Shown in pieces: positions 1 to 64,000 of a stretch of DNA of 64,000 nt. The translations under genes were made by a program, and so were the position numbers. Below the pieces are notes generated by a model. The model did not search any database and was not told the DNA's origin. It worked only from the letters and a program-made list of their open reading frames with translations. Each line of letters opens with the position of its first letter. Position 1 is the first letter of the stretch. The stretch spans positions 186,001 to 250,000 of the forward strand of contig NZ_LAJH01000028.1 in NCBI RefSeq assembly GCF_001292625.1. Reading direction: 5' to 3'. The DNA comes from Shimia sp. SK013 (GTDB taxonomy: Bacteria; Pseudomonadota; Alphaproteobacteria; Rhodobacterales; Rhodobacteraceae).

Positions 1-124
1 TCAGAAGGATCAGGACCAGACCCGTGGCGGTGACCTGATTTGGCGTCAGGCCGGCCTTGACGAGCGGGGTGGACATCGCTTCCCACATTGGGTCGATTTT
101 GGTCTTAAGCAGCCCGTCAATCAT
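1..124 (-). CDS. CDP-alcohol phosphatidyltransferase, N-terminal fragment
   Basis: Only the first 41 codons are in the window; the gene runs off the left edge. The ATG is at 124–122. The peptide contains the phrase AGLTPNQVTATGLVLILL, typical of the region just before the first membrane helix of CDP-alcohol phosphatidyltransferases (PgsA and phosphatidylinositol-phosphate synthase type). The diagnostic DG..AR..G..D..D motif would lie outside the window. It starts 13 bp after the FGGY kinase gene and ends the inositol/sphingoid-lipid cluster, so joining inositol phosphate to a CDP-activated lipid is the natural guess. That substrate is inference; phosphatidylglycerophosphate synthase is an alternative. 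Confidence 0.7.
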   Translation of the reverse strand, partial: MIDGLLKTKIDPMWEAMSTPLVKAGLTPNQVTATGLVLILL

Positions 125-137
125 AGTGAACTCCGTT

Positions 138-1661
138 TCAGGCCGTATAGCTGCGGATCGCGGCGCGGCGTAGTTTCTCGAGGCGCGCGGCGCGGACAGC
201 CAGTGCGTCGACGCGGGCGGAATCCGGTGTGTAATGCGCGTTCGGGCGGCTGCGCAGGCGGGTTGCTGCTTCGGCGGGGGAGGCGGCCCAACCCATCGTT
301 TTGGCGGCAAGCGTTGCAGTGCCCAGCATCCCGGCATGGCGGGTTTCGCCAACGAGGATGTCACGGTTGAGCGCATCGGCCAACATCTGCGCCATTTGCG
401 GATTGGCAGCGCCGCCGCCGACCAGCGTTATCGGACCGGTTTTGCGCAGGCCTTTTTCGCGGCTGATCTTGGACATGGCCCAACGCAGGTTGAGCGCGAC
501 GCCTTCGAGGGCGGCGCGGCGCATGGCCGTGGCATCGTGGTGTAGGGACAGATCAAAGAACGTGCCGCGCAGGGCGTCGTTGTCGACGGGCATACGTTCG
601 CCCGCCAACCAGGGCAGAAAGAACGGGTCATCAGGCTGTGGCGGGCCGAGGTCGTCACCGGGATGAGCGTTGGCGCCTGCGGTGACTTTGGCGGCCCAGT
701 CGAGCGCGGAGCCGGCGTTTTCCTGGCTGGCGATCAAAAGTGGGCGCATGTCGAGGCCCGAAGTCACGGTGGCATAGGAGTAGGGCACGCTGAGGCGGCG
801 GTTGGGGAGGAAACCGGCGATCCAAGCGGAGGTGGCGAGCGAAATGTGCAGCGCGCCGTCTTCCATCTCGCCCGATCCAAGCGCGGCGGCGGTCACATCT
901 GACGTTCCGGCGAGAACCTGAGTGTTTGGCGAGAGGCCGAGTTCGGCTGCAGCTTGCGGCGTGAGCGTGTCGACAAGTGTGTCGGCGGTCACAATAGGCG
1001 CGAGTTTTTCCAGCGGTGCGCCGACGATTTTCGCCAACTGCGGTGACCAACCTTCGCGGCCACTGCGGCTGTCCATCATCCACGACAGGTTGGCGCTTTC
1101 GGGGCTGGTGGTCATCACACCGGTGGCGCGGTGCACAAGCCAGTCTTTGGCGTCGATCAGCCAGCGGGTGCGGTCCATAATCTCTGGCTCGTGGTGGTGC
1201 ATCCACAAGATTTTGGCGGCGGCGTCCATACCGTTTTTGGCAGGCGCGCCATTGGCCAGACGCAGCCAGCGCGCCAGTTTGCCAACCTGATAGCCATGTA
1301 CCTGAGGAAAGCCACCGATCAGGGCTTGCACAAGTGCGCTGCCGCGTTTGTCGAGCCACGTCATGCAGGGCCGCAGGGCGTGGCCGGTTTCGTCCGCGCA
1401 GATCAGGCCGCAAAGTTGGGCGGAAAACACCATAACCGAGGCGCGGTCGCGCAGGTCGGGGATCTGTTGGCGCAGTTCGGCAACGGCGCGGGTCAGGCCG
1501 CCCCACCAATCGTCGGGATTTTGTTCGGCTATGCCGCCAGCGCCAAGTGTCAGGGGATAGGTTTCGGTCACGCGGGCAAGGACATTCAAATCGCCATCCA
1601 CCACACCGACTTTGACGCCGGACGTGCCGAAATCGGCTGAAATAACCAGATCACCTTGCAT
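138..1661 (-). CDS. FGGY-family carbohydrate kinase (xylulokinase-like)
   Basis: A 507-residue sugar kinase of the ASKHA fold. The N-terminal phosphate-binding loop reads SADFGTSGVKVGVVDGD, and near the C terminus LVGGGAANPQMAQMLADAL followed by GMLGTATLAA matches the FGGY signature region. Length is normal for a xylulokinase. The chosen ATG (1661–1659) gives MQGDLVISADFG; an upstream TTG at 1679 is in frame but has no Shine-Dalgarno sequence, while AAGGA precedes the ATG at somewhat long spacing. It lies 87 bp after the PimA-like gene and just before the CDP-alcohol transferase, inside a lipid cluster. It may phosphorylate xylulose or another polyol. A role in headgroup supply is speculation from position only. 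Confidence 0.8.
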   Translation of the reverse strand: MQGDLVISADFGTSGVKVGVVDGDLNVLARVTETYPLTLGAGGIAEQNPDDWWGGLTRAVAELRQQIPDLRDRASVMVFSAQLCGLICADETGHALRPCMTWLDKRGSALVQALIGGFPQVHGYQVGKLARWLRLANGAPAKNGMDAAAKILWMHHHEPEIMDRTRWLIDAKDWLVHRATGVMTTSPESANLSWMMDSRSGREGWSPQLAKIVGAPLEKLAPIVTADTLVDTLTPQAAAELGLSPNTQVLAGTSDVTAAALGSGEMEDGALHISLATSAWIAGFLPNRRLSVPYSYATVTSGLDMRPLLIASQENAGSALDWAAKVTAGANAHPGDDLGPPQPDDPFFLPWLAGERMPVDNDALRGTFFDLSLHHDATAMRRAALEGVALNLRWAMSKISREKGLRKTGPITLVGGGAANPQMAQMLADALNRDILVGETRHAGMLGTATLAAKTMGWAASPAEAATRLRSRPNAHYTPDSARVDALAVRAARLEKLRRAAIRSYTA

Positions 1662-1748
1662 TGCTGCTCTGTCCTTCAAAGTCTTTTTGTGTGCACGAAT
1701 GACTATGTCGGGTCTGACATGACCTTAGCGGGTTTGGCAACCGTTGGT

Positions 1749-2867
1749 TCACCCTAGCGCGCCGTGAAAAAACGCCTCATAGGCTGGGCCGAGATGGCGC
1801 ACGTCATAGTGATCCGCGTGCCCTTTGGCCCATCGCAGAAGTTTGGTTTGAAGCGCCGGTTGGCTTGCAATCTCCAGCAACTTAGCGGCCAAAGCAGAGG
1901 CGTCGCCGGGTGGCACAAGAAGGTCGCTGCCGGAGCCGATCATGACGGTGGCATAGCCGACATTGCTTGCGGCAACCGGCAGGGTGCCAGCGGCCATCGC
2001 CTCGATCAGCACGATGCCGAAGCTTTCGCCATGCAAGGCGGGTGCGGCAAAGACATCTGCATTGGCGATCAAGTCACGAGCGGCGGCGTTGTCAGGTGGC
2101 GGCACAAAGCTAACGGAGTGCAGGTCGAGATCTTTGGCCTGAGCTTGCAAGTCAGCTTTGCAAGGGCCGTCACCGGCAATGGTCAATTGCGCGTCGGGAC
2201 GTTCGGCTTGCACCCCTTGCCACGCGTTTAGAAGCGTGGCGGTGCCTTTGCGCTCTTCCAACCGGCCCATGCAGACCACATGAAATCCGTCATTGGGGGT
2301 GCTGGCATCGCGGGCGGCGCGCCATTTGGACAGATCGATGGTTGGCGCGAGAGTGCCCGGCACGGGGGAAACGTTGTTAGCGCGCCATTGCTCTTGCGGC
2401 GCTTTGGACGGCACCACAATGCCCGCAAGCCGCCGGTTGAACCAATGAGCGGACCGGCGCAAAGCCCAGGCAAGCGGATCAAAGCCGCCGCCGTCGGGCA
2501 AGGTGGCGTGAAAAGTGGCGACCGCCGGAATATCAAGCGCGCGCCAGACCTGAAGCGGCAGCATCGGTGTCCAAGGTGTGTGCAAATGGGCGACTTCGGC
2601 GCCCCAGTCGCGCAGGGATGCAACACAGGACGCGAGGTCGGCCCGATTGGCGCGGGTGAGTTCAAATTTTGTGCCGTGCACGGCGATTTGGCGCACGCTG
2701 CCAAGTTCGATCAACCCGTCGAGATCATTGACCGGCGTATCACCGGGCGGCGCAACAATACGTACGTCATGGCCTTGGGTACGCAGCCAGCCGGTCAGGT
2801 CGCGGATGTGGCTTTGCACGCCGCCGGGGCGGTCCATGGCGTAGGGAGTCAGCTGAACGATTTTCAC
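1749..2867 (-). CDS. PimA-like GT4 glycosyltransferase (putative inositol-lipid glycosyltransferase)
   Basis: A 372-residue GT-B retaining glycosyltransferase. The N terminus (TPYAMDRPGGVQSHIRDL, residues 7–24) and the C-terminal ESFGIVLIEAMAAGT (281–295) closely recall mycobacterial PimA, the phosphatidylinositol mannosyltransferase. Expected donor-binding positions are present: R202 and K207 in GRLEERKG, and the EX7E pair E281/E289. ATFHA at 117–121 matches the PimA active-site histidine segment. The GTG start overlaps the upstream permease stop by 4 bp. With an inositol-phosphate synthase and CDP-lipid enzymes in the same cluster, glycosylation of an inositol lipid on the inner leaflet is a good inference. 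The sugar and acceptor are unknown. Confidence 0.78.
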   Translation of the reverse strand: MKIVQLTPYAMDRPGGVQSHIRDLTGWLRTQGHDVRIVAPPGDTPVNDLDGLIELGSVRQIAVHGTKFELTRANRADLASCVASLRDWGAEVAHLHTPWTPMLPLQVWRALDIPAVATFHATLPDGGGFDPLAWALRRSAHWFNRRLAGIVVPSKAPQEQWRANNVSPVPGTLAPTIDLSKWRAARDASTPNDGFHVVCMGRLEERKGTATLLNAWQGVQAERPDAQLTIAGDGPCKADLQAQAKDLDLHSVSFVPPPDNAAARDLIANADVFAAPALHGESFGIVLIEAMAAGTLPVAASNVGYATVMIGSGSDLLVPPGDASALAAKLLEIASQPALQTKLLRWAKGHADHYDVRHLGPAYEAFFHGALG

Positions 2868-4009
2868 GAGACTTGCTTTCGATCGACAGGCGAGGCGCGG
2901 AACAAATACCCCGCGTGCCGCAGTTGTAAGAGGCAGGCAATCGCGAAGGCAATTGCCAAGGGCAGGGCCGCAGACAGTTCCGGCGCTATCCGGCCGTTGA
3001 TGCCCAATATGAGGAAGGATTTCACAACCACTACAGACAGATATCCCGCTGCTGCGAGTGACAGCAGGCGCGGTGCATTGAGGCGATGGCCCCTGATGCC
3101 TGCCTGCGCCAAGGACGCTCCAAGCAGCACAAAAATGCCCGGCAACAAGAGAGCGGCTTTGCGGAAGGCCAATACCGTTGCGGCGTCAGAGGCTGCCGCG
3201 GTGCCGCTAAGTTGAACAATATCGCGGGCAACGGCATTGGGCAGGTAATAGCCATGCACATCATACCATTGCAGCTGCGTTGCTCTCAGCGGCAGCGCCA
3301 TTGTCAAACTGTCGGAGTGGACCGGAGCAAAATCCGTGTCTTGCGTCCAGAGAGTCACGTTTTGCAGGTCCCACAGACCGGTGGTTGGGTCTGGCAGGGC
3401 CGAGTCGGCCTCAATCAGGCGGGAGAGGGTCGGCTCGGACAGGCCTTCGAAGATTTTGAGAGACTCCAGTCGGCCGGAGTCGCCGCGAATGATATTGGTG
3501 CGTAGGGCCATGTCGTTGTCGAGAATCCATTGGCTGTCCAGACGGGACCCGCCAAACCAGCGGCCGTACCGGCCCAATTGCGTTTCGACTTGGGCTTTTA
3601 CGGCCACCGGGCGCAGCCAATTCTGAAATCCGAATTGCACGCTGCCGACAACGAGCGCGACGGCCAGAAGGGCCGAAAAATGCACGCGCGGCGACATGCC
3701 AGCGGCGCCAAGCACCACATCCTCGCGCCGCAGATGCCGCAATAAAACAGCAACAAATCCGCCGACCACGCAGGCGGTGCCGAGAAGGCGGGTGATAATA
3801 TCGGTTGCCCGATAAGAGGCGTAAGGTAGCAACAGACGCCACAGCGGAGTGTCGGTCGCATCCGCTTTGGCGCGCAGACTCTCGAGGGTTTTTCCCAAGT
3901 CGATGGACAGTGCAATCACCAGCAGCGCAAAGATGACAAACCCGATTGCTTGCAGATAACTGCGCATCATCATCCGCATGGCGATGCCGGTATGGGCACG
4001 CAGGTTCAA
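2864..4009 (-). CDS. LptF/LptG-family permease (first of a pair)
   Basis: A 381-residue membrane protein of the YjgP/YjgQ (LptF/LptG) family: helices at the N terminus, a soluble periplasmic domain around residues 150–275 containing polar segments such as LRTNIIRGDSGRLESLKIFE, and a C-terminal helix bundle. The TTG start overlaps the previous permease stop by 4 bp; an ATG at 3979 would give a more typical short N terminus (MRMMMRSYL). LptFG normally drive LPS extraction with LptB. Here the pair sits in a lipid-synthesis cluster without lptD or surA, so a second, lipid-specific copy is likely. Substrate is inferred. Confidence 0.75.
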   Translation of the reverse strand: MNLRAHTGIAMRMMMRSYLQAIGFVIFALLVIALSIDLGKTLESLRAKADATDTPLWRLLLPYASYRATDIITRLLGTACVVGGFVAVLLRHLRREDVVLGAAGMSPRVHFSALLAVALVVGSVQFGFQNWLRPVAVKAQVETQLGRYGRWFGGSRLDSQWILDNDMALRTNIIRGDSGRLESLKIFEGLSEPTLSRLIEADSALPDPTTGLWDLQNVTLWTQDTDFAPVHSDSLTMALPLRATQLQWYDVHGYYLPNAVARDIVQLSGTAAASDAATVLAFRKAALLLPGIFVLLGASLAQAGIRGHRLNAPRLLSLAAAGYLSVVVVKSFLILGINGRIAPELSAALPLAIAFAIACLLQLRHAGYLFRASPVDRKQVS

Positions 4010-5133
4010 AGGTCGCGCGCCGCCGGTTTCATCAGCGCCTCCTTTCTGAGGGCAAGAAACAGCAGCGGAGGCGCGAGGTAGAGAAGCACAGAAAGTACGG
4101 CGATGGATTGTTCAGGCAGCGCGTTGATCCAGCCGACGACGGTGGCGCGGCTGGCCACGTCGATGGATAGCATCAAGACCCCCGACAACGGCAGAGCCAG
4201 AAGGCGGGTCAGGGGGCTGCGGGCGGCGACCAACGCCGCCAACGCCAGAAGTCCGGCAAGCGGCACCATCAAAGCGCGGGTGGCAATGTTTGTGATGCGC
4301 TGGGTCTGGCCCTGAGTCACCGCAAGAAATATTTCTGCAGCGCTGCGCTCGCGATTGACGTCAGGAGTGACCTTGGACATGTCAAACGTGAAGTCCGCTG
4401 CTGCGACTTCGTAGCGGTTCATGAATGCAGGCGTTGCGGGGGGCGAAAGTGGCACTTCGTGGACAGCTAATTTTTGCAGGACGATGACGTGATTGTCGTG
4501 ATCCTTGGCGTTGATTTGCCAGTTGCGCGACGTGGCTGCGCGCCAAAAGCCGTTCACGTCGGGTTGAAACACAAACAGATTGCCGTTGTGATCGGGGTTG
4601 CCGTTCTTTGAGGGGGTGGACACAAAGGTTGTGTCTTCGATGGTTTGCAATGCCGTCTTGTCGCCAGGCGCCTGGATGCGGTTCAACACGTAATCTTTGC
4701 GCAACTCAGCCACCGTGACACGTTCGGAAAATTTGGCGAGAGGCAGGACAAAGCCTGCGTTCAACAAGCTGAGCAGACCGCCGGACAACCCGATGCCGAG
4801 GACCAGCGTCACCACCCGCCACCACGGAATGCCGGCCGTGGCCAAAACCACAAGTTCGCCGTTGTCGCGGGCTTCGCCGACCGCAAAATAAACAGCGATC
4901 AAAAGGCCAAAGGCCAGCGCCAGATCAAATATCGCGGGCATGCGAAAGATCAACATTTGACCAATCACGGATACGGGGCCGTCCAGCCGCAGCGCAAGTT
5001 GCAGCAGGCCAGTGAACTCTTCAGCCAGAAAAATCGCCTCGATCACTGCCAGAATCAGCAACAACCGCCACAGGATCGGCCAGCCAATGATGCGCAACAC
5101 CGGTTGGCGCAGGAAGGTTTGGTGCAGACTCAT
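4006..5133 (-). CDS. LptF/LptG-family permease (second of a pair)
   Basis: A 375-residue inner-membrane permease of the LptF/LptG family. It has N-terminal helices, a family-typical stretch GEARDNGELVVLATAGIPWW (about residues 80–99), a periplasmic domain, and hydrophobic C-terminal helices. I start it at the ATG at 5133 (MSLHQTFLRQPV). A much longer in-frame reading to 5406 runs antisense-like through the CdsA gene and has a low-complexity non-membrane N terminus, so it is rejected. It lies 40 bp downstream of cdsA and overlaps the next permease by 4 bp. Together the two would form a heterodimeric transporter requiring an LptB-like ATPase encoded elsewhere. Confidence 0.78.
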   Translation of the reverse strand: MSLHQTFLRQPVLRIIGWPILWRLLLILAVIEAIFLAEEFTGLLQLALRLDGPVSVIGQMLIFRMPAIFDLALAFGLLIAVYFAVGEARDNGELVVLATAGIPWWRVVTLVLGIGLSGGLLSLLNAGFVLPLAKFSERVTVAELRKDYVLNRIQAPGDKTALQTIEDTTFVSTPSKNGNPDHNGNLFVFQPDVNGFWRAATSRNWQINAKDHDNHVIVLQKLAVHEVPLSPPATPAFMNRYEVAAADFTFDMSKVTPDVNRERSAAEIFLAVTQGQTQRITNIATRALMVPLAGLLALAALVAARSPLTRLLALPLSGVLMLSIDVASRATVVGWINALPEQSIAVLSVLLYLAPPLLFLALRKEALMKPAARDL

Positions 5134-5173
5134 GAGGGGATAGTCCCTGTCTGGGGACCTGCTGGCAAGTCGA

Positions 5174-6064
5174 TCAGCACAGAGCCGCCACAATATGAAG
5201 CGCGGTAAGTCCGGCGCCAGCGGCGATCCAGCTGTCGAGGCTGTCCAAGAGCCCGCCCTGACGGGCGAGGACAACCGGGAAATCTTTGACGCCGCCAATG
5301 CGTTTGAGGCGCGAGGCGGAGAGATCGCCGGCGACAGCCAGCAGACCGACAAGCAGCGCGACGCCGCATGATAACAACAAGGGTTGGTCCAGAACGAGCG
5401 CGCCAAGCGCGGTGATCACAATCAAGCACAGAGCGCCGCCCACAAGGCCTTCGACGGTTTTGTTCGGGCTGAGCGTCGGGAAAGCCTTGGTGCGGCCGAA
5501 GAGTTTTCCCGAGAGCAGCGCGAGGCTGTCAAACACCTCGACCAGAATGTAGGCGGCGAGGATCAGCCCCGCGAGATCCGCTTGCACCGCGCCATGGGCC
5601 AAAAGCGCAAAGGGCAAGATCGGGAACACAAGCATGTCGAGGATGGATTTAGAAGTGCGCGGATTGGAGGCGTTGGGCAATATCACCAGCCGCGCAAACA
5701 ACAACAGCCAGACGCCAAGCACAGCAACCGCAAGGCGGGCGTCAAGGATGGCGGCGACGGTGAGACCGGTGCTGAGCAATCCGATCAACAGCGGCGCTGG
5801 CCCGTCTGGCATGCGCACGGCGGCGGATTCCACCCCGATGCGAAGGGCTGCCAGACCCAACGCAGGAATAAGCACCGGATTGCCGATCAAAAACAGCGCC
5901 ACAAGCACGCAGATGATCACGGTGGCGCTAAAAAAAACCTTGAGCAACTCGATCCCGACGGCGCGGCGTGCTGGGATCAGGGCAACAGTCGTAAGCAGAA
6001 CATAGCCGACAAGCACAAGCGTGCCAGCGGTCATCGCCATGTCTGTTACGTGGAGCGGTGTCAT
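5174..6064 (-). CDS. CdsA-like phosphatidate cytidylyltransferase
   Basis: A 296-residue multi-helix membrane enzyme that would make CDP-diacylglycerol, or a CDP-activated ceramide-like lipid, from CTP and a phospholipid acid. The C-terminal signature GKLFGRTKAFPTLSPNKTVE matches the CdsA S-x-FG-x-T-K…SP-K-KT-x-EG pattern. It starts with ATG overlapping the SDR stop by 4 bp, so it is translationally coupled. The essential housekeeping cdsA of alphaproteobacteria usually sits between uppS and dxr, so this is probably a second, pathway-specific copy; that cannot be checked in this window. It would feed the CDP-alcohol transferase at 1–124. Confidence 0.82.
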   Translation of the reverse strand: MTPLHVTDMAMTAGTLVLVGYVLLTTVALIPARRAVGIELLKVFFSATVIICVLVALFLIGNPVLIPALGLAALRIGVESAAVRMPDGPAPLLIGLLSTGLTVAAILDARLAVAVLGVWLLLFARLVILPNASNPRTSKSILDMLVFPILPFALLAHGAVQADLAGLILAAYILVEVFDSLALLSGKLFGRTKAFPTLSPNKTVEGLVGGALCLIVITALGALVLDQPLLLSCGVALLVGLLAVAGDLSASRLKRIGGVKDFPVVLARQGGLLDSLDSWIAAGAGLTALHIVAALC

Positions 6065-6861
6065 TTTCGGCGGTGCTTTTTGATAATGCGGCGTTGGTGC
6101 CAGCGCAGAACCGGCGCAAGCAGACTGGAGAGCGCGCCAAGCGCGGTCATTTGGGCGCCGGTGGCCGCGGTGGCGCGGCCTGCGTCCATGGCCTTGAGCA
6201 AGCGTTCTGCTACGTCTTGTGGTTTCCAGAGGCCGCCGCCTTCGCCGATTTCGGCGGTGGCTGGAGGCTTGGTAAGGTTCTCCGAGGCCAACATCGCCGT
6301 TTCGGTGTCAGACGGATGCAGCACCGTGACCGAAATGTCGGCTTCTGCCAGTTCCAGATGCAGCACTTCGCCCAATCCAGAGAGGGCGAATTTGGATGGG
6401 GCATAGGCGCTGTAGCCGTAGATGCCGAAAAACGCCGCAACGGAAGAGACCAACCCAAGTCGCCCTCCGCCGTTGGCGCGCATCGGGTCGACCAGCGCGT
6501 GGGCGAAATAGAGCGCCCCGAAGTAGTTCACCGCCATATGGCGTTCGTGGGTGTCCAGTGGTTGTTCAGTAAAGAGGCCCGGTTCTGAAATGCCCGCCGA
6601 GGCGATAGCATAGTCCGGCGCGCCCATGCTGCGGACAGCTTCGGATACGGCTGCGGTGATCTCGGTGCGGCTGGAGACATCCACAGCAAATTCCCGCACG
6701 GTCACATCCGGGGATTTTGACAGGATGATTTCACGCGCGGCGGCGAGTTTACCGGGGTCGCGGGCGAACAATGCAATGTCGTGGCCCCGGGCTGCGAGCT
6801 GAAGGGCCGTTTCAAGGCCGATGCCGCTTGAGCCGCCAGTGACGAAGGCCGGACCGGGCAT
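6061..6861 (-). CDS. KDSR-like short-chain dehydrogenase (putative 3-ketosphinganine reductase)
   Basis: A 266-residue classical SDR: cofactor loop TGGSSGIG at 8–15, N112, active-site S139/S140, Y153 and K157 in YAPSK. The C-terminal half carries HPSDTETAMLASENLTKP, which closely parallels the PPDTDTPGFAEENRTKP segment of eukaryotic 3-ketodihydrosphingosine reductase (KDSR/Tsc10). A final hydrophobic/basic tail (WHQRRIIKKHRRK) could anchor it to the membrane. With a serine-palmitoyltransferase-like gene in the same operon, reduction of 3-ketosphinganine to sphinganine by NADPH is the best prediction. Gene gap to ino1 is 2 bp. A generic SDR on another lipid ketone is the alternative. Confidence 0.8.
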   Translation of the reverse strand: MPGPAFVTGGSSGIGLETALQLAARGHDIALFARDPGKLAAAREIILSKSPDVTVREFAVDVSSRTEITAAVSEAVRSMGAPDYAIASAGISEPGLFTEQPLDTHERHMAVNYFGALYFAHALVDPMRANGGGRLGLVSSVAAFFGIYGYSAYAPSKFALSGLGEVLHLELAEADISVTVLHPSDTETAMLASENLTKPPATAEIGEGGGLWKPQDVAERLLKAMDAGRATAATGAQMTALGALSSLLAPVLRWHQRRIIKKHRRK

Positions 6862-6863
6862 TA

Positions 6864-7979
6864 TTAGTCCTCGATCCCGTTCGCGAAGTTGACGATCACG
6901 TCGTGGGCGTCGGTGTCTTCGATCTGTTCAGGCGGATGTTTGAAGAGAAAGGCAGAGGCGTCCGCGATTGGACCGGACAATCCGCGATCACACGCGATGC
7001 GGGCCAAACGAATGGCCACCAGTGCCTCGGCGGCGGCGTTGGGGCTGTCCTCGACATCCAAACGCACCTCGATGTTGGTGCGGGCGCCACCGAACAAGCG
7101 GCCTTCGAGCCGCACATAGGCCACTTTGCGGTCATTGAGCCACGGCACGTAGTCCGAGGGGCCGATGCGAATGTCGTTCTCGTCCAGACGCTCTTCCATC
7201 ACGGCTTGCACGGCTTCGGTTTTGCTTTCGCGCTTGTTCGCTAGGCGGGCGTTTTCGCTCATGTTCAGGAAGTCGGTATTGCCGCCGACGTTGAGTTGAT
7301 AGGTGCGATCGATTTCGACGCCGCGCATCTCGGCGAGGTTGGCCAAGGTGCGGTGTACGATTGTTGCGCCAAACTGTGCTTTGAAGTCGTCGCCAAGGAT
7401 CGGGATGCCAGCATTGGTGAATTTCTCCGCCCACACAGGGTGGGAGGCGATGAACACAGGAATGCCGTTGACCACGGCGACGCCGGCCTCAAGCGCGCAT
7501 TCAACGTAAAATTCGACGGCCTTTTGCGATCCAACAGGCAGGAAGATGATCATCACCTCGGCCCGCAGGTCGCGCAGTTTGGCAACAATCTCGTCTTTGC
7601 TCAGGGCAGGCTCCGCCGACAAACGGAAGCTGCGATCTTCGGGTTTGGCCAGCATGTGCGCGGCGACGCCATCGAGATCAGGTCCGCGCAGCACAGGTCC
7701 GGTTTGATCGCTGACGTCGGTGTGAAACTGTTCAGTGCAGTTGGGCGGCGCAAAAGCGGCCTCTGCCAGAGTGGTGCCCACTTTGCGTGAATCCACGTCG
7801 AAACCGGCCACCAGTTCAATGTCGGAGGGTGTATAGCCCGCCAGATCGGGAAAGCTGACCCCGATCGCGGCATCGCCGACTGCACGGCAGTAGGACACGC
7901 CTTGAATGAGTGAACTCGCGCAGTTTCCAACCCCCACAATAACGGTGCGGATCAGTGTTTTGGTCTCATCAGTAGTCAT
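6864..7979 (-). CDS. ino1: inositol-3-phosphate synthase
   Basis: A 371-residue NAD-dependent lyase/isomerase converting glucose 6-phosphate to 1D-myo-inositol 3-phosphate. The Rossmann start IVGVGNCASSLIQG lies at residues 14–27. The catalytic domain carries GGNTDFLNM and later IGPSDYVPWLNDRKVAY, both hallmarks of the short prokaryotic/actinobacterial Ino1 class. The ATG overlaps the stop of the DUF4833-like gene by 4 bp, and the KDSR-like gene follows after 2 bp. Ino1 is uncommon in proteobacteria. Its presence among lipid genes points to inositol used as a phospholipid or sphingolipid headgroup rather than as a carbon source. Confidence 0.93.
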   Translation of the reverse strand: MTTDETKTLIRTVIVGVGNCASSLIQGVSYCRAVGDAAIGVSFPDLAGYTPSDIELVAGFDVDSRKVGTTLAEAAFAPPNCTEQFHTDVSDQTGPVLRGPDLDGVAAHMLAKPEDRSFRLSAEPALSKDEIVAKLRDLRAEVMIIFLPVGSQKAVEFYVECALEAGVAVVNGIPVFIASHPVWAEKFTNAGIPILGDDFKAQFGATIVHRTLANLAEMRGVEIDRTYQLNVGGNTDFLNMSENARLANKRESKTEAVQAVMEERLDENDIRIGPSDYVPWLNDRKVAYVRLEGRLFGGARTNIEVRLDVEDSPNAAAEALVAIRLARIACDRGLSGPIADASAFLFKHPPEQIEDTDAHDVIVNFANGIED

Positions 7980-8587
7980 TCGCGGAAGGCTCCACCGGAT
8001 ACGGCAATTGTGTGTGTGGAATACTGGCCCGTCTTCGGGTCAGACGTGTAAAGGCGCAATCGCACAACTCTTGGCAATAGCCCGCTTTCATCCACGTCCA
8101 GATATCCATAGATCATTTCAATGTCGCGCCCGTTTTGCCGTGTATAAAGCGTCGCGTCAAAGGGTCCGTTCTGCTTGAGCAGCAATTGTTCGCTTTTTAT
8201 GCCATTAAACCGCACTTCAAAGCCCGTTCCGTCAGCAAGTGCGCGGGATTTGGTGCCAAATCCAAACATGCGCTCGTACCACCGGAAGGCCATCACATGG
8301 CCGCGGCCTGCAAACCGGCGCCAATAGCCGGTGATCGGACGGTCGGGATTCAAGAGCCCATCTTGGTCAAATTGCGCCACCCAAACGATGGTGTTGGCGT
8401 TGGTGTTGCGTTGCAGGAAAAAGACCTGATGGCGGTCGTTGGGGTGCTGAAAGGCGGGATTGGCCGATGGCAGTGTGGCGCTTGTGGTGGTGGATACGAC
8501 AGTCAGCCGCGGTTTGGCTGACAGGTCAGACGCTGACAGCAAAACGCCCATTACTATTAGCCAACAGAAAGTCGCAAGTCGGCACAT
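7976..8587 (-). CDS. secreted DUF4833-like protein of the inositol-lipid cluster
   Basis: Product of about 203 residues from the ATG at 8587 (MCRLATFCWLIVMGVLL), which gives a signal-peptide-like N terminus ending near ASDLSA. A GTG at 8620, 5 bp after the upstream stop, would add 11 residues; neither start has a convincing Shine-Dalgarno sequence. The mature part has VFFLQRNTNANTIVWVAQFD, then NPDRPITGYWRRF and GTKSRALADGTGFEVRF. I associate this pattern with DUF4833 from memory. It has no catalytic motif I can name. Its stop overlaps the ino1 start by 4 bp, which ties it to inositol-lipid metabolism. It may act in the periplasm as a lipid-binding or headgroup-processing factor (inference). 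Confidence 0.6.
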   Translation of the reverse strand: MCRLATFCWLIVMGVLLSASDLSAKPRLTVVSTTTSATLPSANPAFQHPNDRHQVFFLQRNTNANTIVWVAQFDQDGLLNPDRPITGYWRRFAGRGHVMAFRWYERMFGFGTKSRALADGTGFEVRFNGIKSEQLLLKQNGPFDATLYTRQNGRDIEMIYGYLDVDESGLLPRVVRLRLYTSDPKTGQYSTHTIAVSGGAFRE

Positions 8588-8625
8588 GTCGGGCGTGAGG
8601 TTGAACTTGGCGATGTGCACAAGGG

Positions 8626-9852
8626 TTATTCCGCACTGATCCTGTTGCGCAGCGCGCGCGCGGCGGAACCGGCCTCGGTCACAGCGGTGATCACGCGGTC
8701 GATATCTGCCTCGGTGTGGGTTTCCGAGATGAAAAACCGGATGCGCGGCAGATCTTTGGGCACGCCGATGTGGACCACAGGCGGCGCATAGATGCCTTGT
8801 TGCATCAAGGCTTCGGCGACAAAAACGCAGTCTTCGGGGGTGTCGAAAAGAATGGGCACCACGGCCTCGCCAATGGCGGTGCCGGTGTTCAGGCCAGCGT
8901 CGCGGGCGCGGCGCAGGAACCGGCGGGAGTTGCCGCGCAGACGTGTTACACGGTCTGGTTCAGCGCGCAAAATGTCGAGCGCCGCATGCGCGGAGGCGAC
9001 GGTGGCCGGCGCGAGGCCCACGGAATAGACAAATCCGGGCAGGCAGAAGCGCATCCATTCGATTACGTCCGCATTGGCCGCAATGAAGCCGCCGGAGGAT
9101 GCAAAGCTTTTGGACAGGGTGCCAATGGCGACGTCAACGCGATTCGGATCCACCCCGAAGTGTTCACAAGATCCACGCCCGGTGGGGCCAAGCACGCCGT
9201 AGCTGTGGGCTTCGTCCAGCAACAGCCAACAATCGGTGCGCTCTTTGATGTCGAGCAGACGCGGCAGGTCTGTCACGTCGCCGTCCATCGAAAACAGCCC
9301 TTCGGTGCAGATGAGAACACGGGAATAACTGTCGCGTTTTTCGGCAAGAATGCGTTCAAGGTCGTCGAGATCGTTGTGCGCGTAGGTCACAAGATCGGAT
9401 TTCACGCCACGCGCGCCGACCATGATGGAATTGTGCGCCAATTCATCCACAATCACGAGGTCCTTGGGACCAAGCAGCAGCTGAATCACCGACACGTTGG
9501 TGAGATAGCCGGAAATCACCGACAGGGTGCCGCCAACGCCCAAAAATTCAGCCATACTGCGTTCCAGAGCCTGATGACCAAGACGTTCGCCGCCCACAAG
9601 GCGCGAGGCGCCGGCGCCAGTGCCAAGTGCATCAATGGCCGCTTTTGCAGCGTCGGTGGTGACCGGGTGATGCGCCAGACCCAAGTAGTCGTAGTGCGAC
9701 ATTGAAAGATAGCCGTCTTTCCATTCGTCGGAGCGGGCCTCTAACGCGTCTGTTGGCACGAAATACGGATGTCCGTTTTCGATCAAAGCCTTACCGCTCA
9801 GGCGAAACCGTCGGTCCGCATAGCAAAGAAAGCTGTTGTCTGTGTTAGTCAT
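8626..9852 (-). CDS. spt: serine palmitoyltransferase-like alpha-oxoamine synthase
   Basis: A 408-residue PLP enzyme of the alpha-oxoamine synthase family, which condenses an acyl thioester with an amino acid and loses CO2. Motifs: GTGAGASRLVGG (77–88), H140 in DELAHNS to stack on PLP, DEAHSYGVLGPTGRG (213–227), and the Schiff-base lysine K248 in GTLSKSF. BioF, KBL and HemA share the fold, so the motif alone does not fix the substrate. The KDSR-like SDR four genes on favours serine plus palmitoyl-CoA or acyl-ACP. GGAG sits 6 bp before the ATG. It is the first gene of the minus-strand lipid operon. Confidence 0.82.
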   Translation of the reverse strand: MTNTDNSFLCYADRRFRLSGKALIENGHPYFVPTDALEARSDEWKDGYLSMSHYDYLGLAHHPVTTDAAKAAIDALGTGAGASRLVGGERLGHQALERSMAEFLGVGGTLSVISGYLTNVSVIQLLLGPKDLVIVDELAHNSIMVGARGVKSDLVTYAHNDLDDLERILAEKRDSYSRVLICTEGLFSMDGDVTDLPRLLDIKERTDCWLLLDEAHSYGVLGPTGRGSCEHFGVDPNRVDVAIGTLSKSFASSGGFIAANADVIEWMRFCLPGFVYSVGLAPATVASAHAALDILRAEPDRVTRLRGNSRRFLRRARDAGLNTGTAIGEAVVPILFDTPEDCVFVAEALMQQGIYAPPVVHIGVPKDLPRIRFFISETHTEADIDRVITAVTEAGSAARALRNRISAE

Positions 9853-10290
9853 TGTCGTCTCCGTTTGCGGAGCGGCCGAAATCTTACAGCCAAATTATTG
9901 AAATTTTGTACGTTCCGTAAACGGGCATCAAGCTGAGGGCTCCGTCCGCAATATGACCGTTAACGACTTGCGGGTCTAGAGAGTTACGTTACGAAATTGG
10001 TATCAAATAGCCGCATCTGCTCAGGTGGCGCAGTATCAGGCAGTTTTTGGTGCAGGGTCGTCTTTTGCGGCGATACCAAGACCGGACAGTTAAGTCGGGG
10101 CGGAGTTTGGGTTTGTGTGAAGGCGACCAAGAAGCGGGCGCGGCGGCGCGGCGGTGCTCTTTTTCACTCGTTTTCCTGCGGTTGGGATGCGCGAGACGCT
10201 TGCGACAATGCAATTAATCATGTTCACTCCGACAGGCGTTCTTTGAAGCAATTCGATAGAGATTGCGGGGCGCGACAGGGGAAAACTGGC
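9853..10290. other. divergent intergenic region, lipid operon / ABC importer
   Basis: 438 bp between two divergently transcribed operons. It must hold both promoters. Short in-frame extensions of the ABC ATPase (back to 9997) cross this region but have an unlikely composition and are not counted as coding. No repeat, RNA gene or strong terminator was seen. AGGGGA at 10277–10282 is the ribosome-binding site of the importer ATPase. Confidence 0.5.
9894..9921 (-). promoter_or_regulatory. candidate promoter of the lipid operon
   Basis: On the minus strand, AATAAT (9899–9894, five of six matches to TATAAT) lies 16 bp from TTTACG (9921–9916, four of six matches to TTGACA), about 45 bp upstream of the spt ATG. 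The surrounding DNA is the most AT-rich in this intergenic stretch. Assignment by eye only. Confidence 0.3.
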
Positions 10291-12069
10291 GTGACGGCAC
10301 TTTTGACGGTGGAAAATCTGACAATTGGCTTCGGCGATGCCGCGCCGGTGGTGAACGATGTCAGTTTCTCGGTGCGGCGTGGTGAAACGCTGGCGCTTGT
10401 CGGGGAAAGTGGCTCGGGCAAGACGCTGAGTTGTCGCGCGGCCTTGCGTATTTTGCCAGGCGCAGCACAGATGCGGTCCGGGAAAATCACGCTGGCGGGC
10501 CGTGAGGGTGCGACGGACGTGGATTTGATGTCCATGAGCGAGCGGCAGATGTGCAACGTTCGCGGCGAACGTATTTCGATGATCTTTCAGGAGCCGATGC
10601 GCTCTTTGTCGCCGTTGCACCGGATTGGCAATCAGGTGTCTGAAGTGCTGCGGCTGCACAAGAAAATCAGCAAGGCCGAACGCGTCAAAAGGGTTATGGC
10701 GATGTTTGAGCGCGTGGGTTTCAAAGACCCGCAGCGCATTTTTGACAGCTATCCTTTTGAGCTGTCTGGCGGAATGCGTCAGCGCGCGATGATCGCGATG
10801 GCGATGGTGGGCCGACCTGACGTGCTGATTGCGGATGAGCCGACAACCGCGCTGGACGTGACCACGCAAGCGCAGGTTTTGGGGCTGATCAAGGATTTGC
10901 AGGCCGAATACGGCATGGCCGTGGTGTTGGTGACGCACGATCTGGGTGTGGTTGCGAATATGGCCGACAGCGTCGTGGTGATGAACCGCGGCCGCGTGAT
11001 GGAAGCTGGACCTGCGCCACTTATTTTGAACGATCCCAAGCATGGGTATACCCGTGATCTGATGGCGGCGGCGCCGGAAATTCCGGCAACCATTCCGGCA
11101 TCCAAGCGCGAAGAAGACCGCGACTACATTCTGGAAATGCGCGACGTGAGCAAAACCTATGTGCTCAAGGGCAGTTCTGCGTGGAAGCCCAAGTCGGTCA
11201 TTCAAGCTGTCCGCGGTGTGAATTTTGGCGTGGAGCGTGGCAAGACGTTGGCCGTGGTTGGCGAAAGTGGCTCTGGCAAGACCACAACGGCGCAAATGGC
11301 GCTGGGCGCCGAAGTTGCGGATGCGGGATCATCGATCCTGTTCCGGGCCGAAACGGGCGGCGAGGCGGTCAATCTGCAGGGCCTCGACAAAGCCGAGCGG
11401 CTGGCGTTTCAACGCAAGGCACAGATGGTGTTTCAGGACCCTTATTCGACCCTGAACCCGCGCATGCGCGTCAAGGAAGCGCTGGTGGAGCCGATGGAAA
11501 TCCACGGCGTTGGGTCGGTCAGTGATCGTATCGAGCGGGCCGCCGAAATGCTGCGTTGGGTGGGGTTGGGTGAAAATATGCTGACCCGCTATCCACACGC
11601 CTTTTCCGGTGGGCAACGCCAGCGCCTGTCCATCGCCCGCGCGCTAATGCTGGGGCCGACGTTTTTGGTGTGCGATGAACCGACCTCTGCTTTGGATGTG
11701 TCCGTTCAAGAGCAGGTTTTGCAGCTGCTGGAAGACATCCGCGACCGGTTGAACCTGAGCTATCTGTTTATCAGCCATGACCTTGCCGTGGTGGCACGTA
11801 TTGCCGATGAAGTGGCGGTGATGAGGTCCGGTCTGGTGGTGGAGCAAGGCCCCCCAGCGGTGCTGTTTCATGATCCGCAACATCCCTACACCAAGGCATT
11901 GATCGCGGCCCAGCCGGAGCCGGACATCAACCGCCCGATTGATCTCAACATCGTGTCGCAGGGGGCCGGCGAGCCCTCAAGCTGGCCTGATGCATTCCGT
12001 TTTGACGGTCTGGAGGTTCCGCCGCTGACGGAGACCGGACCCAACCACAAGGTGCGTTGTTATGTTTAA
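10291..12069 (+). CDS. peptide-type ABC importer, fused double ATPase (YejF-like)
   Basis: A 592-residue protein with two complete nucleotide-binding domains, equal to fused OppD and OppF. First domain: Walker A GESGSGKT 38–45, Q-loop Q100, signature LSGGM 158–162, Walker B VLIADEP 178–184. Second: Walker A 324–331, signature FSGGQ 438–442, Walker B FLVCDEP 458–464. I use the GTG at 10291 because AGGGGA lies 8 bp upstream and the domain starts at once; the upstream frame to 9997 looks non-coding. It overlaps the binding-protein gene by 8 bp. It would energise uptake of an oligopeptide or related solute through the two permeases downstream. Confidence 0.9.
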   Translation: MTALLTVENLTIGFGDAAPVVNDVSFSVRRGETLALVGESGSGKTLSCRAALRILPGAAQMRSGKITLAGREGATDVDLMSMSERQMCNVRGERISMIFQEPMRSLSPLHRIGNQVSEVLRLHKKISKAERVKRVMAMFERVGFKDPQRIFDSYPFELSGGMRQRAMIAMAMVGRPDVLIADEPTTALDVTTQAQVLGLIKDLQAEYGMAVVLVTHDLGVVANMADSVVVMNRGRVMEAGPAPLILNDPKHGYTRDLMAAAPEIPATIPASKREEDRDYILEMRDVSKTYVLKGSSAWKPKSVIQAVRGVNFGVERGKTLAVVGESGSGKTTTAQMALGAEVADAGSSILFRAETGGEAVNLQGLDKAERLAFQRKAQMVFQDPYSTLNPRMRVKEALVEPMEIHGVGSVSDRIERAAEMLRWVGLGENMLTRYPHAFSGGQRQRLSIARALMLGPTFLVCDEPTSALDVSVQEQVLQLLEDIRDRLNLSYLFISHDLAVVARIADEVAVMRSGLVVEQGPPAVLFHDPQHPYTKALIAAQPEPDINRPIDLNIVSQGAGEPSSWPDAFRFDGLEVPPLTETGPNHKVRCYV

Positions 12070-13966
12070 GAAAACTCTGTTGGCCGCGGTCATCGGGGCA
12101 ACAACTGGCATGTTGGCCACCGTGGCGGTGGCGCTGGACCCGATCGAAGGCGCGTTCTGGAAACAGGAAGTTGATGCCGGCAACCTGCCGCCCGTGGCAG
12201 AGCGGTTGCCAAGCGTGCCGTTGGTTCCGGATCTTGAGCTGCGCGGCCGCAAGCTGGGCACGCCAGGTGGCACCATGCGCACCATGGTGACCCGCGCCAA
12301 AGATGTGCGCCAAATGGTGGTGTATGGCTATGCGCGGCTGGTGGGCTACAACGAGCGCTATGAGATTGTACCAGACATTCTGCAGAGTCTGGACAACGAG
12401 AACGACGTAAAATTCACCATGCATTTGCGCCCCGGACACAAATGGTCTGACGGGCATCCTTTTACCTCGGAAGACTTCCGGTACTGGTGGGAGGACGTGG
12501 CGACCAATGACTTGCTGTCGCCGTCAGGCCCTATCGATTTTATGCGGGTCGAAGGGCGGTTGCCGACTGTGTCATTCCCGGATGAACACACGGTTGTCTA
12601 TGAGTGGCACAAGCCCAACCCACAGTTTTTGCAGAAACTGGCAGAAGCGCGGCCGCCGTTCATTTACCGGCCTGCGCATTTTCTGAAGCCGCTGCATGCG
12701 GATTATGCCGATGAAGAAACGCTGACCGAGGCGCTTTATGAGGCGCGGGTGCGCAGCTGGGCGGCGTTGCACAATCGCAGCGATAATATGTACAAGTTCG
12801 ACAATCCTGAACTGCCGACTTTGCAGCCTTGGATGCTGGCCACCAAAGATGGCAAAAGCAGGTTCCTGTTTGTGCGCAATCCCTATTACCACCGCATTGA
12901 TTTCAACGGCGTGCAGTTGCCTTACATTGACGTGGTTGAAATGCAGGTCGTCGCGCCGGGTCTTGTGGCCGCTAAGGCCAACGCCGGTGAAGTGGATCTG
13001 CAGGCGCGTGGGCTTGATTTCAAAGACACTGCGATCCTGAAAAAGGGCGAAAACTCTGGTGAGTACAAAACCTTTTTGTGGGGCAATGGTACCGCATCGC
13101 AAATCGCGATTTATCCAAACCTGAACTACAACGACGATTTGTGGCGCGAAACAATGCGCGACGTCCGGTTCCGCCGCGCTCTGTCACTGGGGATCAATCG
13201 CAAGATTATCAACAGAGGTCTTTATTTCGGTCTGGCCAAAGAAGGTGGCATGGCTGTGCTGCCGATCAGCCCGTTTTACCGTGAAGAAAACCGCAAAGCA
13301 TGGGCCGCATATGATGTGGATCAGGCCAATGCGTTGCTGGACGAGATGGGGCTAACGGAGCGTGACAAAGACGGCACACGGTTGTTGCCGGATGGGCGCC
13401 CAGCGTGGATCGTGGTGGAAACTGCGGGTGAGCGGCAAGAGGTCGAGAACGCGCTGCAGATCATCATCGACAATTGGAAAGACCTTGGCATCAAGCTTTT
13501 GATGCGTCCGTTGGAGCGCGACATCCTGCGCAACCGGGTGTATTCAGGCGAGACGATGGCAGCGGTCTGGTTTGGCTGGGACAATGGTATTCCGCAGTCC
13601 TATACCTCGCCGGATTATGTGGCACCCTGGCGGCAGGAGTTCTTTGCCTGGCCGAAGTGGGGCCAATATCATCAAACCAGCGGAGACAGTGGCGAGCCGC
13701 CTGACATTGCCCCTGCGATCAAGCTCAACGAACTGGCGCATCAATGGGCGCGTGCATTTTCCGCCGTTGAACGCGGGACTCTCTGGCAGGAAATGGTCGA
13801 TATCCATGCGGAAAACGTCTTTGCGATAGGTGTTTTGAACAGTGCGCCGCAGCCGGTGGTCGTGTCCAACCGTTTGCGCAACGTACCGGAAAAGGCGATC
13901 TGGGCCTGGTCGCCCGGTGCACATTTCGGCGTGTATCGCGTCGATGAATTTTACTTTGCGGAATAG
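12062..13966 (+). CDS. ABC importer periplasmic binding protein (SBP family 5, YejA-like)
   Basis: A 634-residue family-5 solute-binding protein. The N terminus MFKKTLLAAVIGATTGML is a signal peptide, with cleavage probably after the ALA-like segment near residue 23. The body has the family phrases YARLVGYNERYEIVPDI, LRPGHKWSDGHPFTSEDF and RFRRALSLGINRKIIN. Length fits YejA-type peptide-binding proteins. Its ATG lies 8 bp inside the ATPase gene. The ligand cannot be read from sequence; peptides, opines or a larger glycopeptide are possible. Confidence 0.88.
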   Translation: MFKKTLLAAVIGATTGMLATVAVALDPIEGAFWKQEVDAGNLPPVAERLPSVPLVPDLELRGRKLGTPGGTMRTMVTRAKDVRQMVVYGYARLVGYNERYEIVPDILQSLDNENDVKFTMHLRPGHKWSDGHPFTSEDFRYWWEDVATNDLLSPSGPIDFMRVEGRLPTVSFPDEHTVVYEWHKPNPQFLQKLAEARPPFIYRPAHFLKPLHADYADEETLTEALYEARVRSWAALHNRSDNMYKFDNPELPTLQPWMLATKDGKSRFLFVRNPYYHRIDFNGVQLPYIDVVEMQVVAPGLVAAKANAGEVDLQARGLDFKDTAILKKGENSGEYKTFLWGNGTASQIAIYPNLNYNDDLWRETMRDVRFRRALSLGINRKIINRGLYFGLAKEGGMAVLPISPFYREENRKAWAAYDVDQANALLDEMGLTERDKDGTRLLPDGRPAWIVVETAGERQEVENALQIIIDNWKDLGIKLLMRPLERDILRNRVYSGETMAAVWFGWDNGIPQSYTSPDYVAPWRQEFFAWPKWGQYHQTSGDSGEPPDIAPAIKLNELAHQWARAFSAVERGTLWQEMVDIHAENVFAIGVLNSAPQPVVVSNRLRNVPEKAIWAWSPGAHFGVYRVDEFYFAE

Positions 13967-13975
13967 GACGATCTG

Positions 13976-15004
13976 ATGGCGATGCTGCGCTTTGCAGTCT
14001 TTCGATTAATTACGATGCTGAGCACGCTGATGGTGGTCTCGGTGTTCGTTTACGCGATTATCAATCTTCCGCCGGGGGATTTCCTGTCCAATCAGATCAA
14101 CGAGCTGCGCGCGACGGGACAGTCGGCGGGCATCGCGAAAGCGGAGTTCCTGCGTCAGGAATTCTCGATGGATCAGCCGATCTGGAAGCAATACATGATC
14201 TGGGTAGGGCTTGTGCCTGGTCCGCATGGGTTTGCGGGCATGTTGCAGGGTGAATTCGGGTGGTCGTTCGAATTTGACAAGCCGGTGAGCGAGCTGGTGG
14301 GTGGCGCGTTGTGGATGACCATTTTGGTCAACCTTGCGGCGGTTGTTTTCATCTATGCGGTGGCGTTGCCTCTTGGAGTTTTGGCCGCGGCGCGGTCCAA
14401 GACGTGGATCGATTATACCTCGGCATTTGTTGGCTATCTCGGCCTTGCGACGCCGAACTTCTTGCTGGCGTTGATCTTGTTTTACTACGGAAACCGCTAT
14501 TTGAACCTGCCCATTGGCGGGCTGATGGACCCGAAATTTGAAGGCGAGCCGATGTCGTTTGAAAAAATGAAATCGGTGTTGATCCACCTGATCATTCCGA
14601 CCTTTGTGATTGGCACATCCGGCGCGGCAGGGATGATGCAGCGTCTGCGGGCGAACCTGTTGGACGAGTTGGGCAAGCCTTATGTGGAAACCGCGCGCGC
14701 CAAAGGCATGCGCGAAAGCTCGATGTTGGTTAAGTACCCGTTGCGGGTGGCGTTTAACCCTTTTGTTGCCGACATCGGCACGTTGATTCCCTCGCTGGTA
14801 TCAGGCTCGGTTCTGGTGTCTGTGGTGCTTGGGTTGCAGACCATCGGGCCCGTGTTGTTGCAGGCGCTGAAATCGCAGGATGTGTTCTTGTCGGCGTTCG
14901 TGTTGATGTTTGTGGCGTTGCTGACCTTGATTGGCACCTTGGTGTCGGATCTGTTGCTGGCCTTGTTGGACCCCCGAATTCGGTTCGGAGGGCGTGAGCG
15001 ATGA
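13976..15004 (+). CDS. ABC importer inner-membrane permease (YejB/OppB-like)
   Basis: A 342-residue permease. The N terminus is the OppB-type transmembrane helix, then PPGDFLSNQINELRATGQ, a periplasmic loop, and five or so helices. The cytoplasmic EAA-type coupling segment is YVETARAKGMRESSMLVKYP. Starts 9 bp after the binding-protein stop and overlaps the next permease by 4 bp (ATGA). It pairs with the YejE-like permease to form the membrane channel of the importer. Confidence 0.9.
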   Translation: MAMLRFAVFRLITMLSTLMVVSVFVYAIINLPPGDFLSNQINELRATGQSAGIAKAEFLRQEFSMDQPIWKQYMIWVGLVPGPHGFAGMLQGEFGWSFEFDKPVSELVGGALWMTILVNLAAVVFIYAVALPLGVLAAARSKTWIDYTSAFVGYLGLATPNFLLALILFYYGNRYLNLPIGGLMDPKFEGEPMSFEKMKSVLIHLIIPTFVIGTSGAAGMMQRLRANLLDELGKPYVETARAKGMRESSMLVKYPLRVAFNPFVADIGTLIPSLVSGSVLVSVVLGLQTIGPVLLQALKSQDVFLSAFVLMFVALLTLIGTLVSDLLLALLDPRIRFGGRER

Positions 15005-16152
15005 GTATTCTGCCTGACGGGCGTTTTGTTGACGATGCCCCATATGAAACCGACATCGGCGCCGAAGTGCGCAACGCCGAATTGGACATGTCCAATGCAC
15101 GGCTGTTGTGGTTGCGGTTCAGGAAACACAAGCTGGGTCTGATTTCAGCCCTTTTCCTGCTGGTGTCGTATCTGAGCCTGCCTTTCGCCGGCTTCATTTC
15201 GCCCTACACGCCCAACGAGCGGTTGGAAGACTACCTTTATGCGCCGCCCCAACTTGTGCGGCTGTTTCACGACGGCAAGTTCATCGGACCGCATGTCTAT
15301 GAAACCCAAGCCGAGATGGATCTTGAGAGCTTCAGTTGGAAGTATGTGGCCGACACAAGCAGTCCGGCGAAGCTGTCGTTTTTCTGCGAGGGTTCGGACT
15401 ACAAACTGTCCGGCTTTGTTCCCACGGATAGACATCTGTTCTGCGCGCCCGAGGGGGCGACGGTGTTCCTTTTGGGATCTGACAGGTTGGGTCGGGATGT
15501 GTTTTCAAGGATCATGTATGGCGCGCAGTTGTCGTTGACCGTTGGTCTCGTCGGCATCACGGTGTCCTTCCTGATTGGGATCACTCTGGGTTCGATTGCG
15601 GGTTACTTCGGTGGATTCCTGGACTGGAGCATCAATCGTGTGATCGAAATTTTGCGCAGTCTGCCCGAATTGCCGCTTTGGCTCGCCTTGTCCGCTGCGG
15701 TGCCGTCCCATTGGGGGCCGGTGGCGGTGTTTTTCATCATATCGATCATTCTGGGCATTCTGGATTGGCCCGGATTGGCGAGGGCCGTTCGATCCAAGTT
15801 CCTGAGCCTGCGGGAAGAGGAATTTGTGCGCGCTGCCGAGATGATGGGTGCGCGGCCAACGCGTGTGATCAGCAAGCACCTGTTGCCGAACTTCCTGAGC
15901 CACCTGATTGCCAGCGCGACGCTGTCGATCCCAGCGATGATTTTGGGTGAGACCGCCCTGAGCTATCTTGGGCTTGGCTTGCGCGCGCCTGCGGTGAGTT
16001 GGGGGGTGATGCTCAACGATGCGCAAAACCTTGCATCAATCGAGATCTATTGGTGGACGGCGATCCCGATGCTGCCGATCGTGATTGTGGTGCTTGCCTT
16101 CAACTTCTTTGGTGACGGGTTGCGTGACGCGATGGATCCGAACCGGAGCTGA
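15001..16152 (+). CDS. ABC importer inner-membrane permease (YejE/OppC-like)
   Basis: A 383-residue permease longer than a typical OppC. After the first helix (about residues 43–62) there is a long periplasmic loop of about 90 residues that includes the peptide CEGSDYKLSGFVPTDRHLFC, with two cysteines that could form a disulphide. Then come GSDRLGRDVFSRIMYGA and the helices. The coupling helix is EFVRAAEMMGARPTRVISKH. The extended first loop is a known trait of YejE-like and related OppC permeases. Last gene of the operon, followed by a strong terminator. Confidence 0.9.
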   Translation: MSILPDGRFVDDAPYETDIGAEVRNAELDMSNARLLWLRFRKHKLGLISALFLLVSYLSLPFAGFISPYTPNERLEDYLYAPPQLVRLFHDGKFIGPHVYETQAEMDLESFSWKYVADTSSPAKLSFFCEGSDYKLSGFVPTDRHLFCAPEGATVFLLGSDRLGRDVFSRIMYGAQLSLTVGLVGITVSFLIGITLGSIAGYFGGFLDWSINRVIEILRSLPELPLWLALSAAVPSHWGPVAVFFIISIILGILDWPGLARAVRSKFLSLREEEFVRAAEMMGARPTRVISKHLLPNFLSHLIASATLSIPAMILGETALSYLGLGLRAPAVSWGVMLNDAQNLASIEIYWWTAIPMLPIVIVVLAFNFFGDGLRDAMDPNRS

Positions 16153-16175
16153 TATCTGAAACCTGGCGAAAGAGC

Positions 16176-16210
16176 AGCAGCGCCCGCATATTGCCTGGCG
16201 CTGCTTTTTT
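16176..16210 (+). terminator. rho-independent terminator of the ABC importer operon
   Basis: A 9-bp perfect stem, AGCAGCGCC (16176–16184) with GGCGCTGCT (16197–16205), loop of 12, running straight into TTTTTT to 16210. It lies 24 bp after the last permease stop and just before the convergent MscS gene end. Confidence 0.88.
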
Positions 16211-16213
16211 GTT

Positions 16214-18556
16214 TTAGCGGTCGTCCCCGCCGTCTGGCCCGCCCTCCATGGCGTCTTCGTCAATCGCCGCCTCGACGGCGCCGACAATCGCGTCGCGCTC
16301 TTTGGGAGTAAGGTTCTCTTCCTCTTTGCCATCAGCAAGACGCACGGTGACCTCGCGGTGGGCGAATTTGATACCTTCGCGGGCAAACAGCTCGCGAATT
16401 TCCTGATAGACTTTTTTGCGCACCAGCCATTGATCGCCCGGCTTGGTCATGAATTTCACCCGGATGATCATGGCGCTGTCTTGCATTTCGACAACGCCCT
16501 GCGATTTCAGCGGCTGGATAAAGTTGTGGCCAATCACCGGATCGTCCAGAAGCGCGACCCCGAGGTTTTTCACCAGCTTGCGCACCCGTTCGACGTCCGT
16601 GTCATAGGTCACACGCAGCTTGAGTTTCATGATCACCCAATCGCGCGAATAGTTTGTGAGATACTGGATTTCCCCAAACGGAACAGTGTGCAGCGGCCCC
16701 AAGTGGTGGCGCAGTTGGAAAGACCGGACTGAGATCTTTTCGACGGTGCCTTTGACGCCGCCGATGTCGATATATTCGCCTTTGCGGAAGGCGTCATCAA
16801 ACAGGAAGAACGCACCGGAAAACACGTCGCGCACCAAGGATTGCGCGCCAAAGCCCACAGCCAGACCGACAACACCGGCACCGGCAAACAGCGGGCTGAC
16901 GTTGACGCCGAGTTCCAAGAGTACAATCAGGATGATAGAAATCACGATCACCAGCAACATCGTGGCGCGGAACAGCGGTAGCAGTGTGGCAAGGCGGCTT
17001 GCACTGTTGCCGCCGCCTTCGTCGCCCAGCTCGCCTTCTTCTTCGTCGCCTTGTTCATCGCGGATTTTACCATCGACCCAGACGCGGAAGGCGTGAAAGA
17101 CGATGTAGCCAAAGAACAGGATGACCAGCACGTCCAAAAGCCGGTTCGACAGGGAATCTGCCATCATATCGCCTGCGCCAAAAGCAAGGATCGCAGCATA
17201 AACGCCGGCAACCACGGCGAGGATGCCGGAAATCCGGCGGGCGAGTTGTTCGAAGGTGTGGATCTGACGGCCTTCGATCTTTTGTTTGAGCGCCTCGATC
17301 TCGTCGATCTCGTCCGGCGTTGGTGCGTCGCCTTCTATGTCATTTTCGACGTCTTGATCCGCGTTCATTTCTCGAAGGCGGCGGGCGCGGTCAAAGAATT
17401 TCTCGATGCCGAAGTTGATGGTCGCGTAAACCACCACGATGGCCGAGAAAATGGCATAAGCCGCAGCCAACATCGGTACAGCGTCTTCGACTTCAAGGAT
17501 CAGGTCGAACGCCTGATCGAGGAAGCCATAGATCACATAAACGATAAATACAGGCGCCCAGAAATCACTGATGATCCGCACAGGAATGCTGACCTCATCG
17601 CGGGCACGGCCGTTGCGGATCGCGTTGGCAACCGGTTTGTAATTCACCAAGGCCAACAGAATGTTGCCAAACGAGAACAGCGACACAAGAGCAAGCGTCA
17701 TCAGCGCATAAACATCGTAGTTCAGACCCAATTCCTTGAGCCATTCGCCGAAGACCTGAGAGCAGACATCCATCACTGCGAGCAGGTAGAACCAGCGGTA
17801 GAGCCGCTTGGCATCACGTGTCGACAAGGCGGGGATACGGTATTGATCCAAAAACGGAGACAGGATCATGCGCCACATCAGGGCCGCGCAGCGGGCCATG
17901 AAATAGGCGAAATAAATAGAGGCAACAGTGAAGCGGATGGCTGTGTCGTCTGACGGCCCCAAAAACACCAGGCTGAGCAAAAAGGCCACCGTCATAGAAA
18001 ACAGAACGCCAATCACGCCGGCAACAAAACGTACGACGAGGAAAGGCAGCTTGCCGCTGTAACCTTGCGGGTTTTCCTTGATCATCGGCACGACAAAGCG
18101 CGCGGCGATACGTTGCCCGTAGATGTAACGCTCTGCAAACAATGCGATAAAGAAGAACCCCAGACACCACAGGAGCACTTGAAAGAACGTAAATATTTCG
18201 CCGCTCGGACTGCTGGCACGCAAGATGAAGAGCACTTCGTTCACCGACGCTGGCCACGCATCAAGCCGCCGTTGCAGAAGTTCGCGGAACTGATCGACCT
18301 CGGATTGCACTTTCATGATGGCGGTGCCTGAGTCGCCTTCGAGGGCTTCTTGCGTTGCGCTGTCCTCGGAGGAGTCCGCAGGAGCCAATGGATCGCCGTT
18401 GGCATCCATGATGATCACAGTCATGCCTTGCTCAGCGGCTTGCTGCATGATTGTGGCCACCGGATTCGAAGTCTCGGTTTGGGTTGCCTCTTGAGCGTTC
18501 ACCGCGGCCAAAGGCAGCAGCAGAGTGATCAAAAGGGCGGTCAAAAAGCGCAGCAT
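16214..18556 (-). CDS. large MscS-family mechanosensitive channel
   Basis: A 780-residue channel. The ATG at 18556 gives a signal peptide (MLRFLTALLITLLLPLAAV), and AGAAAGG-like purines (AAGAAAGG) sit 7 bp upstream. The same frame stays open far beyond, through the divergent sugar-dehydrogenase gene, but that extension is rejected. After a periplasmic domain of about 100 residues come many transmembrane helices, an acidic cytoplasmic loop with EEEGELGDEGGG, then the MscS core: AGAGVVGLAVGFGAQ (pore helix TM3) and DAFRKGEYIDIGGVKGTVEK (beta domain). It should release solutes on hypo-osmotic shock. It resembles the large MscK/DUF3772-type channels rather than small MscS. Confidence 0.9.
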   Translation of the reverse strand: MLRFLTALLITLLLPLAAVNAQEATQTETSNPVATIMQQAAEQGMTVIIMDANGDPLAPADSSEDSATQEALEGDSGTAIMKVQSEVDQFRELLQRRLDAWPASVNEVLFILRASSPSGEIFTFFQVLLWCLGFFFIALFAERYIYGQRIAARFVVPMIKENPQGYSGKLPFLVVRFVAGVIGVLFSMTVAFLLSLVFLGPSDDTAIRFTVASIYFAYFMARCAALMWRMILSPFLDQYRIPALSTRDAKRLYRWFYLLAVMDVCSQVFGEWLKELGLNYDVYALMTLALVSLFSFGNILLALVNYKPVANAIRNGRARDEVSIPVRIISDFWAPVFIVYVIYGFLDQAFDLILEVEDAVPMLAAAYAIFSAIVVVYATINFGIEKFFDRARRLREMNADQDVENDIEGDAPTPDEIDEIEALKQKIEGRQIHTFEQLARRISGILAVVAGVYAAILAFGAGDMMADSLSNRLLDVLVILFFGYIVFHAFRVWVDGKIRDEQGDEEEGELGDEGGGNSASRLATLLPLFRATMLLVIVISIILIVLLELGVNVSPLFAGAGVVGLAVGFGAQSLVRDVFSGAFFLFDDAFRKGEYIDIGGVKGTVEKISVRSFQLRHHLGPLHTVPFGEIQYLTNYSRDWVIMKLKLRVTYDTDVERVRKLVKNLGVALLDDPVIGHNFIQPLKSQGVVEMQDSAMIIRVKFMTKPGDQWLVRKKVYQEIRELFAREGIKFAHREVTVRLADGKEEENLTPKERDAIVGAVEAAIDEDAMEGGPDGGDDR

Positions 18557-18751
18557 TGATAAGCCTTTCTTAACAGTTGCTTCCGGTCTACCCCGAGAAC
18601 CGGCGCGGGGTAAACTGTTGATACTGCCGGTTTGCCTCGAACTCGCAGTGACGCGCGCGCAGAATGCTCGGCGGTTTTGGCGTGACAATCCAGAACAAAA
18701 CAGATAGCGCAAGGCGAGGATTTCTTGGGGCATGACAAGGGACGGACCGCG

Positions 18752-20047
18752 ATGAGCGGTAGGGCAGCAGAGATGCACAATACAGCAGAAAAAATTGCCG
18801 TTTTGGGGCAGGGATACGTTGGCTTGCCGCTGACACTTGGTCTGGCACGGGCGGGGTTTGAGGTTGTCGGATTTGACACCAATGCCCGGCTTATTTCGCG
18901 TTTGCATGATGGGACCGATCCAAATGGCGAGGCCAGCGGTGCAGCGGTGACCGCAACCAAGGCGCAATTCAGTGCAAATGACGCGGATCTTGCGGGCTGT
19001 ACGGTCTTTATCCTGACGGTGCCAACCCCGATCACGCGGGCTAAAAAACCCAACCTCGATCCGATCTTTGGGGCTGCAAAGACCGTTGCGCCGCATCTGA
19101 CAAAGGGTGCGTTGGTGATCCTTGAGAGCACGGTTTATCCCGGCGTGACGGAGGATGTACTTGGCGAAGCGCTGGAGACGGCTACGGGGCTGACGCGCAA
19201 GGTGGATTTTAAGCTGGGCTATTCGCCGGAGCGGGTGAATCCGGGCGACACAAAAAACAAGCTTGAGACCATCGTCAAAGTGATTTCGGCGCAGGATGCT
19301 GAGACTCTGGATCGGGTTGAGGAGATTTACGCGCCGGTCATCACGGCGGGGCTTTATAAGGCGCAATCGATCAAGACGGCAGAGGCCGCAAAAGTGATCG
19401 AAAACACCCAGCGCGACCTGAACATTGCGTTGGTGAATGAATTTGCGCTGATCTTTGACCGGATGGGGTTGGACACGCTTGAAGTGTTGGAGGCAGCAGG
19501 CACCAAATGGAATTTCCTGCCGTTCAAGCCCGGTCTGGTGGGCGGGCACTGCATTGGCGTCGATCCGTACTACCTGACCTATCGTGCAGAGCAGTTAGGC
19601 TATCACCCAGAAGTGATCCTTGCCGGCCGCCGGATCAACGATCAGATGGGGTCTTATGTGGCGCAGCAGACCATCAAGGCAATGCTGGGCAAAGACATCA
19701 ACCCTGCGGGCGCGCGGGTCTTGGTCATGGGGTTTGCGTTCAAGGAGAACTGTGCCGACACACGCAACACACGGGTGATTGATATTGTGACCGAATTGCA
19801 AAGCTTTTCCGCAGAAGTTGATGTGTGGGATCCACGTGTGGACAGCGAGGCGGTTGCCGAAGAATATGGCATCACGCTTGTTTCCGCGCCGGACGTGGGT
19901 GTTTACGACAGCATCATTCTGGCCGTGGGGCACGCGCAGTTTGTCGAGATGGGTGGAGCGGCGATAAGGGTTCTCGGAAAGCCCGAAGCTTTGCTTTACG
20001 ATATCAAGGGCGTTTTGGCGAAGTCCGAGTCGGACTTGCGACTTTAA
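18752..20047 (+). CDS. nucleotide-sugar 6-dehydrogenase (WbpO/TviB-like)
   Basis: A 431-residue NAD-dependent UDP-sugar dehydrogenase that oxidises C6 twice to a uronate. The Rossmann motif GQGYVG is at 19–24, K214 lies in the catalytic AAKVIENTQRD helix, and the nucleophile C267 lies in GGHCIGVDPYYL. Sequence style is nearest to UDP-GlcNAc/GalNAc dehydrogenases (WbpA/WbpO/TviB) rather than UDP-glucose dehydrogenase. ATG chosen at 18752, with AAGGGA about 10 bp upstream; an ATG at 18773 is also possible. It is the first gene of the eight-gene glycan operon and probably supplies an (N-acetyl)hexosaminuronate donor. Confidence 0.88.
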   Translation: MSGRAAEMHNTAEKIAVLGQGYVGLPLTLGLARAGFEVVGFDTNARLISRLHDGTDPNGEASGAAVTATKAQFSANDADLAGCTVFILTVPTPITRAKKPNLDPIFGAAKTVAPHLTKGALVILESTVYPGVTEDVLGEALETATGLTRKVDFKLGYSPERVNPGDTKNKLETIVKVISAQDAETLDRVEEIYAPVITAGLYKAQSIKTAEAAKVIENTQRDLNIALVNEFALIFDRMGLDTLEVLEAAGTKWNFLPFKPGLVGGHCIGVDPYYLTYRAEQLGYHPEVILAGRRINDQMGSYVAQQTIKAMLGKDINPAGARVLVMGFAFKENCADTRNTRVIDIVTELQSFSAEVDVWDPRVDSEAVAEEYGITLVSAPDVGVYDSIILAVGHAQFVEMGGAAIRVLGKPEALLYDIKGVLAKSESDLRL

Positions 20048-20068
20048 TAGATTTAGACGAGGCGAATT

Positions 20069-21286
20069 TTGGTAGAAGCGGTGCAACAGGCAAAGCAACA
20101 GGCGCGATCCCCGCGCGTTTTGTTTTACAGCCACGATACCTTTGGGCTGGGACATCTGCGTCGCTCGCGGGCTTTGGCGGGGGCGGTTACGCGTGCGGCG
20201 CCCAATGTGTCGGCGCTGATCTTGACCGGATCGCCGGTAGCGGGGCGGTTTCCCTTCCCTGACAACGTTGATCACATCCGGTTGCCCGGTGTGACGAAAA
20301 CGCCGGACGGCAATTACGAAAGCGAACGGCTGGGTCTGCACATCGACGAGGTGACCGAGCTGCGCGCCGGTCTGATCGATGCGACCGTCAAGCATTTTGA
20401 TCCCGATATTGTCATTGTCGACAAGGAACCCACTGGATTTCGCGGGGAAATGATTCCGGCGCTGACCTGGCTGCGTCAAAAGCGTAAAGCACACATCGTG
20501 CTTGGCTTGCGTGATGTGCTGGATGATCCGGAAACGCTGGCCGTTGAATGGGAGCGCAAAGGTGCCATTGAGGCGTCCGAGCAATACTATGACGAATGCT
20601 GGGTATATGGGCTGCGCTCGATCCATGATCCGACGGCGGGATTGGATTTCTCCGCCGCTTTCCGCGCAAAAACACGATTTACCGGCTATCTGCGGCGTGA
20701 AGAGCTGCCGGATGGCGAAGTGCCGTCCGATCCCTACATCCTTGTGACACCGGGCGGCGGGGGTGATGGCGCCGGCATGGTGGATCTGGTGCTGTCGGCG
20801 TATGAAACCGATCCCACCCTGAGCCCACGGGCCTTGCTGGTTTATGGCCCATTCCTGTCCGGCGAAGTGCGCGCGCAGTTTGAAACCCGGGTGACGAAAC
20901 TTGGCGATCGGGTGCACGCCGTGGGTTTTGACAGCCGTATGGAAAACCTGATGAACGGCGCCAAAGGCATCGTGTCCATGGGCGGCTATAACACGTTTTG
21001 CGAAGTACTTTCGTTTGACAAGCCTGTGGTGATCGTACCGCGCACCCGCCCAAGGTTGGAACAGTTCATCCGCGCCAGTCGGGCCCAAGAGCTGGGTCTT
21101 GTGCGGATGTTGGATGAAACCCGCGGCGAGTTGACACCAGAAGCGATGGCGAAAGCGATTCACGGTTTGGCAACGCAACCAAGCCCGTCATCGGCGTTTT
21201 GTCCGGGCCTGTTGGACGGGCTGGATGTGGTGTCGGATCGGGCATTGGACATCTTGGGCCTGACCCGCTCGCAAGGGGTGGCATGA
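20069..21286 (+). CDS. predicted GT-B glycosyltransferase, COG4671/MurG-like
   Basis: A 405-residue GT-B protein. It opens with FYSHDTFGLGHLRRSRALAG, the glycine/histidine loop of MurG-like enzymes, and has VTPGGGGDGAGM in the second domain and the donor-site phrase SMGGYNTFCEVLSFDKP. I relate it to the predicted glycosyltransferase group COG4671, which has no firm function. The TTG start at 20069 is supported by GAGG about 7 bp upstream and by lack of a better start. It shares its layout with the gene at 24170. The next gene overlaps it by 4 bp. Confidence 0.72.
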   Translation: MVEAVQQAKQQARSPRVLFYSHDTFGLGHLRRSRALAGAVTRAAPNVSALILTGSPVAGRFPFPDNVDHIRLPGVTKTPDGNYESERLGLHIDEVTELRAGLIDATVKHFDPDIVIVDKEPTGFRGEMIPALTWLRQKRKAHIVLGLRDVLDDPETLAVEWERKGAIEASEQYYDECWVYGLRSIHDPTAGLDFSAAFRAKTRFTGYLRREELPDGEVPSDPYILVTPGGGGDGAGMVDLVLSAYETDPTLSPRALLVYGPFLSGEVRAQFETRVTKLGDRVHAVGFDSRMENLMNGAKGIVSMGGYNTFCEVLSFDKPVVIVPRTRPRLEQFIRASRAQELGLVRMLDETRGELTPEAMAKAIHGLATQPSPSSAFCPGLLDGLDVVSDRALDILGLTRSQGVA

Positions 21287-22515
21287 ACACAGTGAAACGC
21301 CCCAAGTTGGCGGTGGTGGTCAAAGGTTGGCCACGCCTGTCAGAGACGTTTATCGCGCAGGAATTGGTGGCGTTAGAAGAAGCGGGATACACGCTTGATC
21401 TGTGGTCGTTGCGGTTTCCGACGGACAAAAAAACCCACCCATTACATGACCGGTTGAAGGCCGAGGTCAATTATCTGCCGGAATATCTGCATCAGGAACC
21501 ACTGCGGCTGGCCAAAGGCGTGTTGCATGCGATGACGCAGCGCGGATTTTGGGCGGCTTGTGGCACGTGGTTCAGGGACTTGCGGCGCGACATGACGCGC
21601 AATCGCGTGCGGCGGTTTGGCCAAGCCTGTGTGTTGGCACGTGAACTGAGCGGTGACAGCGACGCGCTTTATGCGCATTTCATGCACACACCGGCATCTG
21701 TGGCACGTTATGCGGCGATCCTGCGTCAAATGCCGTGGTCCGTGTCAGCCCATGCCAAGGATATCTGGACATCGCCCGCGTGGGAAAAGCGCGAAAAGTT
21801 GCAAGCGGCGACTTTTGGTGCGGCGTTTCTGGCGACCTGCACTGGCATTGGCGCAAAACATCTGGCGGGATTGGCGGATCGTGAGGATCGCGTTGAGCTG
21901 ATTTATCACGGGTTGGATTTGACACGGTTTCCCGCCCCACCTGCGGCGCGGGATACATCCGGGCCTGTGCGGTTCCTGTCGGTCGGGCGTCTGGTGGAGA
22001 AAAAAGGGTTTGATCGGCTGATTGCGGCGCTGGCGTTGCTGCCTGACGATCTGGATTGGCGCTGGGAACACATTGGCGGTGGTGGCTCTGACAGCCGGTT
22101 CCGCGATCAGGCCGTGGCCGCTGGGGTGGCGGATCGCATTACGTGGCGTGGAGCTTGTGACCAACCGGAGGTCATTGCGGCGATGCGCGAGGCTGACGTG
22201 TTCGTTTTGCCCAGCAGGATTGCCGAGGACGGGGATCGCGACGGGTTGCCCAATGTGTTGATGGAAGCCGCCAGCCAGAAGTTATGCCTGCTGTCGACAC
22301 CTGTCAGCGCCATTCCGGAATTCATTGATGATGGTGTGCATGGCGTGCTGAGTAGCGATGCGCCGGAGGCTTTGGCGCAGGCCATGGAAACTTTGGCGCG
22401 GGATCCGGCGCAGCGGGCGGCTTTGGCCGAGGCGGCCTATGGCCGTTTGACGGCGCATTTCCTGATGCAGCCGGGAATTGCCAAGTTGGACGAGCGTCTG
22501 CGCGGGCTGGTGTGA
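21283..22515 (+). CDS. GT4-family glycosyltransferase (WcaL-like)
   Basis: A 410-residue retaining GT-B glycosyltransferase. The N terminus KGWPRLSETFIAQELVALEE is the phrase typical of the colanic-acid WcaL/AmsK group. The C-terminal half has FLSVGRLVEKKGFDRLI, and EDGDRDGLPNVLMEAASQKL as the donor-binding EX7E region. Its ATG overlaps the preceding stop (ATGA). No transmembrane segment was seen, so it should act at the cytoplasmic face on a lipid-linked acceptor. Acceptor and sugar are unknown. Confidence 0.85.
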   Translation: MNTVKRPKLAVVVKGWPRLSETFIAQELVALEEAGYTLDLWSLRFPTDKKTHPLHDRLKAEVNYLPEYLHQEPLRLAKGVLHAMTQRGFWAACGTWFRDLRRDMTRNRVRRFGQACVLARELSGDSDALYAHFMHTPASVARYAAILRQMPWSVSAHAKDIWTSPAWEKREKLQAATFGAAFLATCTGIGAKHLAGLADREDRVELIYHGLDLTRFPAPPAARDTSGPVRFLSVGRLVEKKGFDRLIAALALLPDDLDWRWEHIGGGGSDSRFRDQAVAAGVADRITWRGACDQPEVIAAMREADVFVLPSRIAEDGDRDGLPNVLMEAASQKLCLLSTPVSAIPEFIDDGVHGVLSSDAPEALAQAMETLARDPAQRAALAEAAYGRLTAHFLMQPGIAKLDERLRGLV

Positions 22516-22518
22516 GCC

Positions 22519-23589
22519 ATGGCCCGGATTGCCTTTTACGCTGCACTGAAATCCCCGCATCATCCAGTTGCGTCAGGCGAGCGCACCATCGCGCGCAATC
22601 TGATGACGGCACTGGAGCAGCCCGGAAGCACTGTGGATCTGGTCTCGGAGTTTCGTCCATTGGACAAGCGCGGCGATACGGCAGCACAGGCGGGATTTGA
22701 GGCTGAGGCCGCCGAGATCGCCGAACAGCTGATCGCGCAGGGCGGCTGGGACGCTTGGGTGAGCTATCACAGCTATTACAAGGCGCCGGATCTTTTGGGG
22801 CCGGTGGTCAGCAAGGCGCTGGGCATTCCTTATGTGTTGATCGAGGCCACGCGGGCCTCCAAACGGTTGGGCGGTCCGTGGGATGGCTTTGAACGCAAGG
22901 CGGCTGCTGCTTGTGATGCGGCGGATGTGTTGTTTCATTTCACGTCGCGCGATGCGGTCGCTTTGCGGCGGGATCTGCGGGACGGTCAGGTGCTTGTGGC
23001 GTTGCCGCCGTTTTTGGGGCATTTCGACTTGCCGGTGGCGACAGAGGCATCTGCGCCCATAATTTTGATGGCGGGCATGATGCGGGCGGGTGACAAGCTG
23101 GCTTCTTATGAGATTGCGGCGCAAGTTTTGGCGCACCTGACCGGAGATTGGCAGGTTGAGATTGCTGGTGATGGACCTGAACGTGACCGGGTCGAGGCCT
23201 TGATGGCGCCGTTTGGGGATCGGGTGCGGTTTTTGGGAGCTTTGGATGCGTCCGTTATGGCTGAGGCCTATGGGCGGGCGCGGGTGTTTTTTTGGCCCGG
23301 TGTGAACGAAGCCTTTGGCATGGTTTATCTTGAGGCACAGGCTTATGGCGTGCCCGTGGTGGCGCAGGATCGCCCTGGCGTGAACGAGGTTGTGGCGCCT
23401 GGGGGACTTTGTCCGCAACAGTCGCCAGAGGCCCTTGCGGAGGCGATATCACAGGTGTTGAATGATCCGGCGCAACACGCCGTTCGCGCGTCAACCGCGC
23501 AGGAGCGTGTGCGGACGTTTCACCTGATGGGGGCCGCGCAAACGACACTTTGGGACGCGCTTGCCCCCCTGCTTTCGGAGGCCACATGA
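22519..23589 (+). CDS. GT4-family glycosyltransferase
   Basis: A 356-residue GT-B enzyme that starts 3 bp after the previous stop. It opens with AALKSPHHPVASGERTIARN, an acceptor-loop type seen in GT4 enzymes. It has EIAGDGPERDRVEALM, VFFWPGVNEAFGMVYLEAQA (EX7E) and GVPVVAQDRPGVNEVV. Its stop overlaps the phosphatase start by 4 bp. It is the third of four glycosyltransferases of this operon. Confidence 0.85.
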   Translation: MARIAFYAALKSPHHPVASGERTIARNLMTALEQPGSTVDLVSEFRPLDKRGDTAAQAGFEAEAAEIAEQLIAQGGWDAWVSYHSYYKAPDLLGPVVSKALGIPYVLIEATRASKRLGGPWDGFERKAAAACDAADVLFHFTSRDAVALRRDLRDGQVLVALPPFLGHFDLPVATEASAPIILMAGMMRAGDKLASYEIAAQVLAHLTGDWQVEIAGDGPERDRVEALMAPFGDRVRFLGALDASVMAEAYGRARVFFWPGVNEAFGMVYLEAQAYGVPVVAQDRPGVNEVVAPGGLCPQQSPEALAEAISQVLNDPAQHAVRASTAQERVRTFHLMGAAQTTLWDALAPLLSEAT

Positions 23590-24173
23590 TCCGTTTTGCA
23601 ATGCTAAGACATGGGCACACCGCGTGGAATCGCGCGGGTCAGATCCAAGGCAGCACAGACATCCCGCTCGACGATCAGGCGCGGGCCGATCTTGGCGGGT
23701 TTTGTCTGCCTGAGGGCTGGCGTGACGTTGACCTTTACAGCAGTCCATTGGGCCGCGCGGCAGAGACCGCCGGAATCGTTGCTGGGCGTGCGCCAATCAC
23801 TGTCGACGCCATCACCGAGATGGATTGGGGCGACTGGGAAGGTCGCAAAGGCGTTGAGTTGAAAGCCGATCCCGCCAATGGTTTTCGTGATATTGAAGAT
23901 TGGGGCTGGGACTATCGCCCACCAAACGGGGAAAGCCCGCGCGACGTCTGGGCGCGGATCGAACCCTGGTTGATGGGTTTGAAGCAGGACAGTCTTGCGG
24001 TTTGTCATATTGGCATCATGCGCATGGTGTTGGCTAAGGCGCACGGCTGGGATTTTGAGGGTCCCGCACCATTTGCCGTTAAACGTAACCGGTTGTTTCT
24101 GGTCGAAATCGAGGGCAGTGTATTGCGGGTGTCTGACCCTGATATTGTGCGGTTGGAGAAAGTAACCCCATGA
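23586..24173 (+). CDS. histidine-phosphatase family protein
   Basis: A 195-residue phosphoglycerate-mutase-like protein. The catalytic motif LRHGHTAWN is at residues 7–15; later come YSSPLGRAAETA with the second arginine, EMDWGDWEGRKG, and the second histidine in AVCHIGIMRMV. There is no signal peptide, so it is cytoplasmic. Overlap of 4 bp with genes on both sides ties it to the glycan operon. It may dephosphorylate a sugar phosphate or a lipid-linked intermediate. Cobalamin phosphatase CobC-type activity is an alternative, but no cobalamin gene is nearby. Confidence 0.82.
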   Translation: MIRFAMLRHGHTAWNRAGQIQGSTDIPLDDQARADLGGFCLPEGWRDVDLYSSPLGRAAETAGIVAGRAPITVDAITEMDWGDWEGRKGVELKADPANGFRDIEDWGWDYRPPNGESPRDVWARIEPWLMGLKQDSLAVCHIGIMRMVLAKAHGWDFEGPAPFAVKRNRLFLVEIEGSVLRVSDPDIVRLEKVTP

Positions 24174-25312
24174 AGGTTCTGATCGCGGTCACGCATCTTT
24201 TGGGTACCGGACATTTGGGCCGCGCGTTAACGCTCGGCCGTGCATTTTCAACAGCTGGGCATCAGGTGGTTGTCTTGTCAGGAGGTCGGCCCGCGCCGCA
24301 TCTGGATGCGTCCGGTGTGACGCTTGTTCAGGTGCCGTCTTTGGCGTCCGACGGCATTAACTTCACCCGACTATTGCGCGAGGACGACCGCGAAGCGGAT
24401 GCAGATTTTTTGCAGGCCCGACAGGAGTTTGTCGTAAGTGCTCTGCATGATCAGGAGCCGGATGTGGTGATCACCGAGTTGTTTCCTTTTGGGCGAAGGT
24501 CTTTGTCGGCAGAGTTTCTGGCGTTGTTGTCAGCATGCGGGGAAATGGCTGCGAGGCCGCTGGTTTTGGGGTCGGTGCGCGACATACTGGCGCCGCCGAG
24601 CAAGCCGGAGAAAGCAACCCGGGCGCGGGACATTTTGTTGGCCCATTACGACGGTGTTCTGGTGCATTCGGACGCGGCAATCACCACGCTTGACGAAAGC
24701 TGGCCGATCACGCCGGATGTGGGCGCGTTGTTGCGATACACAGGCTATGTCGCGCGAGATCCAGCGGGACCGCATCCCGACGGCACAGGTGCGGGCGATG
24801 TGATAGTCAGTGCCGGTGGTGGGTCCGTCGGGCAGGCGTTTTTTGAAGCGGCGGTTGAGGCCGCGCGAGGACACCATCTGCATTGGAGACTGCTGGTGGG
24901 CGGCTCAGATCGGGACGCGCGTATCGCGGCGCTGAAGGCTAAGGCCGGCAATCTGCAAATCACAATTGAACCTGTGCGTCCTGATTTCAGAGAGATGCTG
25001 ACAGGGGCGGCGGCTTCGATCAGCATGTGTGGCTATAACACTGCGCTTGATTTGTTGCAGACCGGTGTTCCTGCGGTGTTGGTGCCGTTTGATGACGGCG
25101 GTGAAGTGGAACAAACTTTGCGAGGACAGTCCTTGTCTACGCAAGACGGGATTGAAGTCCTGATGGCGCAAGACATGACGCCTGAGACTTTGGTGTCTGA
25201 ATTGTCGCGGGTCTTGAAGGCGGGCAAACGCAGTGCGGCGGGCCTTAGGCTGGACGGCGCACAGGAAGCTGTGCGGATTGTAGAGCAAATGCTGGCGAAG
25301 GCCGTGGCATGA
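24170..25312 (+). CDS. predicted GT-B glycosyltransferase, paralogue of the 20069 gene
   Basis: A 380-residue MurG-like GT-B protein. It opens VLIAVTHLLGTGHLGRALTL, has IVSAGGGSVGQAFFEAAV in the second domain and SMCGYNTALDLLQTGVPAV as donor site. These match the layout of the protein at 20069–21286, so the two are paralogues of the COG4671 type kept in one operon. The product and donor are unknown. Translation is coupled to the phosphatase gene and to the deacetylase gene by 4-bp overlaps. Confidence 0.72.
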   Translation: MKVLIAVTHLLGTGHLGRALTLGRAFSTAGHQVVVLSGGRPAPHLDASGVTLVQVPSLASDGINFTRLLREDDREADADFLQARQEFVVSALHDQEPDVVITELFPFGRRSLSAEFLALLSACGEMAARPLVLGSVRDILAPPSKPEKATRARDILLAHYDGVLVHSDAAITTLDESWPITPDVGALLRYTGYVARDPAGPHPDGTGAGDVIVSAGGGSVGQAFFEAAVEAARGHHLHWRLLVGGSDRDARIAALKAKAGNLQITIEPVRPDFREMLTGAAASISMCGYNTALDLLQTGVPAVLVPFDDGGEVEQTLRGQSLSTQDGIEVLMAQDMTPETLVSELSRVLKAGKRSAAGLRLDGAQEAVRIVEQMLAKAVA

Positions 25313-26061
25313 GGGTGGATTGGACGCCTTTGTTGGAGGAGTTCCGGTTATGGCGCGCGGCGGGCATGACGTTTCCACTTTGGTGGCGTGATGATGATGC
25401 GGTTGCGCCAACCGCGGCGTTGGATAAGCTTGAAACCTTAAGTGCAAAGACCGGCGCGCCTGTGCATCTGGCGGTGATTCCACACGATGCGTCTGAGGAC
25501 TTGGCCCGCAGCTTGAGCGATAAATTTGTGCCGGTGGTGCATGGCTGGGCTCACGCCAACAATCAGGCCGAAGGCAAAAAGGCCGAGTTTGGCGACGGAC
25601 GCGACCCCGCTGCCGCGCGCGTGGATATGCAGCAATCCATTGCGCGGATGAAAACCTTGTTTGGTGTGCGGCTGGCGCCGATGTTTGTGCCGCCGTGGAA
25701 CCGGTTTGACCCGAACTTGCTGCCGACTCTGGCTGCGTTGGGATTTGACGCGCTGTCGACCTATTTGCCGCGCAAAGTTGCCGAACCCGTGGCTGGTGTT
25801 ACTCAGATCAACACGCATATCGACCCGATTTTCTGGCGCGGGACACGCGGTTTGGTGGCACCCGAAACACTTGTGGCGCAAACCGTTGCACTGTTGCAGG
25901 CGCGGCGCGCAGGCACTCAGGACAATGACGAACCCCTCGGATATCTGACGCACCACCTTGTGCATGACGCCGATATCTGGGAGTTTTCACATCAGTTTTT
26001 ACAGGAAATGTGCGACGGGCCTGTGCGGCTTTATCGCCATGATGAAAAGGGATTTTCATGA
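25309..26061 (+). CDS. cytoplasmic polysaccharide-deacetylase-like protein
   Basis: A 250-residue protein with NodB-fold features. The metal site is suggested by WWRDDDAV (motif 1, residues 25–32) and HGWAHAN (motif 2, H-x3-H), and the third motif reads FVPPWNRF. A later histidine pair lies in LTHHLVHD. No signal peptide or membrane anchor is visible, unlike most peptidoglycan and polysaccharide deacetylases. It would therefore remove an acetyl group from a nucleotide- or lipid-linked amino sugar in the cytoplasm (inference). The start codon overlaps the glycosyltransferase stop by 4 bp. Confidence 0.75.
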   Translation: MRVDWTPLLEEFRLWRAAGMTFPLWWRDDDAVAPTAALDKLETLSAKTGAPVHLAVIPHDASEDLARSLSDKFVPVVHGWAHANNQAEGKKAEFGDGRDPAAARVDMQQSIARMKTLFGVRLAPMFVPPWNRFDPNLLPTLAALGFDALSTYLPRKVAEPVAGVTQINTHIDPIFWRGTRGLVAPETLVAQTVALLQARRAGTQDNDEPLGYLTHHLVHDADIWEFSHQFLQEMCDGPVRLYRHDEKGFS

Positions 26062-26534
26062 GCCGTCTCAACAGCATGATGCGCCGCCTTGCGGCACAGG
26101 CCGAAGGGTTGGAGTGGGGTTTGACCCAAATTGGCACTTTAGAAGGTGATTTCCTTGAGATGGGACTTGGCAATGGTCGGACTTATGATCACATGCGGGA
26201 AATTGCGCCGGACCGCCGGATTTGGGTGATAGATCGCGCGCTGAACTGTCATGAATCCTGTGTGCCGCCCAAAGAAGACTATCTTGAGGGCGAGGCGGAA
26301 GACATGCTGCGTAAATTGGCGGCAGATGGCGTGAAAATCGCGTTGGGGCATTACGATTTCGGGTTTGGCGTCAAAGCCAAAGACGTGGCCGAAGCGGCGC
26401 GTCTGTCGGAAATGATTGCTGCAGTCATGGCCCCGAATGGTGTTTTGATTTCAGGTCAGCCCTTGGTTGGATTTGAACAGGTGCGTGGGCCTGAAACTGT
26501 CGCGCCGGAGCGGTATCACTTTTATCGGGCCTAA
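26058..26534 (+). CDS. small SAM-dependent methyltransferase-like protein
   Basis: A 158-residue protein with a class I methyltransferase motif I, FLEMGLGNGRTYDHMRE (about residues 32–48), then IWVIDRALN as the acidic end of beta-2. The rest is short for a full Rossmann methyltransferase. It ends the glycan operon, overlaps the deacetylase gene by 4 bp and is followed by a terminator hairpin. It may methylate the finished glycan; no substrate can be read from the sequence. Confidence 0.7.
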   Translation: MSRLNSMMRRLAAQAEGLEWGLTQIGTLEGDFLEMGLGNGRTYDHMREIAPDRRIWVIDRALNCHESCVPPKEDYLEGEAEDMLRKLAADGVKIALGHYDFGFGVKAKDVAEAARLSEMIAAVMAPNGVLISGQPLVGFEQVRGPETVAPERYHFYRA

Positions 26535-26570
26535 GCGGTCGGAAAATGGGCTCGGTGATAGAGAACTGAA

Positions 26571-26601
26571 AAAGGCTGCGCCACAAACCGGTGCAGCCTT
26601 T
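26571..26601. terminator. bidirectional terminator between the glycan operon and trhO
   Basis: A 12-bp stem with one G·U pair: AAAGGCTGCGCC (26571–26582) and GGTGCAGCCTTT (26590–26601), loop of 7. The plus-strand T tract is short, while the minus strand runs into TTTTTC. It lies between convergent genes and can serve both. Confidence 0.75.
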
Positions 26602-26622
26602 CGATTTCGAATGCAGTTCTGA

Positions 26623-27531
26623 TCAATCCAGTCCGATGATATGCTGTTCTCCGCGTTCACGGGCCAGCAACATCTGTTTTTGACGCTCCCGGAAGCGGGC
26701 TTTGTCTCTCTCAGAAGACTCGTCCACACAGTGGTGGCAACTTACACCTGCTTCGTATTCGGGACGGGCCAGATCTTCGGGCAGAATCGGGCGGCGGCAA
26801 GCGTGGCACAAAACGTGCGGGCCTTCCTTCAGCGCGTGACCCACGGAGACACGGCCGTCAAAGACAAAGCATTCGCCATCCCATGTGCTGTCTTCCTGTG
26901 GCACCTCTTCGAGGTATTTCAGGATGCCGCCTTTAAGGTGGTACACTTCCTCAACCCCTTGGCTCATCAGGAAGTTGGTGGATTTTTCGCACCGAATCCC
27001 GCCGGTGCAGAACATGGCGACGCGTTTGTTGTGGAAGCGATCCTTGTTCTCTTCCCACCATGCCGGGAATTCACGGAAAGACGCGGTTTCCGGATCGACG
27101 GCACCCTGAAAAGTGCCAATCGCCACTTCGTAGTCATTGCGGGTGTCGATGGTCACGACGTCGGGTGACTGGATCAACTCGTTCCAGTCCTGTGGTGTAA
27201 CATAGTTGCCTACATGTGCGGTCGGATCGACATTGGGTTGGCCAAGCGTCACGATCTCTTTCTTGAGCTTCACTTTCATCCGCGGAAAAGGCTTGTCTGA
27301 CGCGGTGCTGAGTTTCCACTCAAAATTCGCACACCCCGGTAGGGATTGAATGTGTGCTATAATCGCATCGATGCCTTTGCGCGTACCTGCGATGGTGCCG
27401 TTGATCCCCTCAGGCGCCAGCAGCAATGTGCCGGTAATGCCTTCTTTGAGGCAAAGCTCGAGCAAAGGTGGACGCAGGGCCTCGTGGTTTTCGAAGCGGC
27501 TGAAGTGGTAGAGGGCACAGACTGTAAACAT
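26623..27531 (-). CDS. trhO: tRNA uridine-34 5-hydroxylase TrhO (YceA-type rhodanese)
   Basis: A 302-residue rhodanese-domain protein. The catalytic loop is FCTGGIRCEKSTNFL, and upstream VVTIDTRNDYEVAIGTFQGA is the first rhodanese strand and helix. A C-terminal part with cysteine pairs (CHACRRP, SCHHC) suggests a small metal site. The family (YceA/TrhO) hydroxylates uridine 34 of certain tRNAs in a prephenate- or O2-dependent way. Starts at ATG 27531, stands alone, and ends at a shared terminator. Confidence 0.92.
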   Translation of the reverse strand: MFTVCALYHFSRFENHEALRPPLLELCLKEGITGTLLLAPEGINGTIAGTRKGIDAIIAHIQSLPGCANFEWKLSTASDKPFPRMKVKLKKEIVTLGQPNVDPTAHVGNYVTPQDWNELIQSPDVVTIDTRNDYEVAIGTFQGAVDPETASFREFPAWWEENKDRFHNKRVAMFCTGGIRCEKSTNFLMSQGVEEVYHLKGGILKYLEEVPQEDSTWDGECFVFDGRVSVGHALKEGPHVLCHACRRPILPEDLARPEYEAGVSCHHCVDESSERDKARFRERQKQMLLARERGEQHIIGLD

Positions 27532-27657
27532 AGCGGTCCATTACGCCCAATTTAGTCTCGCATCAAGATCGATGGACCGGCTGCGACAATCGAGCTTTCT
27601 GGTCGATTTTTGGCTTTTGAGTTTCCGAAATTTGCAGGTTGGAGTCAAAATTCGGAC

Positions 27658-28404
27658 CTAGAGGAAAGCGATTAAGCCACCCCAAATCAGGCGCAAGGCA
27701 ATCAACACAAGGATCACGTTCAGAATGCGATGAAAGCCGTGATCTGTCATGCGGCCGAGAACAAGCTTACCGACCCAAGTGCCAAGCGTGCCGGCGGCGA
27801 TCAAACCGGCGATGAACAGCGCCCAATCGCCGAAGGCAAAGCCGAGCACACCGAACATCGCAACCTTGAGCCCGTGTTGAACAGTCATCAAAGCCGCATG
27901 AGTGGCGGTGTGGGCGTGTCGATCGAGTTTCAACGCCTTGATATAACCCGCCACAAAGGGGCCTGTGGCGCCGAAGAACATCGTCAGAAAGCTGGAGATC
28001 ACGCCAGTAACGAGGGGCCATTGCGCCAACCATTTTGGCGGGCGGGCAAAGACCACCCAGAGGATGAAGAAGCCGACAACCGATTGAATGACCCAGCCTG
28101 GCAGGCTGACCACAACGCTGCCGCCGATGGCGATGCCGACAAGCGAGCCAATGACAAAGGCGGGCAGTGCGGTCCACATCACGTGACGAATGAACATCAA
28201 GGCGCGAACGCTGTTTGAACCAAGTTGCACAACGCCGTGTATCGGGATGATGGCTGCAGGCGGCAGCAGCACGGCGCAGGCGGCAAGGAACGCGATGCCG
28301 CCACCGATGCCGAAGGCCGCGGTGATGAATGAGCCTGCAAAGCTGGTGGCCAGCAAGGCAAGGGCGGCAAATTGGGTTAGGTCGGAAGGGATCAGGTCCG
28401 GCAT
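27658..28404 (-). CDS. TauE/SafE-family permease
   Basis: A 248-residue integral membrane protein with about eight helices. The N-terminal repeat has GSFITAAFGIGGGIAFL, and the second repeat VISSFLTMFFGATGPFVAGY, the conserved glycine-rich motifs of the TauE/SafE (DUF81) family. Members export or import sulfite, sulfoacetate and other small organic anions. No sulfonate gene is adjacent, so the substrate is open. It stands between trhO and the BKACE operon with gaps on both sides. Confidence 0.85.
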   Translation of the reverse strand: MPDLIPSDLTQFAALALLATSFAGSFITAAFGIGGGIAFLAACAVLLPPAAIIPIHGVVQLGSNSVRALMFIRHVMWTALPAFVIGSLVGIAIGGSVVVSLPGWVIQSVVGFFILWVVFARPPKWLAQWPLVTGVISSFLTMFFGATGPFVAGYIKALKLDRHAHTATHAALMTVQHGLKVAMFGVLGFAFGDWALFIAGLIAAGTLGTWVGKLVLGRMTDHGFHRILNVILVLIALRLIWGGLIAFL

Positions 28405-28468
28405 GGGGGGATCATGACCGTGGTTGCATCGGGGTCAAGGTGAGGAATGGCGGAGTGGCGCCGTTGGG

Positions 28469-29326
28469 TCAGGCGATTTTGAGCATGGCTCTTGCCTCTT
28501 GGGGGCTTGCGATTCCGCGTCCTGCGTTCTCGGCACAGGTGGCCAAAGCCTCGATCAACTGCCCGTTGGAGCGGGTTTTGCTGCCATCAGGCAAATAGAA
28601 TGTGTCCTCAACGCCGGTGCGTAGCATCCCCCCCAAGTCGGCGGCTTTTTGATGCGTTGCCCAGATGTCCTCGCGGCCAATCAATGTGGCCTGCCAAAAA
28701 CTGTCCTCAAGAATGTAGGGCATCAGAAATTCCAGCAACTCGGGACTAACGGGCATGCCAGAGGCGACGCCCATCACGAGGTTGTATTGTGCCCGCTGGG
28801 TCATGCCGTTTTTGACGTACATCGCCACCGAACGCACGATGCCGGTGTCGAAACATTCGAATTCAGGCAGAGTGCCGGATTCTGTCATGACGTCGATGTG
28901 GTCTTGGATCTTGGTGGGCGTGTTTTCAAACATCATAGGCGGCCAGGCCCAATCGCCATTTGAGCGCAGCTTTAGATAGTTGAGCGAGCCCGCGTTGCAG
29001 GCCGCGATTTCGGGTTTCAGGGCGCGTACGCAGGCCAGAGCGCCAGAATAATCCGGCCCGACAACGCCGGTGGTGGCGTTGATCAAGATGCCGGGACAAG
29101 CGGTGCGGATGGCGTCGACGATGTCAGTCGCGACAGCTGGATCCCAGCTGGGCAGGTGGCCTTTGCCGGGCTCTTGTTGGCGAAAATGGATGTGGATCAC
29201 CGCTGCACCTGCGTCCATCGCTTCGCGGGCGGAGGCGGCGCATTGGTCAGGGGTCACTGGCACTGGATGCTGTGTCGGGTCGGTCAGCACGCCATTCAGC
29301 GCACAGGTCAGGATGGCTTTGGTCAT
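28469..29326 (-). CDS. BKACE-family beta-keto acid cleavage enzyme
   Basis: A 285-residue protein of the 3-keto-5-aminohexanoate cleavage family. Metal ligands are predicted as H45 and H47 in AVIHIHFR and E240 in TGVEDTFYL, matching the family HxH…E pattern. These enzymes transfer an acetyl group from a beta-keto acid to acetyl-CoA to yield acetoacetyl-CoA and a new acyl-CoA. The gene abuts the upstream gene with no spacer and ends the minus-strand carboxylase operon. The exact keto acid cannot be read from the sequence. Confidence 0.88.
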   Translation of the reverse strand: MTKAILTCALNGVLTDPTQHPVPVTPDQCAASAREAMDAGAAVIHIHFRQQEPGKGHLPSWDPAVATDIVDAIRTACPGILINATTGVVGPDYSGALACVRALKPEIAACNAGSLNYLKLRSNGDWAWPPMMFENTPTKIQDHIDVMTESGTLPEFECFDTGIVRSVAMYVKNGMTQRAQYNLVMGVASGMPVSPELLEFLMPYILEDSFWQATLIGREDIWATHQKAADLGGMLRTGVEDTFYLPDGSKTRSNGQLIEALATCAENAGRGIASPQEARAMLKIA

Positions 29327-30139
29327 TTACGCCTCCTGCACATGGCGGCTGCCGGAGGTTGGCGGTGTTTCTGGCGGGCCCGCAAAGCATTGCGCGTTGG
29401 CCATCCACGTTTGCGCGGCTTCGCCAGTGGCGGTCAGCGCGGTGTCGGCAAAGGCGCGGGTTTGCGTGACGACAGCCGCAAAATCGGTGGCGGGGCCGGT
29501 GATGGTGTTGTCGGTGTCTTCGCCAAAGGTCCAGACCTCGCCCGATGGGGCAGTCAGCGTCAGGAGTGGCATGGTTTCGGGCACAGGCAGAGAATGGACC
29601 TGATGGGACCAGCCAAATGTGTTCACGCCCAAAACGACGATGTTTTTGACGCGATCAGACTCGGTGCGGGTTTTGCCAAGCGTGTCGAATACCTCAAATC
29701 CGTGCGCCCATGTTTCCATTTGGCGGGCGGTCATGGAGGAGCGGGCCGACATAGATGGGCCCACCCAGATCAGGCGTTGTTTTGGATCCATGGTGCGCCA
29801 GCGGGCGGCCATGTCGCGGGCCTTGGATATCCAAGCCTCGCGCAGGGTGGTTCCGCGCTCGGATATGGTGGCGTTTTCCACAGAACGGAGCGATCCGGTT
29901 TCGTTGAGCGAGGCCATCGCGCCACCGATCATTCTGGTAAAAGCGGCCTCGTCCGTGACGGACATATCAGCGCCGATATTCCAAAAATGCAGGTGCACGA
30001 GAACGTCCTCGATTGTCCAGCCTTTGAACTGCGTTGGTTGGCGCAGGCTGTCGGCGTCGAGGTCCGCGAGGGCCGTGTAAAGCGTTTCGGATTCGGTGAG
30101 AAAATCGTCGGCTTGGGACAAAGTTGGCGGCTGGGTCAT
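29327..30139 (-). CDS. DinB/mycothiol-isomerase-like protein (TIGR03084-type)
   Basis: A 270-residue protein. The helical N-terminal half, with GWTIEDVLVHLHFWNIGAD (putative metal histidines), resembles the DinB/maleylpyruvate-isomerase N-terminal fold. A C-terminal domain includes WTFGEDTDNTITGPATDFA, near the SCP2-like tail of that group. I link it to the TIGR03084 family, which is often beside acyl-CoA carboxylases. I start it at the ATG at 30139; a longer frame to 30217 overlaps the carboxylase gene end and is rejected. Function unknown. Confidence 0.68.
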   Translation of the reverse strand: MTQPPTLSQADDFLTESETLYTALADLDADSLRQPTQFKGWTIEDVLVHLHFWNIGADMSVTDEAAFTRMIGGAMASLNETGSLRSVENATISERGTTLREAWISKARDMAARWRTMDPKQRLIWVGPSMSARSSMTARQMETWAHGFEVFDTLGKTRTESDRVKNIVVLGVNTFGWSHQVHSLPVPETMPLLTLTAPSGEVWTFGEDTDNTITGPATDFAAVVTQTRAFADTALTATGEAAQTWMANAQCFAGPPETPPTSGSRHVQEA

Positions 30140-30144
30140 GGGGC

Positions 30145-31764
30145 TCACATTCTGGCGACGCCAAAGGCGTTGGGGTTGAGGTTGCGTCGGCGGGCGTCGG
30201 CAACGGTGTCGAGGCAAAAGGCGATGACCTTGCGGGTGTCGCGCGGGTCGATGACGCCATGATCAAGCACCTTGCCGGAGGTCACAAACGGTGAGGATTG
30301 CGCGTCAAACAAGCCTTGAATAGCGGCTTCTTGTTGGGCCATGCGGTCTTCGTCGACGTCAACGCCTTTGCGGGTGGCGCCTGCGCGGGCGACGAGGCTC
30401 ATGGTCTTGGCAGCTTGCGTACCGCCCATCACGCCGGACCGGGAATTGGGCCAGGCAAAGAGGAAATCCGGTTCATAGGCCACGCCGCACATGCCGTAGT
30501 TGCCCGCTCCAAAGGATGCCCCGCAGTAGAAGGTCAATTTGGGCACACGGGTGTTGGCCACGGCTTGGATCATTTTCGATCCGTGTTTGATCATGCCGGC
30601 CTGTTCATAGGCGGTGCCGACCATGTAGCCGGTGGTGTTGTTGAGAAACACCAAAGGCGTGCCGGCCTGATCACAGGCCTGAATGAAATGCGTGGCTTTG
30701 TTGGCGCCCGCCGGATCAATTGGGCCGTTGTTGGCGAGGATGCCGATGGTGTGGCCGTGAACTTGTGCCTGCAGGCAAAGCGTGGCGGCACCAAAGCCAG
30801 GTTTGAATTCATCAAAGTCCGAGCCGTCCACCAGCCGTGCGACCAGCTCCCGCGCGTCATAAGGTTTGGACCAGTCGGCAGGGACGACGCCAGCGATGTC
30901 GTCGATCGGATGGTTGGGCGCGGAAAAGTCACGGGTTGGAAGATCGGGCAAGTCACGGTTCCAATCCAACCGCGCCATGACGCGGCGGGCCAACGCGATG
31001 GCGTGGATGTCGTCATCTGCGAGGTATTCCACAAGGCCGGATTTGGTGGCGTGCATTTCGGCGCCACCAAGGTCGGCGTCTTTGGCGACCTCCCCCGTTG
31101 CGGCGTTCACCAGGGCGGCCCCCGCGAGCGCCGCCATGCCGTTTTTCTTGACCCCAATCACGTAGTCCGACAGGCCCGGCATATATGCACCGCCTGCGGT
31201 TGAGGGGCCATGCAGCACCGCAATTGTTGGCAAACCTGCAGCGGAGAGTTTCGCGAGATTGCGGAAGACGCCGCCGCCCAAGGCCCAATCTTCGACCTGA
31301 TAGTTCATCAGGTTGGCACCAGCGCTTTCCACCAGATGCAAAAACGGCAGTTTCTGGCGCAGGGCGATATCCTGAGCGGACAACATGGCTTGCAGGGATT
31401 TGGGGCTCAGCGCGCCTGCGTTGATGCCACTGTCGTCGATCACGATCATGCAGCGCACGCCGGAGACCACGCCGATGCCCATGATGAAGGTCGAGCCGGG
31501 CAAGGATTTATCGGGGTCCTTGGTGTCGGCCATGTAGCCTGCGAGGCTGTGCAGGCGCAGGAATGGCGCGCCGGGATCAAGCAGGCGCGCAAGCCGGTCA
31601 CGTGGCGTGATCTGGCCGCGAGCCTCAAAGCGGGCGCGGCGGTCTTCGGATTTCGCAGCTGTGCGCGCCTCCAACGCGCGAAGCGCGTCGACAGCGGCCA
31701 ACATGGCTGTCCGATTGTCGGCAAACGCAGGGTCCGCCCGGGTGATTTTTGGTCCTGTCCACAT
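30145..31764 (-). CDS. acyl-CoA carboxylase carboxyltransferase (beta) subunit
   Basis: A 539-residue biotin-dependent carboxyltransferase with two crotonase-like halves. The N half has the acyl-CoA oxyanion region around VLHGPSTAGGAYMPGLSDYV; the C half has LVFLNNTTGYMVGTAYEQAG and FYCGASFGAGNYGMCG. It resembles methylcrotonyl-, geranyl- and propionyl-CoA carboxylase beta subunits, nearest in style to the MCC/geranyl type. No biotin-carrying alpha subunit is in the window, so a partner must lie elsewhere. It heads the operon with the DinB-like gene and BKACE, divergent from the PaaX-like regulator. Confidence 0.9.
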   Translation of the reverse strand: MWTGPKITRADPAFADNRTAMLAAVDALRALEARTAAKSEDRRARFEARGQITPRDRLARLLDPGAPFLRLHSLAGYMADTKDPDKSLPGSTFIMGIGVVSGVRCMIVIDDSGINAGALSPKSLQAMLSAQDIALRQKLPFLHLVESAGANLMNYQVEDWALGGGVFRNLAKLSAAGLPTIAVLHGPSTAGGAYMPGLSDYVIGVKKNGMAALAGAALVNAATGEVAKDADLGGAEMHATKSGLVEYLADDDIHAIALARRVMARLDWNRDLPDLPTRDFSAPNHPIDDIAGVVPADWSKPYDARELVARLVDGSDFDEFKPGFGAATLCLQAQVHGHTIGILANNGPIDPAGANKATHFIQACDQAGTPLVFLNNTTGYMVGTAYEQAGMIKHGSKMIQAVANTRVPKLTFYCGASFGAGNYGMCGVAYEPDFLFAWPNSRSGVMGGTQAAKTMSLVARAGATRKGVDVDEDRMAQQEAAIQGLFDAQSSPFVTSGKVLDHGVIDPRDTRKVIAFCLDTVADARRRNLNPNAFGVARM

Positions 31765-31936
31765 GGGTTGCGCCCTCCTCCTGACACGTCCCTATTTCGG
31801 TGTAGTGTGTTCCGCCCGCGCCGAGGCGGCAAGTCGCAACGGATGTGACGTCACGTGCAGGTCGCGTCGTGGTGCGGCTTGAGAAGGTCGTGACGCTCGC
31901 CTAGGGTGGGCGCAGATCATCAAGCGGAACAAGACT

Positions 31937-32713
31937 TTGGAACCCACTGAGCTGCAACAAATTATTGCCCGCGTGGCCAGTGTGGGACCTATCAAAGTCT
32001 GGTCGGTTGTGGTGTCTGTGCTGGGCGATTTGATGCAATCGGCTGACGACACTTTGGGCGCGAGTCAGCTGGACGCGTTGGTGGCGCCGATGGGGATCAA
32101 CAATCAGGCCCTGCGGGTCGCTGTGCACCGTTTGCGCAATGACGGTTGGGTCGACACCCAACGACAGGGGCGGCGGTCGCGATATCAGCTGACTGCGCGA
32201 GGATGGGCGGAAACGGAACGGGTGCGACCTGATATTTATGGGGCTGCTCCTCAGCCAAATGGCAAATGCGTGTTTTTGGCGGTGGGTCCGCCCCATCTGG
32301 CGGCGCCTGATTTTGCGGCGCAGTTGCCCAAAGACAGCGTTGTTCTGACATCTCGTTCGGGTCTTGTTGCGGGGCGGGACGGGATACCGTTGGATTGGCT
32401 TTGTGCGCCTTATGAGGACCGGTCGATGCCTGACTGGGGAAAGGCCGCTGTGGTGCCTGAATCGCTTGCGCGGGAATACGAGGCATTGCGTGCCATTGTG
32501 GAGCCATTGCTGAGCTTACCGATGCCGTCTGAAGGTTTGGAATGCGCGGCGTTGCGGCTGGCAGTCCTGCACCATTGGCGGAGGCTGCGGCTGCGGCACG
32601 GCGCGTTGCCGGATTTGGTGTTGGGTGAGGATTGGGCTGGCGCGCGGTGTCGATTGGTGGTGCTTGAAGCGCTCAGCCGTTTTGCTCGGCCTGAGCTGAG
32701 CGCGCTGGAGTAG
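31937..32713 (+). CDS. PaaX-family transcriptional regulator
   Basis: A 258-residue regulator. The N-terminal winged helix contains NNQALRVAVHRLRNDGWVDT, then RQGRRSRYQLTARGWAETER, typical of PaaX, the phenylacetyl-CoA-responsive repressor. The TTG start at 31937 has AGCGGA about 7 bp upstream. It is divergent from the acyl-CoA carboxylase operon across a 172-bp gap, so it probably senses an acyl-CoA and controls that operon (inference). A LysR gene follows after 4 bp in the same direction. Confidence 0.86.
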   Translation: MEPTELQQIIARVASVGPIKVWSVVVSVLGDLMQSADDTLGASQLDALVAPMGINNQALRVAVHRLRNDGWVDTQRQGRRSRYQLTARGWAETERVRPDIYGAAPQPNGKCVFLAVGPPHLAAPDFAAQLPKDSVVLTSRSGLVAGRDGIPLDWLCAPYEDRSMPDWGKAAVVPESLAREYEALRAIVEPLLSLPMPSEGLECAALRLAVLHHWRRLRLRHGALPDLVLGEDWAGARCRLVVLEALSRFARPELSALE

Positions 32714-32717
32714 AGTT

Positions 32718-33626
32718 TTGGCGCAGATCACCCTGAAACAGCTGGAAACCTTTGTGAAAGTCGCGGACCTGGGTGGGTTCCGGCGGGCCGCTGAGCAGCT
32801 GAACACCACGCAACCGAATGTGTCGGCGCGCATTGCCGCGCTTGAGGCGCAACTGCAGCGCAAGCTGATGGAACGCGACGCCGGGTCGGTTCGGTTGACG
32901 CCCTTTGGTGAAATCATGCTGGGCAAGGCCCGATTGGTTCTGGCGTCGATGGACGAATTTGTCGTGGGCGCTGGCAATGACGTGCTGTTTGACGGGGTGC
33001 TGCGGTTGGGTGTGACCGAGATGGTGGCGCACAGTTGGTTGGTGCCTTACCTCTCTGCTTTGAAAGACAAATTTCCGAACATTGACGTAGATTTGACCGT
33101 GGATTTATCGGCCAATTTGTCTGAAGCCTTGTTCAATCGGGGGCTGGATTTGGCTCTGCAAAGCGGGCCGTTTGGGCGCACCACCGTGCAAGCGCTGCCG
33201 TTGGGCAGTTTCCCCTATATCTGGGTGGCATCGCCGTCGTTGGGGATCGGACAAAAGGTTCTGAGCTGGCCGGATCTGGCGGCGTTTTCGATCCTCACCC
33301 ATGCGCGAGGCACATTGCCGTTTGACCAGATCAGCGATCACATGGCGGGCTTTGCCGACGTGCCGGCGCGGCTGGTGCCGTCGACCAATATGGCGGCGGG
33401 CATCCAGATGACGATCGAAGGATTGGGCGTGGCCTGTTTGCCGGAGATCATGGTGCGACAGGAATTGAGGGACGGAAAGTTGGAGGCGTTGCGGTATCTG
33501 TGGTGCCCCGATGCGTTGCGGTTTTCCGCCCGTTTTGAAGAGACCGCACCGCATTTTGTGCATGAGGCGGCCGAGTTGGCGGCTCGGGTCAGTTGGTCTG
33601 ATGTGGGTGTCGCAGACGAACGATAA
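32718..33626 (+). CDS. LysR-family transcriptional regulator
   Basis: A 302-residue LysR protein. The N-terminal helix-turn-helix (TLKQLETFVKVADLGGFRRA … QLNTTQPNVSARIAALE) is complete, and the C-terminal part is a normal LysR effector domain. The TTG start at 32718 follows GGAG by a few bp. It is co-directional with PaaX (4 bp upstream) and with the hydantoinase operon (92 bp downstream), which is the likely target. Inducer unknown. Confidence 0.88.
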   Translation: MAQITLKQLETFVKVADLGGFRRAAEQLNTTQPNVSARIAALEAQLQRKLMERDAGSVRLTPFGEIMLGKARLVLASMDEFVVGAGNDVLFDGVLRLGVTEMVAHSWLVPYLSALKDKFPNIDVDLTVDLSANLSEALFNRGLDLALQSGPFGRTTVQALPLGSFPYIWVASPSLGIGQKVLSWPDLAAFSILTHARGTLPFDQISDHMAGFADVPARLVPSTNMAAGIQMTIEGLGVACLPEIMVRQELRDGKLEALRYLWCPDALRFSARFEETAPHFVHEAAELAARVSWSDVGVADER

Positions 33627-33718
33627 ATTTTTTTGATTGATATAATATAAAAGAATAATTGGAATAGATTGAAACGGCTGCGCTAGGCTTTGGGTCACGA
33701 ACACGAAGGAGCGCGGGC
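33627..33718 (+). promoter_or_regulatory. AT-rich promoter region of the hydantoinase operon
   Basis: This 92-bp gap is far more AT-rich than its surroundings. It holds an exact TATAAT at 33641–33646, but no clear -35 element at standard spacing, which fits activator-dependent (LysR) control. AAGGAG at 33706–33711 lies 7 bp before the hyuA ATG. Confidence 0.5.
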
Positions 33719-35809
33719 ATGGGTCAGGCCGGAACACGATTGGGCGTTGATATTGGCGGGACGTTTACCGACGTTGTGCTTGAGCGCGGCGGGGCGTGGT
33801 TTTCGACCAAAGTTCTGACGACTTATGGCGCGCCGGAAGATGCGATCATCGATGGTATGCACCAGGTTTGTGCCAAGGCGGGCATTTCTCCGGAAGAGAT
33901 CGGCCAGATCATCCACGGGACCACGTTGGCGACAAATGCGCTGATTGAGCGGCGCGGCGCGAAGACGGCGTTGATCACCACCGAGGGTTTTCGAGATGTG
34001 ATCGAGATGCGCACCGAAAGCCGGTTTGAGCAATATGACCTGAACCTGACGCTGCCTGCGCCGTTGTTGCCGCGCAACCGGCGCTATGTGGTTCGCGAAC
34101 GGCTGGACGCGCGGGGCGATGTGCTGGTGCCGTTGGCGCGCGCGGACGTGGAAACGCTGGTCGATGAGATTGGTGCGGCAGGCTATGAAAGCGTCGCGGT
34201 GGGCTTGCTGCATTCATACGTGAACGACGCGCATGAGCGACTGATTGCAGAGGTGCTGGCCGAACGTTTGCCGGATGTCTTGGTGTCCCTGTCGTCCGAA
34301 GTGTCGCCGCAGATGCGCGAATATGAGCGGTTCAACACCACGATTGCCAACGCCTATATCAAACCGTTGATGGCGTCCTATTTGGGGCGGTTGCGGGCGC
34401 GGTTGGCGGATGAAGGCGCGGAGTGTCCGGTGTTTTTGATGCATTCGGGCGGCGGGATCATGTCGCTGGAAAGTGCTGCTGAATTCCCTGTGCGATTGGT
34501 CGAAAGCGGACCTGCGGGCGGGGCAATTTTTGCCGCCGACATTGCAGCGCGGCACGGCGTGGAAAAGGCGCTGAGTTTTGATATGGGCGGCACGACCGCC
34601 AAGATTTGCCTGATCAAATCGCAGACGCCCAAGACGGCACGCGTGTTTGAAGTGGCGCGGACGTATCGGTTCAAAAAAGGCTCGGGCATGCCGATTTCGA
34701 TTCCGGTGATCGATATGGTTGAGATCGGCGCGGGCGGCGGATCTCTGGCGCATGTGGACGGGATGAACCAGATCCGCGTTGGCCCCGAAAGCGCCGGATC
34801 AGAACCCGGACCGGCGTGTTACGGGCGTGGCGGCGACAAGCCAGCGGTGACGGATGCGGATTTGGTGTTGGGCAAGCTGGACCCCGATAATTTCGCGGGC
34901 GGGTCGATCCAATTGCATGCTGCGCAGTCGGCGCAGGCGTTGGAGGCTGTGATCGGCACCAAGCTGGATATGGACGCAACCGAGGCGGCCTTTGGTTTGG
35001 CCGAGGTGGTGGATGAGAACATGGCCAACGCAGCGCGGGTACATGCGGTGGAGAACGGCGAAGACTTGGCGGATTATACGATGATCGCCTTTGGCGGGGC
35101 CGCGCCATTGCACGCTGCGCGATTGTGCGAAAAGCTGGGCGTTGGGAGGCTGTTGGTGCCCGAAGGTGCGGGCGTGGGATCGGCCATCGGGTTCCTGAAG
35201 GCGCCGTTTAGTTTTGAGGCGAACCGGTCGGTGTTCATGCGTCTGGCCGCCTTCGATGCCAGCGCCGTGACGGACTTGTTTGCGGAAATGAAGTCTGAGG
35301 CCACGGCTTTTGTGCGGTCTTGTGATGCACAGGCGGCGATCTCGGCCGAGCATCGGGTTTACATGCGCTATGCAGGGCAGGGTTGGGAGATTCCGGTCTC
35401 CTTGACGGCTGAACTGGCGACAAAGCCGGATGCGGCAACCTATCAGGCGTTGTTTGAAGCCGAATACAAAACGCTGTTTGGGCGTGTGGTCGAGGGCATG
35501 GGCATTGAGATCACGGTGTGGTCCGTGAACGCCTTTACGACGCAAGAACGCGCGGATCGCGTGACTGAGAGTGCACCCGCCGCAACGCCGCAGGCCAGCG
35601 GTACGCGGGCCTTGTTTGACCCCGCCAAGGGCGCAGTGTTGCAGGCGGATGTGGTGGAGCGAGGGGCCTTTGCTGCAGGTGCTGTTAAAGCTGGGCCAAT
35701 GGTCATCACCGAGGCGGAAACCACAATTGTGGTGCCGCAAAGCCGCAGCGTAACCGCACATGCCGATGGCACGCTTGATGTCTTCATACAGGAGAAAACC
35801 GATGTCTGA
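33719..35809 (+). CDS. hyuA: hydantoinase/oxoprolinase subunit A (HyuA-like)
   Basis: A 696-residue ATP-binding protein. The phosphate-1 motif GVDIGGTFTDVVL is at the N terminus, and LSFDMGGTTAKICLI is the second ASKHA-type motif. Family members are the ATP-dependent subunit of N-methylhydantoinase, acetophenone carboxylase or 5-oxoprolinase. Length is typical. Strong AAGGAG ribosome-binding site. The B-subunit gene overlaps its end by 8 bp. Substrate cannot be read; N-methylhydantoin-like ring or acetone-like carboxylation are family options. Confidence 0.92.
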   Translation: MGQAGTRLGVDIGGTFTDVVLERGGAWFSTKVLTTYGAPEDAIIDGMHQVCAKAGISPEEIGQIIHGTTLATNALIERRGAKTALITTEGFRDVIEMRTESRFEQYDLNLTLPAPLLPRNRRYVVRERLDARGDVLVPLARADVETLVDEIGAAGYESVAVGLLHSYVNDAHERLIAEVLAERLPDVLVSLSSEVSPQMREYERFNTTIANAYIKPLMASYLGRLRARLADEGAECPVFLMHSGGGIMSLESAAEFPVRLVESGPAGGAIFAADIAARHGVEKALSFDMGGTTAKICLIKSQTPKTARVFEVARTYRFKKGSGMPISIPVIDMVEIGAGGGSLAHVDGMNQIRVGPESAGSEPGPACYGRGGDKPAVTDADLVLGKLDPDNFAGGSIQLHAAQSAQALEAVIGTKLDMDATEAAFGLAEVVDENMANAARVHAVENGEDLADYTMIAFGGAAPLHAARLCEKLGVGRLLVPEGAGVGSAIGFLKAPFSFEANRSVFMRLAAFDASAVTDLFAEMKSEATAFVRSCDAQAAISAEHRVYMRYAGQGWEIPVSLTAELATKPDAATYQALFEAEYKTLFGRVVEGMGIEITVWSVNAFTTQERADRVTESAPAATPQASGTRALFDPAKGAVLQADVVERGAFAAGAVKAGPMVITEAETTIVVPQSRSVTAHADGTLDVFIQEKTDV

Positions 35810-37508
35810 GCCGTCAAAAGTTGTCTTTCAGGTCATGTGGAACCGGTTGATTTCCATCGTCGAGGAACAGGCGCAGGCTTTGGTGCGCACCGCGTTTTCG
35901 ACCTCGGTTCGTGAAGCAGGCGATTTGTCGGCGGGGGTTTATAACGAGGCGGGCGAAATGTTGGCGCAGGCCGTGACCGGCACGCCGGGCCACGTGAATG
36001 CGATGGCAGATGCAGTTGGGCATTTCATCCGCCGGATCGGGCGCGACACCATGGCCGAGGGCGATGTTTATATCACCAACGATCCGTGGGAAGGAACGGG
36101 CCACAAGCATGACATCACCGTGGTGACGCCGTCGTTTCATCACGGACATCTGATCGGGTTTTTCGCCTGTACCGCGCATATCACCGACATCGGTGGTCGC
36201 GGGTTTGGCGCCGATGCCAATGATGTGCATGAAGAGGGGCTTTATATCCCGATCATGCGGTTTGCCGACAAAGGCGCGGTGGATCAGACGCTGTTGGCGA
36301 TCATCCGTGGCAACGTGCGCGAGCCGGATCAGTTGGTGGGTGACATTCACGCGCTGGCGACCTGTAACGAGATCGGGCATCGCCGCCTGATCGAGATGAT
36401 TGCCGAATTTGATCTAGCTGATTTGACCGGCATCTCTGACTTTATCTTGAGCCATTCACGCCAAGCCACGTTGGATGCGATCAATGCGCTGACGCCGGGA
36501 GTGGCGGAAGGGCAGATGCGGATCGATGGCTATGACCGCCCGATTGATCTGTGTGTGAAAGTGAGCATCGAAAAAGACCGCATTGTGACTGATTGGGAGG
36601 GCACAAGCGGGCTGGACAAGAAAGGCATCAACGTGCCGCTGGTCTATACCAAGGCCTACGCCTGTTATGCGCTGAAATGTGCGATTGCGCCGGAAATTCC
36701 CAACAACGCCGCCTCGCTTGCGCCGTTTGAAATCACCGCGCCGGTCAATTCCATCGTGAACGCGGTACATCCCGCGCCTGTCGCGTTGCGGCACGTGATT
36801 GGCCATATGGTGCCGGACACGGTCTATGACGCGCTCGACAAGCTGTTGCCGGGATTGGCGCCTGCCCAAGGCGCGGGCTGTTTGTGCAATTTCCAAGTGT
36901 CGCTGCGCCCGCGCATGGATGCGCCTGCGCCCGAGGATGCGGTGCGGGCCGAAGTGTTGACGTTTAACTCGGGCGGCTCTGGCGCGCGCGCAACGCTTGA
37001 CGGCATGAGCGCCACGGCTTTTCCATCCGGCGTGATGACCATGCCAGTAGAGGCCACCGAACAGGTCGGCCCCGTGGTGATTTGGCGCAAGGAATTGCGA
37101 CCTGACAGTGGCGGCGCGGGGCAGTATCGCGGCGGGCTTGGGCAATACATGAGTGTGGGCGCGCGTGAGGGGCATGAATTCGACATTCAGGCGATGTTTG
37201 ATCGGGTGGATCATCCGGCGCTGGGCTGTCGTGGGGGCGGCAATGGCGCACCGACCACCATCGCCCGTGGCGATGGCACACCGATGAAGGGCAAGGGCAA
37301 ACAATTTGTGCCGCATGGCGGTCTGGTGGACATGGCGTTTCCCGGTGGTGCAGGCTATGGCGAGCCGCAGGAAAGGGCGAGGGAGGCCGTGCGGCGCGAC
37401 CTTGCTTTGGGCTATATCACTGCCGGTTTTGCAGCCGAGCAGTACGGCATGGCCCAAGAGGACATAGACGCGGTTTTGGCGCAGGCCAAACGTGGGGAGG
37501 TATTTTGA
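35802..37508 (+). CDS. hyuB: hydantoinase/oxoprolinase subunit B (HyuB-like)
   Basis: A 568-residue protein typical of HyuB. It starts at ATG 35802 (MSEPSKVVFQVMWNRLIS). A key region reads GDVYITNDPWEGTGHKHDIT and then FGADANDVHEEGLYIPIM. It pairs with HyuA; the two form the heteromeric ATP-dependent amidohydrolase or carboxylase. The flavoprotein gene start overlaps its stop by one base. Confidence 0.92.
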   Translation: MSEPSKVVFQVMWNRLISIVEEQAQALVRTAFSTSVREAGDLSAGVYNEAGEMLAQAVTGTPGHVNAMADAVGHFIRRIGRDTMAEGDVYITNDPWEGTGHKHDITVVTPSFHHGHLIGFFACTAHITDIGGRGFGADANDVHEEGLYIPIMRFADKGAVDQTLLAIIRGNVREPDQLVGDIHALATCNEIGHRRLIEMIAEFDLADLTGISDFILSHSRQATLDAINALTPGVAEGQMRIDGYDRPIDLCVKVSIEKDRIVTDWEGTSGLDKKGINVPLVYTKAYACYALKCAIAPEIPNNAASLAPFEITAPVNSIVNAVHPAPVALRHVIGHMVPDTVYDALDKLLPGLAPAQGAGCLCNFQVSLRPRMDAPAPEDAVRAEVLTFNSGGSGARATLDGMSATAFPSGVMTMPVEATEQVGPVVIWRKELRPDSGGAGQYRGGLGQYMSVGAREGHEFDIQAMFDRVDHPALGCRGGGNGAPTTIARGDGTPMKGKGKQFVPHGGLVDMAFPGGAGYGEPQERAREAVRRDLALGYITAGFAAEQYGMAQEDIDAVLAQAKRGEVF

Positions 37509-38731
37509 TGGCAGCAGCGGGATTTGCGAGCACGCCGACCAAGACGTCTTATGACGTGGTTATCATCGGGGGCGCCATTATGGGCGCCTCCTCGGCTTGG
37601 TTTCTGAGCGATAACAAAGACTTCAACGGGTCCGTTTTGGTGGTCGAGCGTGAACCAAGTTATGAGAATTGCTCGACCGCGCACACCAACTCTTGCATGC
37701 GACAGCAGTTTTCCAGCCCCCTGAACGTCAAGATTTCCCAGTTCGCGGCAGATTTTGTCAAAAACCTGCGCACCTATATGGGGGGCGATGTGCGGGTGCC
37801 TGAGATGGATATCCAGAACTACGGGTATCTTTATTTGGCAGACAACGTGGGCTTTGCCGATGTGCTGCGGGCGAACCAGAAAGTGCAGCTTGAGAGTGGT
37901 GCAGAAACGCGACTGCTGAGTGCTGCGCAGATTGCGGCGGAGTATCCGTTTTACAATGTGGACGACGTGGTTTTGGGGTCGATCAACACCAAAGACGAAG
38001 GCTATTGGGACGGGGGCGGCGTGTTTGACTGGTTCCGGCGCAGTTCGCGCGAGAGGGGCGTGGAATATGTCGCCAACGAAGTGGTGGCGATGACCAAAAA
38101 TGCCGCTGGCACGCGGGTGGACAGCATAACGTTGAAATCGGGCGAGGTGATCGCCTGCGGGCAAGTGGTGAATGCGTCAGGGCCACGGGCCGCGCGCACC
38201 GCCAAGATGGCGGGCATCGAGGTGCCGGTGGAACCGCGCAAGCGATTCACATGGATTTTCACGGCCGAGCAGCCGCTGGACCGTGAGTTGCCTCTGACCA
38301 TTGATCCGACAGGCGTGCATTTCCGCCAAGACGGGCCGAAAAGCTATTTGGCGGGCTGTCCTGCCGACCCTGATCCCGCGGTGGATTTCGATGATTTCAA
38401 CATGGATCACAACCGTTGGCAGGATCACGTTTGGCCCATCATTGCGACTCGCATTCCGCAGTTTGAAGCGATCAAAGTGGTGACGGAATGGGCGGGTCAT
38501 TATGCCTATAACACCTTTGACCAGAACGCCATTTTGGGGGCGCATCCAGAGGTCGGGAACTTTGTGTTTCTCAACGGGTTCTCGGGGCACGGGTTGCAAC
38601 AGTCGCCCGCGATGGGGCGTGGCACGGCGGAGTGGTTGATCTATGGAGGCTATCGCAGTCTCGATTTGTCGCCGTTTGGATTTGAACGGATCGCCGCGGG
38701 GCGGCCGTTTGTGGAAAAAGCGGTCATTTAG
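37508..38731 (+). CDS. FAD-dependent amine oxidase/dehydrogenase-like protein (DAO family)
   Basis: A 407-residue DAO-family flavoprotein. The dinucleotide motif reads VVIIGGAIMGASSAWFL (about residues 17–33). C-terminal NFVFLNGFSGHGLQQSPAMG is the second conserved FAD-binding region of glycine oxidase, sarcosine oxidase and related enzymes. The ATG is at 37508; GGGGAGG lies upstream. In this operon it might oxidise an N-alkyl amino acid such as sarcosine released by the hydantoinase (inference). Confidence 0.85.
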   Translation: MAAAGFASTPTKTSYDVVIIGGAIMGASSAWFLSDNKDFNGSVLVVEREPSYENCSTAHTNSCMRQQFSSPLNVKISQFAADFVKNLRTYMGGDVRVPEMDIQNYGYLYLADNVGFADVLRANQKVQLESGAETRLLSAAQIAAEYPFYNVDDVVLGSINTKDEGYWDGGGVFDWFRRSSRERGVEYVANEVVAMTKNAAGTRVDSITLKSGEVIACGQVVNASGPRAARTAKMAGIEVPVEPRKRFTWIFTAEQPLDRELPLTIDPTGVHFRQDGPKSYLAGCPADPDPAVDFDDFNMDHNRWQDHVWPIIATRIPQFEAIKVVTEWAGHYAYNTFDQNAILGAHPEVGNFVFLNGFSGHGLQQSPAMGRGTAEWLIYGGYRSLDLSPFGFERIAAGRPFVEKAVI

Positions 38732-38762
38732 GCCGCGTCACCGATAAGTTGGGAGAAGCACG

Positions 38763-39602
38763 ATGCTTAAGAAGCTGGTTCTGACGGGGGCAGCCGGACG
38801 GTTGGGCTCCTATCTTCGCGAGCCTTTGTCGAAGATGACAGAGGAATTGGTGTGCACCGATATCGCGGAGGGTATTGGTAAGCTCTACCCTGGTGAAAGC
38901 TATGTCCGGGCTGATTTGGCCAGCTATGACGAGGTTCACACGGCGCTGGAAGGCGCCGAGATGGTGGTGCATTTTGGCGCGATCGTGGATGAGGCGCCGT
39001 TTGAGACCTTGTTAGGGCCGAATTTTATCGGTGCCTACAACGTTTGGGAGGCCGCGTTTCAACATGGCGCGCGGCGTGTGGTTTACGCGAGTTCTATCCA
39101 CGCGGTTGGTATGCACGCCAAGCAGGATTGTATCGACACTGACGTCGCCCACCGGCCGGATTCGTTTTACGGACTGGCCAAGTGTTTTGCCGAAGATTTG
39201 GGGCGGATGTATTGGGACAAGCGGGGCTTGGAATCGGTGCACTTGCGCATTCTGAGCTGTGCACAAGTGACCAGTTCACGGGCGTTGGGCAGTTGGCTGA
39301 GTTATGACGACCTCATCCAGCTGGTGACGCGGGCGGTTGAGACGCCCACGGTCGGGTTTAGCGTGGTTTACGGGGTGTCCAACAATGACCGTTCGCCGGT
39401 GGACAACACCAAAGCGGGGCAGCTTGGATACCGGCCCAAAGACAATGCCGAACAATTTGCCGCCGAGATTCTGGCGCGAGAGCCGGCAGGAGATCCAACC
39501 GACCCGGCGCAGATGTGTCAGGGCGGGCCGTTTTCCGCAGTCGATCTGGGCGAAAGCGGGTTGGCGCAGATGACGATCGTGGACGACCGCAAAGAGACCT
39601 AA
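38763..39602 (+). CDS. NAD-dependent epimerase/dehydratase, uronate-dehydrogenase-like
   Basis: A 279-residue extended-SDR. Cofactor loop TGAAGRLG (8–15), Tyr/Lys pair in SFYGLAKCFAEDLGRMYW, and LRILSCAQVTSSRALGSWLS. This layout closely recalls bacterial uronate dehydrogenase (Udh), which oxidises glucuronate or galacturonate to the aldaro-lactone. Nothing else in the operon is a uronate gene, so the substrate may differ. The stop overlaps the convergent rpiB stop by 4 bp. Confidence 0.78.
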   Translation: MLKKLVLTGAAGRLGSYLREPLSKMTEELVCTDIAEGIGKLYPGESYVRADLASYDEVHTALEGAEMVVHFGAIVDEAPFETLLGPNFIGAYNVWEAAFQHGARRVVYASSIHAVGMHAKQDCIDTDVAHRPDSFYGLAKCFAEDLGRMYWDKRGLESVHLRILSCAQVTSSRALGSWLSYDDLIQLVTRAVETPTVGFSVVYGVSNNDRSPVDNTKAGQLGYRPKDNAEQFAAEILAREPAGDPTDPAQMCQGGPFSAVDLGESGLAQMTIVDDRKET

Positions 39603-40033
39603 CCCTCGATCATGTCCACGCGGGTGGCGTGACGACCGCCCTCAAAGTCCGCATCCAGAAAGGCGTCAACGATTTCGAGCGCGACGCCTTCGCCGACAAC
39701 ACGCGCGCCGATGGACAGCATGTTGGCGTTGTTATGCTGGCGGATCATCGCGGCGGAAAATGTGTCTGAACACACACCACACCGGATGCCGTCGACCTTG
39801 TTGGCGGCCATCATGATACCTTGGCCAGTGCCACACAGGATGATGCCGAGGTCGCACTCGCCATTGGCCACAAGATCAGCCGCCGCTTTGCCGTGGATCG
39901 GGTAATGCGTGCTTTCGGGTGAGGTCGGGCCGATGTCGACGACTTCATAGTCTTTGGCGGCGATGTGCTTGGCAACCGCCTGGCGCAGGTCGATGGCGGC
40001 GTGGTCACTGGAAAGAGCGATGCGTTTGGTCAT
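39599..40033 (-). CDS. rpiB: ribose-5-phosphate isomerase B
   Basis: A 144-residue RpiB. It starts with IALSSDHAAIDLRQAV and has the active-site cysteine C67 in LCGTGQGIMMAANK, with GIRCGVC following. It interconverts ribose 5-phosphate and ribulose 5-phosphate in the pentose phosphate pathway, though some RpiB/LacAB-like proteins act on other sugar phosphates. Convergent with the uronate-dehydrogenase-like gene, sharing overlapping stop codons (TAA on plus, TAG on minus). Confidence 0.93.
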   Translation of the reverse strand: MTKRIALSSDHAAIDLRQAVAKHIAAKDYEVVDIGPTSPESTHYPIHGKAAADLVANGECDLGIILCGTGQGIMMAANKVDGIRCGVCSDTFSAAMIRQHNNANMLSIGARVVGEGVALEIVDAFLDADFEGGRHATRVDMIEG

Positions 40034-40293
40034 TGGTGTGTCCTGAAAATGGGCCGATGTGCGCCTTGTATGGCGATCGCGGCGCGATTGGAAGATGACA
40101 CAGCAGCGCCGATTCCGTGGGCGGCTGTTGGGCGCAGCGGTGCATCTCCGCTAATTTGATGGCGAAATGATGGAGTTTGTATCGATAATCCGCGGAACTG
40201 GCAAAGATATTGGCAAGGGATTGCAGGATCTCTTGTATTATGCAATCAAAATACTAGATAAAGGCCATCGAATGAAACAAAGGAATGGCACAT

Positions 40294-40512
40294 ATGAAAG
40301 TCGTAGCAATCTCAGCCCTGATAGCGACTCTCGCGACCGTCCCTGCTTGTACTACGCAGCGGGACGTCGAGTGCGCAGGCGCATCGCTCACTGGTGCTGT
40401 TGTTGGAGGCCTGATCGGCAACCAGCTTGGCGGCGGTAGCGGAAAAGATGTTTTGACGGCAAGTGGCGCGGCTGCGGGTGGCTTAATGGCCAACCAAGCT
40501 GCGGGATGCTGA
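40294..40512 (+). CDS. small glycine-zipper lipoprotein
   Basis: A 72-residue protein. MKVVAISALIATLATVPAC gives a signal peptide ending in a lipobox, with the lipidated cysteine at about residue 19. The mature part has a glycine-zipper repeat, GAVVGGLIGNQLGGGSG then ASGAAAGGLMANQA. AAAGGA lies about 9 bp before the ATG at 40294; an in-frame ATG at 40285 lies on top of that site and is less likely. Probably an outer-membrane or periplasmic structural lipoprotein. The 260 bp before it shows nothing else convincing. Confidence 0.72.
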   Translation: MKVVAISALIATLATVPACTTQRDVECAGASLTGAVVGGLIGNQLGGGSGKDVLTASGAAAGGLMANQAAGC

Positions 40513-40568
40513 CCTAGAGCCAATCATTCTATCAAAGCAAACAGAATTCCGGTGCGCCGGACCAAGAA

Positions 40569-40630
40569 TTTGGGCGTGTTCCCACTCTCCCTCCTCCCTC
40601 CCCTCGGGAACACGACCCAAAGCCCTTTTT
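40569..40630 (+). terminator. long hairpin with pyrimidine loop, candidate terminator
   Basis: An almost perfect 15-bp inverted repeat, TTTGGGCGTGTTCCC (40569–40583) and GGGAACACG-A-CCCAAA (40606–40619), encloses a 22-nt pyrimidine-rich loop of CTCCCTC repeats. On the plus strand it is followed by CCCTTTTT up to 40630, so it may end the lipoprotein transcript. Confidence 0.5.
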
Positions 40631-40639
40631 AATACGACA

Positions 40640-40670
40640 CGGCTGGCGAGCATCTCTGCTCTGCCAGCCG
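40640..40670. terminator. second strong hairpin downstream of gyrB
   Basis: A stem of 13 pairs with one bulged base, between 40640–40652 (starts CGGCTGGC) and 40657–40670 (ends GCCAGCCG), loop of 4. On the plus strand it is followed by CATTTCGTTTT. It lies 53 bp beyond the gyrB stop, so it may also help end that minus-strand transcript although no minus-strand T tract is present. Confidence 0.5.
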
Positions 40671-40722
40671 CATTTCGTTTTGAACCTTGAGTTTGGCGCA
40701 CCACGTGCCCCGAAGCCAAATG

Positions 40723-43143
<2,421 letters not shown>

Positions 43144-43238
43144 TCAATCCGCCTTTATTGATTTCCCGAATTTATAGCGGTTTCGGCAGGGGATGTCACG
43201 CAATTGGGCGTGAATTTCCCAGCCCCGAAAGGCGGGAG

Positions 43239-44345
43239 TCAGCCAACGGGTTTTACCACCGAAATTCCATCCTCGTCAGTGACCTCGAAATACTGTGCGC
43301 GGCTTCCGAGCGCGTCAAACAGGTCAGTCTCGGTACCGGTCATCCAAGCCTGCGCGCCAAGAGCGCAGATCTCGTCATAGAGCGCGGCGCGGCGGGTGGG
43401 GTCAAGATGCGCGGCGACCTCGTCCAGAAGTACGATGGGTGGGGTGCCTACGTCTTCGGACAGGGCGCGGGCGTTGGCGAGGATCAGGCTCACCAAGAGG
43501 GCCTTTTGCTCCCCTGTGGAACAGTCTTTGGCGGGCACGCCTTTTGCGGCGTAGGTTCCGATCAAATCGGAGCGATGTGGCCCTACCAGCGTGCGCCCCG
43601 CGGTGATGTCGCGAAAACGGCTTTCAGCGAGGGCGTCGCGCAGGTCGTCGGCTGTGTCGGGCAGGCTGCCTTCCGATTGGATCAGGTCGAGCTCTGCGAC
43701 GGGAAAGGCGGTCTGGGCTTGCTGTTGTGCTTCGGACAGGCGGGCAAGGGCTTTGCTGCGGGCTGTGTGGATCTGGGTGCCGGTGGCGGCCATCTGACGC
43801 TCCAGAGCGGCGTACCAATGGGCGTCGGTGACCTGATCCTTGAGCAGGCGGTTGCGTTGGCGCATGGCTTTTTCATAGGCCAGCGACGCTTCGGCGTGTT
43901 CGGGGAAAAAACTGAGTGTGGCGCGGTCCAGAAACCGGCGGCGGCCTTCGGCGCCTTCGATCCAGAGGCGGTCCATCGAGGGGATCAGCCAGAGCACGCG
44001 GGCCAAACGCGCGAGCTGCGTTTGCGGGGCGGCCTTGCTGTCGATCTGAATTTGGCGCGCGGCGCCTTCCTCGGAACGGATATCAACTTCGTAGTTTTGG
44101 GTGCCTGATTGCAGAAGCCCCGACAATTTCCAACCGATGGCCTCGGGCCGACGGGTCATGTCCTCGGCACTGGCGCGGCGCAGTCCGCGGCCGGGTGAGA
44201 ACAGCGAAACGGCCTCAAGGATGTTGGTTTTGCCTGCGCCGTTGGGCCCATAGATCGCGACGGGCCGACCATCGGTTTCCAGCGTGCCCATTTTGTGGGA
44301 CCGAAAATGGCTGAGTGTCAGGCAGGTGAGGGCGAGGCGGGTCAT
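43239..44345 (-). CDS. recF: DNA replication/repair protein RecF
   Basis: A 368-residue SMC-like ATPase. Walker A GPNGAGKTN is at about residues 33–41; the signature is DCSTGEQKALLVSLILANA, and Walker B PPIVLLDEVAAHLD. It loads RecA at gaps with RecO and RecR and helps restart forks. ATG at 44345, 74 bp after dnaN. Length and order dnaN–recF–gyrB are standard. Confidence 0.96.
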   Translation of the reverse strand: MTRLALTCLTLSHFRSHKMGTLETDGRPVAIYGPNGAGKTNILEAVSLFSPGRGLRRASAEDMTRRPEAIGWKLSGLLQSGTQNYEVDIRSEEGAARQIQIDSKAAPQTQLARLARVLWLIPSMDRLWIEGAEGRRRFLDRATLSFFPEHAEASLAYEKAMRQRNRLLKDQVTDAHWYAALERQMAATGTQIHTARSKALARLSEAQQQAQTAFPVAELDLIQSEGSLPDTADDLRDALAESRFRDITAGRTLVGPHRSDLIGTYAAKGVPAKDCSTGEQKALLVSLILANARALSEDVGTPPIVLLDEVAAHLDPTRRAALYDEICALGAQAWMTGTETDLFDALGSRAQYFEVTDEDGISVVKPVG

Positions 44346-44419
44346 TTAGCGGCCCCTGAAGAGGGTCGGGCGCTGCCCGGTCCGGGACCGGGCTATTTGG
44401 GTCGAAAAATCGGTGTTGA

Positions 44420-45538
44420 TCACACGCGCATCGGCATGACGACATAGACGGCTGAGAGGTCGTTGCCTTCACGCATCAGGGTCGGATCACCCGCCGAGTT
44501 GAACATAAACACGGCGTTCTCGCGATCCACCTGAGAGGCGATTTCAAGCAGGTATTTGGCGTTGAAGCCGATCTCCAGCCGTTCGTCGTTGTAGGCGACG
44601 GCGAGCTCTTCCTCGGCGGCGCCGCTGTCGGGCGAGTTCACCGAAAGGATCAGGCGATCCTCATCAAGCTGCAGTTTGACAGCGCGTGACCGTTCCGAGG
44701 ACACAGTAGCAACGCGGTCTACGGCCTGCGCAAATTCGGTGGCGTCCACCTCAAGCTTGCGGGTGTTGCCTTGCGGAATCACGCGGGTGTAGTCGGGGAA
44801 CGTGCCGTCGATCACCTTGGATGTCAGGGTGATGGTCGGGGTGGCAAAGCGCACTTTGGTTTCCGAAACGGACACCGCGATTTGCATATCGTCGTCGTCC
44901 AGAAGTTTGCGCAGCTCACCCACGGTTTTACGCGGCACGATCACGCCAGGCATTTCGAGAGCGCCCTCGGGCAGATCTGCGTCGATGCGGGCCAAACGGT
45001 GACCATCTGTGGCCACGGCGCGCAGAACTTTGCCCTCTTCGGACTCCGAGATGTGCAAGTAGACGCCGTTTAGATAGTAGCGGGTCTCTTCTGTGGAGAT
45101 CGCAAACTTGGATTTATCAAACAGGCGGCGCAGCACAGGGGCGGGTGCCGAGAAATTTGACGAATACTCAGACGTCGCCATCACGGGGAAATCTTCGCGG
45201 GGCAGCGTGGCGAGAGAGAAATTAGAGCGGCCAGCCTCAACCGTCAGGCGGCCAGCGGCGCCATCGTCGGTGAGGGTCACAAGCGCGCCATCCGGCAATT
45301 TGCGGACAATTTCGTGCAATGTGGTCGCAGCCACAGTGGTCGCCCCCGCGCGTTCCACCATCGCGTTGGCCTTGTCCACAACCTCGATATCAAGGTCGGT
45401 GGCGCGGAATTGAGCGGTGTCGCCCTCGGCTTCGATCAGGACATTGGCCAGGATCGGAATGGTGTTGCGGCGTTCTACAACCGACTGCGCCTGGCTGACG
45501 GCCTTGAGCAGCACGCTGCGTTCGATACTGATTTTCAT
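44420..45538 (-). CDS. dnaN: DNA polymerase III sliding clamp (beta subunit)
   Basis: A 372-residue beta clamp. The N terminus MKISIERSVLLKAVSQAQSV and the C-terminal AVYVVMPMRV are standard for DnaN. It forms the processivity ring for DNA polymerase III and is the docking site for other replication proteins. A 174-bp gap with a terminator separates it from dnaA, so it likely has its own promoter. Confidence 0.98.
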   Translation of the reverse strand: MKISIERSVLLKAVSQAQSVVERRNTIPILANVLIEAEGDTAQFRATDLDIEVVDKANAMVERAGATTVAATTLHEIVRKLPDGALVTLTDDGAAGRLTVEAGRSNFSLATLPREDFPVMATSEYSSNFSAPAPVLRRLFDKSKFAISTEETRYYLNGVYLHISESEEGKVLRAVATDGHRLARIDADLPEGALEMPGVIVPRKTVGELRKLLDDDDMQIAVSVSETKVRFATPTITLTSKVIDGTFPDYTRVIPQGNTRKLEVDATEFAQAVDRVATVSSERSRAVKLQLDEDRLILSVNSPDSGAAEEELAVAYNDERLEIGFNAKYLLEIASQVDRENAVFMFNSAGDPTLMREGNDLSAVYVVMPMRV

Positions 45539-45653
45539 CCCATCGTCCTCTCGATTGCCGGGAGGGGCACACTAGCGTGTTACCCTTTTGGCGCAAGCAT
45601 TTTTGCCTTTGTCTGTCACTTCGACAAAGGCGTCAAGGTTGTGGGTACAATTG

Positions 45654-45685
45654 AAAACGCCGCGTCCCGAAAGGCGCGGCGTTTT
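45654..45685 (-). terminator. rho-independent terminator of dnaA
   Basis: An 11-bp perfect stem, AAAACGCCGCG (45654–45664) with CGCGGCGTTTT (45675–45685), loop of 10. On the minus strand it ends in TTTTCAATT, 28 bp after the dnaA stop. It separates dnaA from dnaN. Confidence 0.88.
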
Positions 45686-45712
45686 GATCACGGTTGCGGT
45701 GAATTCAGGCAG

Positions 45713-47080
45713 TTACGCCTCAAGCGCGCGGCGTAGCAATTCCAGATCATCGCTGATCTGTGCGTCCTGTGTGCGCAGCTCTTCGACCCGTTTGACCCCG
45801 TGCATCACGGTGGTGTGGTCACGCCCGCCAAAGCGACGACCGATCTCTGGCAAAGACCGCGAGGTCAGCTGTTTGCAAAGATACATGGCGATCTGGCGCG
45901 GGCGGGCAAAGTTGCGCACACGTTTAGGGCCGATCATGTCTGACAGGCGAATGTTGTAGTGCTCGGCGACTTTGCGCTGGATTTCCTCGACGGAGATCTT
46001 GCGATCGGACGCCCGAAGGACGTCAGACAGGCAGTCCTGCGTCAGCTCCATCGTGATTTCACGGCCCACAAGGGAGGCGAAGGCAAAAAGACGGGTCAGC
46101 GCACCTTCAAGCACACGCACGTTGGTCGAGATGCGGTGTGCGAGGAATTCCAGAACACCGTCCGCCAGTTGAAGCCCGGGATATTGCGCGCGGTAGTTGT
46201 CGACCTTGGACTGCAAAATGCCAAGGCGCAGTTCGTAGTCGGTCGGGTGCAGGTCCACGACAAGGCCACATTGCAAGCGGCTCTTGATGCGGTCCTCAAG
46301 GTCTTTGATTTCGCCTGGCGCGCGGTCTGCGGAAATGATGATCTGTTTGTTCTGATCCACAAGCGCGTTAAAGGTGTGGAAGAACTCTTCTTGTGTGCTG
46401 TCTTTGCCGGCGATGAATTGCACATCGTCCACCATCAGAACGTCCACGGAGCGGAACAGTTCTTTGAAATCCATCATCTTGCGATCGCGCAGAGCCTGCA
46501 CAAAGCGATACATGAATTGTTCGGCTGAGAGATAAAGCACGTTGAGATCAGGGCGCTGGGTCTGCAGTTCCCAGGCAATCGCGTGCATCAGGTGGGTTTT
46601 GCCAAGGCCGACGCCACCATAAAGAAACAGAGGATTGAAAGTGACGGGACCACCTTCGGCCACACGGCGCGCGGCGGCGTTGGCCAGTTCGTTGGGCTTG
46701 CCGACGATGAAACTGTCAAAGGTGAAGCGAGCGTCCAGCGGCGCGCCGGTCATGGCCAATCCGCGATTTTCGGAGGCAGCAGGGGCGGCTGCGGGGACGG
46801 ATGTTTTGGCCTGAGCCGTTGACGGGCGTGCGGATGTGTTGGCTGCAACAGCGAACTGGATGCGTTGAACCGAATGCCCGGCATTGGTCATCTGATTGAG
46901 AATAAGATCCCCAAAATTCTGCGAAACGTAATTGCCGATGAAGTTCGTAGGAACGTTGAATGTGGCGACACCATCGGTGAGTTCGAAAAACTCAATCGGT
47001 TCGATCCAAGTCTTAAAATTGTTTTGGCCAACCGACTTGAGTAGGTCTTGCTGCAGCGCGCCCCATTGTTCCTGTGTCAT
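45713..47080 (-). CDS. dnaA: chromosomal replication initiator DnaA
   Basis: A 455-residue DnaA. Domain I starts MTQEQWGALQQDLLKSVG; the linker (about residues 85–120) is rich in Ala/Pro/Ser. AAA+ core: Walker A GGVGLGKTHL, Walker B VLMVDDVQFIAG. C-terminal DNA-binding signature GRDHTTVMHGVKRV. The start is ATG at 47080; an in-frame extension to 47125 adds 15 unlike residues and is rejected. GGGGAC lies 4–5 bp upstream. The 624-bp upstream region carries DnaA boxes. Confidence 0.98.
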   Translation of the reverse strand: MTQEQWGALQQDLLKSVGQNNFKTWIEPIEFFELTDGVATFNVPTNFIGNYVSQNFGDLILNQMTNAGHSVQRIQFAVAANTSARPSTAQAKTSVPAAAPAASENRGLAMTGAPLDARFTFDSFIVGKPNELANAAARRVAEGGPVTFNPLFLYGGVGLGKTHLMHAIAWELQTQRPDLNVLYLSAEQFMYRFVQALRDRKMMDFKELFRSVDVLMVDDVQFIAGKDSTQEEFFHTFNALVDQNKQIIISADRAPGEIKDLEDRIKSRLQCGLVVDLHPTDYELRLGILQSKVDNYRAQYPGLQLADGVLEFLAHRISTNVRVLEGALTRLFAFASLVGREITMELTQDCLSDVLRASDRKISVEEIQRKVAEHYNIRLSDMIGPKRVRNFARPRQIAMYLCKQLTSRSLPEIGRRFGGRDHTTVMHGVKRVEELRTQDAQISDDLELLRRALEA

Positions 47081-47492
47081 GTGTCCCCGTGTTCCTTCAC
47101 CGTCGGGCCGGTTCCCCAGCCACATTTTCGCCTTTTAGCACGATGTCACAACGCCTTTGGTCGGCCCAAAGGCCGTAAGGAAACCAAAATCCGATGGCAT
47201 CGGGGTGTCCCTACCCCGATCCGAATCCGGTCATCAAAGCGCAGTAGCGCTGGTTCACTAGGAACGGTAGAAACGCTCAAAAAACCGCTCTGCCGACCCA
47301 AATTCTAGGTCGGAGATGCGACACGATGGTTTCGTGCGTGGCGGTGTGGCGTCCGTTCCCCCCAAGGCGATGTGACTCGCTGATCGAACCTAGCAAGTGC
47401 GCTGCGGCCCGAGCAACTGATCTTCGAACTTGACTCGGGCTTTCACAAAAAAGAATCTGCGGTGCCTAGGTCAAGTTATTGGTATGTATGGG

Positions 47493-47501
47493 TTTTCCAC
47501 A
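47493..47501 (+). promoter_or_regulatory. DnaA box, one mismatch
   Basis: TTTTCCACA, one base from the consensus TTATCCACA, next to an A-tract and an inverted repeat. Confidence 0.6.
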
Positions 47502-47567
47502 AAAAATCCTAATAGAAGATTAGGTGCCGTGACGCCTGTTTTTCTGGCAGAAGAAACAATTTCTGGC

Positions 47568-47576
47568 TGTGGATAA
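47568..47576 (-). promoter_or_regulatory. DnaA box, exact consensus
   Basis: TGTGGATAA on the plus strand is TTATCCACA on the minus strand, a perfect consensus box. A GATTC (GANTC methylation site) follows directly at 47577–47581. Confidence 0.75.
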
Positions 47577-47600
47577 GATTCGTTTCCGGAACCATGCGCG

Positions 47601-47620
47601 TGCAGCATATTTATGCTGCA
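47601..47620. repeat. 20-bp near-perfect palindrome
   Basis: TGCAGCATA (47601–47609) and TATGCTGCA (47612–47620) flank two bases. It lies 84 bp beyond the rpsT stop and about 520 bp before dnaA. It could be an operator or a hairpin; there is no adjacent T tract on the minus strand. Confidence 0.5.
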
Positions 47621-47704
47621 AATGCGTCTCTTTTTTAGTGCCGGAGTGGCAAGGCACCGCACCGGATGCGGAACCTTACAAAGTTTTCTATGCGCGTAAA
47701 CGCC

Positions 47705-47968
47705 TTAGGCGATCGCTTTGACGCGCGCAGCAAGGCGCGACATTTTGCGGGACGCTGTGTTCTTGTGGTAAACGCCTTTGGTCACGCCGCGCATCAGCTC
47801 TGGCTGAGCCGCGCGCAAAGCTGCGGTCGCGTCTTCTTTGTTGCCGGATTCGATCGCTTCCTCAACTTTACGCAGGTGCGTACGGATGCGCGAACGACGG
47901 GCTTTGTTAACTTCAAGACGGCGCTCGTTTTGACGTGCGCGTTTCTTTGCCTGGGGAGAATTTGCCAT
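47705..47968 (-). CDS. rpsT: 30S ribosomal protein S20
   Basis: An 87-residue basic protein with the standard S20 N terminus [20 protein letters not shown] and C-terminal [15 protein letters not shown]. It binds 16S rRNA early in 30S assembly. It lies upstream of dnaA in the same direction, a common arrangement in alphaproteobacteria. Confidence 0.97.
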
Positions 47969-48351
47969 GATCTGTGACCTTTACTTGGTTCGGTGCGTTA
48001 GTGAATGCGTGCGACGTCCCGAACAGGGCCTCTCGTTCCTCGGAGAGAATCAGATCAAGCCAGAGCGGGCTGCACGCGCATGTATTGCGGCGTGTCATAC
48101 AGGTTCTGGCAGGGAATGCAAATCTGATTTGGCTTTTACCGCTCGTGCATCCGCGAAACTTTGGCGACGGGGGTGAACTTCTGCCGAACATGCACGGGTC
48201 TCTTGATCGGCTTGGACGCAATCCAACACGTGGCTGGGCCGTTGAGACAAAGCGCCCCACTTTGCCCAGGCAATACACCGATGGCGTGCCCCACAAACAA
48301 AATGACCGCCCAACTGGACGGTCATTTAAGTTTCAGATCAGGTGGAATCGC
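47969..48351. other. rpsT upstream region
   Basis: 383 bp between the echA end and the rpsT start. It must contain the rpsT promoter and leader and also the echA terminator. No convincing open reading frame is present; short ones here overlap on several frames with no family features. Confidence 0.5.
48300..48327 (-). terminator. rho-independent terminator of echA
   Basis: A 9-bp stem AAATGACCG (48300–48308) with CGGTCATTT (48319–48327). On the minus strand it ends in TTTTGTTTG, 24 bp beyond the echA stop. Confidence 0.8.
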
Positions 48352-49128
48352 TTACTTGTCGCGAAACTGCGGCTGACGTTTTTCGATGAAGGCGGTCATG
48401 CCCTCTTTCTGGTCTTCGGTCGCAAACAGTGCGTGGAACGACCGCCGTTCAAACAGCAGACCTTCTGACAAGGTGCTTTCGAAGCTGCGGTTCACGGTCT
48501 CTTTGGCGGTGCGCGCGGCGATCATCGATTTCTCGGCGATCTTTTGGGCCGCGGCCAGTGATTCTTCCATCAGCTTTTTGGCAGGCACCACGCGGCTGAC
48601 GAGGCCGGAGCGCTCTGCCTCTTCGGCGTCCATGAAGCGGCCCGTCAGGTTCATGTCCATCGACTTGGCCTTGCCCACTGCACGGGTCAGTCGTTGGCTG
48701 CCGCCGATGCCGGCGATGACGCCGAGGTTGATTTCAGGTTGGCCAAATTTGGCGTTGTCCGCCGCGATGATGAAATCGCAGGCCATCGCCACTTCGCACC
48801 CGCCACCAAGCGCATAGCCGGATACGGCTGCGATGATCGGCTTGCGGATGGCTTGGATTTCGTTGCCAAAGGCGCCAAACAGGTCCGACAGATTCACGTC
48901 GGCAAAGCTCATTTCTGACATCTCTTTGATGTCGGCGCCGGCAGCGAAAGCTTTTTCGGAGCCGGTGAGCACGATGCAGCGCACCTTGTCGTTGGCATCA
49001 GCGTCTCTAAGGGCGGTCATGACCTCACCGATGAGCTGTTGGTTCAGCGCGTTCAGGGCATCGGGGCGGTTGAGTTTGATGAGGGCCACGTGGTCCTCTA
49101 CTTCGACGATGATCGTCTCAAAAGCCAT
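48352..49128 (-). CDS. enoyl-CoA hydratase
   Basis: A 258-residue crotonase-family protein. Oxyanion-hole segments are [12 protein letters not shown] and [18 protein letters not shown], and the two catalytic glutamates fall in [18 protein letters not shown], as in short-chain enoyl-CoA hydratases. It hydrates trans-2-enoyl-CoA in beta-oxidation. It lies between rpsT and mutM, a usual order for Rhodobacteraceae. Confidence 0.92.
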
Positions 49129-49191
49129 GAGTGGTGCTTTCGTTGTTCCAGTCAGGAGTGATTCCTTACCATTTGCGGCAGACGGATCAAG

Positions 49192-50043
49192 TTATCTTTG
49201 GCATTGCGGGCAAAAGAAGGATGAGCGTCCTGACTGGGTGATTCGGCTGATTTCGCCGCCACAATCGGGTGTCTTGCAGGGCTCGGCTTCGCGCCCGTAA
49301 ACGTCGAAGCTGTGCTGAAAATATCCAAGTTCTCCATCGGCTTGGCGGAAATCACGCAGTGATGAGCCGCCGGCGTCGATCGCGTCTGACAGAACCTCGC
49401 GGATGATCGGCACAAGGCTGCGCGTGCGCTTAGTAGAAAGTTCGCCTGCCTTACAAATGGGCGAAATGCGCGCGCGATAAAGCGCCTCACAAACATAGAT
49501 ATTGCCCAAACCGGCAACAATGCGTTGGTCCAGCAGCGCGGATTTGATCGGGGTGTTGCGGCCGGCGAGTCGGTCAGCGAGGTAGGATTCGTTGAAATCG
49601 TTGCCCAAAGGCTCCGGCCCGATCTTTGCCAGCAATGCGTGCGCGTCCGCGGTGGCGGTGTCCAGAAGATCCATCGCGCCGAACCGGCGAGGATCGTTGA
49701 AGGTGACGCGTGCGCCGTTGTCCATGTCAAAGACCACATGGTCATGTTTCTGCGCAGGCGGGTGATCATGCACAAATTGCCCCAAAGGGTCGCCCGAGAC
49801 CGTCATGCGGCCCGACATGCCAAGGTGAACAAGCAGAGTCTCGCCTGTATCGAGGTCCGCGAGGATGTATTTTGATCGGCGGCGCAATTGGTTGACCGTA
49901 GCCCCGGTCAGGCGATCTGCCATGCGATCCGGAAACGGCCAGCGCAGGTCTGGGCGGTTTACGTGGGCTTGGGCAATCACGGCGCCTTCCATGGCAGGGG
50001 CAAGGCCGCGGCGGACGGTTTCGACTTCGGGCAGTTCAGGCAT
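49192..50043 (-). CDS. mutM: formamidopyrimidine-DNA glycosylase
   Basis: A 283-residue Mut[14 protein letters not shown] directly follows Met, giving the catalytic Pro2 and Glu3. The helix-two-turn-helix region [15 protein letters not shown] is present. The C-terminal zinc finger is [10 protein letters not shown] … [11 protein letters not shown] at 50043; an extended frame to 50073 is rejected because Pro2 must be N-terminal. It removes 8-oxoguanine and nicks the backbone. Confidence 0.97.
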
Positions 50044-50045
50044 GG

Positions 50046-50711
50046 TCAGTTTTCCTTGGGGTGAGTGTCCCACATGAAATCATGTTCATAATAGGCGTTT
50101 GCCGCCTTGAGAATTTTCTTGGTGCCTGTCATTGCAGCGGGTAGGTCGATATGACGTTTGCGAACAAAGGTAAGTCTATAAGTTGTTGGACTAATTCCGG
50201 TTAGAATTCCCACGCCTTTGCGCATACTGATTTCGGAGAGTGGAATGGGAAGCGTTCGTCGCTTGGGAAAGATACCGCCTTTCACTGAAAGTGCGCCTTG
50301 CTGAAGTTGGATGCGATATGTCGCGCAATGAAAAGCGCTGACCAGTCCGATCACCACAGAACCAATCGCGAAGGCTGCATTGCCCAAAATTGCCCAAACG
50401 GGATCGGATGGGCCGGCTTGGATCGTGAGGCTCGCGATATACACGCCGACTCCCACAAGGCCAACCGCTGCAAAGACGTGTCCAACCGGATAACTTGAAA
50501 TCACAGAGCCGTCTTGTTTCGAGTTCTCAGCGTCCGCACCAATCCAGACTAAGCCGGAGAAGAAGGCAATAAAACCGCCCGTAAGGATGACTATAAATAT
50601 TCCTGCAGTCAGTCCTTCGAAAGAGCGGGCGCCCCAAAATCCCAGCGCCATACATACCGCGCCTACGATGGCGCGAGACAGAAAGCGGTCCGGAAAAATG
50701 GATAGGGTCAT
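50046..50711 (-). CDS. membrane protein with PH-like C-terminal domain, function unknown
   Basis: A 221-residue protein if started at ATG 50711 ([17 protein letters not shown]). There are about four hydrophobic helices (near residues 12–30, 35–55, 80–100, 108–130), then a soluble part with [20 protein letters not shown] and [14 protein letters not shown] that resembles a bacterial PH-like (DUF304-type) domain. A longer frame to 50939 is antisense to ubiE and rejected. It ends 2 bp before mutM starts. No function can be given. Confidence 0.6.
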
Positions 50712-50871
50712 GAGTTCACGAGACTGGTTATTGGTTACGCCGACTGTGGCGGGGAATTGGGTGGCGTACAACCGCCCGACCGAAAGATCGACGCGGCCTC
50801 TCCTCAAACGCCGCATTGTGCCTTTTTCGCCAGAGGGATATGTAGAGTCGCGAACCACAAGGGACCGTGTG

Positions 50872-51621
50872 ATGACCCAGACTGACGACACCACGCATTT
50901 TGGCTTTGAAACCGTGCCGGAGTCGGAAAAAGCCGGCAAAGTTCAGGGCGTCTTTGGCTCTGTGGCGTCCAAATATGATGTGATGAACGATGTCATGTCG
51001 ATGGGCATCCACCGCATCTGGAAAGATGCGATGATGGATTGGTTGGCGCCCCGCCCCGGTCAGAAGTTGCTTGATGTGGCTGGTGGCACTGGCGATGTGT
51101 CGTTTAAGTTTCTCGATCGCGCGGGCCACGGTCATGCCACGGTGTGCGATCTGACCGAGCCGATGCTGGTGGAGGGCCGCAAGCGGGCCGAGGCGGCGCA
51201 GATGGCGGACAGTCTGGATTGGGTCACGGGCGACGCGATGGCGCTGCCGTTTGGGAACAACACCTTTGACGTCTACACCATCAGCTTTGGCATCCGGAAC
51301 GTAACGCGCCCGCAAGAGGCGCTTAATGAAGCCTACCGCGTGCTGAAACCTGGCGGACGGTTGATGGTGTTGGAATTTTCACAGATTCCCAATGACATGA
51401 TGCAGAAAGTCTATGACCTTTATTCGTTTAATGTCATTCCCCGCATGGGGCAGATGATCGCGAATGACCGCGACAGCTATCAGTATCTGGTGGAAAGCAT
51501 CCGTAAGTTCCCCGATCAGGAGACGTTTCTGGACATGGTGCGGCAGGCGGGTTTTGAGAACGCCAAATACCGCAACCTGACAATGGGCATCGCGGCGCTG
51601 CATTCTGGGTGGAAACTGTGA
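50872..51621 (+). CDS. ubiE: ubiquinone C-methyltransferase UbiE
   Basis: A 249-residue SAM methyltransferase. It reads [20 protein letters not shown] at the N terminus and [18 protein letters not shown] for motif I, with [14 protein letters not shown] downstream, all typical of UbiE/MenG. It makes the C2 methylation in ubiquinone synthesis. ATG at 50872; CAAGGGA lies about 10 bp upstream. Coupled to ubiB by a 4-bp overlap. Confidence 0.96.
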
Positions 51622-53150
51622 GGGGTCCTCACAACATTATCCGATTGATCCGCACGGGCGCCACGTTGGAACGCTCGGGCGCAATGAAAGTGGTGCTGGA
51701 CGCGTTTGAAGCACCCAAGTTGATGCGGGTGGTGTTGCGCGGTTTGACCTGGCCGTTTCAATGGCTGGGCATCAAGGGCGATCCTGATGCGCCGCCTCTG
51801 CCGCGCGCGTTGACGGCGTTGGGTCCGGCCTACATCAAGTTTGGTCAGGTTTTGTCGACACGCCCCGATGTGGTGGGCGGCGATCTGGCCACCGAACTGC
51901 GGGTTTTACAGGACAAGCTGCCGCCGTTTGATATGGCCACCGCCAAAGCCGAAGTGCAAAGCGAGCTGGGCCGGTCGGTCGATGAGATATTTTCCGAGTT
52001 TTCCGAGCCGGTTGCGGCGGCGTCGATTGCGCAGGTGCACCGCGCGCGTTTGGCAGAGACCGGAGAAGAGGTCGCGGTGAAAATCCTGCGCCCCGGCGTG
52101 GAGAAGGCGTTTCGCAAGGACATCGATGCTTTCTATTTTGCGGCCAACACCATCGAATTCCTGTCACCGGGGTCGCGCCGCTTGCGGCCGCGCGATGTGA
52201 TTGAACATTTCGACCATGGCGTTTCCTCAGAGCTTGATCTGCGGATTGAAAGCGCCTCTGCCAGTGAATTTGCGGCCAATACCGTGAACGATCCCGGCTA
52301 TCAGGTGCCTGCCATCGTATGGGAGCATTCGGCCAAACGGGTGATGACGTTGGGCTGGGCCGAGGGTACGCCGATTGGCGACAATGATGCGCTTGATGCG
52401 GCCGGGCATGACCGTCACGCGCTGGGCAATCGGGTGTTGGAGCTGTTCCTGAACCACGCGCTGCGCGACGGTTTTTTCCACGCCGACATGCATCAGGGCA
52501 ATATGAAGGTCGCGGCGAATGGCGATATCATTGCGTATGATTTTGGAATCATGGGGCAGATCGACGAATACACCCGTCGGGTTTATGCCGAGATCCTTTT
52601 TGGGTTCATCCAGCGCGATTACAGACGCGTTGCCGAGGTGCATTTTGAGGCCGGTTATGTGCCTGCCGATCAGGATGTGGACGAGTTCGCCCGCGCGCTG
52701 CGCGCCGTGGGGGAGCCGATCTTTGGCATGGACGCGACCCGTATTTCGATGGGACGTCTGCTGAGCTATCTGTTTGAGGTCACCGAGCGATTTGGCATGG
52801 CCACGCGGACCGAGCTGATCCTGTTGCAACGCACAATGGTGGTTGTCGAGGGCGTATCGCGCTCACTGGATCCACGGGTGAATATCTGGGATGTCGCCAA
52901 GCCTGTGGTGTCTTCCTATATCGAAAAAAGCATCGGCCCGCGGGCTGTGCTGGGTGATCTGGCCAAAACCGCACGGGTCCTCAGCCGCTTTGGCCCGCGT
53001 TTGCCGGGCATTGTCGAGGGCGTTCTGATGAAGCAGAACGAAACCCCGATGCGGCCTCGCGATAACTTCTGGCTTTGGATTGTGCTGACCGGCGGAAGCG
53101 GCGCGGCGATTGGCGCCGTAGCTGCGGTTTGCGCGATTTGGCTGATGTGA
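51618..53150 (+). CDS. ubiB: ubiquinone biosynthesis kinase-like protein UbiB
   Basis: A 510-residue atypical kinase (ABC1/ADCK/UbiB). The KxGQ motif is [16 protein letters not shown]; the unusual A-rich loop is [15 protein letters not shown]; ending in a C-terminal hydrophobic hairpin around [20 protein letters not shown]. The GTG at 51618 overlaps the ubiE stop as GTGA. It is needed for aerobic ubiquinone synthesis, probably by using ATP to extract lipid intermediates. Confidence 0.94.
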
Positions 53151-53291
53151 GCATTCGCTCTTGCCATCAAATGTGGCGGGTGTGAACGTTTAGGCCCGCG
53201 CGTTCAGCCTCACACCCTTTCAGGTGATTTGGTCGAAAAGGCTTGGGCGCGTTTTGCTCCCCTGTTTTCAAAGATCCTCTCTTCCGGAAAA

Positions 53292-53327
53292 CCCTACTTT
53301 TTTCGCGATTTTGACCAAAAAGTAGGG
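53292..53327. repeat. 11-bp inverted repeat downstream of ubiB
   Basis: CCCTACTTTTT (53292–53302) and AAAAAGTAGGG (53317–53327), perfect arms with a 14-nt spacer. A second, smaller inverted repeat is ATCCTT (53345–53350) with AAGGAT (53357–53362). No T tract follows the first. The rest of 53151–53446 holds no recognised gene. Confidence 0.6.
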
Positions 53328-53446
53328 CATTCCATACCAATTTTATCCTTACAATAAAGGATGTTACGCCGGTTTTTACCCTGTTTGGGGTATGACATGG
53401 CGCTGGGCGAAATCTTAGGGTGTGGGTGCAAACAGGGAGAGGTTTT

Positions 53447-53782
53447 GTGTACGAGTTTTTAGATGTTCTACGGCAACACCCGGACGTTCTGCAAAAGGTC
53501 GGTGTATGTGGATTTTCCCTCTACATTTTGGCGTTCACATGCTTGCAGACTGGCAAGGTCTGCGGCAACAGCGCGCTTTACACTGGACTTGTTGTTTGTG
53601 CGGCGTCTTGTGTTCTGATCAGTCTGGCCTCCGCCTTTAACCTTGCCGCCTTTTTGATCCAGTCGAGCTATGTCCTGATTGGCTTGTTCGGGCTCGCGAG
53701 GCGGTTTGTGAAGTGGCGGTCAGATCGTGCAGCTGGACGGGCTCAGGTGTTCCCCAGCCATTCCGTCACGCCCGGACACTGA
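53447..53782 (+). CDS. CBU_0592-like small membrane protein
   Basis: A 111-residue protein with three or four helices: VGVCGFSLYILAFTCLQTGK, then ALYTGLVVCAASCVLISLA and FNLAAFLIQSSYVLIGLFG. This is the pattern of the CBU_0592 family, related to the N-terminal domain of lipid-A-disaccharide synthase. The GTG at 53447 follows GGGAGAGG; a GTG at 53420 has a poorer site. Function unknown. A strong terminator follows. Confidence 0.7.
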   Translation: MYEFLDVLRQHPDVLQKVGVCGFSLYILAFTCLQTGKVCGNSALYTGLVVCAASCVLISLASAFNLAAFLIQSSYVLIGLFGLARRFVKWRSDRAAGRAQVFPSHSVTPGH

Positions 53783-53843
53783 TGTTAAAGAGTGGTCTCT
53801 CCTGATCAGCGCTTTGTTGGCTCCCCATCAGGCACTGGCAGAG

Positions 53844-53872
53844 AAAGCCCCGGTTTTGGCCGGGGCTTTTTT
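53844..53872 (+). terminator. strong rho-independent terminator
   Basis: A 10-bp perfect stem AAAGCCCCGG (53844–53853) with CCGGGGCTTT (53860–53869), loop of 6, T tract to 53872. It ends the CBU_0592-like transcript and may also act on dapA from the other side. Confidence 0.9.
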
Positions 53873-53972
53873 GATGTCGGATGTGGTGGGTTGAAACACG
53901 CGAATGGATTGCCGCCCGACGACGGCAACCATTTTTTTGCAAAGACACGATGGCCCTTAAGATCAGCGCGCG

Positions 53973-54848
53973 TTAGTTCAGCAGACCAGCGTGACGCATG
54001 GCGTCATCCATTTTGGCTTTGGTGTCGTCTGACAGACCGGTCAGCGGCAGGCGGACCTCGTCAGAACACAGCCCCAAACGTGCCATACCGTATTTCGCGC
54101 CGACCAGACCCGGCTCCGTAAAGACCGCCTGATGCAGTGGCATCAACTGGTCCTGAAGCTCCAGTGCTTTGGCGTAGTCGCCTTCCAGCGTGGCGGCTTG
54201 GAATTCTGCACACAGGCGCGGCGCAACGTTGGCGGTCACAGAGATGCAGCCCACGCCACCATGGGCGTTAAACCCGAGTGCTGTGGCGTCTTCGCCGGAC
54301 AGTTGCACAAAATCCTTGCCGCAGGTGATGCGCTGTTGCGGCACGCGCGACAGATCACCGGTGGCGTCTTTCACGCCGACGATACGGGGCAGTTTCGCCA
54401 GCTCACCCATGGTGTCGGGCATCATGTCGACAACCGAGCGACCCGGAATGTTGTAAATGATGATCGGCAGGTTGCAGCAATCGTGGATGGCGGTGAAATG
54501 CGCAACCAGACCGCGTTGAGTTGGCTTGTTGTAATAAGGCGTGACCACGAGCAGCGCATCGGCGCCAACTTTTTCGGCGTGTTGCGCCAAACGGATGGCT
54601 TCGACGGTGTTGTTGCTGCCAGCGCCTGCAATAACCGGCACACGACCAGCGGCGGCGCGCACCACTTCCTCGACCACGGCTTCGTGCTCGGCATGGGTCA
54701 GGGTGGGGCTTTCGCCGGTGGTGCCCACGGGGACAAAACCATTGCTGCCTTCGCCGATATGCCATTCGACCAGCTTCTTCAGCGTTTCCAAATCCAGCTC
54801 GCCGTTCGTGAACGGCGTGACGAGTGCGGGGAAAGACCCTTTGAACAT
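53973..54848 (-). CDS. dapA: 4-hydroxy-tetrahydrodipicolinate synthase
   Basis: A 291-residue TIM-barrel aldolase. T43/T44 lie in [11 protein letters not shown]; the tyrosine in YNIPGRSV and the Schiff-base lysine in [11 protein letters not shown] are present. It condenses pyruvate with aspartate semialdehyde in lysine and diaminopimelate synthesis. ATG 54848, monocistronic as far as can be seen. Confidence 0.95.
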
Positions 54849-55007
54849 GACACGCTCCTTTTTTGCGTAGCTGGGCGGAAACGCCCGTTAGAAATCGCGC
54901 GGACCCTAGCGGTTAGTCGCTTGTTTGCCAAGATTGTGAGTTGTGGCAATTGGGTGCGCGTTTTATCGTGCGGGTTCTATCCGTTCTGGCATAGGAAAAA
55001 GCAAGCC

Positions 55008-56960
55008 ATGTTGCGTTCTTTTCTGGCTCTCTGTCTTGCGCTTGCAGTAAATTTTGCAGCGCCAAATCTGGCGCTTGCCGATCTTTCGACGGCAATGGAT
55101 GCGGTGCGCGCCCGTGATTGGGACAAGGCAATGTCCGAAGTGCGCCGAGAGGATCAGATCGCGAAAGACATCGTGGAATGGCACCGTTTGCGCGCGGGCA
55201 AGGGCCGCCCTGATGAGGTGCTGGCCTTTCTGGAGCGACGCGGCGACTGGCCCGGTCTGCCCTATTTGCGCAAACAAGCTGAGGAGTCGTTTTTTGGTGT
55301 TAGCCATGAAATGGCGATGTCGTTCTATGTGCACGGCAGACCGCAAACCGCACAAGGCGCGTTAACCCAGGCCGAGGTTTTGCAAGCGGCCGGTGAGAGT
55401 GGCACAGCGCAAGCCGGCATCGTGCAGGCGTGGCGCACGATGGCGATGGATAGCGAGACACAGGGCGTCTATTTGCAACGGCACGGCAAGCTGTTGGCAG
55501 ATCACCACACCGCGCGGCTGGACGCGATGTTGTGGAAGGGCTGGAAAGAAAATGCGCGCCGCATGTACAAACATGTGCCCGGCGAATGGATTGCGCTGTC
55601 GCAGGCGCGCATTGCGTTGCGGGATCGGGCGGCGGGCGTAGACGCATTGATTACTGCGGTGCCTGACACTTTACAGGATGACGCGGGACTGGCTTATGAG
55701 CGGTTTGTCTGGCGGCACCGCAAGGACCTGAACGATCGGGCGATCGAACTCATTTTGGCACGTTCAAAGGCGGGAACGTTGGGCGAGGCTGAGCGTTGGG
55801 CCACCCGTCGGCGATCATTGGTGCGCAACCAGATGCGCGCGGGCAATTATCAGACCGCCTACGATCTGGCAGCAGTGCATGGCATGTCGCCTGATGCGGG
55901 CTATGGGTTTTCCGATTGTGAGTGGCTCGCGGGCTATCTGGCGTTGCGGTATCTGAACAAGCCCGAGACGGCGGCGGCGCATTTTGTGCGCTTTGCGCAA
56001 TCTGTGGAAACGCCGATTTCGCTGGGTCGCGCGGGGTATTGGCTGGGCCGTGCTTATGAGGCGATGGGCGACGTCGACACGGCGCGACAGGCCTATGTTG
56101 CCGGTGCGGCGCATCAGACTAGTTTTTATGGGCTTTTGGCGGCGGAAAAGGCCAACATGGCCGCTGATCCTGCGTTGCGCGGCGATGAATCCTTTTCCAA
56201 TTGGCGTGAAGCGGCGTGGACAACAACCAGCGTGCACAAAGCGGCGCGGAAGTTGCTGGACGCCGGAGAGCTGTCACTGGCGGAGCGGTTCTGGCTGCAT
56301 CTGACCGAGAGCCTTGACCGTCCGGCGTTGGGTCAGATGGGCGAAATGGTGCAGGATTTGGGCCAACCACACATCGCGGTGATGATGGGTAAGACCATTG
56401 TGAAACGCGGCATCACCTTGCCGGGCCCGTATTACCCGCTGCATCCGCTGGTGTCGCAGGATTTGCCGGTGGCGGATGAGCTGTCATTGTCGATTGCGCG
56501 GCGCGAAAGCGAGTTCGATCCTGTGGTGGTCAGCCATGCTGGCGCGCGCGGGTTGATGCAGCTGATGCCCGGCACAGCGCGCGAAGTGGCACGCGACATT
56601 GGGGAGGTTTACGTGATGGGCAACCTGACTTCGGATCCCGAATACAACGCGCGGCTTGGTAGCGCCTATCTGGCGGGATTGGCCGAGCAGTTTGACGGCA
56701 ATATCATCATGATTTCCGCCGGATATAATGCAGGGCCGCATCGGCCCAAACGTTGGATGGCCAACAACGGCGACCCGCGCGGAGGCTCGGTCGAGGCGAT
56801 GGTGGACTGGATCGAGATGATTCCGTTCAACGAGACGCGCAATTATGTGATGCGGGTGTCAGAAAGCCTGCCGGTCTATCGCGCGCGGCTCGGAAAGGCG
56901 GCTTTGCCGATGCCGTTTGGTCAAGAGATCACAGGCGGCACCATTCGGGTCATTCGCTAA
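55008..56960 (+). CDS. soluble lytic murein transglycosylase (Slt-type)
   Basis: A 650-residue secreted protein. The ATG at 55008 gives a signal peptide (MLRSFLALCLALAVNFA) with AGGAAA upstream; the frame open to 54132 runs antisense to dapA and is rejected. A long helical superhelix domain is followed by the catalytic domain: ARRESEFDPVVVSHAGARG with the catalytic glutamate, LMQLMPGTA and ISAGYNAGP. It cleaves peptidoglycan with formation of 1,6-anhydro-MurNAc. Its stop overlaps the convergent EamA stop. Confidence 0.93.
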   Translation: MLRSFLALCLALAVNFAAPNLALADLSTAMDAVRARDWDKAMSEVRREDQIAKDIVEWHRLRAGKGRPDEVLAFLERRGDWPGLPYLRKQAEESFFGVSHEMAMSFYVHGRPQTAQGALTQAEVLQAAGESGTAQAGIVQAWRTMAMDSETQGVYLQRHGKLLADHHTARLDAMLWKGWKENARRMYKHVPGEWIALSQARIALRDRAAGVDALITAVPDTLQDDAGLAYERFVWRHRKDLNDRAIELILARSKAGTLGEAERWATRRRSLVRNQMRAGNYQTAYDLAAVHGMSPDAGYGFSDCEWLAGYLALRYLNKPETAAAHFVRFAQSVETPISLGRAGYWLGRAYEAMGDVDTARQAYVAGAAHQTSFYGLLAAEKANMAADPALRGDESFSNWREAAWTTTSVHKAARKLLDAGELSLAERFWLHLTESLDRPALGQMGEMVQDLGQPHIAVMMGKTIVKRGITLPGPYYPLHPLVSQDLPVADELSLSIARRESEFDPVVVSHAGARGLMQLMPGTAREVARDIGEVYVMGNLTSDPEYNARLGSAYLAGLAEQFDGNIIMISAGYNAGPHRPKRWMANNGDPRGGSVEAMVDWIEMIPFNETRNYVMRVSESLPVYRARLGKAALPMPFGQEITGGTIRVIR

Positions 56961-57829
56961 CTTCGAGTGCGCTGTTCCCGCCACCACGTGAACAGGCCTG
57001 CGCCAACCACCACTGCTGCGCCGATGGCGACATTTGCCCGCAAGGTTTCACCGAAGGCGACCATACCCAATGCCGCAGCAAAAGGCAGCTGCAGATAGGC
57101 AAATGGTTGCACCGCGCTGGCTTCGGCGGCCTCATAAGTTTTGATAAGCAGCCAGTGGCCAAACACGCCGGAGACGCAGAGCATCCCCATCCAAAGCCAG
57201 TCGCGTCCAGTCATCGGCTCCCAATAAAACACACCGATTGCAGTCATCACGATGCAGCCGACGGTGCCGGTGTAAAACAAGCTGGTGGCAGAGCTGTCGC
57301 CGCGCGACACATAGCGGGTCATCAGGCCATAAACGGCAAACATCAAAGCGCCGAGCAAAGGAATCGCGGCCACAGGAGAAAACACGCCTGAACCGGGTTG
57401 CAGGATGATCATCACGCCAATGGCGCCGACACCGATCGACACCCAGCGCCGCCAGCCGACCTTTTCGCCCAACACTGGGCCGGACAAGGCGGCAATCATT
57501 AGCGGATAGCAGATGAACACGGCATGGGTCTCGGTCAAGCCCAGCAACGTAAACGACAAAACCGTGACGCAGATTTCCAGCGCAAGCAGCGCGCCGCGCA
57601 ACGACTGCAGCACCGGAAAGCGGCTGCGTACCACGCGGGCCAGCCCGCCTTGTTGCCGCACAGCCAAGGCCACGACGAAGGCGGCAAAAAACCAATAGCG
57701 GATCATCACCACAAAGTAGGTGTTGTAAGTCTCGGCCAGATGTCGCGAGAACCCGTCCTGCATGGCAAAAACAAACGTCGTCAGGCACATCAACACAATG
57801 CCGCGCCGATTGTCCGCAACCATTGTCAT
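56957..57829 (-). CDS. EamA-family (DMT) transporter
   Basis: A 290-residue protein with ten predicted helices in two EamA repeats. Recognisable stretches are LCLTTFVFAMQDGFSRHLAE and LLGALMFAVYGLMTRYVSRG. DMT proteins export metabolites or amino acids; substrate unknown. The ATG at 57829 overlaps the mnmD stop by 4 bp; a start at 57847 would overlap it further. Ends on overlapping convergent stops with the transglycosylase. Confidence 0.85.
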   Translation of the reverse strand: MTMVADNRRGIVLMCLTTFVFAMQDGFSRHLAETYNTYFVVMIRYWFFAAFVVALAVRQQGGLARVVRSRFPVLQSLRGALLALEICVTVLSFTLLGLTETHAVFICYPLMIAALSGPVLGEKVGWRRWVSIGVGAIGVMIILQPGSGVFSPVAAIPLLGALMFAVYGLMTRYVSRGDSSATSLFYTGTVGCIVMTAIGVFYWEPMTGRDWLWMGMLCVSGVFGHWLLIKTYEAAEASAVQPFAYLQLPFAAALGMVAFGETLRANVAIGAAVVVGAGLFTWWREQRTRS

Positions 57830-58503
57830 GCCGGCGCCTTGACGCAAGTGGTCATGTGGCGTTTGCGTCCAAATCCGGGGACGCGCGTGACTGAAAAACC
57901 CGCGTTCGCCAGATTGCGGCGGACGAACCCGGCGGCGGTATAGGTGGCTGCTGTGCCACTTGATGTGGTGTGGGCGCCGACTTGCGCCATCAGATTTGCA
58001 TCCCAGAGTTCGGGGTTTTTGGCTGGCGAAAACCCGTCAAGAAACCATGCATCGGCGGCAAAACTCTCCGCCGCCAGCGTTTCGCGCGCATCACCAAGGA
58101 TCACGCGTGCATGGATGCCCCCGAGCGTCGATAGCGTTTTGTCTTCGGCCCACGCTGTGACAAGCCGGTTCGCATAACTGCCCATTTCGGGAAAGGCGGC
58201 AAGGGCGCGGGCCATCTCGTCTGCGGTCATTGGAAAGGCTTCAAAACTGGTGAACGTCAGCGGGCCGGCGTGGCCCGCCTGTTCCCACGCCATCCACGCA
58301 GTCAACAGGTTCAATCCAGTACCAAACCCCAACTCAGCGATGTGAAACCCGGGGGCAAACCGTGACGGAAGATCGTTGCCCGCCAAAAATACATGGCGCG
58401 TCTCGGCCAGCCCGTTCTCAAGGCTGAAATACGGGTCATCAAACCGGGTTGAGACCGGAATGGCCTGATCCCGCCAGTCCAATTCTGCGTGCTGGTCGCC
58501 CAT
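57826..58503 (-). CDS. mnmD: tRNA (mnm5s2U34) methyltransferase MnmD
   Basis: A 225-residue protein equal to the methyltransferase half of MnmC. It starts MGDQHAELDWRDQAIPVSTR, a hallmark of the family, and has SAM motif IAELGFGTGLNLLTAW, then WFLDGFSPAKNPELWD and TAATYTAAGFVRRNL. It methylates nm5U to mnm5U at the wobble base. The ATG is at 58503; the track up to 58746 is longer only because the frame stays open antisense to the flavoprotein gene. Coupled to the EamA gene. Confidence 0.9.
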   Translation of the reverse strand: MGDQHAELDWRDQAIPVSTRFDDPYFSLENGLAETRHVFLAGNDLPSRFAPGFHIAELGFGTGLNLLTAWMAWEQAGHAGPLTFTSFEAFPMTADEMARALAAFPEMGSYANRLVTAWAEDKTLSTLGGIHARVILGDARETLAAESFAADAWFLDGFSPAKNPELWDANLMAQVGAHTTSSGTAATYTAAGFVRRNLANAGFSVTRVPGFGRKRHMTTCVKAPA

Positions 58504-58561
58504 GTCGGTATGCCTTATTGAAAGATCAGATGAGCTTTGGGCGAAGGCAGGCGATTTGGCA

Positions 58562-59611
58562 ATGGGTTTGGCAGCAGATGTGACGGTTGTGGGTGCGGGG
58601 GTGTTTGGTCTGGCCAGCGCGTGGGCTTGTGCAAAGCGCGGCGCGAAGGTGCGTGTGATCGATCGCACCGGCATTGCGGCGGGGTGCAGCGGCGGCGTTG
58701 TGGGTATGCTGTCGCCACACGCGCCCGAGCGTTGGAATGAAACCAAGGAATTTCAGTTTCAGAGCTTAATCAATGCGGAGCCATTTTGGCGCGAAGTTGA
58801 GGCCATCGGCGGCGTCTCGACAGGATATGACCGCGTGGGACGGTTGCAACCGATCGACACGGAGCGCGCTCTGGGTCTTGCACAGGAGCGAACAGAAAGT
58901 GCGCGTGAGTTTTGGCAGGGCAAAGTGCACTGGCGCGTTATTAAAGCTGACACGGCAGGCGATTGGGCGCCGCAAACAGCCAGCGGCTTGTTGATTGAAG
59001 ACACGCTGAGCGCGCGATTGCATCCACGCCGTGCCTGCGAGGCCCTGGTTGCGGCCATCCGCGCCAAAGGCGGCGTGGTGGAAGTCGGCGCAGCGACGGA
59101 TCTGCGCGGGCAGGTGCTCTGGGCAACGGGCGTTGCCGGTTTAAAAGAGCTGAGCGAGGCCAAAGGCAAAACCGTCGGCAATGGCGTCAAAGGGCAGGCG
59201 GCGGTTTTTGGATTGGACGCAGGTGGCGCACCGATCACTTCTGCGGGTGACGTTTTGGTGGTGCCGCATGCGGACGGCACCGTGGCCGTTGGGTCAACAT
59301 CTGAACGCGAGTATGCGTCACCTGACGCCACCGACGATTTGCTCGAAGATCTGATCGCGCGGGCCTGTGAGGTTTTTCCCATGCTGGCCGCCGCACCTGT
59401 CATTGAACGGTGGGCCAACCTGCGCCCGCGCGCCAAAAGTCGTGCGCCCATGCTGGGTGAACATCCGTTGCACAAACACCAATTTATCGCCAATGGAGGC
59501 TTTAAGATCGGCTTTGGCATGGCGCCTGGCGTGGCTGAAACTATGGCGGATCTGGTGCTGGACGGCAAAGACGCCATTCCCGAACGGTTCCGCCCCGAAG
59601 CTTCGCTTTGA
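58562..59611 (+). CDS. FAD-dependent oxidoreductase, candidate MnmC oxidase partner
   Basis: A 349-residue DAO-family flavoprotein starting at ATG 58562 (MGLAADVTVVGAGVFGLASA). GCSGGVVGMLSPHAPERWNE matches MnmC C-terminal-domain style, and the second FAD region is HQFIANGGFKIGFGMAPGVA. It is divergent from mnmD with only 58 bp between starts. It could be the detached oxidase half that turns cmnm5U to nm5U. A generic amino-acid oxidase is the alternative. Confidence 0.78.
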   Translation: MGLAADVTVVGAGVFGLASAWACAKRGAKVRVIDRTGIAAGCSGGVVGMLSPHAPERWNETKEFQFQSLINAEPFWREVEAIGGVSTGYDRVGRLQPIDTERALGLAQERTESAREFWQGKVHWRVIKADTAGDWAPQTASGLLIEDTLSARLHPRRACEALVAAIRAKGGVVEVGAATDLRGQVLWATGVAGLKELSEAKGKTVGNGVKGQAAVFGLDAGGAPITSAGDVLVVPHADGTVAVGSTSEREYASPDATDDLLEDLIARACEVFPMLAAAPVIERWANLRPRAKSRAPMLGEHPLHKHQFIANGGFKIGFGMAPGVAETMADLVLDGKDAIPERFRPEASL

Positions 59612-59614
59612 CAG

Positions 59615-60418
59615 CTATTCGGCCTTGGCGGTCATAATCTGCCGCCCGTCCGGCCCGCGCACCCAACAGGCGCCGTCTTTTCTCCAACAAAACGTTGCCG
59701 TCTCAAAATGCATCAGCGGTGAGACCGCGCGGAATGCAAACCGCTTGAGCGCGCCAAGTTGGCGTTCGGCCATCAACATCAAGAGCTGCGCAAGCAGAGG
59801 GCCATGCACCACCAGACCGCCATACCCTTCGACATCGCGGGCATAGTCGAGATCATAGTGGATACGATGGCCATTGAAGGTCAGCGCCGAATAGCGAAAC
59901 AAAAGCGTGCTGTCGAAAGCCTGCGTTTCGGCAAACACCTCATCGGTACGCGCCATAGGCACGGCAGGCATAGGCACGGCCGGGTCCGGGTCTTCGCGAT
60001 AAACCAAATCCTGAAACTCACGCACACACAGTGTTCGGCCCTGCGTTACCTCATGGCACAGGGTTGCAAACGCCAGGGGTCCACTGCGCCCATTTTTGTG
60101 ATTTGCCGACTTCAGCGCGGTGGTTTTGGTGGCCACTTCGCCAGCGCACAGCGGCGCAAAGAACTCCAATTGCCCGCCGGCCCACATGCGGCGTGGCAAT
60201 CCCATGTCAGGAATAGCGCCGCCAACCTTAGGGTGCCCGTCACGACCCAACGCGGACGGCGGCTGAGGGTCCCAGAAATACAACTGGTGAAAGAACGGCA
60301 GCAGCGCATCGCCCGCCGAAACCTTATCAGAGCGCCCCAGCGCAGCCAGAAACGTCTGCGCGCGGGCCGGATCTAGAATGTCGCTTTGACGCAAGATTGC
60401 AGGACTGTCATGGTTCAT
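59615..60418 (-). CDS. MaoC-like/FAS1-like dehydratase domain protein
   Basis: A 267-residue double hot-dog protein related to mesaconyl-C4-CoA hydratase and Htd2-like dehydratases. The C-terminal half has LLFRYSALTFNGHRIHYDLDYARDVEGY, split here as FRYSALTFNGHRIHYDLD for the active Asp/His of the hydratase-2 motif. The first in-frame codon is a GTG at 60421; the ATG at 60418 is used. Substrate unknown. Convergent with the flavoprotein and 4 bp apart. Confidence 0.75.
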   Translation of the reverse strand: MNHDSPAILRQSDILDPARAQTFLAALGRSDKVSAGDALLPFFHQLYFWDPQPPSALGRDGHPKVGGAIPDMGLPRRMWAGGQLEFFAPLCAGEVATKTTALKSANHKNGRSGPLAFATLCHEVTQGRTLCVREFQDLVYREDPDPAVPMPAVPMARTDEVFAETQAFDSTLLFRYSALTFNGHRIHYDLDYARDVEGYGGLVVHGPLLAQLLMLMAERQLGALKRFAFRAVSPLMHFETATFCWRKDGACWVRGPDGRQIMTAKAE

Positions 60419-60462
60419 CACGTCAGGCTAGCAGAGCCAATCCAACGCACAAGGGGCGGCAC

Positions 60463-60861
60463 ATGCCACAGGTCACATCTCTCGATCATCTGGTGCTGAG
60501 CGTGACGGATATTGCCCGCACAATCATCTTCTACACCGATGTTCTGGGCATGCAGGTCGAACAGTTCACGCCCGCAGACGGCAGCACGCGCTGGGCGCTG
60601 AAGTTTGGCGAGCAAAAGATCAACCTGCATGACGCTTCAACGCCATTTGCGCCGCACGCGACAAAGGTGGCCTCAGGCACCGCAGATCTGTGTTTTCTGA
60701 CCGGCTCAGACATCGCTGATTGGCAAACCCACCTCGAAACTCTGCAGGTTCTCATTGAGGACGGCCCAATCAAACGCACCGGCGCGCAGGGACCGATCCT
60801 GTCGATTTACATCCGTGATCCGGACGGCAACCTGATTGAAATCGGCACGCGGCCCAGCTGA
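60463..60861 (+). CDS. VOC-family (glyoxalase/bleomycin-resistance-like) protein
   Basis: A 132-residue single-domain VOC protein. It starts SLDHLVLSVTDIARTIIFYT and ends IYIRDPDGNLIEIGTRP, with the metal ligands expected in the first His and the final Glu. AAGGGG lies about 7 bp before the ATG. Family members are dioxygenases, glyoxalases or resistance proteins; no substrate can be named. Confidence 0.85.
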   Translation: MPQVTSLDHLVLSVTDIARTIIFYTDVLGMQVEQFTPADGSTRWALKFGEQKINLHDASTPFAPHATKVASGTADLCFLTGSDIADWQTHLETLQVLIEDGPIKRTGAQGPILSIYIRDPDGNLIEIGTRPS

Positions 60862-60957
60862 TCTTCCTTTTGCCAAAAATATCCCGGGGATGAATTGGCG
60901 CAGCCAAGAAGGGGCTGGCCCCTTAATGCTTGTCAGCAACGAGTTCGAACGCCCTTG

Positions 60958-61497
60958 TTAAGAGGTCACGTCAGCTTTCAAAGCGTCCATCAATGTGGTG
61001 ACCGAAGCCGCGGAGCGATCGCTGACAAAGCGGCCATTGTCGTCAAAGGCCTTTCCACTGTCAGCTATCCCGACTTCGGGGGCGAGCGCGATACGGGGAC
61101 GAAACGCAACGAGGCAGGTTCGCAACATGGTCTGCGCTCGTACACCTCCCGCGCGGCCGGCGGCGGCGCTCATGATGGCGACAGGTTTGTCGACCAAAGG
61201 TTTCTCGGAATGGCGGCTGATCCAGTCGAGCGCGTTTTTCAGCACGCCGGTCACCGCGCCGTTGTATTCGGGAGTAGAGATCAGCACCGCGTCGGCCGCC
61301 GCTATTTGGCGGACCAGCATGTCCACCAAAGCCGGGATGCCATCGCTGTCCTCAAGATCACCGTCATAAAGCGGCAGGTTTAGATCGGCTTGTGCATAGG
61401 TGTCAGCGCCGTAAAGGCGGGCAGCTTCCCGCAGAAGGGCGGAATTGGTGGAGCCTGCGCGCAACGCGCCGGACAGGCCAAGCAAGGCATGTGGCAT
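60958..61497 (-). CDS. NADPH-dependent FMN reductase-like protein
   Basis: A 179-residue flavodoxin-fold protein. GLSGALRAGSTNSALLREAA is the FMN phosphate loop, and ISTPEYNGAVTGVLKNALDW is the characteristic middle motif. It is likely a cytoplasmic chromate/quinone or flavin reductase. The ATG at 61497 has AGGAAC upstream; the frame to 61539 adds unlikely residues. Confidence 0.9.
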   Translation of the reverse strand: MPHALLGLSGALRAGSTNSALLREAARLYGADTYAQADLNLPLYDGDLEDSDGIPALVDMLVRQIAAADAVLISTPEYNGAVTGVLKNALDWISRHSEKPLVDKPVAIMSAAAGRAGGVRAQTMLRTCLVAFRPRIALAPEVGIADSGKAFDDNGRFVSDRSAASVTTLMDALKADVTS

Positions 61498-61540
61498 GAA
61501 AGTTCCTGTTTTCTGTTCGCCCTTGATACGTAACAACAAA

Positions 61541-61562
61541 GGCGCCGCTTACAAGCGACGCC
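61541..61562 (-). terminator. terminator of the OmpA-like gene
   Basis: A 10-bp stem with one mismatched or G·U pair, GGCGCCGCTT (61541–61550) with AAGCGACGCC (61553–61562), loop of 2. On the minus strand it is followed by TTTGTTGTT, 26 bp beyond the stop. Confidence 0.75.
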
Positions 61563-61587
61563 TCCTAGATTGGTCCTGCGGCGCGGA

Positions 61588-62241
61588 TCAGACTGCGTTG
61601 GGCAAGATCACGATTTCCACGCGACGGTTCTGGCGGCGGCCTTCGTCGTCCAGATTGGAGGCGATCGGTTGGTCTTCGCCGCGACCGATGGATTCGATGC
61701 GCCCGAACGGTACGCCGCCGTCCATCAGCACGTCAGCCACCGCATTGGAGCGGCGCTGCGACAGTCCCTGGTTGTGGGCTGCGGAGCCGGTGTTGTCAGT
61801 GTGGCCAAGAATTTGCACGGTTGTGTCCGGATAATTGTTCAGGCTGGTAGCGACTTTGAACAGATCGTCCTCAAGGCTGTAGCTCACGACATCGCTGTCG
61901 ACCTCAAACAGAATGTCTTGCGGCATGGTCAAGATCAGTCGGTCGCCGGTGTTTTCGATGCCCACGTCGTCATCCAGCGTTTCGCGCAACTCGGCGGCTT
62001 GTTTGTCGAGTTGGTTGCCAATCAGTGCGCCGGCACCTGCGCCAATGGCGGCACCCACCAGCGGGTTGCCATCGGTGACAGCGGCGACACCGGCACCAAG
62101 GATGCCGCCAAAGATGGCGCCACTTTTGGTGTTGCGGTGGTCATCGCGGTCTTCCGCGCTGCCAGTGACATAGGCGGGATCGGTACAGGCGGTCAGCGCC
62201 ACAAGCGACGCGCCGCACAGAGTCAGGGTAAGTCTTTTCAT
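61588..62241 (-). CDS. OmpA-family lipoprotein with glycine zipper
   Basis: A 217-residue lipoprotein. The signal ends in the lipobox LTAC (Cys at about residue 19). A glycine-zipper stretch, AIFGGILGAGVAAV and VGAAIGAGAGALIGNQL, precedes the C-terminal OmpA peptidoglycan-binding domain: QILGHTDNTGSAAHNQGLSQ and RSNAVADVLMDGGV, ending NRRVEIVI. It probably anchors the outer membrane to peptidoglycan (YiaD-like). Confidence 0.92.
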   Translation of the reverse strand: MKRLTLTLCGASLVALTACTDPAYVTGSAEDRDDHRNTKSGAIFGGILGAGVAAVTDGNPLVGAAIGAGAGALIGNQLDKQAAELRETLDDDVGIENTGDRLILTMPQDILFEVDSDVVSYSLEDDLFKVATSLNNYPDTTVQILGHTDNTGSAAHNQGLSQRRSNAVADVLMDGGVPFGRIESIGRGEDQPIASNLDDEGRRQNRRVEIVILPNAV

Positions 62242-62331
62242 CTCGTTGCCTCAAATTTGGTGCCGATTGTGTCGGCTTTTGCCAAATTTATAAGACATTC
62301 TGGCTTTTGCCCCAAGGCTTTCCCGCGAATT

Positions 62332-62351
62332 GTCGGCGAAAACACGCCGAC
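62332..62351. terminator. hairpin between ada-like and OmpA-like genes
   Basis: A 7-bp perfect stem GTCGGCG (62332–62338) with CGCCGAC (62345–62351), loop of 6, 17 bp beyond the Ada-like stop. No proper T tract follows on the minus strand, so the terminator role is weak. Confidence 0.35.
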
Positions 62352-62367
62352 CTTTAGAGTCAGGTGG

Positions 62368-63225
62368 TCAAGCCTCGGCCCGCGCGGCCTCATAGGCCAG
62401 CAGCGCCCGCTTGACTGGTACGCCCCAATGATACCCACCAAGCCCGCCGGACTTGCGCATTGCGCGGTGGCAGGGGATCAGCCAACTTACCGGATTGCGC
62501 CCCACCGCAGTGCCCACGGCCCTCACAGCACGCGGATTGCCAATGGCGCGGGCGATTTCCGAATAGGTGGTGACTTCACCTGACGGGATACGCATCAGGG
62601 CTTCCCAGACTTTGATCTGCAGGCTGGTGCCGATCATATAGACGGGCACCTTGTCCAGACCGCCTGTTTCAGCCTGAAATGCGGCCAAAACCCATGGGCG
62701 CAGGAACATCGGGTCCTCAATGAGGTTTGCGTTGGGCCAACGCGACGCGAGATCTTCCATCGCCGCCTCTTCGCCCATCTCGGCGGCAAAACCGATACCA
62801 CACAAGCCTTTGTCGGTACCCATCACCAAGGCAAGGCCAAACGGGCTGTCAAACCACCCCCAATAGATGGTGAGTCCCGCGCCTTTGCGTGCGTATTCAC
62901 CGGGGCTCATGGCCTCCCAACGCAAAAACAAATCGTGCAAGCGGCCCGATCCTGACAAACCCACAGAGCCTGCAGTTTCCAATGTCGTGAAATGGTCTCG
63001 CAACAGCACTTTGGCGTGGCCAAGGGTCAGGTATTGCTGGAATTTTTTTGGGCTGACGCCGCTCCATTTGGTAAAGAGTCGCTGAAAATGCGCGGAGCTC
63101 ATACCCATTTCGCGGGCCAGATCATCAAGCGACAGACCTTCGCCGCCTTCGGCGCTGTGCGCGTCAATCAGCTCAATCGCGCGGCGCATGACGTTGTAAT
63201 GATAGCCTTCGCTCATGTCGTTCAT
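62368..63225 (-). CDS. Ada-like AraC/methylated-DNA–protein alkyltransferase
   Basis: A 285-residue fusion. The N-terminal AraC helix-turn-helix has LDDLAREMGMSSAHFQRLF and GVSPKKFQQYLTLGHAKV. The C-terminal part is the O6-alkylguanine transferase: FQIK-like region LQIKVWEALMRIPSGEVTTY and the acceptor cysteine in WLIPCHRAMRKSGGLGGYHW. The Cys-rich zinc domain of E. coli Ada (repair of phosphotriesters) is absent, so self-activation by that path is not expected. Confidence 0.9.
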   Translation of the reverse strand: MNDMSEGYHYNVMRRAIELIDAHSAEGGEGLSLDDLAREMGMSSAHFQRLFTKWSGVSPKKFQQYLTLGHAKVLLRDHFTTLETAGSVGLSGSGRLHDLFLRWEAMSPGEYARKGAGLTIYWGWFDSPFGLALVMGTDKGLCGIGFAAEMGEEAAMEDLASRWPNANLIEDPMFLRPWVLAAFQAETGGLDKVPVYMIGTSLQIKVWEALMRIPSGEVTTYSEIARAIGNPRAVRAVGTAVGRNPVSWLIPCHRAMRKSGGLGGYHWGVPVKRALLAYEAARAEA

Positions 63226-63299
63226 GACAGCTCTCCTTTGATGTCAAAGTAGAGCTTGCGGATGCCTCAATCGACCCGAATCTTGCGGATTTTCCAGTT

Positions 63300-63338
63300 T
63301 TGACATTGAAGTCTCAATTGAGACACTTATGTCTCAAT
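63300..63338 (+). promoter_or_regulatory. TetR promoter and palindromic operator
   Basis: A perfect 14-bp palindrome GTCTCAATTGAGAC at 63311–63324 is followed by a half-site GTCTCAAT at 63331–63338. TTGACA at 63300–63305 (-35) and ACTTAT at 63325–63330 (-10, about 19-bp spacer) put the palindrome inside the promoter. This is a typical autorepressor layout upstream of the TetR gene. Confidence 0.65.
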
Positions 63339-63366
63339 CAGGCACAAGGCCTTGTTGGAGGGTTTG

Positions 63367-63912
63367 ATGATTGAGAAAACTATAGAAGCTATTCTGGACG
63401 CGGCGTTTTCAGTTTTTGAGGATGCACCGACAGCGACGTTGGCCGATGTCGCGTTAGAGGCCGGCGTTGGCCGCGCGACATTGCATCGCCATTTCAGTGG
63501 TCGGGATGAGCTAATGAGCGCCTTGGCCATGCAGGCCATGCGCGAACTCGACGAGGCGTTTGAGGCGGCGGCGACTGATGCTGAAAACTATACCGACGCG
63601 TTGCGTTTGGGGCTTTCGGCGATGATCCCATTGGCAAACAGAGCGCGGTTTCTGGAAGCCGGACCAGTTGCGGACACGCCACAATTGGCGGCGGAATCCA
63701 AGCGTCAAAGGGCGGAGATGATTGCCGCCATTGATCAGGCCAAATCCGAAGGTGGCTTTGCCGCGGAAGTCCCCAGCCCTTGGGTTGCCGAGAGTTTCGA
63801 TGCGTTGCTCTATGCGGCCTGGGAGATGGTCAAAACCGGAGAGGCCACACACAAGCAAGCCGCCGATTTGGCGTGGCGCACACTGACAATTGGTGTGGGA
63901 GGCGCAAAATGA
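63367..63912 (+). CDS. TetR/AcrR-family regulator
   Basis: A 181-residue TetR protein. The N-terminal helix-turn-helix is ATLADVALEAGVGRATLHRH with HFSGRDEL. GGAGGG lies 5 bp before the ATG at 63367; a TTG at 63352 is rejected. The next gene starts on its stop (ATGA), so regulator and target are likely one operon under its own control. Confidence 0.9.
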   Translation: MIEKTIEAILDAAFSVFEDAPTATLADVALEAGVGRATLHRHFSGRDELMSALAMQAMRELDEAFEAAATDAENYTDALRLGLSAMIPLANRARFLEAGPVADTPQLAAESKRQRAEMIAAIDQAKSEGGFAAEVPSPWVAESFDALLYAAWEMVKTGEATHKQAADLAWRTLTIGVGGAK

Positions 63913-64000
63913 CTCCTGACAGTTTTATGGAACTGGCCGGACAAATTGATGATGTGACATTCATCATCGCGGCGGCGATCCTGTTGATCGAACTTGCCGA
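63909..64000 (+). CDS. start of a membrane protein gene (cut by window edge)
   Basis: The ATG at 63909 overlaps the TetR stop. Thirty codons are visible: MTPDSFMELAGQIDDVTF, then a hydrophobic stretch FIIAAAILLIELA that looks like the first transmembrane helix. Too little to name a family. It is the likely regulatory target of the TetR protein. Confidence 0.55.
   Translation, partial: MTPDSFMELAGQIDDVTFIIAAAILLIELA

Follow-up and report, generated by a model that had tools for sequence, protein, structure and literature searches.

A ten-gene operon of the marine roseobacter Shimia sp. SK013 probably serves to make a glycosylated inositol phospholipid and to export it, judging by the families and residues of its predicted proteins, and a sphingoid base is the likely anchor of this lipid. 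The genes are co-directional on the minus strand of the window (the whole 64,000-nucleotide stretch analysed), with the last one crossing its edge. Pfam and NCBIfam profile matches recovered every gene that a preliminary description of this DNA had named in the run, and from 5′ to 3′ the junctions (in bp, overlaps negative) read SPT +5 DUF4833 -4 Ino1 +2 SDR -4 CdsA +40 LptF -4 LptG -4 GT4 +69 FGGY +13 CDP-AP. The spacing previously given, 2–13 bp gaps or 4-bp overlaps, describes seven of these nine junctions but not CdsA/LptF or GT4/FGGY; the LptF start is set here at position 5133 instead of 5406. Most of the last gene lies beyond the window, from position 124 to about -511 (end at G000:C28:185489; complete at L002 17489-18124). 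Beyond it the contig carries a convergent FRAG1/DRAM/Sfk1 gene (L002 16743-17522) followed by an ABC exporter (L002 15019-16746), and some of the relatives have these two as well.

The inositol half of the operon is well supported. It comprises the myo-inositol-3-phosphate synthase Ino1 (6864..7979, minus strand, 371 aa; PF01658) and a predicted CDP-alcohol phosphatidyltransferase of the PIP-synthase type, CDP-AP1 (1..124, minus strand, gene start only; PF01066). CDP-AP1 carries all seven inositol-phosphate pocket residues of the Mtb PIP synthase PgsA1 (R94, S132, K135, R137, R152, R155 and R195), whose roles in the Mtb enzyme are taken from an excerpt of PMC6506517. The full pocket was present in 9 of the 12 CDP-AP1 rows, the other three being gapped at R195, and the catalytic D-DG-A...G-D-D core was found in CDP-AP1 of the window and in 11 relatives, of which L216 shows a single Ala-to-Ser change. 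The relatives also have a second CDP-AP type, which lacks R94, S132 and R155 in all six rows and R195 in the four rows aligned there. Pfam matches revealed no PgpA among the ten genes of the cluster, and the genome's own copy lies at C9. In relatives, genes of the PgpA family, to which the characterised PIP phosphatase BT_1525 belongs (excerpt of PMC9246714), sit at the CdsA-LptF junction (L074, L079) or directly after a CDP-AP (L081). A link between an extra PgpA and the carriers was rejected, since none was found in 11 carriers.

Comparison with solved structures likewise supports a PimA-like glycosyltransferase, as had been proposed, with sugar and substrate use as predictions. The GT4 protein (1749..2867, minus strand, 372 aa) matches PDB PimA, its closest solved relative over the full length, with 134 bits over residues 1-355, as compared to 54 bits for the next enzyme. 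The FGGY-family kinase (138..1679, minus strand, 513 aa; PF00370/PF02782) has no obvious place in the route proposed below, though it adjoins CDP-AP1 in all ten genomes, own included.

The sphingoid half also has support, though it can be separated from the inositol half. The alpha-oxoamine synthase (8626..9852, minus strand, 408 aa; PF00155), whose best PDB match is serine palmitoyltransferase 3a2b, was placed in a 39-row tree built from 9 of 13 window-clade sequences, 9 of 12 from a group at 41-47%, 10 of 15 canonical SPT, together with KBL, ALAS and reference sequences. In this tree it groups with three eukaryotic LCB2 proteins at 98/93, apart from BioF/KBL, and the grouping with BioF/KBL that the preliminary description had named as counter-evidence did not occur. 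Its position with respect to canonical bacterial SPT and to KBL is not settled by this tree; a 51-row tree, from which L209 (cut by a contig end), two pieces of the G100 SPT and G104 (no locus) were left out, gave 92/70 for one SPT side. The protein scores 322 bits against the BioF model versus 278, 272 and 201 bits against three SPT models, all below cut-off, the curated NCBIfam SPT cut-offs, set for canonical bacterial types, being 640, 500 and 670. Its own genome yielded no match at 1e-100 to NF047599, a model whose cut-off is passed by 16 of 142 class genomes. A canonical SPT or BioF/KBL identity was rejected on the model cut-offs, NF047599 and the tree, and the evidence supports an LCB2-like SPT as the predicted activity.

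The short-chain reductase (SDR; 6061..6861, minus strand, 266 aa) finds its best solved match in the 3-ketodihydrosphingosine reductase TSC10, in agreement with the KDSR-like, eukaryote-type reductase claimed earlier. The margin is modest (82 bits, next SDR 73), and this assignment is weaker than those of Ino1, CDP-AP, the PimA-like protein and SPT. The PDB chains matched here are presumably from yeast, human, Arabidopsis, Sphingobacterium, M. tuberculosis and Archaeoglobus. PF04339, the candidate ceramide synthase family, of which we take the Caulobacter ceramide synthase CC_1154 to be a member, is present in all but one of 26 family genomes (11/11 carriers and 14/15 non-carriers), with one gene in the Shimia genome, at C13. 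A cluster-linked CerS was rejected on this basis, carriers and non-carriers being alike. Among the ten genes, Pfam matches revealed no Aur1-like IPC synthase.

The remaining genes suggest lipid activation and export. The CdsA-like CTP transferase (5174..6064, minus strand, 296 aa; PF01148, 5e-34) is a putative CDP-lipid synthase. Both of the LptF/LptG-like genes claimed earlier are present (LptF 4006..5133 and LptG 2864..4009, minus strand; PF03739), as a second-copy pair supported by a canonical pair elsewhere in the genome at C9 (about 200 bits). The DUF4833 protein (7976..8620, minus strand, 214 aa; PF16117) has an apparent signal peptide, with one N-terminal hydrophobic stretch, and its AlphaFold model is all-beta (pLDDT 89), with no clear fold match in structure comparison. 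It is a possible periplasmic, LptC-like partner of LptFG.

Within the family (Rhodobacteraceae), Ino1 was found in 12 of 295 genomes and CDP-AP1 in 11, all within those 12; in the twelfth, G291, Ino1 lies in an unrelated context. The order DUF4833-Ino1-(SDR)-CdsA-LptF-LptG is kept in 10 of the 11 other Ino1-bearing family genomes, more than chance, as borne out by the gene-order check that had been suggested. The block ends after LptG in L017, L071 and L073, where FGGY-CDP-AP1 falls outside the fetched stretch and GT4 was not located. Within the stretches fetched for L078, L079 and L080 an SDR but no SPT was found, and in L078 and L080 no LptFG either. SPT and SDR are also adjacent in L153, where the pair is divergent and stands apart from the Ino1 block, and in L067, a locus from another family; of the 20 Ino1 loci retrieved from the class outside Rhodobacteraceae, L067 alone has the gene set.

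We infer the following route. The cluster CdsA would convert a lipid phosphate to a CDP-lipid, which CDP-AP1 would join with inositol phosphate to give a lipid-phospho-inositol-phosphate. Dephosphorylation of this product may fall to a PgpA-type phosphatase, which here would be the housekeeping enzyme and in some relatives one encoded in the cluster, and the PimA-like GT4 would then put a sugar on the inositol. The ABC exporter would flip the product, and the second LptF/LptG pair, possibly with the exported DUF4833 protein as an LptC-like partner, would carry it toward the outer membrane. A dihydrosphingosine-type base would come from SPT together with the TSC10-like reductase, and in most carriers this base is probably the lipid anchor, via a ceramide or sphingoid phosphate activated to the CDP form.

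Instead of this sphingoid anchor, the inositol glycolipid could be built on ordinary diacylglycerol, in a PIM-like manner, with SPT and SDR making a separate sphingolipid that shares the operon or the exporter. G246 (genome 95% complete) has the genes for inositol, GT, FGGY, CDP-AP1 and LptFG, but the 20 kb that were fetched contain no SDR and the whole genome gives no SPT match at E 1e-10, and the sole SPT-SDR of G095 is a divergent pair elsewhere in the genome; the headgroup genes therefore need no sphingoid base. The SPT of G152 likewise lies ~180 kb from the Ino1 block, and the Bacteroides MIPS/PIPS route also yields PIP-DAG and PI-DAG (excerpt of PMC9246714). However, SPT of at least 62% identity is restricted to Ino1 genomes (9/295 family genomes, all among the 12), and SPT of at least 58% lies within the cluster itself in 13 of 21 tabulated carriers, and we consider a diacylglycerol anchor rather unlikely. 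Of the inositol-containing (sphingo)lipid originally claimed, inositol lipid synthesis stands, on Ino1 and the full-pocket CDP-AP, while its placement on a sphingoid base is called into question by G246.

It is improbable that the alpha-oxoamine synthase yields a serine-independent or non-N-acylated amino-alcohol lipid (e.g. 1-deoxy, or a free base) carried by the inositol lipid, with no ceramide formed. The PF04339 search of 26 family genomes, which revealed no CerS linked to the cluster, is in keeping with such a product, as are SPT relatives of a neighbouring group that sit behind PKS genes in all four loci looked at, like Pseudomonas SgaAB, whose products include dihydrosphinganines (excerpt of PMC12134224). 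Against it, PfSgaB of that Pseudomonas cluster had SPT activity with L-serine according to the same excerpt, which would bear on the neighbouring group if that group is SgaB. A soluble end product of inositol, whether a thiol resembling mycothiol or a di-inositol-phosphate osmolyte, is very improbable indeed. The sole NCBIfam model matched by Ino1 is of the mycothiol type (TIGR03450, 376 bits; model cut-off 638), but GT4 matches PimA and reaches 50 bits with the MshA model (cut-off 462), on which mycothiol was rejected. The top PDB match of CDP-AP is a bifunctional inositol-phosphate cytidylyltransferase/DIPP synthase, ahead by half a bit; yet DIPP synthase lacks K135 and R195, both present in CDP-AP1, and the osmolyte was rejected on these two pocket residues. 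No NTP-transferase-type (inositol-phosphate) cytidylyltransferase was found among the ten genes, and CdsA and LptFG point to a lipid.

GIPCs are lipids of plants and fungi. It is possible, though doubtful, that the operon encodes the whole of a bacterial pathway for making and exporting a GIPC-like glycosyl-inositol-phospho-sphingolipid by different chemistry, in which CDP-ceramide or a CDP-sphingoid would react with inositol phosphate through a PIP-synthase-type enzyme (no Aur1), followed by PimA-like glycosylation and a dedicated Lpt-like path to the outer membrane. If true, the LCB2-like SPT and KDSR-type reductase would form a bacterial branch closer to eukaryotes' own enzyme than the canonical SPT of bacteria is, which bears on the eukaryotic acquisition of sphingolipid synthesis. 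A second LptFG pair with a new periplasmic partner would offer a lead on the sphingolipid path to the outer membrane, stated as not known in an excerpt of PMC11324152. Few bacteria have inositol lipids, and until Bacteroidetes joined the list these were regarded as confined mostly to Actinobacteria and spirochaetes (PMC9246714). The same paper saw an inositol-sphingolipid-like lipid in an alphaproteobacterium, Novosphingobium acidiphilum, with no gene cluster to account for it. This third, Lpt-linked gene set in Alphaproteobacteria, known here from other genomes, is a candidate for such lipids. Among the matches listed from open-licence PMC titles and abstracts, none describes the gene set or a Rhodobacteraceae inositol sphingolipid, and only one concerns SPT in a related alphaproteobacterium, Rhodothalassium, with dihydroceramides and an SPT gene and no mention of inositol in the excerpt (PMC11762602).

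The operon shares Ino1/MIPS and a PIP-synthase-type CDP-alcohol transferase with BT_1522-1526 of Bacteroides thetaiotaomicron, and, in some of its relatives, a PgpA-type phosphatase as well; unlike that cluster as excerpted (PMC9246714, PMC8791184), the ten Shimia genes lack an Aur1-like IPC synthase (BT_1522) and GtrA, and add SPT, a KDSR-like SDR, CdsA, a PimA-like GT, FGGY, LptFG and DUF4833. Bacteroides and Prevotella are known to have a KDSR-type step (excerpt of PMC12134224). Pseudomonas SgaAB/SgaC draws its acyl chain from an iterative PKS, and the excerpt of the same paper names no genes for inositol, CDP-lipid or Lpt. The logic of Ino1, PIP synthase and PimA-like GT is that of the actinobacterial PIM pathway (Ino1, PgsA1, PimA), here in an alphaproteobacterial host with Lpt-type permeases and SPT plus a KDSR-like SDR alongside. 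The phosphosphingolipid region CC_1168-CC_1152 of Caulobacter crescentus has, in like manner, SPT, a second LptF/LptG, a CdsA-like gene and a candidate flippase, with LptC2/F2/G2 as precedent and the CdsA-like CC_1161 suggested to form activated ceramide (excerpt of PMC11324152). It differs in its AcpR-dependent SPT and CerR, where Shimia has an LCB2-like SPT and KDSR-like SDR, in its ceramide kinase and phosphoglycerate chemistry, and in lacking inositol, a word absent from the main text of PMC11324152. The preliminary description had set the gene set apart by its LptFG and PimA-like parts; for LptFG this holds only in part, as Caulobacter also has LptF2/LptG2 and the CdsA-like gene, while the combination with Ino1, PIPS and PimA does look distinct.

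Ten minus-strand genes form a single run from position 9852 of the window to past its left edge, encoding in 5'→3' order an SPT-like alpha-oxoamine synthase, a DUF4833 protein, Ino1, a TSC10/KDSR-like reductase (SDR), CdsA-like, LptF-like and LptG-like proteins, a PimA-like glycosyltransferase (GT4), an FGGY kinase and a CDP-alcohol transferase of the PIP-synthase type (CDP-AP1). Of the nine junctions, seven are either 4-base overlaps or gaps of between 2 and 13 bases, and two are longer gaps of 40 and 69 bases. A divergent peptide-type ABC transporter operon (9997-15004) starts next to the SPT gene, and the same transporter genes (71-95% identity) adjoin the cluster in three of 11 relatives compared (L015, L018 and L069). 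Downstream and convergent lie an ABC exporter and a FRAG1/DRAM/Sfk1-family membrane gene, the latter facing CDP-AP1 at 16743-17522 of L002, the stretch of the same contig that includes part of the sequence left of the window. Tblastn recovered this membrane gene in 11 of the 21 carriers, and Pfam identified it also at L067, a locus from another family (genome G433). In eukaryotes, the FRAG1/DRAM/Sfk1 family includes lipid-asymmetry and GPI-remodelling proteins.

Twelve CDP-AP1 sequences were aligned against the Mtb PIP synthase stretch obtained from the structure match. The window protein has the full catalytic motif together with R94, S132, K135, R137, R152, R155 and R195, which an excerpt of the published work gives as the inositol-phosphate pocket residues of the Mtb enzyme (PMC6506517). 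All seven are present in 9 of the 12 rows, with a gap at R195 in the other three, and a single row (L216) carries Ser for the motif Ala. A second type of CDP-alcohol transferase found in relatives (six rows) lacks R94, S132 and R155. The GT4 alignment with PimA spans the whole protein and scores 134 bits; PimB-type enzymes come second, at 54 bits. Six CDP-alcohol transferases following Ino1 in Nitrospirota-type MAGs share the CDP-AP1 pocket with K135 replaced by Arg; a seventh such row, L055, is alignable over its first half only. At L090, L094, L100, L105, L115 and L136, all from such MAGs, a CDP-alcohol transferase lies downstream of Ino1 in the same orientation, at a distance of up to approximately 160 bases between alignment edges. 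These MAG gene pairs probably represent plain inositol phospholipid pathways.

Pfam searches of the ten cluster genes revealed no Aur1-like gene, nor does the window cluster contain a PIP phosphatase. PgpA is present once in each of 11 carriers and in 13 of 15 non-carriers; of the remaining two non-carriers, one lacks it and the other shows a weak second copy in addition to the first. In both L074 and L079 a PgpA-family gene sits where CdsA meets LptF, in the opposite orientation to them; in L081 such a gene immediately follows a CDP-alcohol transferase. The L074 and L079 proteins share 50% identity, against 31-38% with the genomic PgpAs used for comparison. For a 171-aa gene at L078 (518-1033), Pfam gave no match.

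The SPT-like protein falls under every curated cut-off for SPT, BioF and KBL, its top-scoring model being BioF. Against solved structures, SPT leads at 219 bits, followed by KBL (209), a BioF/KBL (191) and BioF (181). In a maximum-likelihood tree of 51 rows, the protein and its relatives of 41-47% identity adjoin eukaryotic LCB2, represented by yeast alone (98/93), with the placement of yeast itself unsure; in a 39-row tree they group with yeast, human and Arabidopsis LCB2 (98/93), a tree that does not fix the order among this group, the canonical SPTs and KBL. In the SPT trees BioF sits on a long branch, and its position is unsure. The 41-47% relatives occur in twelve further family genomes, of which G095 alone has Ino1, and at all four loci checked by Pfam they are preceded by a polyketide synthase ending in KR-ACP (L231 1327-2685; L233 1453-2802; L234 1444-2805; L236 1435-2790). 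These four loci are apparent SgaAB-like PKS-sphingolipid clusters, resembling SgaAB in their PKS linkage, and SgaB is reported to have SPT activity (PMC12134224). For the SDR, TSC10 is the top solved match by a modest margin. For N-acylation no cluster-specific gene stands out: the genome itself has one PF04339 gene, a family present in 25 of 26 Rhodobacteraceae genomes.

Pairing of the cluster with sphingoid-base genes varies. In G095, a divergent SPT-SDR neighbour pair is located elsewhere in the genome, and L078, L079 and L080 have the SDR with no SPT within the stretch fetched. In G246, SPT is absent genome-wide at E 1e-10 and the SDR is absent from the stretch fetched. Alphaproteobacteria without 5-aminolevulinate synthase are unusual, and G246 gave zero alpha-oxoamine synthase matches at this threshold, 5-aminolevulinate synthase included; this absence may be a gap, because the genome is 95% complete. 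Most carriers probably build the lipid on a sphingoid anchor, but the headgroup genes do not require one.

Ino1 was found in 12 of 295 Rhodobacteraceae genomes; its best-matching named loci are four Shimia records and one Pseudopelagicola record (80-87% identity), which suggests that the window belongs to a Rhodobacteraceae genus near Shimia. CDP-AP1 (11/295) and SPT at 62% identity or above (9/295, one copy split across two contigs) occur exclusively within these 12. In G291, the twelfth Ino1 genome and a member of the same family, Ino1 (approximately 59% identity; L025 9137-11122) lies in a gene context unrelated to the cluster. Across 21 carriers and partial carriers, chosen for having Ino1, the steadiest block within the family is DUF4833-Ino1-CdsA-LptF-LptG, which at L017, L071 and L073 has no adjoining GT4. 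CDP-AP1 is present in all ten genomes compared, our own included, and adjoins the FGGY gene in every one, even where the pair sits apart from the Ino1 block. Some relatives carry additional genes, none of which is found near the window cluster: NTP-transferase and Stealth-family genes are inserted at L016 (6411-7259 and 8369-9406), and L018 (14454-15970 and 17055-18017) and L074 (16024-17608 and 18743-20785) hold insertions that include these and the second CDP-alcohol transferase type. Further phospho-decoration of the lipid is a possible role for these insertions. Part of the gene set extends beyond the family, to Stappia, Aestuariivirga, Bradyrhizobiaceae and Phyllobacteriaceae records and to G433, the only one of 20 Ino1 loci fetched from other families to have the set. 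Ino1 alone is commoner, occurring in 31 of 385 alphaproteobacterial genomes.

The cluster LptF/LptG pair scores 76 and 68 bits, as compared to 210 and 198 bits for the canonical pair in the same genome. DUF4833 has a hydrophobic N-terminal stretch, judged by eye to be a signal peptide, and on this sequence feature is probably exported; its structure model is all-beta, and no clear fold match to it was found.

Taken together, the cluster is most economically read as making a glycosylated inositol phospholipid from CDP-lipid plus inositol phosphate, with export via an Lpt-like route. Among the matches listed from open-licence PMC literature, titles and abstracts do not describe this gene set. 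Bacteroides BT_1522-1526, as covered in excerpts of two sources, has MIPS and PIPS in common with the window cluster, which lacks its IPC synthase (PMC9246714, PMC8791184). In Caulobacter, an excerpt describes a phosphosphingolipid region with LptC2/F2/G2, a candidate flippase and a CdsA-like gene, CC_1161, which possibly activates ceramide-1-phosphate; the transport idea is common to both, and, as far as that excerpt goes, the inositol part belongs to the window cluster only (PMC11324152). The headgroup logic is that of PIM synthesis, here in an alphaproteobacterium.
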